Shown: positions 1 through 28,326 of the stretch, in pieces | Layout: every line of letters begins with the position of its first letter | How positions within the stretch are numbered: position 1 is the first letter of the stretch | IMG/VR virus record: IMGVR_UViG_3300037106_000054 | Span: 1 to 28,326 of that record | Source: a virus | Reading direction: 5' to 3' (one strand) | Length of the DNA stretch: 28,326 nucleotides | The notes under the pieces: generated by a model | Seen by the model: the letters and a program-made list of their open reading frames with translations, nothing else | The model's database searches: none | What the model was told of the DNA's origin: nothing | Program-made: the position numbers and the translations under genes

Positions 1-831
1 TAATGGCACATTACCAACATCATCTTTTATTTCATAAATATTAAATTGTTTTGTAATAACCCTATTTTCATCGTAATATGTTAATATTCCATTGTCAACA
101 TCTTTAATTTGTTCACCAGCAACAATATTAGAAAGAGTATCAATTGTATTTGCAACTAAATCGACTTCAATTACAAGTGGTGAAAAAAATGTATTTGAAA
201 TAATAATTGTTTGATTTGGATTACCAATAAATGGTGAAATATTTGGTTTTACGTCTGAAGAACTACTTGGTGTTAATTGTAAAAATAATAAAGAACCACT
301 ATCATCAAAACGATATCTAATAGCTTTTTGACTGGTATTTCCAACATTTTCACTAACAGGAACTACTTTATTTGAGGTTACTACATAACGAACAACATTT
401 CTTATTTTTTTATTGGTAGTTGCATCAATATATTCAATTCGATATCCCTGTAATGCATTATTTGCTTTCATATTTGATGGTAATTGATTACTATCAAGTA
501 CAATTCCTCTTACACTTGGTAATGAAGATAATACACTACAATCAATAATTGTAGTTATGGTTTTTTTAGGTTTTATATATAATGTATAAATACCTAAATT
601 AGAAAATACTGATGCTGGTAGTCTTAAATTATATAATCCTTCAAGAAGATTTTCATTACCAGAAATTTGTTCATCTGTTGGTAAATAATTATATGATAAT
701 ATTTCAGAAGTATTTAATTTAAATATATCATTATTTAATGTTTCCCTATTAGGAATATAATTATAATAAATATCAATATCATCGATACTAACATCTGCTG
801 GTCTTGTTATGCCAAATGTACCTACTGCCAT
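1..831 (-). CDS. Partial tail or baseplate-associated protein (C-terminus outside window)
   Basis: An open frame of 277 codons runs from an ATG at 831 to the left edge without a stop, so only the N-terminal part is visible. The start MAVGTFGITRPADVSIDDID is followed by a beta-rich, Asn/Ser/Thr-rich sequence without signal peptide, membrane segment or catalytic motif. It is the last gene of the baseplate cluster that holds the gp25-like and gp6-like genes, and it follows the promoter-like element at 848-856 by 16 bases. Position and composition suggest a virion structural protein of the baseplate periphery or tail fibre attachment. I do not recognise the family; the structural role is inferred from context only. 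Confidence 0.75.
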   Translation of the reverse strand, partial: MAVGTFGITRPADVSIDDIDIYYNYIPNRETLNNDIFKLNTSEILSYNYLPTDEQISGNENLLEGLYNLRLPASVFSNLGIYTLYIKPKKTITTIIDCSVLSSLPSVRGIVLDSNQLPSNMKANNALQGYRIEYIDATTNKKIRNVVRYVVTSNKVVPVSENVGNTSQKAIRYRFDDSGSLLFLQLTPSSSSDVKPNISPFIGNPNQTIIISNTFFSPLVIEVDLVANTIDTLSNIVAGEQIKDVDNGILTYYDENRVITKQFNIYEIKDDVGNVPL

Positions 832-847
832 ATTATGTTTTATTATT

Positions 848-856
848 TATAAATAC
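848..856 (-). promoter_or_regulatory. Promoter-like element GTATTTATA
   Basis: Minus-strand GTATTTATA lies 16 bases upstream of the ATG at 831 and just downstream of the stop of the preceding glycosyltransferase gene. It is an exact copy of the element seen before many genes here. It overlaps an inverted repeat at 852-865. Confidence 0.5.
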
Positions 857-865
857 GTTCGTATT
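852..865. repeat. Small inverted repeat AATACG-TT-CGTATT
   Basis: A perfect 6-base inverted repeat with a 2-base centre overlaps both the promoter-like element (848-856) and the stop codon of the upstream gene (864-866). It could be an operator, a weak RNA hairpin or chance in A/T-rich DNA. Confidence 0.35.
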
Positions 866-1709
866 AAATTTTAATTTCATTTAAAACTTCCATTTCATAT
901 TTATCAATCAAAGAATAATTATGTGGAAATTCTTGTCTAACCTTATTTTTCATTAATGTGATATTTCTATCAGTAAATTTATAACCAAACCATAAATGAG
1001 TATATTTTTTTATATCACCAGCACGTGATTTATTATATTTAACAATTAATTCGTGTGTTAATATATCATATAATTTTAAATTATAATGAATTGAAACTAA
1101 ATATGCCGTTAATTCTTCCATTAAGATACTAAGATTTTTACCAGTTACTACACCATTTTTAATTCCTGTATGTAATTTATCAACCGCATTGAAATATATA
1201 TCTCTGACCCTTTTTTTAATTCCAAAAGTGCCACAACTTGTAAATCTATTATCATATTCATTTAAATAAATTATATCATTTTCACTTAAAAATTTTTCAT
1301 TATCTTTTACAAAATCACCCATAACTATATATGAATCTTTTGCTGGTGTTATATCTTGTACCATAATATCCCAATAATCATTATTAATGAATTCACTAAA
1401 TAAATCATCGAAAATAAAAACATCAGAATCAACATGTATAATATCATCATCAATTATTTTCATTGCATCTATTTTATAGGCATTCCAAAAATTAATATCA
1501 TTTTTATTTTCTTTTATAATTATTTCATCATATGGTATATATTTTATAAAAGAATTATATGCTTCTTCATTACAAATCATTGTTACATTACCATAATATT
1601 TATTTAATGTTAAATAACTTAAATAAAATGAATAAAAATTTAAAAAAACGTTTTTGTTACTATAAGGACTACCTTCTTTAAATTGTGCAAAAGATTGAAT
1701 TATTTTCAT
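864..1709 (-). CDS. Putative GT-A fold glycosyltransferase (DxD)
   Basis: This 281-residue protein carries a DxD motif (HVDSDVF, residues 92-98) after a region with predicted alternating strands and helices. That is the nucleotide-sugar and metal-binding signature of GT-A glycosyltransferases. Residues upstream (WNAYKIDAM, about 75-83) match the helix that usually precedes DxD in capsular-type transferases. No membrane segment is seen, so it probably acts in the host cytoplasm, transferring sugar to a virion protein, host glycan or DNA base; the acceptor cannot be told. It starts 3 bases after the stop of the 1713-2159 gene and is embedded in the baseplate operon. The enzyme class is fairly sure from the motif; the substrate is unknown. 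Confidence 0.75.
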   Translation of the reverse strand: MKIIQSFAQFKEGSPYSNKNVFLNFYSFYLSYLTLNKYYGNVTMICNEEAYNSFIKYIPYDEIIIKENKNDINFWNAYKIDAMKIIDDDIIHVDSDVFIFDDLFSEFINNDYWDIMVQDITPAKDSYIVMGDFVKDNEKFLSENDIIYLNEYDNRFTSCGTFGIKKRVRDIYFNAVDKLHTGIKNGVVTGKNLSILMEELTAYLVSIHYNLKLYDILTHELIVKYNKSRAGDIKKYTHLWFGYKFTDRNITLMKNKVRQEFPHNYSLIDKYEMEVLNEIKI

Positions 1710-1712
1710 ATT

Positions 1713-2159
1713 TTATGTATTACTTACTATATTAAAAAATCTACCACCAGCATATGTCGTTAAATCAATTAAACTTTTTATATATTCTAATCTATAATTT
1801 AAATCGAATGCCGATAATTCTTGTCTTATTATAAATATGTCATTATTAATTTCTGGATTGCTAATAATATTTTCTTTATTAAAATCTTTATAATATGGCT
1901 TATTAATAAAATCTGGACTATTATATCCTTGTCCAGTAAAATTAAATGTTGTTGTTGTCGCACTTCCAATATAAGTATCAATAAATTTAATTCCACCAAT
2001 ATAATAAACAACAATCACATTTTCTGTTGAATTATTATAGTCAACACCATCAGTTAATGTTGAACCACCGTCAATATATTGTTGAAAAAATAGAACTCCT
2101 TTAGTATATTTTTTTAATTCCGTTAATCTACTATTTATTGTTGTGCCTGTTATTATCAT
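1713..2159 (-). CDS. Unknown protein of the baseplate operon
   Basis: A 148-residue protein that I do not recognise. It is rich in Thr, Asn, Ile and aromatic residues, with beta-rich stretches in the middle (VIVVYYIGGIKFIDTYIG) and a more helical C-terminal third (about 108-140). No membrane segment, Cys cluster or catalytic motif is visible. It lies between the 73-residue gene and a glycosyltransferase, downstream of the gp6-like gene in a tightly packed operon. The composition resembles small phage structural proteins, so a minor baseplate component is plausible by context only. The start is ATG at 2159, with an A/T-rich leader and no Shine-Dalgarno. A plus-strand frame over the same DNA is a shadow. 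Confidence 0.7.
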   Translation of the reverse strand: MIITGTTINSRLTELKKYTKGVLFFQQYIDGGSTLTDGVDYNNSTENVIVVYYIGGIKFIDTYIGSATTTTFNFTGQGYNSPDFINKPYYKDFNKENIISNPEINNDIFIIRQELSAFDLNYRLEYIKSLIDLTTYAGGRFFNIVSNT

Positions 2160-2170
2160 ATAATTAAATT

Positions 2171-2392
2171 TTATAATAAATTTCCAAGTCCAATTGGTTC
2201 TTCATAACCATAAGGCAAAGAATCAATCATATCTGCATCAAAAAAACCAAAATCATGTGTTTCTTGTACAAGACAAATTTTAATGTAATAAACTGCAACT
2301 AAATTTGGAATAATAATTCTGCAATTACCTTTACATCCAGATGTTGTTCCAGTAGTTAGTGCTTGAAGTATAGTTTTTTTAATTATTTCCAT
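2171..2392 (-). CDS. Small unknown protein of the baseplate operon
   Basis: A 73-residue protein whose ATG (2392-2390) overlaps the stop of the gp6-like gene by one base (TAATG), which implies translational coupling. It has three Cys residues, two of them close together (GCKGNC, about 19-24), then a hydrophobic beta-like segment and an acidic C-terminus. I do not recognise the family. Its coupling to the baseplate wedge gene suggests a structural or assembly role. Confidence 0.65.
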   Translation of the reverse strand: MEIIKKTILQALTTGTTSGCKGNCRIIIPNLVAVYYIKICLVQETHDFGFFDADMIDSLPYGYEEPIGLGNLL

Positions 2393-4239
2393 TATCCCAC
2401 TTTTTTTCTTAAAAACACTGTAATATCTTTTTGTGGATATTTAATTTCAAACATTGAATCTTGCATTGAATGAATTGTATTATTAACCACAGAAATTTCA
2501 CCAGTAGTTGTATTTACTATTGGTTGTGCGATTATATTATTTGAATATTGTCCACCTACTTTATTATAAACCGTTATACCAATAACATTTATAACACCAT
2601 TTGCTGCCAAAATTTCTTTTTGGAGTTGACCAAGAAATATGTCTTGATTCATTTCATGTGTATTAATATCAAGAAAATTTATAACAAGTGTTATAATACT
2701 ATTCGCAACTTGATTATCTGATATATTTTCAACATATACATCAATATCAAATGCTAAATTAAATATTTGACCATCCCTGATTTCAATGTAATCATTAATC
2801 ATTCGATATTGTGATAAATATTCTGCAATATTTGCTTTTAATAAAGAATTACTTGTATTAGATAATTTACCATCCGAACCAATACCAAGTATTGGAATAA
2901 CCACTTTATTATTTTCTTTATATGCATTGGCTCGAAATGGAGAGCCAAATTTTCCCGGCATTTTATATACCTGTAATAAGTAATCTGTTAATGTTACACT
3001 TCTTTCTTGACTTGAAAAATTATATTTGATTAATTGTCTAATTTGTTCTACACTCAAACCATCATTTCCACCAATTGCTGGAATTGGATTTGTTACTTTT
3101 AAACTTCTTTGTACTGTTTGGTTATAATCTTGACGAGAACCTGCTATTCTAAGATTATATGAACCAAATTGTGTAAGCACATCAGTACCGATATTTGAAC
3201 TAATACCGCCACCTGTTCTATATCGTACAAATAATGTATAATTTGCTTTAAGTTTTTCACCTAAAGCAGTATTATTTAAAAAATTTTCAAGAAAATAAAC
3301 ATTACTTACACCTTCTTTTAGAAAACCTTCTTTAAATGCATTTACATCAGCATCACCAGAACCAAATGTTAATTTACAATAACCTTGTGGAGTATATTCT
3401 TTAATGAATTTTTTTGTTACATCAATCCATGTTGCAGATTTCAATCCTTGTGTATTTGTATTAGCACTTGAACTTTGTGTATCTTCAACAAATACACGTT
3501 GTTGCGCTAAATAATCAACTTCAAAATATCTATTATTTGTATTATAAAATTCACTAATTGGTGGATTTGTTGTATAATTAGTTCCTTCTAAAAGTATTAT
3601 ATTTTCAATTTCAATTACATCTGGGTCAGGTAATGTTATACTAAAAAATGGTATTACATCTGTTGAATTAATTATTTTTTTATATATATTTGTTCCACCA
3701 TTTATAACAACTTCTCTTTTAGTAACAAAATAACTTACAGGAATACCATTTGAATCTAAATTTGGTATAATTCTACGATTAGGGTCACCTAAACTACTAA
3801 ATGGTGAATTCCAATCAATATTTGATTGAGTTTCAAAAATTTTACCACCACCAATTACTTGTGCCCCCATATCTAAAACAGGATAATATGATGAGTCTGG
3901 AGCATTACCTAAAACAGGAACTACTACTGTAAAATCTACAACTGTAACACTTGGTCTTCTTGCAGGAATATTAAATCCCATATTTTTTGCAATATTAAGA
4001 ATCGATGACTTTTGTTGTGCATATTCTAAAATATTTTCCTGAAACGCCCTATCAGTATTGATACTCAAGTTATTGGCAACACCAGCATTTAAATCAATAA
4101 GCATTGCACCAACGCTTGAATCGGTAAAATCTTTAAGTACTTCAGGATACATTTGTTTAATTAAGGAAATTAAATCCATTCTTATTTCACTAAATGTTCG
4201 TGAACCATATTGAATTATATTTGTTGTATTATTAGCCAT
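2392..4239 (-). CDS. Baseplate wedge protein, T4 gp6-like (baseplate J family)
   Basis: This 615-residue protein resembles gp6-type baseplate wedge subunits of T4-related phages. The N-terminal block (residues about 13-95) has the typical sequence of FSEIRMDLISLIKQMYPEVL, then DSSVGAMLIDLNAGVA and the block AQQKSSILNIAKNMGFNIP, the hallmark opening of the family. The middle is beta-rich. The block around residues 390-425 (GGNDGLSVEQIRQLIKYNFS, then RSVTLTDY) matches the J-type core where neighbouring wedges contact each other. In T4, gp6 dimers form the inner baseplate ring together with gp25 and gp53; here the gp25-like gene lies upstream in the same operon. The length is close to T4 gp6 (about 660 residues). 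The ATG at 4239 overlaps the stop of the endonuclease gene (TAATG). Confidence 0.9.
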   Translation of the reverse strand: MANNTTNIIQYGSRTFSEIRMDLISLIKQMYPEVLKDFTDSSVGAMLIDLNAGVANNLSINTDRAFQENILEYAQQKSSILNIAKNMGFNIPARRPSVTVVDFTVVVPVLGNAPDSSYYPVLDMGAQVIGGGKIFETQSNIDWNSPFSSLGDPNRRIIPNLDSNGIPVSYFVTKREVVINGGTNIYKKIINSTDVIPFFSITLPDPDVIEIENIILLEGTNYTTNPPISEFYNTNNRYFEVDYLAQQRVFVEDTQSSSANTNTQGLKSATWIDVTKKFIKEYTPQGYCKLTFGSGDADVNAFKEGFLKEGVSNVYFLENFLNNTALGEKLKANYTLFVRYRTGGGISSNIGTDVLTQFGSYNLRIAGSRQDYNQTVQRSLKVTNPIPAIGGNDGLSVEQIRQLIKYNFSSQERSVTLTDYLLQVYKMPGKFGSPFRANAYKENNKVVIPILGIGSDGKLSNTSNSLLKANIAEYLSQYRMINDYIEIRDGQIFNLAFDIDVYVENISDNQVANSIITLVINFLDINTHEMNQDIFLGQLQKEILAANGVINVIGITVYNKVGGQYSNNIIAQPIVNTTTGEISVVNNTIHSMQDSMFEIKYPQKDITVFLRKKVG

Positions 4240-5141
4240 TATATTATTCCCCCCAATATTTGATTGATATTATTAATTTCGTTATATTTTATTCTCAATA
4301 ATTTAAAATTATTATTTTTTGTAAATAAATTTTTAATTTCGTCATTTTTTTGTCGTAATTTAAATGCAATCTTACCACCAAAATAGTTAACCAATTTTAA
4401 ATGTTGCAAACCATCATATTCAATTAATAAATTTTGTTTAGGTAAATAAAAATCATAATATAGCAAACGTTTATTCTTACAACCATCAAATGTTTTTTCT
4501 CTAATATATTTAATATTTCGTTTATCTAAATATTTTTTTATGATTATTTCGCCCTTTGATTCGTTACATAATTTACATCCTTTACCACATAAATGAGCAC
4601 CAGCCATTTGTTCAAAAATACCATGTTTATTACAAATAATTTTTATTTTATTGTTCCACCCATTATATTCAACTAATTTATAATTATATTTATTTTCGTG
4701 TATATTTTTTGCTCTATTTATAAATTCCAAATTATCTAATTTAAATATTTTACCATTTTCATTATATCCGCAATCAGGACAACCATTACCATTTAAATGA
4801 TTTGTTGGCATTTGGTTAAAAACACCATGTATTTTACAAACAATATTAACATTAGCGTGTGAACCGCAATACTTCACTAAATTATATTCATATTTATTAC
4901 CATGAATAACTTTAGACTTTTCAATAAAATTAATCGTATTCATTTTTTTATTTTTCACACAATCAGGACAACCATTGCCATTTAAATGATTATTTGGTGT
5001 TTGTTCAAATTTACCATGCTTTGGACAAATAATTATTATTTTATTTTGTGAACCATAATATTCAACTAAAGAATAATCATATTTATTTCCATGTATATTT
5101 ATTGCTTTTTTTATAAACTCATTGGTTGTATATTTTTTCAT
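4239..5141 (-). CDS. Homing-type endonuclease with zinc-finger repeats and Vsr-like nuclease domain
   Basis: A 300-residue protein with three tandem repeats of about 60-65 residues, near 10-61, 70-124 and 135-190. Each contains the pattern IHxNKYxYxLVxYxG followed by a Cys-x2/3-H-G and a Cys-x2-Cys pair (CPKHG...CPDC), which looks like a treble-clef zinc site. A C-terminal domain (about 193-300) has KGEIIIKKYLDK, YYDFYLP and IEYDGLQH, the signature of very-short-patch-repair-like PD-(D/E)XK nucleases found in phage homing endonucleases. It sits between two baseplate genes and overlaps the gp6-like start by one base, as expected for a free-standing mobile gene. The repeats probably read DNA and the C-terminal domain cuts. 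Family assignment is fairly sure; activity and target are unknown. Confidence 0.8.
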   Translation of the reverse strand: MKKYTTNEFIKKAINIHGNKYDYSLVEYYGSQNKIIIICPKHGKFEQTPNNHLNGNGCPDCVKNKKMNTINFIEKSKVIHGNKYEYNLVKYCGSHANVNIVCKIHGVFNQMPTNHLNGNGCPDCGYNENGKIFKLDNLEFINRAKNIHENKYNYKLVEYNGWNNKIKIICNKHGIFEQMAGAHLCGKGCKLCNESKGEIIIKKYLDKRNIKYIREKTFDGCKNKRLLYYDFYLPKQNLLIEYDGLQHLKLVNYFGGKIAFKLRQKNDEIKNLFTKNNNFKLLRIKYNEINNINQILGGII

Positions 5142-5145
5142 ATTA

Positions 5146-5895
5146 TTAATTTAATTTTCCAAAATCAATTCCTTCAAATTCGTTTGGATTCATAATATTA
5201 TTATCATCATAATAATTCATAATTGTTTTATTATATTCCATTGTTTGATATATATCAGTAAAAATTATTCCATTAGGTAATTCTTTTTTCATATTGATAA
5301 ATTTAACCTCATCATTTTGATGAATAACACAATTTTTATTATAAAAAAATTCTTCTGGTAATAATATTTCTAAGCAATGAAGATATTTTTTAATTCTTAA
5401 TTTTATGTCTTTATCATCATAACCATATGAAAATAAATTTTCATTATAACCACCTAATTTAAAATAATTAAATCTACTTAATCCTATAAATCCTAAACAT
5501 TCTAAATCACATAAACATATGTTATTAATGTCATTTGATAAAAATGTTTGATATATAAAATTTATAATATTTTTATTTAATATATTATCACAATCAAAAT
5601 TAATTAATACCTCTCCTGTTGAATATTTATGTGCAATATTTTTGGAATGAGATGAATTATAATATTTTTTATTATTTATTTTAATATACCTTAATAGTCC
5701 TAAATTTATATATTCTTGAAGATTATTCGAAACAAAATTATCCATATCATCTTTAGAATCATAATTACATAATGATATTTCAAATTTATCACTATTAGAA
5801 GCATTAAATTCTTTAATTAATTCAATATTTTTAAATATAGTTAAATTTAAAAACTCTATTCTATTCATACATGTAGTACACAAAGATATTATCAT
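5146..5895 (-). CDS. GT2-type glycosyltransferase with galactosyltransferase-like C-terminal region
   Basis: This 249-residue protein starts MIISLCTTCMNRIEFL, the usual first strand and nucleotide-binding loop of family 2 glycosyltransferases. It has a DxD-type motif (NFDCDN, about residues 98-103) and a later block, FNYFKLGGYNENLFSYGYDD (about 151-170). That block matches the acceptor-side motif of galactosyltransferase C-terminal domains (GGYxExxxxxGxxD). No membrane segment is seen, so the enzyme is soluble. It begins two bases after the gp25-like stop and is followed by the endonuclease, so both appear inserted between the gp25-like and gp6-like genes. A virion glycoprotein or host surface glycan could be the acceptor; this is not shown by the sequence. 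Confidence 0.8.
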   Translation of the reverse strand: MIISLCTTCMNRIEFLNLTIFKNIELIKEFNASNSDKFEISLCNYDSKDDMDNFVSNNLQEYINLGLLRYIKINNKKYYNSSHSKNIAHKYSTGEVLINFDCDNILNKNIINFIYQTFLSNDINNICLCDLECLGFIGLSRFNYFKLGGYNENLFSYGYDDKDIKLRIKKYLHCLEILLPEEFFYNKNCVIHQNDEVKFINMKKELPNGIIFTDIYQTMEYNKTIMNYYDDNNIMNPNEFEGIDFGKLN

Positions 5896-5897
5896 AT

Positions 5898-6233
5898 TTA
5901 AAAATTTAAATCAATATTACCTTCTTCATTAAGTACACCTTCAGTATATACAAACTTAATATTAACATTTAATTGACTATCAGATATTGGTTGTCCATTA
6001 TCATCAACAAGTTTATTAAATGTTACAGAAGTTATTTTAATCTCTGGAATATATAATGAAACAGTATTTTTTATTTCCTCTTCTATTTGACTTGAAGTTA
6101 AATCATCATTTGGTTCAAATATATATTTTAATAAATTTGTACCATAATCAGGTTCATAATATCTTTCATTTTTTTGTGTCAATAAAAGTAAAAGCAAGTT
6201 AGAACTATATGAATCTTTAGTTACTTGATTCAT
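5898..6233 (-). CDS. Baseplate wedge protein, gp25-like (GpW/gp25 family)
   Basis: A 111-residue protein with the gp25 signature: LLLLLLTQKNERYYEPDYGT (residues 12-31), then LLKYIFEPNDDLT, an acidic helix (EEEIKNTVSLYIP) and a terminal beta hairpin. In T4-type phages gp25 is the small wedge subunit that joins the sheath to the inner baseplate. T4 gp25 has 132 residues, so this frame lacks part of the N-terminus. In the family the T-x-x-x-ER block is normally preceded by a segment beginning ...YPF. An 11-codon frame just upstream (6265-6230) encodes MNSYNITYPFQ and its stop overlaps this ATG (ATGA). A frameshift or programmed coupling is therefore suspected. The family call is firm; the N-terminus is not. 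Confidence 0.9.
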   Translation of the reverse strand: MNQVTKDSYSSNLLLLLLTQKNERYYEPDYGTNLLKYIFEPNDDLTSSQIEEEIKNTVSLYIPEIKITSVTFNKLVDDNGQPISDSQLNVNIKFVYTEGVLNEEGNIDLNF

Positions 6234-6265
6234 TGAAATGGATAGGTAATATTATAAGAATTCAT
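6230..6265 (-). pseudogene. 11-codon frame resembling the missing gp25 N-terminus
   Basis: ATG at 6265 opens MNSYNITYPFQ and stops at TGA (6232-6230), overlapping the gp25-like ATG as ATGA in the frame one base away. The YPF motif fits the usual start of GpW/gp25 proteins. The ATG lies 15 bases from the promoter-like element at 6281-6289, a typical distance for this window, whereas the in-frame gp25 ATG is 47 bases away. Either it is a frameshifted 5' end of the gp25 gene or a short coupling leader. Confidence 0.5.
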
Positions 6266-6280
6266 TGTAATTATTTTTTA

Positions 6281-6289
6281 TATAAATAC
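6281..6289 (-). promoter_or_regulatory. Promoter-like element GTATTTATA of the baseplate operon
   Basis: Minus-strand GTATTTATA lies directly downstream of a strong terminator (6297-6327) and upstream of the gp25-like gene. Terminator followed at once by this element is good positional support for a promoter. No -35-like sequence is evident. Confidence 0.6.
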
Positions 6290-6296
6290 TTAATAA

Positions 6297-6327
6297 ATAA
6301 AAAATCCCGACAAACTTGCCGGGATTT
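6297..6327 (-). terminator. Intrinsic terminator after the 6347-6811 gene
   Basis: Read on the minus strand, AAATCCCG pairs with CGGGATTT around a 10-base loop (stem arms 6320-6327 and 6302-6309), followed by a run of T (plus-strand A run 6299-6304). It is the most GC-rich hairpin I saw in the window and lies 20 bases after the upstream gene's stop. Confidence 0.85.
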
Positions 6328-6346
6328 AATATTATTAATAATTTAT

Positions 6347-6811
6347 TTACATTTGCTTTGGTTTTCTACCTCGTTTACCTTTTGTTAATGCTTTTGCCTC
6401 ATCCTCTTTTTGTTTTTTTACATCATAAAGGCTTTTAATTGATTCATGTAATGTAATAATTGGAGCATGTCCATATTTTTCTAATACACCAGTATGTGTA
6501 TTGAAATTAGGTTTCTCTAATGAAACTGTGTCTGTTTCATTGACACTTACACCTGCAAGACATTCAACAATTGCAATTTCTTGTAAGTCTGGGGGTAATT
6601 GGTCGAAAATTTCTTCGTTAAAAATGACCGCAAAATTAATACCATTTGTTAATACCTCTACAAGGTCATTTGTTTTAACGATTTTATAAAGTTCCTTTTG
6701 TTTATTGTTACAAAGAACTTCAAATTCAAGCCAATTTTTGATTGTTGTTTTACTTTTAATTTCACCGAAAAGATTAATCATTTCTTCTGATGCTTTTTCA
6801 ATTTTTGCCAT
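6347..6811 (-). CDS. Unknown phage protein with basic AT-hook-like tail
   Basis: A 154-residue soluble protein. The central part (about 60-125) is well ordered, with an LTNGINFAVIFNEEIFDQLP block, an acidic helix and the motif VNETDTVSLEKPNF followed by GVLEKYG. I have the impression of a conserved family in T4-like phage genomes, but I cannot name a function. The C-terminus is strongly basic (KGKRGRKPKQM); RGRKP resembles the minor-groove-binding core of an AT-hook, which would suit the A/T-rich genome. It is the last gene before a strong terminator, downstream of three other unknown genes in one operon. A baseplate or head assembly role is possible from position only. Confidence 0.75.
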   Translation of the reverse strand: MAKIEKASEEMINLFGEIKSKTTIKNWLEFEVLCNNKQKELYKIVKTNDLVEVLTNGINFAVIFNEEIFDQLPPDLQEIAIVECLAGVSVNETDTVSLEKPNFNTHTGVLEKYGHAPIITLHESIKSLYDVKKQKEDEAKALTKGKRGRKPKQM

Positions 6812-6822
6812 AATAATTATTT

Positions 6823-7332
6823 TTAATTGTTAATAATAGAATTCTTATATTTCATATTTATTTGATTAATTTTTTCAAGTAAGTTTGTAAATATTGGATT
6901 CTTTGCTTCAAATTCTTTACCAAATTTTTCTTCAAGTTCTTTGGTAAAAGATAATAAATCTTGAATGCTTGCTTTCAACATATCTTCAATTTCGATAAGT
7001 GTTTCAAGTTGTTTATCAGCCAAATTTGTTAATCCAGCAATTCGTTTATTTTCTTCATCACTTTCTTTCATTTCTTGCATTTTTTTTTCATATTCTGAAT
7101 TAAGTATAAGTACTTCTTCTTCACTTACAGTTTTAATACCTGCTTTTTTTACACGGTCATTAATTGATTTTGATAAATCACTATCATCAATAGATATATT
7201 AGGTTTTGTCATTGTTGATAATTTTTCATCTGCTAATTTATCAATTTCAATTATTTTTTTTGCTGCTTCTGAATTAAACTCACCAGTATCAACTGCTTTT
7301 TTGAGTTTTTCTAAAAAACTTGAATCTGCCAT
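6823..7332 (-). CDS. Unknown helical, coiled-coil protein
   Basis: A 169-residue protein, almost entirely charged and helical. Heptad-like hydrophobic spacing is visible in about residues 70-100 (LILNSEYEKKMQEMKES) and 105-150 (LADKQLETLIEIEDMLKASI). There are no Cys residues, no membrane segment and no catalytic motif. Such proteins often act as scaffolds or chaperones in tail assembly, but nothing here shows that directly. It follows the 7353-8264 gene by 20 bases and precedes the 6347-6811 gene by 11 bases, so all are probably co-transcribed. A long plus-strand frame over 6965-7438 is antisense shadow, because the minus-strand frame has the operon context and normal amino-acid composition. 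Confidence 0.75.
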   Translation of the reverse strand: MADSSFLEKLKKAVDTGEFNSEAAKKIIEIDKLADEKLSTMTKPNISIDDSDLSKSINDRVKKAGIKTVSEEEVLILNSEYEKKMQEMKESDEENKRIAGLTNLADKQLETLIEIEDMLKASIQDLLSFTKELEEKFGKEFEAKNPIFTNLLEKINQINMKYKNSIINN

Positions 7333-7352
7333 AATATTTCGTTTTAGTTTTA

Positions 7353-8264
7353 TTATAATTTTATTGTTTCCATTTCAATTCCTTCAAATTTCAGGACTTC
7401 ATATATGTCATTATGTATTAATCTTTTCACGAATTTAATAATTCTAAATGCTTTCAATTCGCCATATTCATCTCTCACATAAATTTCTTTAATATCTTGA
7501 ATTTCCTTAAATGCATTTGAATCATCATCTAATTCTAAAGTTTTAAACTTCAATGGTATGAAAAATTCTAATATCCTATATTCAAAACCGATTCTTTTTA
7601 TGTGTAAATATTCTGTTAATTCCTCAATTTTATTTATAATATTTTCATTAATATGTGTTGCTTTAATTGGAAATTCAAAAGATTTGGATTTCTTGAACAT
7701 ATCTTGTACCTCATATTTAAAATCCGCATTTTCTTTTTGGGTTTTTTCTACAACATCCAATACTTTTGCAAAACCCACTTCAATTGGTTTATTATTAAAA
7801 ATGTACATTATTTTATAATTGTCATCTTTAGTACGCCTTTCTTCAAATTCTAAAGTCAAAACCTCACCCAATGTCTTACCAGCATGTTTATGCTTATCAT
7901 CGAAAAATCCATAATGTTCATATCTACGACCATATTGGTCTTTCATTCCATAACTCATGCCATGTTTATCTGCAGCAACAGCCATTTGATGTGGTGTTGA
8001 TTTGCACATAAATTTATCTGCTTTCTTAAGAAGTTCATAATAATCTTTAACATAGCGTTCATCACGTTGACCAGCATAAAATTTTTCAAGCAAAGGATTT
8101 TTATGAAGTTTTCTTGTTGTTTTTTTATCTTTATCCTGAATATCAATAGCAGATGATTTTAATATGTCTTCTTCAGTCCTATATAATGCCAAAGAAACAT
8201 ATATAATAATTGTATGAATTTTTATATATGTCCAAAGAATTATTTTTTGAAATAAATGTTTCAT
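7353..8264 (-). CDS. Unknown phage protein with N-terminal hydrophobic segment
   Basis: This 303-residue protein begins with a hydrophobic stretch (residues about 7-27, IILWTYIKIHTIIIYVSLAL) that could be a single membrane anchor or a buried helix. A charged region follows, holding KNPLLEKFYAGQRDERYVKD (about 56-75) and a His/Tyr/Gly-rich segment from about 100 to 130 (KHGMSYGMKDQYGRRYEHYG). The C-terminal half is mixed alpha/beta, with repeated IKRIGFEYRILEFFIPLKF-like strands. I cannot assign a function. The gene is co-directional with the baseplate genes and packed in the operon that starts at 10289. A structural or assembly role is likely by context. Confidence 0.75.
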   Translation of the reverse strand: MKHLFQKIILWTYIKIHTIIIYVSLALYRTEEDILKSSAIDIQDKDKKTTRKLHKNPLLEKFYAGQRDERYVKDYYELLKKADKFMCKSTPHQMAVAADKHGMSYGMKDQYGRRYEHYGFFDDKHKHAGKTLGEVLTLEFEERRTKDDNYKIMYIFNNKPIEVGFAKVLDVVEKTQKENADFKYEVQDMFKKSKSFEFPIKATHINENIINKIEELTEYLHIKRIGFEYRILEFFIPLKFKTLELDDDSNAFKEIQDIKEIYVRDEYGELKAFRIIKFVKRLIHNDIYEVLKFEGIEMETIKL

Positions 8265-8277
8265 CTAAATTTATTAA

Positions 8278-8889
8278 TTAACTATTATTTGCTTCATTAG
8301 TCATATTATTAATTTTTTGTTCAACATTTTCTTTTTTCAATTCATCCAAATCAATTACTAATTTATTATTAATAATTGATTCTTTTTTTAAATCATTCAA
8401 AGTAGTGGAAATATTATTTAATTCATTATTTAATGATAATTCTTTTTTTGCCTTATTATAATACACATCATTATAATCGTCAACAAATTTTTTAAATTCA
8501 TTAAAAAGATTCTTATAATATTCACCTTTCCAATTTCCATCTCGTTTAATAATTCTTTTATTTAATAAAACAGCTTCTGCTAAATAGTTAACAAACCTAG
8601 TTTCAACACCAGAAGGAAACCTAGTTTCAACACCAGAAGGAAAAAAAGTTTGTTGAACTTTATTTTTAATTTCATCGATTTCTGGATATTCTTTCTTGAT
8701 ATTATCAAATCTCACATCCTCATCGAATGTAGTATTTGATTTATTGTCAACATTTTCTACTTTACCAATATCATCAGATTTGTTATAAATGTTCTGATAT
8801 TTTACTGCATTTAATAATTCTTCTATTAAGAAAGGAAGTATTTTGTTAATTTCTTTTCTTATTAATTTTTTAATTTTACTTTTTTTCAT
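8278..8889 (-). CDS. Unknown helical protein with an exact internal duplication
   Basis: A 203-residue, Lys/Asn/Glu-rich protein that is largely helical. The N-terminus is strongly basic (MKKSKIKKLIRKEINK), and two coiled-coil-like stretches lie near residues 105-150 and 155-195. Residues about 83-99 contain FPSGVETR twice in tandem, encoded by two identical 24-base units (8593-8640). Because the copies are identical in DNA, the duplication is recent or under active copy-number change. Neighbours are a GT-B glycosyltransferase upstream (11 bases away) and the 303-residue protein downstream. The function is unknown; the length allows a scaffold or adaptor role. Confidence 0.7.
   Translation of the reverse strand: MKKSKIKKLIRKEINKILPFLIEELLNAVKYQNIYNKSDDIGKVENVDNKSNTTFDEDVRFDNIKKEYPEIDEIKNKVQQTFFPSGVETRFPSGVETRFVNYLAEAVLLNKRIIKRDGNWKGEYYKNLFNEFKKFVDDYNDVYYNKAKKELSLNNELNNISTTLNDLKKESIINNKLVIDLDELKKENVEQKINNMTNEANNS
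8593..8640. repeat. 24-base tandem repeat, two exact copies
   Basis: Units 8593-8616 and 8617-8640 are identical, beginning aaacctagtttcaac. The repeat is in frame (8 codons) in the 203-residue gene and adds one FPSGVETR copy. Slipped-strand replication is the likely origin. Confidence 0.95.
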
Positions 8890-8900
8890 GTTTTTGTTTT

Positions 8901-10289
8901 TTAAATTACTACTAATGTTTTAGCAACTACTGCCTTATAAAATTCTGCACGTTTCTGGGTTACATTTTTTAATGAATATTCAACCTTAAAGTCTTCATAT
9001 AATTGTTCACCAAGTTTTTTTCTTAAATCTGCATCCAATATAAGTCTCTTTAAATACTTAACCCAATATTTTCTTGCATTTTTTGGTAATTCCATCGGAA
9101 TTAATACACAATTTTCCATGTGCTTACCATGTACATTATATGGTGGAATATCTGAACATACTATAGGAAGTTTTCTTGTCCAACATTCAACTTGTTTAAG
9201 ATTCGACTTCATTTTATTAAATGGATTATTGGCAAGTGGAGCAATAACTATATCAGTTTCATCAAGTACTTGTGCATATGTATTTGCTTTTTGTGTCCAA
9301 CGTCTACCAAAATTACCCTCATTTTCATATTTTACGTTTCTTTCAAAATTCATAAGCCATTGAAGATAATCTGGATTTTTAATCATATGATGATTATCAG
9401 TTAAAATTTTTTCATAAATTAAATACACACTTTCAACTGATTTAATATCTCTTTGTTTTTGATTAAAAACATTATTTCTATATTTTTCTTTCAAATCTAT
9501 GGGTAATTTAGGGATTATATCAACATTACCTCTGGAATTATTAATTGCTTTTACTGTTTGAGGTGTCCATAAACCTCTTTTTTGTAATTCATCACCAAAT
9601 TCTTGATTGAAAGTAATATCTGTTGTATTACCTTCAGTATCCCAACCGGAAATAATTACTTTGAATTTATTTCTAGTATTTATGTCATTTGATAATACAT
9701 TCATAACTCCTTCAAGTTGCTCCATATCACCTAAATGCGAACTACCTGCCATATAAGTAATTCGAACCAAACCATCAGGGTCAGGTTTCCAATTATTTTG
9801 AAATTGTTTCATCCAAATAGGGTCAACAGAATTATAAAATACTTCAACATTATCTTTACCAGTTATTGTACGAATTTCTGAAGCAAATAAATCAGTTGTT
9901 GTTGTAACATAATCAGCAATTTTAAGATTTTCAATGATTGGAATATGTAATTTTTTTTCTTGACTCATTATATAAAAAGGATGTTGCCTATGTAATTTCC
10001 AATAGTCATCAATATCAACAATTAATATTGTCCCAGCTTTTCTTAGTTCATTCGCTAATTGAATCATTTTTTGTGTTTCGCCAAGAAATTGGCGGTGATA
10101 ATGTATGATATGAAATGTTTTAAGATAATCAATGTATTTAGGGTCATTAAAATCAATTTGTGGGTTAATTTCAACATAAAAATCTTCTGAATGATTTCTT
10201 TCAAGTTCCATTGCTGGTGTTAATGTTCTAAAATAATTTACTCCAGCACCATCAAGATTGTAAAATAAAACTCTGATTTTTCCGTCCAT
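8901..10289 (-). CDS. GT-B fold glycosyltransferase (GT4-like)
   Basis: A 462-residue protein that begins IRVLFYNLDGAGVNYFRTLT, the first strand and glycine-rich loop of GT-B transferases, followed by HIIHYHRQF and VDIDDYW strand-loop segments. A linker near 165-195 (YNSVDP, then RITYMAGSSHLGD) leads into the C-terminal Rossmann half. There, MKSNLKQVECWTRKLPIVCS and DIPPYN (about 370-395) match the nucleotide-sugar binding region of family 4 enzymes. No membrane segment is seen. It is the first gene of a run of five ending at the 6297-6327 terminator. The radical SAM gene lies upstream with its own spacing. The acceptor is not evident; virion or capsule modification are both possible. Confidence 0.85.
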   Translation of the reverse strand: MDGKIRVLFYNLDGAGVNYFRTLTPAMELERNHSEDFYVEINPQIDFNDPKYIDYLKTFHIIHYHRQFLGETQKMIQLANELRKAGTILIVDIDDYWKLHRQHPFYIMSQEKKLHIPIIENLKIADYVTTTTDLFASEIRTITGKDNVEVFYNSVDPIWMKQFQNNWKPDPDGLVRITYMAGSSHLGDMEQLEGVMNVLSNDINTRNKFKVIISGWDTEGNTTDITFNQEFGDELQKRGLWTPQTVKAINNSRGNVDIIPKLPIDLKEKYRNNVFNQKQRDIKSVESVYLIYEKILTDNHHMIKNPDYLQWLMNFERNVKYENEGNFGRRWTQKANTYAQVLDETDIVIAPLANNPFNKMKSNLKQVECWTRKLPIVCSDIPPYNVHGKHMENCVLIPMELPKNARKYWVKYLKRLILDADLRKKLGEQLYEDFKVEYSLKNVTQKRAEFYKAVVAKTLVVI

Positions 10290-10322
10290 GTTTATAATTT
10301 ATTATAAAATAATGTAATTTAT

Positions 10323-10332
10323 TACTAAATAC
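10323..10332 (-). promoter_or_regulatory. Variant promoter-like element GTATTTAGTA
   Basis: Minus-strand GTATTTAGTA, one or two bases off the common element, lies 33 bases upstream of the GT-B gene start (10289) in the 90-base gap after the radical SAM gene. Its match and spacing are poorer than for the other sites. Confidence 0.35.
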
Positions 10333-10379
10333 GTAAAAATAATACAAAGTCATCAAATATGAAAGGGTTTTTAAAAAAA

Positions 10380-11162
10380 TTAAATAAAATTTAATGTGCT
10401 TTTTGGTTTAATTTTATTTTCTATTGTTGGACATAATCCACAACACAATTCTTCTTTTGTAGATAAAAATTTTTTTAATTCATCATTTGAACAATTTGAA
10501 CTTAATGGTTGATACATATCAAATTCTTTCCAATATTGTTTTATTTCAGGATATTTTATTTTTTGTAATTGATAATATGTTACAATTGGACATTTCCATA
10601 ATTTGCCATCATATAATTGTTTGCAAGAAACATCCCAACATACACTATAACTTTTTTTGGGATTATTTTCATTATGAAATGGTCGTATTAAATTATCAAT
10701 TCCGTTATATCTTTTAGACCAAATTTTAGTATTATCTATCACATCATATTTTATATCATATTTATTAACCCATTGATTTACCAATTCTAAATTTTCGTTT
10801 AAATTATGACCATGTAATGATATTTTTAAAAATATATTATTATTTTTTAAATAAATGGGCAAATTTGGATATTTATGTAATAATAATCCGTTAGTTAATA
10901 ATTTTATATTACTATTTTTAAAATAATTTCTTATTAATTCTAATATTTCGTATATTTGGGGATTTAAAAGTGGTTCACCACCAAGTAAATGTATACTACA
11001 AGGTTGAATTTTTTTGTACCATAATAAAAAATCATTTTCAATTTCTTTTAATGTTAATATTTTATTATGTTTACTATTTGTAAGATGATTACAACTTTCA
11101 CAACTTAAATTACAAAGATGAGATATGTGATAATCAATATGAAAATTTGTTTCTATATCCAT
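10380..11162 (-). CDS. Radical SAM enzyme with C-terminal auxiliary cysteines
   Basis: A 260-residue protein with the radical SAM cluster motif C17-x3-C21-x2-C24 (HLCNLSCESCNHL) and the GGEP motif (62-65) that contacts the methionine of S-adenosylmethionine. The C-terminal part holds seven more Cys (176, 181, 192, 225, 241, 242, 245) with CWDVSC and CCGLCP blocks, resembling SPASM-type auxiliary iron-sulfur sites of peptide-modifying enzymes. It is short for that class, so the fold may be compact. It lies between a terminator (11183-11206) and a GT-B glycosyltransferase, suggesting its own expression. No small precursor-peptide gene is obvious beside it. Substrate could be a peptide, sugar or nucleotide; only the cofactor chemistry is well supported. 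Confidence 0.88.
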   Translation of the reverse strand: MDIETNFHIDYHISHLCNLSCESCNHLTNSKHNKILTLKEIENDFLLWYKKIQPCSIHLLGGEPLLNPQIYEILELIRNYFKNSNIKLLTNGLLLHKYPNLPIYLKNNNIFLKISLHGHNLNENLELVNQWVNKYDIKYDVIDNTKIWSKRYNGIDNLIRPFHNENNPKKSYSVCWDVSCKQLYDGKLWKCPIVTYYQLQKIKYPEIKQYWKEFDMYQPLSSNCSNDELKKFLSTKEELCCGLCPTIENKIKPKSTLNFI

Positions 11163-11182
11163 AATTTTATTACTAAAAACAT

Positions 11183-11206
11183 AAAAAAAGCCAATAAAAT
11201 ATTGGC
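11183..11206 (-). terminator. Intrinsic terminator after the 11234-11605 gene
   Basis: On the minus strand GCCAATA pairs with TATTGGC around a 3-base loop (11190-11206), followed by seven T (plus-strand A run 11183-11189). It separates the 12456-11234 unit from the radical SAM gene that starts at 11162. Confidence 0.8.
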
Positions 11207-11233
11207 ATTATATTATTTAAAAATAAATATATT

Positions 11234-11605
11234 TTATATATGTGGTATATCTATCTCAGTATCTGTTTCTTCTTCTTTTTTAACTGATTTTTTTTTACTT
11301 TTTTGAACCGATTTTTTTTCTTCATCATCAATAACTTCTTTAGTAACTGTTTTGGTTTTTATATTATTCATTGATATAGCAAGTTCTGTACCATCAATTT
11401 CATCTACAGTTATTAAATTTTTAACTCTTAATCTATGTGCTGACAATGGTAATGATGATACCGTTAAATAAACAACATCACCCGGTTTTATACTAATAAC
11501 TTTTTTAGTCATTTTATCTACATAATCAATATCAAGTATTGATTTGTATTTAAAATCACGCTTTGAAGCGAGATTTGTTATGTTTGTAATTTTAAATGTA
11601 CCCAT
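11234..11605 (-). CDS. Unknown small protein with Lys/Glu-rich tail
   Basis: A 123-residue protein. The first 85 residues look like a compact beta domain (GTFKITNITNL, KPGDVVYLTVSSLP, AHRLRVKNLITVDEI), possibly an OB- or SH3-like barrel. The last 40 residues are a low-complexity charged tail (KKSVQKSKKKSVKKEEETD), probably disordered. No catalytic residues stand out. It follows the ParB/ART-like gene by 8 bases and is the last gene before the terminator at 11183-11206. Phage proteins of this form are often small head- or tail-associated or nucleic-acid-binding proteins, but I cannot choose. The ATG at 11605 has no Shine-Dalgarno, as is usual here. Confidence 0.7.
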   Translation of the reverse strand: MGTFKITNITNLASKRDFKYKSILDIDYVDKMTKKVISIKPGDVVYLTVSSLPLSAHRLRVKNLITVDEIDGTELAISMNNIKTKTVTKEVIDDEEKKSVQKSKKKSVKKEEETDTEIDIPHI

Positions 11606-11613
11606 ATTTTTAA

Positions 11614-12456
11614 TTATTTTAATCCTTGTATTAATGTATCGTTATATTTAATTCCATCATAACCATTTTTCATTGCTTTTTCTGCAATTGCTTTATTTTT
11701 TAGATTCATTGATGGCACATTATATTGCTCACTTAATTTCTCAAAATTTACATGTGGAAACCAATTTTTTGCTAATATATCAACTGGTTCTTGTCCATCT
11801 TTATAAATAACACCTAATGCTTGTATGTCCAATAAATTTTCAAAATCAATTTCATATTTATCATATCCATCAATTGGTTTTAACATAAAAAAGTTTCCAA
11901 TAACTGAATTTTCTTTAATTGGTTCTTTTCTATATGCGACAATTGTTTTTTCATTTTTACTTGGTGTTTCTGCTTGTAATGCAAGATTATCTTCTTCCAG
12001 AGAATCTAAAAATTCTGTATTTGTATTACCCTTACCACTTTCAGCATTATTATAATAATTGATTGCACCTTGATTTTCTACTTCTTCCATATTACGTGCT
12101 TGCTCATATTCGTAAATATCTTGAATCTTATTTAATACCCTTGCTGTATCTTTTTCATTTAAATCAATTTTAATTGCTTTAAGTAACTCATTGTCAATTA
12201 ATGCTTTAGTATATCTGTGGTGTCCATCAATTATTTGATTATCAATGCTTAACCAAATTGGATTCATATCATTAATATTACATTTTTCCATTTCATCTGA
12301 ATATACGACAGGTTGTGATGTTTTAATATCATCGTCTTCACTTGGATTTAATGAAATTAATTCATAATTTATACCTTCTTCATCAAGTTTTTGAAGAACT
12401 ATTTCAAACGGTGCACTAACTTGTGGTAGATGATATGGTCTTCCATTTTTAAGCAT
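11614..12456 (-). CDS. ParB/sulfiredoxin-like and ART-like fusion protein
   Basis: A 280-residue protein with two recognisable parts. Residues about 30-105 hold a ParB/sulfiredoxin-type domain with the hallmark DGHHRYTKA (77-85), which in the family binds nucleotides and may have nuclease or kinase-like chemistry. A charged linker follows. The C-terminal part (about 170-280) has AYR (174-176), a central GNFFMLKP block and NGYDGIKYND (264-273). That pattern resembles the polyvalent-protein branch of ADP-ribosyltransferases, although a clear catalytic Glu is not visible. Such fusions are described for phage polyvalent proteins that can act on host targets early in infection. It heads a unit with a promoter-like element 20 bases upstream. 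The ParB call is firm; the ART call is tentative. Confidence 0.75.
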   Translation of the reverse strand: MLKNGRPYHLPQVSAPFEIVLQKLDEEGINYELISLNPSEDDDIKTSQPVVYSDEMEKCNINDMNPIWLSIDNQIIDGHHRYTKALIDNELLKAIKIDLNEKDTARVLNKIQDIYEYEQARNMEEVENQGAINYYNNAESGKGNTNTEFLDSLEEDNLALQAETPSKNEKTIVAYRKEPIKENSVIGNFFMLKPIDGYDKYEIDFENLLDIQALGVIYKDGQEPVDILAKNWFPHVNFEKLSEQYNVPSMNLKNKAIAEKAMKNGYDGIKYNDTLIQGLK

Positions 12457-12476
12457 AATGTGTTATTAAATTTTAT

Positions 12477-12485
12477 TATAAATAC
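12477..12485 (-). promoter_or_regulatory. Promoter-like element GTATTTATA
   Basis: Exact minus-strand element in the short gap after the HAD gene, 20 bases before the ATG at 12456. Confidence 0.55.
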
Positions 12486-12492
12486 AGTTCTT

Positions 12493-13059
12493 TTAATTTT
12501 TTAATATATTTTGAATTTCTTCACGAATAATATTTAATATTGTAAATTTGTTTTCTAATAAAGATATTTTACCTTCTTTAGCTAAATATATGTTAAATCT
12601 AATACCTTTTGGAATCTGTTTCTTTATTGCTTCATAAGATTGAATATCAGTATCACGGTCTTCATAAACATTTATTTCCTTTAATTCTGGAAATTGCTGA
12701 ATATAACGTAATGTTTTTTTACCCTTATCTGGTTCAGCACGTTTCATATCTACTTTATCAACACTAATATGATTTGCATCAAGTATTGCTTGAACTTGTG
12801 GACGTAGTTTTTCCATTCTTGATGTAAGAATTACCACATAAGTATTTGGTTTTGCTTGTTCTTCTTTTAATTGTTTTAATACACTTGGAAATGGTTTAAT
12901 ATTGAAAACATTTAAATCCAAACTCTCAGGTCTGCCCCACCAACCTTGATATGGATATGGTTTTCCTATTTTCTCAGACCACTGAACTTTACCTATTTCT
13001 TTTTCAGGACTCATTATGAGTGTCGAGTCAAAATCAAATACACAAAGTCTTTTTATCAT
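12493..13059 (-). CDS. HAD-superfamily phosphatase, Swiss-Army-Knife RNA-repair type
   Basis: A 188-residue protein with the HAD motifs: nucleophile block VFDFDSTL (residues 7-14), motif II Thr in VVILTSR (near 76-82), and an acidic metal site in VYEDRDTDI (about 133-141). The segment YQGWWGRPESL (about 37-47) is characteristic of the HAD branch first noted in Swiss-Army-Knife RNA-repair proteins. It likely removes phosphate from a nucleic acid or nucleotide end. The ATG at 13059 overlaps the stop of the PD-(D/E)XK gene as ATGA. An in-frame TTG nine bases upstream is less likely as the start. Neighbouring 2H phosphoesterase and CCA-adding genes support an RNA-end role, which remains inference. 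Confidence 0.82.
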   Translation of the reverse strand: MIKRLCVFDFDSTLIMSPEKEIGKVQWSEKIGKPYPYQGWWGRPESLDLNVFNIKPFPSVLKQLKEEQAKPNTYVVILTSRMEKLRPQVQAILDANHISVDKVDMKRAEPDKGKKTLRYIQQFPELKEINVYEDRDTDIQSYEAIKKQIPKGIRFNIYLAKEGKISLLENKFTILNIIREEIQNILKN

Positions 13060-13559
13060 AACAAACAATTATATTTCATTTCATTAATATTTCCTATTTC
13101 TTCGCAATAAGGTTCAAAAAATCTTTTTGGTATTATATACATATCCATTTCTTTGAAAACACCTTTCTTTTGTTCAATCCTTGCTTTTTTCTTATATTCA
13201 ATTTGATTTATATTTTCAACAATACAATCATGTATTCTTTTTGTTTTAGCAATATATGTAATTTTACCATCACTAATAATCCAATAATCAGCTTTTGTAA
13301 TTAATAATCCTGATTGTCTTCCCCAATATCCGGTTTCAATACAAATATTGCCACTAATACTACCCATTTTATCAAATTTACATTCAATTGTTTTTTGTTT
13401 TTCTGCAAAGTTACCATTAAAAAGTATAATATCATAATAACTATATTCTTCTTTTTTCATATTTTTATATGCAAGAGGAAATAATTTTTCATTTAAATCT
13501 TTTAAACAAAAATCCTCAAATTCAAATCCCATTCTTGATGATTCTTTCCAATCAGCCAT
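13056..13559 (-). CDS. Putative PD-(D/E)XK nuclease
   Basis: A 167-residue protein with a restriction-endonuclease-like core: YYDIIL (Asp43) followed by IECKFD (Glu59-x-Lys61), the D...ExK arrangement of the superfamily. A later strand-helix, SGLLITKADYWIIS (about 83-96), is common in the resolvase-like and Vsr-like branches. There is no DNA-binding finger, so it may act alone on DNA or RNA ends or ride on a partner. It starts one base after the 2H gene stop and ends in TGA, the only non-TAA stop I found, overlapping the HAD start. The close coupling to 2H and HAD genes suggests one pathway. The fold is likely; the substrate is unknown. Confidence 0.7.
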   Translation of the reverse strand: MADWKESSRMGFEFEDFCLKDLNEKLFPLAYKNMKKEEYSYYDIILFNGNFAEKQKTIECKFDKMGSISGNICIETGYWGRQSGLLITKADYWIISDGKITYIAKTKRIHDCIVENINQIEYKKKARIEQKKGVFKEMDMYIIPKRFFEPYCEEIGNINEMKYNCLL

Positions 13560-13560
13560 G

Positions 13561-13944
13561 TTATTTATATTCTACTTCAGTTACTTTACCTGTCACAAAT
13601 ATAGGTCTTTTTAATGGTTGCCAATTAATTAATTTATTTGACATCATTGGTTTACCACCATTTGCTCGATTAACAGCCATTGTTATATGTGCTTTAGCAT
13701 TATGCGTTTCAAAACCACTGACACCAACAGCCATTACTTTATCATCTATAGCGAATTCATTAACACTTAATCGTACTGGTAATCCTAAATATTTTTCAAG
13801 TTCTGGGTCAATTTCACCCATGTTTATTGTCATATGGTCACAAATTATTTTCCAATCATTAGGAATTATTGAACTAAAACGTTCAATAAGTCGTTGTTTT
13901 GACCTATCATCAAGAACGACTGCACTATAAGATATGTTATTCAT
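13561..13944 (-). CDS. 2H phosphoesterase-like protein
   Basis: A 127-residue protein with two H-x-T motifs, HMTINMG (His37, Thr39) and HITMAV (His86, Thr88), spaced as in 2H phosphoesterases. These enzymes open 2',3'-cyclic phosphates or hydrolyse other nucleotide or NAD-derived esters. The small size and sequence around the motifs suggest the branch known from Swiss-Army-Knife RNA-repair proteins, where HAD and 2H activities are combined. Here the HAD gene lies two genes downstream in the same operon. Start and stop overlap neighbours (TAATG with the 13944-14600 gene). Together they could process cyclic-phosphate ends left by tRNA-cleaving host defences; this role is inferred. Confidence 0.78.
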   Translation of the reverse strand: MNNISYSAVVLDDRSKQRLIERFSSIIPNDWKIICDHMTINMGEIDPELEKYLGLPVRLSVNEFAIDDKVMAVGVSGFETHNAKAHITMAVNRANGGKPMMSNKLINWQPLKRPIFVTGKVTEVEYK

Positions 13945-14600
13945 TAATATGTAAATTTTGTTAAAACATTATAATTTTTGTTTAATGCTTTTAATGCTAT
14001 TTCAACTTCTTTAAAGCATTCATTAATACCACCACCACATATTACTAATTTACCTGAAAATTTTTTTAAATAATCCATTAAGTCTGGTATATTAATACAA
14101 TCTTGTGCTGGTTCTAAAAGGTCACGAACAACACTTGTATCATAATCATATTGTCGCATAAATCCATTCCACATTTCTTCATCAATATCACGACTATCAT
14201 TAATATTGTGTTGAATCATATATTTAACAAGATTAACTGTTTCATCTTCTTCAGCACCTTCATCCATACAGGTTCTAAAAAAAGCATAACCTTTATCTAA
14301 GTATTTGATAACCTGTAAATTATCTTCTTCCAATCCATTTTCTAACAACCACATTTTATAATCATTTTCACTTATCATACCTAATGTATCAGCACCATTA
14401 TATAATAAAGTAATTGAATTCATGTTATAAATATTTTCATTAATAAATTTTGTAAATTGATAAATATTAAAAGTAAAACCTTTTTCATATTCTGGTTGAA
14501 TATCAACAGAAATTAAATTAGCGTTTTGAACAAGATTAATTCCAGAATCTTCCAATAATTTATTACGTTGCTGTTCTTTAATTATAATTTCTCTTTTCAT
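13944..14600 (-). CDS. Unknown protein, possibly isochorismatase-like fold
   Basis: A 218-residue protein. A strand NLISVDIQPEYEKG (about 28-41) and the C-terminal block LVICGGGINECFKEVEIALK (about 185-204) recall the first strand and the Cys/Gly loop of isochorismatase-like hydrolases, where a Cys follows a glycine-rich turn. Spacing and the Asp/Lys residues are not clear enough to claim activity. The middle region is acidic and helical (DEGAEEDETVNLVKYMIQ). The gene sits between the ParB/CCA/ART gene upstream and the 2H gene downstream, in the RNA-processing island. I treat the fold as tentative. Confidence 0.6.
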   Translation of the reverse strand: MKREIIIKEQQRNKLLEDSGINLVQNANLISVDIQPEYEKGFTFNIYQFTKFINENIYNMNSITLLYNGADTLGMISENDYKMWLLENGLEEDNLQVIKYLDKGYAFFRTCMDEGAEEDETVNLVKYMIQHNINDSRDIDEEMWNGFMRQYDYDTSVVRDLLEPAQDCINIPDLMDYLKKFSGKLVICGGGINECFKEVEIALKALNKNYNVLTKFTY

Positions 14601-14630
14601 TTAGTTAAAATTTCTTTTATGAAGATGTTT

Positions 14631-17600
14631 TTAAGCATAAAATATTTTATTTTTAATTGGTATTGCTTGCGGAGAATCCATAATATCTTCACCATTTATA
14701 TATAATTCTTCAATTTTTAATGATGTATTTTTAAATAATGTTATTTCTTTTTCATCTTCGCCAAGAGCCAAATCCATATTAGCATATATTGTATTAGTCC
14801 AATCAATATTGTCTTCTTTCACAGATGTTTTTATTATTGCTTTATTATATTTTTTACTATCTCCCCAATGTGCTTCAGCAGCATTTTCTTCCCAAGACCA
14901 ATAAATACCTAAATGTTTTCCTTGTGTACCAATATGATAAATCCAATTATCATCAACTGTCATTTCTCTCCAAATATCAATAGTATCATTTGGTTTTATT
15001 TTTTCTTTTATTTTATCTATTACATCATCATATTTATATTTTAATTCCCATATAAACCATTCTTTAAAATCTTCATTTTGTTCAATAACTTCCTTATCTT
15101 CATCCTCCAAATTATTTTCATATTTATAATATTCAATATATCTTTCATAATTATCACTACGTTTCACATCTTTTATATATTGCGGTGTTATTATATTATC
15201 TGAAGTTATTGAATCAATTGGTGTTTCATTTAAAACATCATTATCTGTAAGTTTCCATAATAATTTATGTTTTAATTTTTCATTATGGCTAAAATCTTCA
15301 TAATTATTTTGTAAAAATTCTAATACTGATGCTTCATTTGGGTCTGAATATTCTGCTCTTCCTCTTCCACTTTCAGTATTCCATATATCATATTCTTTAG
15401 CAAAGAAATTAATATCAACTATTTTATTGTTTACAACATATTTACCATCACCAACTTCATGATATTCTTCAGTAAGATTAATAGGCATACTACCATATTT
15501 AATAAGACCATAATATTCTAAATAAAAATCATATTGTGGATTTTTTCTTTTTGTTGCACGTAATATTTCAATTGATGTTTCTTTTTGGTCTTCACCTCTT
15601 TGAATAAATTCTTCACCCGAATCACTCAATCCAAAATTATTAGAATCACTTACTCTTTGTAATACTTGATAATTGAAATTATTATATACATATTCGGTAA
15701 TTCCTAATATATCTGCCATATCTGCATGATTAAAAGCACCATCAGATTGTGCAACAAATAAGTTTCCATCACTATCAGCAATTGCTCTAACATTTTTATC
15801 AAAATTAGTTAACGATTTTGGATTCTTAAAAAATAAATCACCCTCTTCACTAATTGCATATGGTTTTTCTTTATTTTTTTCTATACCACCCATTGCTTTA
15901 ACATCCATTGCAGTATTTGAATCAGGAACATTAAAAGTTTTTTCTGCATATTTATCTGCAACACCTTCTTGTTTTATTGATTTATTTTTTTGACTTGTCA
16001 AATTTAATAAATCATCTCGATTATTCCTAACATTATTTGAATATACCTTTAACAATAATGATTTTAACATATCACCAATCTCTTTACCTTTTAATCCAAA
16101 TTGAATTAAATCATTGCCATTAATTGCTAGTTCACCAACTGCTTTTGGATATTTGCCTTGTAATAATTCTTGTGCTGCGGTTTCAATTACACTAGGTATT
16201 ATTTGGCTTTGAAGTGATTGTGGTGATGTTACATACATATTATGCACAACTGTTCGTGCTTCAATTAAATTAGTTGCTTCACCACTATCAAATGCCATTT
16301 CAAGTGCTTTAATTTCCTTATAAGTATCAATATCACCCTTTAAATTATTTTTATAAAATTCTGCAGGATTTGGTAATAATCGTATTAATAAATAAATAAA
16401 CTCACCTATTGTTTTAACTTCTTCAAATGGACTTCTATCAATTGTTGATTGTTTTAAATCAAAATTAAAAATTTGTTGAAATAAACCAGTGTCTTTAAGT
16501 AGTTGTATACCAATACGTTTGTCACCTTTTTTTAAAATTTTATCGAACTCAATTAATATTCTTTCTGGCGGAATTTCTTTAATACGACTTGCATTATCTT
16601 TAATCATTTGCATTGTTTGTGGTTCAATTGTAAAATCAAAACGACTTGCAAACCCTATCATTCGCATCATACGTAATGGGTCATCTGAAAATGCCTGTGG
16701 ATTTGCAGCAGAAATTTGTTTATTTTTTATATCTTCCAATCCACCGAGTGGGTCAATAAATTTACCTGAATTAATATTAATTGCCATTGCATTCAGCTTT
16801 GCGTCACGTCTCGTCAAATCATCTTCAATTGGAAGATTTTCATCACTCTGAACATCAAAACCATGATAACCACCTTCACCATTTGGTTTTTCTTTACGTG
16901 GTAACGCTATATCATAATCAGTACCATCTTTATCAATAAATTTTATAACACCAAATGATTTGCCAACAACATCAACTTTACCAAATTTTTGTAATTGCGA
17001 TATTAATAAATCAATTGATGTGTTTCTAACAATTAAATCAATATCTTTATTGGGTTTGTTAAGTACCAAATCTCTCACAACCCCACCAACAGCATAAATT
17101 TCAGACCCTAAGTCATTTATAAGTGATTGAATAAATGGTTTTTGTTTTAAATTATTTACAAATTCAGTAATTTTATTATTTGGTTGTATATTGTTTTCGC
17201 ACATATTCTCTGCAATATTTATTGAATCTAAATCAAAAACTACTTTAGCTGGAAATGATGAAATTCCTAATTCTCGTAATGCATCAAATCTATGACCACC
17301 TTCTAAAACATATGAACCATCTTCATCAATAACAACAATTAGTGGACTAATTTCTTTATTATATTCAATCTGTTTTGCTAATTTTTTTGTTTTTTGTTCT
17401 TCATCAGGAGAATAATATTTTAAATCTCCCATTTGTGGAAATGAATTGAATGAAACTTCTCTAATTCCATTAAGTATTTCATAATTTGTTAATGATGCTT
17501 CAATTGAATTCATGTTTGGAACATCATTTCGAATTATTAATCCATTAATATTATTTCCATTTATTATTGGAAATTCATGATTTAATGTTTCATAACTAAA

Positions 17601-17693
17601 ATTTTGTGCATTACTGATAACAGATTCATTAATTTGTTTTCTCATATAATTTTCAAATAATATTATTTCACTATTAATAATGTCTATTAGCAT
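14631..17693 (-). CDS. Multidomain protein: ParB-like, CCA-adding-type nucleotidyltransferase, ART-like
   Basis: A 1020-residue protein. Residues about 88-155 form a ParB/sulfiredoxin-like domain with EGGHRFDAL (GGH 132-134). Residues about 190-560 match class II CCA-adding and poly(A) polymerase enzymes: AVGGVVRD, the DID metal site (217-219), LTRRDAKLNAMAI (RRD 295-297), DPLGGL and DDPLRMMR (337-344), then the helical C-terminal domain. A long middle of unknown fold follows. The end (about 905-990) has WREM (Arg909), IYWSWE (931-935) and EDEKEITL (979-986), an R-S-E pattern like ADP-ribosyltransferases. An ATG at 17693 is preferred; a TTG at 17729 would run through the promoter-like element. 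The domain mix is typical of injected polyvalent proteins; the nucleotidyltransferase is certain, the ART-like end tentative. Confidence 0.88.
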   Translation of the reverse strand: MLIDIINSEIILFENYMRKQINESVISNAQNFSYETLNHEFPIINGNNINGLIIRNDVPNMNSIEASLTNYEILNGIREVSFNSFPQMGDLKYYSPDEEQKTKKLAKQIEYNKEISPLIVVIDEDGSYVLEGGHRFDALRELGISSFPAKVVFDLDSINIAENMCENNIQPNNKITEFVNNLKQKPFIQSLINDLGSEIYAVGGVVRDLVLNKPNKDIDLIVRNTSIDLLISQLQKFGKVDVVGKSFGVIKFIDKDGTDYDIALPRKEKPNGEGGYHGFDVQSDENLPIEDDLTRRDAKLNAMAININSGKFIDPLGGLEDIKNKQISAANPQAFSDDPLRMMRMIGFASRFDFTIEPQTMQMIKDNASRIKEIPPERILIEFDKILKKGDKRIGIQLLKDTGLFQQIFNFDLKQSTIDRSPFEEVKTIGEFIYLLIRLLPNPAEFYKNNLKGDIDTYKEIKALEMAFDSGEATNLIEARTVVHNMYVTSPQSLQSQIIPSVIETAAQELLQGKYPKAVGELAINGNDLIQFGLKGKEIGDMLKSLLLKVYSNNVRNNRDDLLNLTSQKNKSIKQEGVADKYAEKTFNVPDSNTAMDVKAMGGIEKNKEKPYAISEEGDLFFKNPKSLTNFDKNVRAIADSDGNLFVAQSDGAFNHADMADILGITEYVYNNFNYQVLQRVSDSNNFGLSDSGEEFIQRGEDQKETSIEILRATKRKNPQYDFYLEYYGLIKYGSMPINLTEEYHEVGDGKYVVNNKIVDINFFAKEYDIWNTESGRGRAEYSDPNEASVLEFLQNNYEDFSHNEKLKHKLLWKLTDNDVLNETPIDSITSDNIITPQYIKDVKRSDNYERYIEYYKYENNLEDEDKEVIEQNEDFKEWFIWELKYKYDDVIDKIKEKIKPNDTIDIWREMTVDDNWIYHIGTQGKHLGIYWSWEENAAEAHWGDSKKYNKAIIKTSVKEDNIDWTNTIYANMDLALGEDEKEITLFKNTSLKIEELYINGEDIMDSPQAIPIKNKIFYA

Positions 17694-17705
17694 AAAAATC
17701 TTTAA

Positions 17706-17714
17706 TATAAATAC
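17706..17714 (-). promoter_or_regulatory. Promoter-like element GTATTTATA
   Basis: Exact minus-strand element 12 bases before the ATG at 17693. It decides against the longer TTG start at 17729, which would place the element inside the gene. Confidence 0.55.
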
Positions 17715-17784
17715 AATAAAAAAAATCAATATTTAAAATTTTAAATAAAATTTTGTCCATCATAATAAAATATTAATTATTGTA

Positions 17785-17793
17785 GTATTTATA
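17785..17793 (+). promoter_or_regulatory. Promoter-like element GTATTTATA on the plus strand
   Basis: The only plus-strand gene is preceded by the same element in its own orientation, 66 bases before the ATG at 17860, in the 166-base divergent gap. That the motif turns with the gene supports a transcriptional role. Confidence 0.5.
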
Positions 17794-17859
17794 TACATTA
17801 GAAGAAGATTTAAATTTTTTCCGTAATTATATGTTCTATTTTTAATAAAAAACAAATGT

Positions 17860-18864
17860 ATGAAAAATTATGATATAAACGAAATTGCAAATTTATATTT
17901 TATAAAAAAATACTCATTAGAAAAAATAGGAAAACTCATGCACGTACAGCCAAAAAAAATTAGCAATTTATTAAAGATAAATGGATATGTTTTAGATAAT
18001 AGGTCTCATGATGGTAATAGTAGAAGATATTATGTTGATAAAAATTTTTTTAAAAAAATTGATAATAAAAATAAAGCATATGTATTAGGATTAATTATTT
18101 CAGATGGTTGCATTTATAAAAATGCAATTACATTCACATCTAAAGATATTGAGTTGGTTGAAATCTTAAAGAGAGAACTTAAATCCGAACATAAATTAGC
18201 AACATATAATGTTTTTGATAAAAGAACAAATAAATATTATTTAAGAAATTCATTATCAATTCCATCTAAAGAAATTATTAATGATTTAAATAATTTGGGT
18301 GTTTTTTCTAAGAAATCCTTTGATTGTCAAATGCCAAATATACCTGAAGAATATTTTTGGCATTTTGTTAGAGGTATTTTTGATGGTGATGGAACAATAT
18401 TTAAAGCAACATCAAATAAGGAAGGATGTTTATATTTTTCAATTATTGGGTCGGAAAATTTATTGACAGAAATAAAAAATAAATTTAATTTAGTGGGAAT
18501 ATCTAATACAAAAATAATTAATACTGATTATAAATCAAACAATGGACATCTTATTAGAATTAATTACCATTCATTTCATGATGTTAATATATTAAAAAAT
18601 AAAATATATTGTGATTCTGAAGACTTAAGGTTATCAAGAAAATATGATTTATTTCAAACACTAAGAGAATATAAAAAAGGTAATTTTGACCACACAAAAC
18701 AATTACGACAAATAAAAATGTATGATTTAAATAATAATTTTATTAAACATTTTAATAATTTTCATGAAGTAAAAAAAGAAACAGGATTATCATATAAATC
18801 AATTCATAGAGTTGCGATGGGTATTAGAAAAAACACCAAAAAATATATATTTAAATATATTTAA
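17860..18864 (+). CDS. LAGLIDADG homing endonuclease
   Basis: A 334-residue protein with two LAGLIDADG helices: YVLGLIISDGCI (residues 74-85) and FVRGIFDGDGTIF (169-181), with acidic residues Asp82 and Asp175 or Asp177 as metal ligands. A helix-turn-helix-like segment (about 5-45) precedes them. The C-terminus (about 285-334, MYDLNNNFIKHFNNFHEV, then GLSYKSIHRV) resembles NUMOD1-type DNA-binding modules often fused to homing enzymes. It is the only plus-strand gene, so it is probably free-standing and mobile rather than part of the virion program. It ends tail-to-tail with the triple-kinase gene, both stops sharing TTAA at 18861-18864. No intron or intein boundary is visible. Confidence 0.9.
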   Translation: MKNYDINEIANLYFIKKYSLEKIGKLMHVQPKKISNLLKINGYVLDNRSHDGNSRRYYVDKNFFKKIDNKNKAYVLGLIISDGCIYKNAITFTSKDIELVEILKRELKSEHKLATYNVFDKRTNKYYLRNSLSIPSKEIINDLNNLGVFSKKSFDCQMPNIPEEYFWHFVRGIFDGDGTIFKATSNKEGCLYFSIIGSENLLTEIKNKFNLVGISNTKIINTDYKSNNGHLIRINYHSFHDVNILKNKIYCDSEDLRLSRKYDLFQTLREYKKGNFDHTKQLRQIKMYDLNNNFIKHFNNFHEVKKETGLSYKSIHRVAMGIRKNTKKYIFKYI

Positions 18865-21800
18865 TTTATTTTTTTCTTGTGTTCTCTTGCATAATTATTT
18901 ACAAACTTATTATATATATTTTCACTTATTTTATGATTCATACCGCTTTTTACTTTTTTTCTAAATTCTACTTCTGCTTTATTGGCAATTTCATGTGCAC
19001 CATCTTTGCCACTATCGTCATTACTATACTTTAAGCCATAATATTTCATTAAATGTCTTTCTAGCGTTTCATGTAAAAGTATTGCACCTAAATCATCAGG
19101 TTTAATTAAAAATACATCATCAATCCAAATTTCGTCTTCAGGAATATATTTAGCATATTTTTGCTCTTTCTTTGGTAAATCCAAATCAACGTAATGATGT
19201 CCACCGTCAACATATTCATCGAACGAATTTTTTCTCACATGGTCACCATTAATTGCATATACTTTATAGTCATCTTCTTGAAATAAGAACAATTTATCTA
19301 ATCCATGTATTTTATTGTCTTTTTCAATTTGCTTTTCAAAATCCTTAAATGATTGTTCATTAAGATTATTATTTTTCATTAAAACTAAATAACCACCATC
19401 ACCATCTTCAGCAATAATTTCGCCAGTTAAATCAAATTCATCAATATCTGAAAAATCATTTTCATTTGAATATCTTGTAGCATCTTCAAATGTTTTTGTA
19501 ACCCAGACAATATTATTAGCAGGATATTTATTCAATTCAGCTAATTTTTCTTCAGGTATATTCATTTCTTCATTACCAAGTTCATCTCTTTCAAACCTAA
19601 CAACATCTCCAGCAGATGTACCTTTTTTTTGTGAAAATAAACTATCTACCCGATATGCTTTACCAATATAATTAACATTTTCATTAATTGTTTTAATATC
19701 AAGATTATTAATATCACCTTGATTACAAGCTACACTTGTATTTCCCAAACCACCTAATCTACATTTCTTTTTTACTGTAACAGCTTGTGCTCCTTTCATA
19801 AATGATTTTTTTCCAATTTCATCAAGAGCAAATTTATCTTGTGTTGCATCACCTACAACATGATGATATTCTAAATCTTCTTTTACACTTTCTGGAGTTG
19901 TTGGTACGTTATTATCTGTAACTGGAGATGTATCATTATTTTCATATGGTGGAAAATTATCCTGTCCAATACTATTTGGTGTTGAGAATTTTGAAGTTCC
20001 ATCTTCAGTTATTTTTATATTTTCTGCACCATTCGGTTGTAAGTAACCATTACTAAATCCCACATCAAAAAATGCAATTACTCCATTTTTTTTATATCCT
20101 AAATTAGTATAATTAAAATAATCCAAACTTTCAACTCCATATTGTTTTGCTTCTTCAGCAATTCTTAATATAGAATAAAAAAATTCAGCATCTTCTGGAT
20201 TTTTTGACATATATCCATCAATTTTTTTTGTATCTATGTCCCCATATCCATTTATATAATAATCAATAATATCATAAAGTCTGAGATTAAATATTTTTCC
20301 AAAAATAAAATCAATTCTTTCTTTAAGTCTTTTAAATTTTTGTGGGTCTGTTTTTAATTTTTCCAAAACAATTGCATATGTTTTAGAAATATATGTATTT
20401 TTTGAATCGATTGTAAATACATTATATGGTTGTGCTATATATTTTAATGGTTTATTTATAAGTTTTAAATTTTCTGCTGCTTCACTATTATCTGCAGTTA
20501 TTTTTAAAATTTTATCATCACCAATATCATAAGCAACACCATATTCACCAGCATCAATAAATTTTGGTTCGTTATATCCTCTTATTTTAGCAATTTGTTT
20601 TGCGATATTATCTGCAATATTTCTATTATATTTTTCATCTAATATTTCTTCGTTTTCAGGTAAAAATATAATATTTGCATCTCCCAAATCAGGTTCATTA
20701 ACGCCATAATAATCACCAACATCAAAAAATTTTAAAATACCATCCTCATATCCAAGATTTTTGGGATTACTATAATCATCTGATTTAATATTATAACTCA
20801 ACAGTTCTTTTTTTATTTCAAATAATTCTATTAACCAATCATATGCTTGTTGTCTTTCAATATTAGAAATATTTACTTCAGGTTTTTCTGTAAGTATATT
20901 TTTTGCCAAATTAACTAAATTATTATAATCAAAACGTTTTTTCATTATAATATAGAAATCAACTGTCGTCATATCATTTGGCATAATAGTATCTATTATT
21001 TCAACATTTCGAACAAATTGTTGAACTGGTTTGTCAATAATATTACGTTCAATTATTCCAAAAAATGATTTATTTTTTTCAGTATCAACTATTTTATATA
21101 TATTGTAAACAATTGCAATATGTATTGGTTTTACTCTTATTAATTTAGCTGCAGCATCTGCTTCACTAATATCAGTAGTAAGTTTTAAAATCTTTGTATC
21201 TCCAATATCAAATACATGACCACCAGTACTACCTGCCATATATTCTATAGTTTTTATTCCTAATTTTTCTGCAATTGAATTTGCTAATTGAATTGCATAA
21301 TTTTTATCAAATACGATGTCTTGAACTTGTGGTACTTCATGTTTAATATCTTCATTTATAACATATTCTTCACTACTAAGTGGTTCTCTATCATAATAAT
21401 TTTGTGAAATAAGATATTTTTGAAGTTCTAATAAATTATTATAAAATTTTTTCTTATCATCAACATGATTTAATGTTTCCTTAAGATTATTTACACATTC
21501 ATGAAAATTATCTACAAGTTGTGGCATATTTTTTATAGGCTTATTTGGATATATGCTTCTTCTTATAATAAATTCTTTAAATTCTTCATTTATTACACCA
21601 TCGCCATCACCTACACCATATGGCATTAATGCCCACATTCCATGTCTTTGGTCTTGTCCAACGTTACCTATATCGGAAAGAATATCATCATTACCATTAG
21701 CAAAATTATACAATTCATACATGTGATATTTTTGTTTTTTTTGAGGACTATAATGAGTATCATATACTTCATCATTAAGACCATAATCAGTTAATACAAT

Positions 21801-22352
21801 TGTGGGTTGACCATCATGAAGTACTTCACCATAAGAACTTGGTCTACTTAAATCACCAACATTTATTGAATAATTTGCAACAAAATCAATTAAATCAATA
21901 ACAAATTCATTATTATCTAATTGATTTTTAATATTTTCATCTTGTCCAAATATTGGTCTACCACCTCTATTTTCAGATTCATAGTTTCTTAAATAATAAA
22001 ATAAATCGCTAAGACTTGGAATACCAGTTAATTCTTTGATTCTCTTTTCACCCACCTTTTTTACTTTTTCCGCAATCAACCAACTATCATCATCTGCATT
22101 GTCATAAATAATTGTAACAATATGTTGTGTATCTCTATAATATCCAATATTGGCTTCGGCTTCATTTTGTGCAATACCTTTTTGATTTTTTGCTAATTTT
22201 AATACTTTCTGACCATCAATATCATAAACAATTCTACCACTACCACTACCAATTCTTGATAGATGTTCATTAGCATATTGTATTCTACTTGCAAATGATT
22301 TTATGTTAAGAAATTCCGTTAAGAAATTCTGTTTAAATTCATCGTATGTCAT
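18861..22352 (-). CDS. 1163-residue protein with three kinase-like domains, ART-like region and metal-site-like C-terminus
   Basis: Three kinase-like modules occur in tandem. The first (about 30-215) has a glycine loop IGSGSGRIVYDI, a VLKLAK lysine and LTDYGL in the DFG place. The second (about 369-550) has AGSTGGHVFDIGDTKILKL and KFFDVGDYYG. The third (about 599-770) has DAGEYGVAYDIGDDKILKI and AFFDVGFSNG. Modules two and three are clear copies with a NLGY block before the FDVG, and none has a standard HRD loop. A Pro/Asn/Thr-rich linker follows, then an ART-like region (about 895-995: GKAYRVDS, VWVTKTFEDATRYS). The end has HETLERH (1094-1100) and AHEIANKAE (1119-1127), a possible zinc site. 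A polyvalent effector is plausible. Kinase folds are likely; activity is unproven. Confidence 0.8.
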   Translation of the reverse strand: MTYDEFKQNFLTEFLNIKSFASRIQYANEHLSRIGSGSGRIVYDIDGQKVLKLAKNQKGIAQNEAEANIGYYRDTQHIVTIIYDNADDDSWLIAEKVKKVGEKRIKELTGIPSLSDLFYYLRNYESENRGGRPIFGQDENIKNQLDNNEFVIDLIDFVANYSINVGDLSRPSSYGEVLHDGQPTIVLTDYGLNDEVYDTHYSPQKKQKYHMYELYNFANGNDDILSDIGNVGQDQRHGMWALMPYGVGDGDGVINEEFKEFIIRRSIYPNKPIKNMPQLVDNFHECVNNLKETLNHVDDKKKFYNNLLELQKYLISQNYYDREPLSSEEYVINEDIKHEVPQVQDIVFDKNYAIQLANSIAEKLGIKTIEYMAGSTGGHVFDIGDTKILKLTTDISEADAAAKLIRVKPIHIAIVYNIYKIVDTEKNKSFFGIIERNIIDKPVQQFVRNVEIIDTIMPNDMTTVDFYIIMKKRFDYNNLVNLAKNILTEKPEVNISNIERQQAYDWLIELFEIKKELLSYNIKSDDYSNPKNLGYEDGILKFFDVGDYYGVNEPDLGDANIIFLPENEEILDEKYNRNIADNIAKQIAKIRGYNEPKFIDAGEYGVAYDIGDDKILKITADNSEAAENLKLINKPLKYIAQPYNVFTIDSKNTYISKTYAIVLEKLKTDPQKFKRLKERIDFIFGKIFNLRLYDIIDYYINGYGDIDTKKIDGYMSKNPEDAEFFYSILRIAEEAKQYGVESLDYFNYTNLGYKKNGVIAFFDVGFSNGYLQPNGAENIKITEDGTSKFSTPNSIGQDNFPPYENNDTSPVTDNNVPTTPESVKEDLEYHHVVGDATQDKFALDEIGKKSFMKGAQAVTVKKKCRLGGLGNTSVACNQGDINNLDIKTINENVNYIGKAYRVDSLFSQKKGTSAGDVVRFERDELGNEEMNIPEEKLAELNKYPANNIVWVTKTFEDATRYSNENDFSDIDEFDLTGEIIAEDGDGGYLVLMKNNNLNEQSFKDFEKQIEKDNKIHGLDKLFLFQEDDYKVYAINGDHVRKNSFDEYVDGGHHYVDLDLPKKEQKYAKYIPEDEIWIDDVFLIKPDDLGAILLHETLERHLMKYYGLKYSNDDSGKDGAHEIANKAEVEFRKKVKSGMNHKISENIYNKFVNNYAREHKKKIN

Positions 22353-22371
22353 TTTTGAATATAAGTATATT

Positions 22372-22380
22372 CATAAATAG
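22372..22380 (-). promoter_or_regulatory. Variant promoter-like element CTATTTATG
   Basis: Two bases off the common element, placed 19 bases before the ATG at 22352. Confidence 0.4.
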
Positions 22381-22422
22381 TTAAGTTTTTAATGAATTTT
22401 ATAAAAATAATGAATTTATATG

Positions 22423-23136
22423 TTATTTTACTGTTTTTGCTTTACTCTTTGCTTGTATTTCTCGAATAGTTTCGTATACAAGTGTTTTTATCATTTCACG
22501 ATTTTCCTGTAAAACTTCTTTAATTCTTTCAACTGCATACATTTCAATGATTGTACCTTTAATTGCTTCTTCTACAACAGGACCAAAATTATCTATTAGA
22601 TAATTATCAACAATTTTCTTTACATTCTCAACCAAATAACCTTCATTAATTTGCATTGGTTGTCCAGAATTTGGATTGTAAGATGATATTCCAGTATTCA
22701 TACCCTTATTCGATACTATTCCTGCAGATATTGCTTCAGCAAGTGTTTGTTTTCTTTTATTTTCAAGGTCTTTATATAATAATTCATCTCTTTCCGGTGA
22801 CATATCAACTGCTTCATGTATAACTGGATGTTGTTGCGGACGTTGTTGTTGTGGATGTTGTTGTTGTGGATGTTGTGGTTCAACAGTTTCATTAATCGGT
22901 AGTCTTGTTGTTTCTTTTTTCTTTACAGCCACTTGATTATCAACAATTTTAACTAAATTACTTGATGCTGTATCTCTACCAGTTTTTAAAGATTCTATTA
23001 ATCCATATAAAAATGTATCTCTTGGTGATGCTCCGAATTGATTCTGTTCACCCATACCATCAGGTGCTATATTTTTCTCTTTTCTACGACTTGCTATTTC
23101 GGTTTTAAGTTTATTTAAATCAGGTTTTGTTGCCAT
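22423..23136 (-). CDS. Unknown protein with Gln/Pro/His-rich repeat
   Basis: A 237-residue protein. A helical N-terminal part (1-75, with SPRDTFLYGLIESLKTGRD) leads to a low-complexity stretch, PQHPQQQHPQQQRPQQHP (about 87-104), probably a flexible linker. The second half is helical, ending in a long amphipathic region (about 165-230: VENVKKIVDNYLIDNFGP and IKEVLQENREMIKTLVYETI), suitable for oligomerisation. There is no catalytic motif. It has its own promoter-like element 22 bases upstream and a gap before the kinase gene, so it may be a separate unit. I do not recognise it; an internal virion or scaffold role is a guess from its helical build. Confidence 0.7.
   Translation of the reverse strand: MATKPDLNKLKTEIASRRKEKNIAPDGMGEQNQFGASPRDTFLYGLIESLKTGRDTASSNLVKIVDNQVAVKKKETTRLPINETVEPQHPQQQHPQQQRPQQHPVIHEAVDMSPERDELLYKDLENKRKQTLAEAISAGIVSNKGMNTGISSYNPNSGQPMQINEGYLVENVKKIVDNYLIDNFGPVVEEAIKGTIIEMYAVERIKEVLQENREMIKTLVYETIREIQAKSKAKTVK
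22829..22878. repeat. Imperfect tandem repeat encoding the Gln/Pro/His stretch
   Basis: A unit of about 15 bases (tgttgttgttgtgga) recurs about three times, with shorter copies at each end. It encodes HPQQQ on the minus strand and is likely to vary in copy number. Confidence 0.75.
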
Positions 23137-23158
23137 TTTATAAAATTTTATATTTTTT

Positions 23159-23167
23159 TATAAATAC
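23159..23167 (-). promoter_or_regulatory. Promoter-like element GTATTTATA
   Basis: Exact minus-strand element in the short gap after the WYL-like gene, 22 bases before the ATG at 23136. Confidence 0.55.
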
Positions 23168-23168
23168 T

Positions 23169-24116
23169 TTATTGTTTGAAAAAAGTTTTTCTTTGAACAA
23201 GATTTTTTTCATTTTCTTTAACCATTGTAGGTGTTTTATTTATATTTGGTTGTTTTTTCATGACCGAATCTTTTTGTTGTTTAATGAAACTTTGTTCTGC
23301 AGGTACGGTTGTTTTTGTTGTTCTAACCAATTTATCATAAAGATTTGTTAATTTTCCAACAATTGCTTCTGGTGGAAGTTTATCTTTTTGAGCAATATCA
23401 ACAAGATGAAAATCTCCTTTTTTATCAATAGCAACTAAATATCTATCAGGTGATTTTTTCATAACTCTTTTAGCCACATCATATAAATTTTGAATATCTT
23501 TTGCTGTTGCATCTCTTTTTTGCTTACCAGCATTATAAAATTTCTTAAATTTATTTGTTTGTGTATCAAATTGTGATTTATCTACTTTTGCTGCAACAAC
23601 TGAAGGTGCTGCAACCTTACCTAAACCTTTTGTTTGTACTGATTTTGGCTCTTTTGGTGAAACGGAAGCAATAATATTTGTCATTTGTTTATCGTTTTGA
23701 TTATATAATGGTGGAATCATTACATTACCATCTTCATCAACAAAACGTTTTCCTGTTGGATATGCTGAACTAATTTTGTCTACAAGAAATAATCTCCAAC
23801 CAGCTTTTTCTTTACCATCATTATCTCTATGGTATTCATGGTCAATTCTTTTTCTTGGACTATCTGCTCTAAGACTATCACTTTTACCTTTATCTTGCCA
23901 TGCCCTCAAAACTTTATTACCTGCAGTACTTGTACCTAATACAAATGGTCGTATTGTTCGATAACCTCTTTCAATTGTATTATCACCAGCATAATAAATA
24001 TAAATATACTCATGATTTTGAATTGCATTGACAATATCATTCTCACCGACACCTTCTTTTAAAAGATGACGAAAATTTTTAATATTATTGAATAATATTT
24101 TAATTTCAGTTAACAT
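23169..24116 (-). CDS. WYL-like domain protein without a DNA-binding domain
   Basis: A 315-residue protein. Residues about 25-120 resemble a WYL domain: IYIYYAGD (strand), GYRTIRPFVLGTS, KVLRAWQDKG and GWRLFLVDKIS, the order of the ligand-binding core known from bacterial transcription and CRISPR regulators. No helix-turn-helix precedes it. The rest is Lys/Gln-rich, with a second small domain (about 190-265: KKFYNAGKQKRDATAKDIQN, then RYLVAIDKKGDFHLVDIA) and a disordered basic tail. The start is ATG at 24116; a TTG at 24140 is less likely because it would overlap the previous gene. It follows the Cys-rich gene by 5 bases. It may bind a nucleotide or nucleic-acid ligand; fold fairly likely, role unknown. 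Confidence 0.75.
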   Translation of the reverse strand: MLTEIKILFNNIKNFRHLLKEGVGENDIVNAIQNHEYIYIYYAGDNTIERGYRTIRPFVLGTSTAGNKVLRAWQDKGKSDSLRADSPRKRIDHEYHRDNDGKEKAGWRLFLVDKISSAYPTGKRFVDEDGNVMIPPLYNQNDKQMTNIIASVSPKEPKSVQTKGLGKVAAPSVVAAKVDKSQFDTQTNKFKKFYNAGKQKRDATAKDIQNLYDVAKRVMKKSPDRYLVAIDKKGDFHLVDIAQKDKLPPEAIVGKLTNLYDKLVRTTKTTVPAEQSFIKQQKDSVMKKQPNINKTPTMVKENEKNLVQRKTFFKQ

Positions 24117-24121
24117 TATAA

Positions 24122-24403
24122 TTATGCTGTTGCTGAACAATATTCGTGTCCCGGAATATAACGTTTACTGTTTTTTGCAATTGAACAAGTTCTATCTGCA
24201 ATATCTTCATTAGTACCAATTGGAGCACCCGGTGTTTGTGGGTCTCTACCTTTACAATCGCCATCAGAAATTGTGTCTGGACTTCCTGCACAATATTCTT
24301 TAGCACAAGTATAACGACCTGAATTCCTAACAAGATTTTCATCTCTAAAACTTGCACTATTTACTAATAGTCTACTACTATTATCACATGTAATATCTGC
24401 CAT
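24122..24403 (-). CDS. Small Cys-rich protein with an internal duplication
   Basis: A 93-residue protein with Cys at 6, 33, 38, 50, 73 and 89. Two halves are alike: NSGRYTCAKEYCA (27-39) and NSKRYIPGHEYCS (78-90), each about 25 residues after a Cys near an acidic turn. The six Cys could bind zinc in pairs, or form disulfides outside the cytoplasm; there is no signal peptide. The product is rich in Asp, Asn and Ser and may be a small structural protein. It is the first gene of a unit with a promoter-like element 32 bases upstream. An overlapping frame at 24106-24357 is not supported. Function unknown. Confidence 0.7.
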   Translation of the reverse strand: MADITCDNSSRLLVNSASFRDENLVRNSGRYTCAKEYCAGSPDTISDGDCKGRDPQTPGAPIGTNEDIADRTCSIAKNSKRYIPGHEYCSATA

Positions 24404-24435
24404 TTTTTATGTTTTAATTTTTTATTATTATTTAC

Positions 24436-24444
24436 TATAAATAG
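24436..24444 (-). promoter_or_regulatory. Variant promoter-like element CTATTTATA
   Basis: One base off the common element, in the gap after the Nudix gene, 32 bases before the ATG at 24403. Confidence 0.4.
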
Positions 24445-24456
24445 TTCTAAACTAAA

Positions 24457-25239
24457 TTATTTTTCATCTTCATATGACTTAAACACAAGTGTAATATATT
24501 CTATTAAATGAGGTACAATATCCAAATATTTCATTTCAGAAACACTATACCAACCATATTTTGTATTTTCATCATTTAATTTAACATCTGTTTCTTCACC
24601 AGTATATCTACAAGCAAATACATGTTCAATACTATCAGTATGTCTTTGAATACTAAATGTTTTTATAAATTTTTTAATTTCTAATTTAGTTTCTTCAAGA
24701 ATTTCTCTTTCAATCGCTTGTTGTGGTTTTTCACCCTTTTTAATTTCACCGCCAACTAATGACCATTTATTTGGCATCCAAATTTTACTATCATCTGCTC
24801 TTTTAAGTAATAAAATTTTGTTATTATTATTAACAATTACTGCAACTGCGTTTTTTTTTAATTCTTTCTTTTCTTCATTTAACCTTGGTGTTTGATATGG
24901 CATTAATTCTGAATTAGGATTTGTTGTCATATCTTGTTTAATTTTTTTTGACCTTTCAATACTTGCACGGTCTTGATTTAATGTTGTTTCAATAAAATTT
25001 TTCATTAAATCACCGCCAGCAAGTGCGTATTGTATTTTATCTCCAGTTTGTGGATTAAAATAATCAAAAAAATTCTTTAATCTTTTTAATGCTTGATATG
25101 TCAAAACACCGTTTTTAAGTATAAAATTAGCTCGTTTTAGACCATCTGTATCTGAAGTGGATGCTTTTGCTATCTCAATACTTTTAAGTATATTTTGAGG
25201 TATATAATATTGTTTATTTAGTAATTCTTGATTTGCCAT
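24457..25239 (-). CDS. Nudix hydrolase with an extra N-terminal domain
   Basis: A 260-residue protein. The C-terminal half (about 130-255) is a Nudix domain with the box GEIKKGE-x7-REILEE (Gly164, Glu170, Arg178, Glu179, Glu182, Glu183). The usual Gly after the EE pair is Lys, a common variation. These enzymes cleave nucleoside diphosphates linked to another group, such as dNTPs, NAD, ADP-ribose or RNA caps. The N-terminal 120 residues form a separate helical domain (IPQNILKSIEIAKAST, LTYQALKRLKNFFDYF), not part of ordinary Nudix enzymes. It overlaps the endonuclease stop by one base (TAATG). If the ART-like domains here are active, hydrolysis of NAD-derived products would be one sensible role; that is speculation. 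Confidence 0.88.
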   Translation of the reverse strand: MANQELLNKQYYIPQNILKSIEIAKASTSDTDGLKRANFILKNGVLTYQALKRLKNFFDYFNPQTGDKIQYALAGGDLMKNFIETTLNQDRASIERSKKIKQDMTTNPNSELMPYQTPRLNEEKKELKKNAVAVIVNNNNKILLLKRADDSKIWMPNKWSLVGGEIKKGEKPQQAIEREILEETKLEIKKFIKTFSIQRHTDSIEHVFACRYTGEETDVKLNDENTKYGWYSVSEMKYLDIVPHLIEYITLVFKSYEDEK

Positions 25240-26480
25240 TATGATGTCATTATATTAACTGTAGATTTATTTATTATTCTTATCATATCTTTAATTTTAT
25301 CACAAGTAATATTAATTTGATTATCAATATCTTTCAAAAATTCTTTTTCATTAATTCTTATAATATGACAATTGTGTTTTTCCTTAAGATAATTTTCACG
25401 TATAATATCTCTTTCTTTACATTTTATTTTATTATGATTAATTTCATCCCATTCAATACATATATTATATTTCTCAATATAACCATCCACCCAATATCTT
25501 ATAAATTTTTTCTCACCGCCATTTAATGCATGTTGAATTGGTAAACCTAGCTTTTCGGAAATCATATCTAAATAAATTATTGAATTCGCATTATATGATG
25601 GAACACGTTTTTTCCAAATTTCACCATATCTTTCAATCATAGTATTTACAATTTTTTCTGAAACCAATTTATTTTGTGAGGGATATTCAACACCAAATCT
25701 TTCTAAACTCGTTTTTTTTATTTTATCTTTAATCTCTAAAGAAGAATTTGGATTCTTCACACCATATCTTTTCAAATTTGTTTTATTTGCCTTTTCTTTA
25801 ACATTTTTATTCAATAATGAACATTCAACACCATATTTAATTAAATTAGTTCTTTTAATTTTTTCTTTGGTATCAGATGATTGTAAATTATATTCAACAC
25901 CAAATTTTTTCAAACATGTTTGTTTTTTCTTTTCTTTAATTTTGGCAGATTGTGAATTATGTTCAACACCAAATTTTAATAAATTGGTTTGTTTTATTTT
26001 ATTTTTAGTATCTTTACACAATAAATTTGTTGTTGTGCCAAATTTTTTCAAACATGTTTGTTTTCTCTTTTCTCTAACTTCTGCTAATTGTGATTGATGC
26101 TCAACACCATGTTTTTCGAAAAATAATTTTTTTCTTTTTTCTTGTACTTCTAGTGATTGTAATGGATTTTCAACGCCATATTTTTTCAAATAACCTTGTT
26201 TTATTCTATTTTTAATATCCTCATCAGAACCTTTACATTTTACTGAACAATGCGTAGTATAACCTCTATTAAATTTTATAAATTTAACTAAATTACCACA
26301 CTTACATTTCGGTAATTCAGATATATTATTTAGATAATTAAATAACATTTGTCCCCAATTTGTTATCTTAAAATTTTTGTTAAATTCTATTATGTTATTA
26401 AGTTCATTAGGAAATTCAGTTCTTATTTGCGAAATTCCTTTATAACCACCATCTAAAAAATTTAAAAAATTATTATTCAT
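25239..26480 (-). CDS. Homing-type endonuclease with nine short repeats
   Basis: A 413-residue protein. A Cys-type zinc finger (CKCGNLVKF, then HCSVKC, about 59-82) precedes eight full repeats of about 23 residues (about 95-280) and a partial ninth. Each has the pattern L-K-K-[FY]-G-V-E-x5-S-x-[EDK] followed by a basic helix (EKIKKT). The C-terminus (about 300-390) holds IRYWVDGYIEKYNICIEWDE and a following NCHIIRINEKEF strand, with DIIRENYLKE between them. That is the layout of Vsr-like PD-(D/E)XK nucleases. The repeats likely track along DNA. Start and stop overlap neighbouring genes closely (8 bases and 1 base), consistent with a free-standing mobile gene. Nuclease class is probable. Confidence 0.78.
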   Translation of the reverse strand: MNNNFLNFLDGGYKGISQIRTEFPNELNNIIEFNKNFKITNWGQMLFNYLNNISELPKCKCGNLVKFIKFNRGYTTHCSVKCKGSDEDIKNRIKQGYLKKYGVENPLQSLEVQEKRKKLFFEKHGVEHQSQLAEVREKRKQTCLKKFGTTTNLLCKDTKNKIKQTNLLKFGVEHNSQSAKIKEKKKQTCLKKFGVEYNLQSSDTKEKIKRTNLIKYGVECSLLNKNVKEKANKTNLKRYGVKNPNSSLEIKDKIKKTSLERFGVEYPSQNKLVSEKIVNTMIERYGEIWKKRVPSYNANSIIYLDMISEKLGLPIQHALNGGEKKFIRYWVDGYIEKYNICIEWDEINHNKIKCKERDIIRENYLKEKHNCHIIRINEKEFLKDIDNQINITCDKIKDMIRIINKSTVNIMTS

Positions 26481-27111
26481 TTTTTCTTTCTAATAAATTT
26501 ATTAATTTGTCAATATCTTTTTTATCAAGTTTATTAATTAAACCCGCAACTTTTTGAAGTTTTTTGTCTTTAATTTCTTCATCTTCTGATTTCTTTGACA
26601 TTTCATCTTCAGATTTTTTATTAACAAGTTTGTCTTCTTCTACTTTCGATTCAGTAATTGAATTCACCTCATCAATTGGTTCTTTAAATGCTTTTTCAAA
26701 ATGTGGTTCCATTAATTTAATTATTTTTTTGGACCATTCTATATCTGCTTTCTGACATTCCTCTGAATGTCCACCTTCACTTGCTTTTCTATAATCACTT
26801 TTTAATTTATTTGGATTTTTATAAAAATATTGTAAATCCTTCATATATTTTTCATGAACAAGTTCAGCCAAATCTTTTAATAATTCTATTTGACTATCAT
26901 TTTCTTTTCCTTCCATGAATGGTAGTAAGGAAAAACCTAGGCGACCTAAGAAATCATATCTAAAGGGTTGCGTACCAATTTTAGAATTATAGTCTGTAGT
27001 ATTATTAGCTTGACTTTCTAAATCACTGCCATTTGTAGGTATATCGTTCTTACCAATTAACTCACCATTCGAATCAATTATTTCGAGTAAGTCTTTCTTT
27101 TTTAATTTCAT
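26473..27111 (-). CDS. Unknown acidic protein with charged C-terminus
   Basis: A 212-residue protein. A core at about 45-130 (GTQPFRYDFLGRLGFSLLPF, then helices with LLKDLAELVHEKYMKDLQYF) is followed by a low-complexity Glu/Lys/Asp/Ser segment (about 155-190) and a final helix LINKLDKKDIDKLINLLERK. No catalytic motif, Cys cluster or membrane segment is visible. It precedes the repeat endonuclease and overlaps its start by 8 bases; a promoter-like element lies 14 bases upstream of the ATG at 27111. The family is not known to me. Confidence 0.7.
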   Translation of the reverse strand: MKLKKKDLLEIIDSNGELIGKNDIPTNGSDLESQANNTTDYNSKIGTQPFRYDFLGRLGFSLLPFMEGKENDSQIELLKDLAELVHEKYMKDLQYFYKNPNKLKSDYRKASEGGHSEECQKADIEWSKKIIKLMEPHFEKAFKEPIDEVNSITESKVEEDKLVNKKSEDEMSKKSEDEEIKDKKLQKVAGLINKLDKKDIDKLINLLERKNE

Positions 27112-27125
27112 ATAATTAATTTAAA

Positions 27126-27134
27126 TATAAATAC
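27126..27134 (-). promoter_or_regulatory. Promoter-like element GTATTTATA
   Basis: Exact minus-strand element in the 31-base gap after the 27143-28326 gene, 14 bases before the ATG at 27111. Confidence 0.55.
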
Positions 27135-27142
27135 TCTTTATA

Positions 27143-28326
27143 TTAAGATTCACCATCATCAACATCTAAAAATTCTGCTGCTTCTTCCTCACCATTTTCA
27201 TGTTTTTCAATAACAAAATCTTCAAATGCTTCATCAGAATGTTCCATTTCAGCAAATACCCATTCCATAGTTTTATCTAATGGAATTTCGTATTTTTGTT
27301 TGAATTCTGCAAACGCAGTCATTCTAAATTTTCTTTCTTTTTCTAAAAACAATTCTCTATCACTTTTAGTTGCCAATTCAGTAATTTTTAATTCTTGAAG
27401 TTTCTTTTGATGTTCTTCTCTTTGTTTGTCAAGTTCAAGTTCAATTTGACTTTTAGGAATATCAACATTACTTCTGATTATTTGAATATAAACACCATTA
27501 TACAAACCAACATGATAATCACAACCATCTTTTACAAGTACTAAATCGCCTTCTTTATATTCATCATTTATTGATTTGATTCTTGGCTTATTACTTATTG
27601 TCATTTTTTCATTAAGATAAATTAATGCATTATCATATATTTCATAATGAACGCAATATTCTTCATTCATTTTAAAACCATTCCAAATCTTTCTTGGGTC
27701 ATATCCGGTTTTATTCCAGAAATCAACTTCAAGGTCTTCCAAATGCATTGATTCATCAAAATTATCCGAATCAAAATTTCTTAATACTAATTCATCAAGT
27801 AATGGACTAAAATCTGCTTTTATTAAATTATCTTCTTTATCCATTTTAACTAATATTTTTTTCTGAACATCTGGTGCAAATCCAACCAAAAGTGTTTCAA
27901 CTCTTTTATTAAAAGCATCGAGATATTTCGCATAATTATAAACCCCTGTCATATTTGGATTTTGTTGAAGGTCTTCATTATTAATTAATGTGGCACAATA
28001 TCTTTCTTCACCAGTAATTTTATCAATAATTTTACGTGAATCTCCATGAGATTTTTTATATCCACTATTTACATAATATACCACGCTATCTAATTCAGGT
28101 TCTGCTGGCATGTAATTAGCAATTAACTTCATTTTATCATCAATAGTGGGTTCTTTTTTTAATTTTTCAAGATTAAGACTATCTTTATGCTTTTCAAAAA
28201 GTTCTTCTCCAATTTTTTCACGTTTTTCAATTAATAATTCCATATGTGCTTGCATGCCCTTTTCTCTACCATTTTTATCATCACCTCTTTTTTTATAAGC
28301 ACTTAAAGTTTTTTTAATTTTACTCT
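27143..28326 (-). CDS. Partial unknown protein (N-terminus outside window)
   Basis: The frame stays open past the right edge: residues upstream of the first internal ATG (28255) continue without a stop (SKIKKTLSAYKKRGDDKNGR), so the true start lies outside. The 394 visible codons include a region around YNYAKYLDAFNKRVETLLVG, a beta segment (GDLVLVKDGCDYHVGLYNGV), a coiled coil (SQIELELDKQREEHQKKLQE, and on to about 100 residues before the end) and a very acidic C-terminus (EEEAAEFLDVDDGES). I do not recognise it. It precedes the unknown acidic gene with a promoter-like element between them, so it ends its own unit. Confidence 0.7.
   Translation of the reverse strand, partial: SKIKKTLSAYKKRGDDKNGREKGMQAHMELLIEKREKIGEELFEKHKDSLNLEKLKKEPTIDDKMKLIANYMPAEPELDSVVYYVNSGYKKSHGDSRKIIDKITGEERYCATLINNEDLQQNPNMTGVYNYAKYLDAFNKRVETLLVGFAPDVQKKILVKMDKEDNLIKADFSPLLDELVLRNFDSDNFDESMHLEDLEVDFWNKTGYDPRKIWNGFKMNEEYCVHYEIYDNALIYLNEKMTISNKPRIKSINDEYKEGDLVLVKDGCDYHVGLYNGVYIQIIRSNVDIPKSQIELELDKQREEHQKKLQELKITELATKSDRELFLEKERKFRMTAFAEFKQKYEIPLDKTMEWVFAEMEHSDEAFEDFVIEKHENGEEEAAEFLDVDDGES

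Follow-up and report, generated by a model that had tools for sequence, protein, structure and literature searches.

The DNA described here bears on two questions: how a large phage can supply many different effectors at time zero, and how polyvalent proteins are separated into their parts. In the parts of Iyer et al. 2017 (PMC5512222) used here, polyvalent proteins combine kinase, ART, GNAT, ParB, NTase, 2H and metallopeptidase domains in one shuffled polypeptide that is predicted to be injected with the DNA. The standing proposal for their processing is self-cutting by embedded metallopeptidases, and no word starting with 'CCA' occurs in the main text of that paper. The polyprotein described below is built in the same way, but its linkers match the motif class of a prohead protease.

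Cleavage during head maturation is familiar from T4, where separately packaged proteins lose terminal peptides; Alt is cut by gp21 at both ends, at ITE-6 and LTE-619 (PMC5694885, in the part consulted). Our phage shares with T4 the gp21-type protease, the gp23-type capsid protein and sites of the ITE/LTE kind, whereas its polyprotein chain, which reaches 2,688 aa in the longest ORF among the relatives, would yield many pieces. Cleavage after Glu, in some cases at more than one site, also occurs in the head proteins of SPN3US and phiKZ, ejection proteins included, but at AxE or SxE motifs; the cuts described in the portions of PMC5694885 and PMC10052503 used here mainly remove propeptides and do not separate effector modules. 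Jumbo-phage RNA repair, as outlined in part of PMC7824862, involves the same families (SAK-HAD, 2H, CCA enzyme and ligases) and the same proposed logic of healing cut tRNA. Here, in contrast, three of the enzymes form one conserved, fixed-order cassette, partly within a polyprotein, and no neighbouring ligase is seen.

A polyvalent polyprotein in two halves

The window is a stretch of 28,326 nucleotides from a giant, uncultured, T4-related jumbo myovirus; a 349-kb contig (G001) is near-identical to it. An earlier note on this DNA had described six consecutive genes at 11614-17693 as an RNA-repair island, and six minus-strand ORFs are indeed found there (Table 1). The five genes that it joined in one overlapping operon do overlap at two boundaries (by 1 and 13 bp), but at two others they are 30 bp and 1 bp apart; the HAD phosphatase gene is spaced 36 bp from the sixth. 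The cassette is located in a structural gene region, and in G001 the head genes are ~110 kb away from it.

Two features had gone unnoticed: a longer polyprotein, of which the first gene encodes just the C-terminal half, and a LAGLIDADG gene that lies between the two halves. In the relatives L005 and L007 both halves form a single ORF (2317 and 2174 aa, respectively), and residues 176-1032 of the C-terminal half show an 87% match to residues 1447-2317 of the L005 polyprotein. The first half ends in KKKIN* at the LAGLIDADG gene, where L005 reads KKLKINE|E.

The N-terminal half consists of three kinase-like modules (kinase/APH-like fold, weak structural match), two short conserved linker modules, one ART-like module and one HExxxxH module (HETLERH), the last two identified by motif. 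In the C-terminal half, a ParB-like part and the CCA nucleotidyltransferase are accompanied by two modules without domain assignment and an ART-like end (ART by motif only); this half matches PHROG 2244 (4.5e-58) and PHROG 1033 (3.6e-7). The domain calls made earlier hold in Pfam for the CCA-type nucleotidyltransferase, 2H and HAD, whereas ParB is marginal (PHROG 1033 supports it, but PF02195, at 0.044, is under its cut-off), and ART and PD-(D/E)XK are motif-only. The supposed PD-(D/E)XK nuclease has no Pfam match, and PHROG 13596 has no function annotated; the gene occurs in 15 of 27 complete cassettes. In the protein that closes the cassette, DGHHR and YDGIKY motifs are visible by eye, but no Pfam match is significant, and its PHROG likewise has no function annotated. 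Residues G78-H79-H80-R81 are invariant in four aligned sequences, and the protein is found at 55 viral loci. The ParB and ART domains are ordinary polyvalent modules.

Across 37 non-redundant polyprotein sequences, 20 shared module families are joined in 98 distinct junction types; Pfam recognizes CCA, GNAT and 2H domains among them. Each polypeptide carries several disparate effector domains that recombine between relatives, and the polyprotein is a mosaic of shuffled modules, that is, a 'polyvalent protein'. When the N-termini were compared by eye, a common MTYxEF-like start was seen that could belong to the first fold, and no capsid-targeting tag was identified.

Table 1. Features of the cassette in the window, with predicted prohead-protease sites
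Feature	Coordinates	Strand	Basis or remark
Polyprotein N-terminal half, 1163 aa	18861..22352	-	One ORF with C-terminal half in L005, L007
Predicted site INE|D, module 1 / module 2	21351..21359	-	Motif; model segment 328-338 pLDDT <50
Predicted site LDE|K, kinase-like modules 2 / 3	20634..20642	-	Sequence; model segment 567-585 pLDDT <50
Predicted site ITE|D, ahead of short conserved linker module	20004..20012	-	Motif; module boundary
Predicted site INE|N, ahead of ART-like module	19680..19688	-	Motif; module boundary vs L005
Predicted site LNE|Q, ahead of HETLERH module	19356..19364	-	Motif; module boundary vs L005
LAGLIDADG homing endonuclease gene	17860..18864	+	PF14528 1.4e-9, PHROG 4645 8.1e-44; antisense between halves, at module junction
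Polyprotein C-terminal half, 1032 aa from TTG (in-frame ATG at 17693)	14631..17729	-	Pfam, PHROG, L005 match
Predicted site INE|S, near start of ParB-like part	17625..17633	-	Motif
Predicted site ITE|F, ahead of CCA module	17163..17171	-	Motif
CCA-adding/PolyA_pol head + RNA-binding domains, protein residues 211-421	16467..17099	-	PF01743 8.7e-22, PF12627 4.6e-18
Predicted site LTE|E, after repeat module without domain assignment	15468..15476	-	Motif; module boundary
Predicted site LNE|T, ahead of ART-like end	15225..15233	-	Motif; module boundary
218-aa protein	13944..14600	-	No Pfam or other domain match; sporadic, only in some relatives' loci
2H phosphoesterase, CNPase / tRNA-ligase CPD-like	13561..13944	-	PF08302, HxT residues, predicted structure
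Possible PD-(D/E)XK-like protein	13056..13559	-	Motif only; PHROG 13596; optional in cassette
HAD phosphatase, Swiss-Army-Knife RNA-repair type	12493..13068	-	PF10307, invariant residues
Conserved ParB-like / ART-like protein closing cassette	11614..12456	-	Motifs; PHROG 2859

CCA, 2H and HAD enzymes and tRNA ends

Three of the enzymes recognized earlier are identifiable by family. The CCA-adding-type nucleotidyltransferase has a PolyA_pol head and an RNA-binding domain, both over cut-off, with the C-terminal PF13735 under its own; phages frequently carry such proteins (451 records). PF08302 (tRNA_lig_CPD) matches the 2H phosphoesterase at 2.7e-5, just over cut-off, and 29 of its 31 homologues. 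Its fold is predicted with a pLDDT of 94.8 and carries two HxT motifs, in which H37, T39 and H86 are invariant and T88 nearly so among 31 sequences. The Swiss-Army-Knife HAD phosphatase is matched by PF10307 (HAD_SAK_1, 1.4e-7), as are 27 of 28 homologues; D12, D14, K115 and D137 are invariant and S83 nearly so in the 28 sequences, and we take these five residues to be catalytic motifs I-IV. Broken active sites, which would have counted against a repair role, are thus not what is found: catalytic residues are conserved in both the 2H and the HAD, the structure having been predicted for the 2H only.

The genes also keep company as the earlier note had anticipated. CCA, 2H and HAD occur together in one cassette in 27 of 38 de-duplicated relatives, while nine have none of them and two have only one. 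Among the 27 cassettes that are complete to the ParB-ART gene, 26 contain the triad and one lacks all three members; outside this clade, CCA is found without HAD in G017, G018 and G020. What does not hold is the idea of six genes as an RNA-repair island of their own, since the triad forms part of a polyvalent polyprotein cassette in which the remaining modules are shuffled. Judging from the sequences, the most constant cassette modules and the adjacent gene likely form a toolkit for mending tRNA ends.

The CPD of the tRNA ligase Trl1 acts on 2',3'-cyclic phosphate. The phage 2H shares with the fungal CPD and with CNPase the 2H fold, the two HxT motifs and, presumably, 2',3'-cyclic phosphate substrates (for CNPase, according to entry titles), but it occurs alone or as a polyprotein module and carries neither a kinase nor a ligase domain. 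On the substrate and in the order that we propose, the 2H would open the 2',3'-cyclic phosphate, the HAD would then take the phosphate off and the CCA enzyme would rebuild the tail; a ligase would not be needed where the cut falls within the CCA end or close to it. The set would be a candidate for an early phage response to defences that cut tRNA.

The triad might instead serve classical tRNA repair, healing cuts in the anticodon loop or acceptor stem that the phage's own RNA ligases seal. The parts of PMC7824862 used here describe ligases as common in jumbo phages and place SAK-HAD phosphatases in such a pathway, and G001 does have RNA-ligase matches at two places. These lie at 21 and 248 kb, far from the cassette at ~90 kb; in G008, which carries the triad, searches for PF09414, PF09511 and PF01139 gave no match. 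To our knowledge, a CCA enzyme is not required for the repair of anticodon cuts, and we consider this reading somewhat unlikely. A T4-type arrangement (Pnkp + Rnl), with ligase and kinase within one unit, is not what is seen here, as no RNA-ligase match was obtained near the cassette. The earlier note took the pathway to be incomplete; given the two distant ligase matches in G001, nothing need be missing, and 3'-end healing with CCA addition needs no ligase.

Alternatively, the 2H could be an anti-CBASS or anti-CRISPR cyclic-nucleotide nuclease that shares a counter-defence locus, and not one pathway, with CCA and HAD. RNase or signal-nucleotide roles are preferred for the 2H of polyvalent proteins in the parts of Iyer et al. 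2017 (PMC5512222) used here, and L044 contains a second 2H module that weakly matches Acb1 (PF23474, 1.8e-4, under its cut-off). Against this, the tRNA-ligase CPD profile matches nearly all homologues, and the 2H co-occurs with CCA and HAD in an almost all-or-none manner. The window 2H, in its predicted structure, resembles CNPase (Z 13.7) and the fungal RNA-kinase/CPD 6u05 (Z 11.2) more than Acb1 (7t27, Z 7.5), and we regard the counter-defence reading as improbable.

Linker motif and the prohead protease

Within 15 aa of a junction, [ILVM]xE is present in 88.9% of the 98 junction types, compared with 57.0±4.8% at random positions and 51.7±4.0% after each junction window is shuffled (0 of 300 shuffles reach the observed value); junctions were taken from the ends of BLAST alignments, whose position a shared motif can shift. 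The form [ILVM]NE reaches 38.3% versus 7.3±2.1% in shuffled windows; a stricter version, [ILVM][NTS]E, covers just 47.6% of the types. In the same shuffled-window test, neither the spacing variants [ILVM]E and [ILVM]xxE nor the residue variants [ILVM]xD, [ILVM]xK and [FYWA]xE are enriched, although the reversed motif E.[ILVM] is, mildly (z 4.4). Some copies, such as that at residues 254-256 in the N-terminal module, lie within modules and are conserved. Junction 334 falls in a model segment with pLDDT <50. The motif [ILVM][NT]E is enriched 2.75-fold in the polyproteins; among 15 control gene families, g237, g323, 2H and g154 show 2.6- to 3.5-fold enrichment, NUDIX and g169 about 2-fold and the other nine 0.4- to 1.5-fold.

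The expected cut site of the gp23 capsid protein reads [IV]NE|S in all 13 proteins examined, and in the gp22 scaffold, a protease substrate in T4, the cleavage motif is enriched 2.7-fold. A gp21-type prohead protease (PF03420) and a gp23-type capsid protein (PF07068) are each found in one of four records, the protease in G001; the other three records, of 79-218 kb, are possibly fragments. In a wider set, 12 of 28 records have the capsid protein, and gp21 is present in 11 of 12 further stretches taken beside gp23. Protease and gp23-type capsid genes are thus encoded and a capsid-like motif lies between domains, but the P1' residues differ: at 165 junction motifs P1' is E or D in 68 and S in 11, and the capsid site has S.

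We infer, with slightly better than even confidence, that the polyprotein is packaged in the virion and cut by the prohead protease, and that its modules are ejected, CCA, 2H and HAD then mending tRNA 3' ends. Folded modules would be strung on linkers carrying [I/L/V/M]-x-E, often [I/L]NE, of the gp21-type motif class. The precursor would enter the prohead, where cleavage at the linkers as the head matures would release modules that leave with the DNA into the host, which suggests a ready-made enzyme cocktail. In this model the same kind of cut motif on nearly every linker allows free swapping of modules and would explain the extreme shuffling. Several observations count against the model: the often acidic P1' residues, the conserved motif copies within modules, the ~110 kb between head genes and cassette in G001, and the fact that HAD and ParB-ART are encoded by separate genes. 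Somewhat more probably than otherwise, then, this is a true polyprotein strategy of a dsDNA phage, in which interchangeable host-targeting enzymes, among them the greater part of a ligase-free kit for repairing tRNA 3' ends, are cut apart in the prohead by the capsid protease. If so, a simple rule that can be tested would follow: the motif cut in the capsid protein marks the linkers between effectors. With it, giant proteins that lack annotation in other T4-related phages could be divided into their mature effectors.

It is doubtful that the polyprotein is packaged or active whole, with the linker motif acting as a flexible hinge or as a landmark for recombination that makes modules easier to exchange. 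Recombination did occur at junctions, and the homing-endonuclease gene sits at one. However, codon use at the 165 junction motifs is near background and they comprise 59 distinct 9-mers; the motif is therefore one of the protein, with no conserved DNA site. Its enrichment is also specific in spacing and residue relative to shuffled windows, and it matches the expected capsid site.

It is unlikely that we are dealing with a polyvalent protein of the usual kind, in which any processing would be done by its own metallopeptidase domains and the [IL]xE linkers would be incidental. Domain release by embedded zincin peptidases has been proposed for such proteins (PMC5512222, in the part used here), and besides HETLERH in the window polyprotein there are HExxH motifs in L031 and L101, but the HETLERH family has 12 copies among the 37 sequences, whereas the motif is found at junctions in general and agrees with the expected capsid cut site.

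The prohead-protease reading is also supported by the start of the 2H itself; at 16 of 31 loci this domain is joined to other modules. All 16 fused copies have [ILVM]xE 5-10 aa ahead of the domain anchor, and 14 of 15 stand-alone 2H ORFs begin 5-6 aa ahead of it, very close to the position of the predicted cut.

Module junctions of the polyprotein

The two polyprotein halves of the window (see the table) form a single ORF in two relatives, L005 (2317 aa) and L007 (2174 aa). In a scan of viral contigs, 45 loci were found with the N-terminal module; their polyprotein ORFs range from 642 to 2688 aa, with some cut by contig ends. These loci and the window's second half make 46 sequences, which were reduced to 37 for the junction test. 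Segmentation of the 37 at alignment break points gives 20 shared module families and 259 junction instances of 98 distinct types, at positions that depend on BLAST edges. The modules include kinase-like, GNAT, ART-like, metallopeptidase-like and CCA nucleotidyltransferase domains and two types of 2H phosphoesterase, several of them assigned by motif.

Features of the window discussed in the text
Feature	Positions	Strand or note
Glycosyltransferase-like or DUF6734 gene	864-1709
gp6-like baseplate wedge	2392-4239
Glycosyltransferase-like or DUF6734 gene	5146-5895
Glycosyltransferase-like or DUF6734 gene	8901-10289
Radical-SAM gene	10380-11162	adjoins cassette
ParB-ART gene	11614-12456	closes cassette
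HAD gene	12493-13068
2H gene	13561-13944
Polyprotein, second half	14631-17729	minus; contains CCA module
LAGLIDADG endonuclease gene	17860-18864	opposite to polyprotein
Polyprotein, first half	18861-22352	minus
Short cysteine-containing module	19680-19811
237-aa gene family	22423-23136	upstream of polyprotein

The motif [ILVM]xE, with a predicted cut after the Glu, lies no more than 15 residues from the junction for 88.9% of the types, compared with 57.0±4.8% at random positions and 51.7±4.0% after shuffling the residues of each junction window (0 of 300 shuffles as high); for [ILVM]NE, the corresponding values are 38.3% and 7.3±2.1% (shuffled). By the same shuffle test, [ILVM]E, [ILVM]xxE, [ILVM]xD, [ILVM]xK and [FYWA]xE are not enriched at junctions, and the reversed motif E.[ILVM] is mildly so (0.692 versus 0.512, z 4.4). 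An earlier test with 221 module starts gave 65.2% for [IL]xE against 29.5±3.0%. Unique junction types were used in place of plain motif counts per gene family, which are not decisive, since relatives are pseudo-replicates and two neighbouring control families, g237 and g323, outscore the polyproteins. In such counts, [ILVM][NT]E reaches 2.75 times expectation in the polyproteins; nine of 15 control families stand at 0.4-1.5 times, two at about twice and four (g237, g323, 2H and g154) at 2.6-3.5 times, with 2H and g154 about equal to the polyproteins.

A single module type can follow the motif behind different neighbours. Among IMSL-type fused CCA modules, 13 of the 17 listed carry [ILVM][NTSK]E 22-24 residues before VGGxVRD, with varied sequence upstream. 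A single DNA recombination site at the junctions was rejected, given their near-background codon use; the 165 junction motifs also comprise 59 different 9-mers, so conservation of the motif is at the protein level.

The window-type 2H domain is fused behind other modules in 16 of 31 loci, where its left neighbours, judged by eye, are of about five kinds; in all 16 an [ILVM]xE lies 5-10 residues ahead of the domain anchor. The other 15 loci carry it as a separate ORF, and of these ORFs 14 begin 5-6 residues before the anchor and one (L030) at 17, with an alternative start codon. A cut where predicted would thus yield almost the stand-alone protein. Among the listed CCA ORFs with no preceding module, four of five begin 29-30 residues before the anchor and the fifth (L028) at 54, again with an alternative start codon; L017, L018 and L020, whose CCA modules are fused and of that subtype, have the linker motif 35-40 residues from the anchor, and the window has it at 24.

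Confidence in the predicted model of modules one and two (mean pLDDT 79, pTM 0.43) is low across three segments, 192-248, 328-338 and 567-585. Predicted cut sites 334 and 573 fall in the latter two. Motif copies at 13, 397, 489 and 553 lie in ten-residue blocks whose pLDDT is at least 81; that at 256 is in a block of pLDDT 72 adjoining segment 192-248. A fold search with this model returned weak kinase/APH-type matches.

Several smaller features recur among the polyproteins. A second, different 2H module precedes the usual one in some (L044, L020 and L025, though in L020 it is alone in its ORF) and, in L044, has a weak Acb1 match. The short cysteine-containing module (KKKCRLGGLGNTSVACNQGDINNL) occurs 33 times in the 37 sequences and has no assigned family; it is possibly a scaffold or capsid contact. 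The polyproteins of L024, L034, L037, L038, L042 and L048 have similar C-terminal tails, in which INEA[KR] is followed by a few residues, most of them hydrophobic; the tail might act as a tag for packaging or for binding the scaffold.

The prohead protease as candidate processing enzyme

The near-identical 349-kb contig, G001, encodes a T4 gp21-type prohead protease and a gp23 capsid protein. The named consensus of T4 gp21 is (I/L)xE, and the scaffold protein gp22 is degraded by this enzyme. In 12 gp22 sequences, [ILVM][NT]E occurs 64 times versus 23.9±4.6 expected. All 13 gp23 sequences examined (G001 and 12 of 28 further records) have [IV]NE↓S at residue 60-62 (the arrow marks the expected cut); over the full length of gp23, enrichment in [ILVM][NT]E is not clear (18 versus 13.1±3.5), and its second conserved copy, LSE near 361, need not be cut. 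Passages of the published accounts state that T4 gp23, at the corresponding place, loses 65 residues (PMC9958956), that T4 gp21 cleaves Alt after ITE-6 and LTE-619 (PMC5694885) and that related prohead proteases cleave after Glu (PMC5694885, PMC10052503). The P1' residue differs, often being E or D at junctions versus S at the capsid site.

On this sequence evidence, the polyprotein that carries these junctions would be best explained as a substrate of the prohead protease. Neither HAD nor ParB-ART was seen inside the polyprotein, and their packaging is unsupported. In the sections consulted, Iyer et al. 2017 liken polyvalent proteins, as such module chains are called, to RNA-virus polyproteins and ascribe release to embedded peptidases; what is new here, by comparison, is a candidate protease and a cut rule. 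Among the titles and abstract openings listed from the open-licence PMC literature, none mentions cleavage of polyvalent linkers by a prohead protease.

Within gp21 itself, 11 of 12 sequences, compared by eye, share [ILV][NTK]E at a single alignment position, about residue 34. T4 gp21 is described as cleaving itself after nine residues; MSMIFPLNE↓S of G001 looked compatible with this, but the reading was rejected, as most other gp21 sequences align only from about there. In five of 12 phages (L013, that is G001 214152-216080, and the gp21 ORFs of L140, L142, L143 and L147), an in-frame insertion of roughly 365-405 aa interrupts the protease gene, always at one position, and it is absent from the other seven; the ends of the G001 insertion are intein-like by eye. 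The 237-aa family is the richest of the 15 controls ([IL]xE 3.0 times, [ILVM][NT]E 3.5 times expectation) and, judged by these counts, may be a further prohead-protease substrate.

A putative tRNA-end repair set

The earlier note described six consecutive ORFs, all of which are present. Its CCA (PolyA_pol), 2H and HAD calls are borne out by Pfam, ParB is marginal, and ART and PD-(D/E)XK are recognized by motif only; for the 218-aa gene, these profile searches gave no match. In relatives, CCA, 2H and HAD are mostly present together or absent together. Counted from the ParB-ART side, 27 of 38 loci have all three, nine have none, L086 has HAD alone and L106 has 2H alone; the 38, each with at least 6 kb upstream, remain from 55 after nine too short upstream were removed and eight near-duplicates merged. 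From the polyprotein side, 27 of 36 loci reach the ParB-ART gene, 26 of them with the full triad and one (L021) with none of it. Locus counts are non-independent owing to relatedness. Of 13 large records searched whole, eight carry the triad; the remainder have CCA only (G018, G020), CCA and 2H (G017) or none (G005, G019). Among deposited phages, HAD is matched in five records and 2H in four, all below 60% identity, and the CCA protein in 451; in LR756504 (636 kb), CCA and HAD are separate genes with no polyprotein nearby. No report of a CCA-2H-HAD cassette was seen among the related papers listed from the open-licence PMC literature.

The fungal tRNA-ligase CPD family matches 29 of 31 2H homologues, and HAD_SAK_1 matches 27 of 28 HAD homologues. 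The 2H model (pLDDT 94.8) matches CNPase (Z 13.7, rmsd 2.1, 124 aligned), followed by the fungal RNA kinase entry 6u05 (Z 11.2), Acb1 (Z 7.5) and LigT (Z 6.5); when sequences of solved structures were searched with the 2H and HAD profiles, all matches were at chance level. Iyer et al. 2017, in the text consulted, favour an RNase or signal-degrading function for 2H domains; closeness to CNPase and membership in the triad argue otherwise for the window's type.

Judging from family functions, the triad could mend a tRNA 3' end with no ligase: if the tRNA were cut in or beside its CCA tail, a cyclic-phosphate opener, a phosphatase and the CCA enzyme would suffice, and cuts elsewhere would be sealed by the phage's ligases. 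G001 has RNA-ligase matches at 21 and 248 kb, with the cassette at about 90 kb; in G008, which carries the triad, none of the three ligase families searched is matched. Parts of published papers describe jumbo-phage RNA repair with the same enzyme families (PMC7824862) and a 2' phosphate, left by 2H enzymes, that needs further clean-up (PMC9503650). Both the polyprotein and the repair readings draw on sequence and prediction throughout.

The split gene and its surroundings

The window, a virus record of 28 kb, lies in a myovirus structural region with homing endonucleases. Its compared proteins share 99-100% identity with counterparts on three IMG/VR contigs (349, 103 and 82 kb). The polyprotein's first half ends in KKKIN where L005 runs on as KKLKINE↓E, so the stop falls at a module junction. 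Relative to L005, the window has its ART-like and HETLERH modules in reversed order, and nothing in that alignment corresponds to its ParB-like part.

The LAGLIDADG gene separates the two halves and sits at a polyprotein junction, where splitting would cost little. An intron around it is not supported: no Rfam match in the window exceeds the gathering score, and the one match within 17000-19500 is at chance level (E 4.8). Relatives of the endonuclease occur in several loci, the closest (L050, L052 and L086; 49-58% identity) antisense and more distant ones (L043, L048 and L051) on the sense strand.

The radical-SAM gene has no match at that place in L005, L006, L007 or L008. The three glycosyltransferase-like or DUF6734 genes are dispersed among the baseplate genes.
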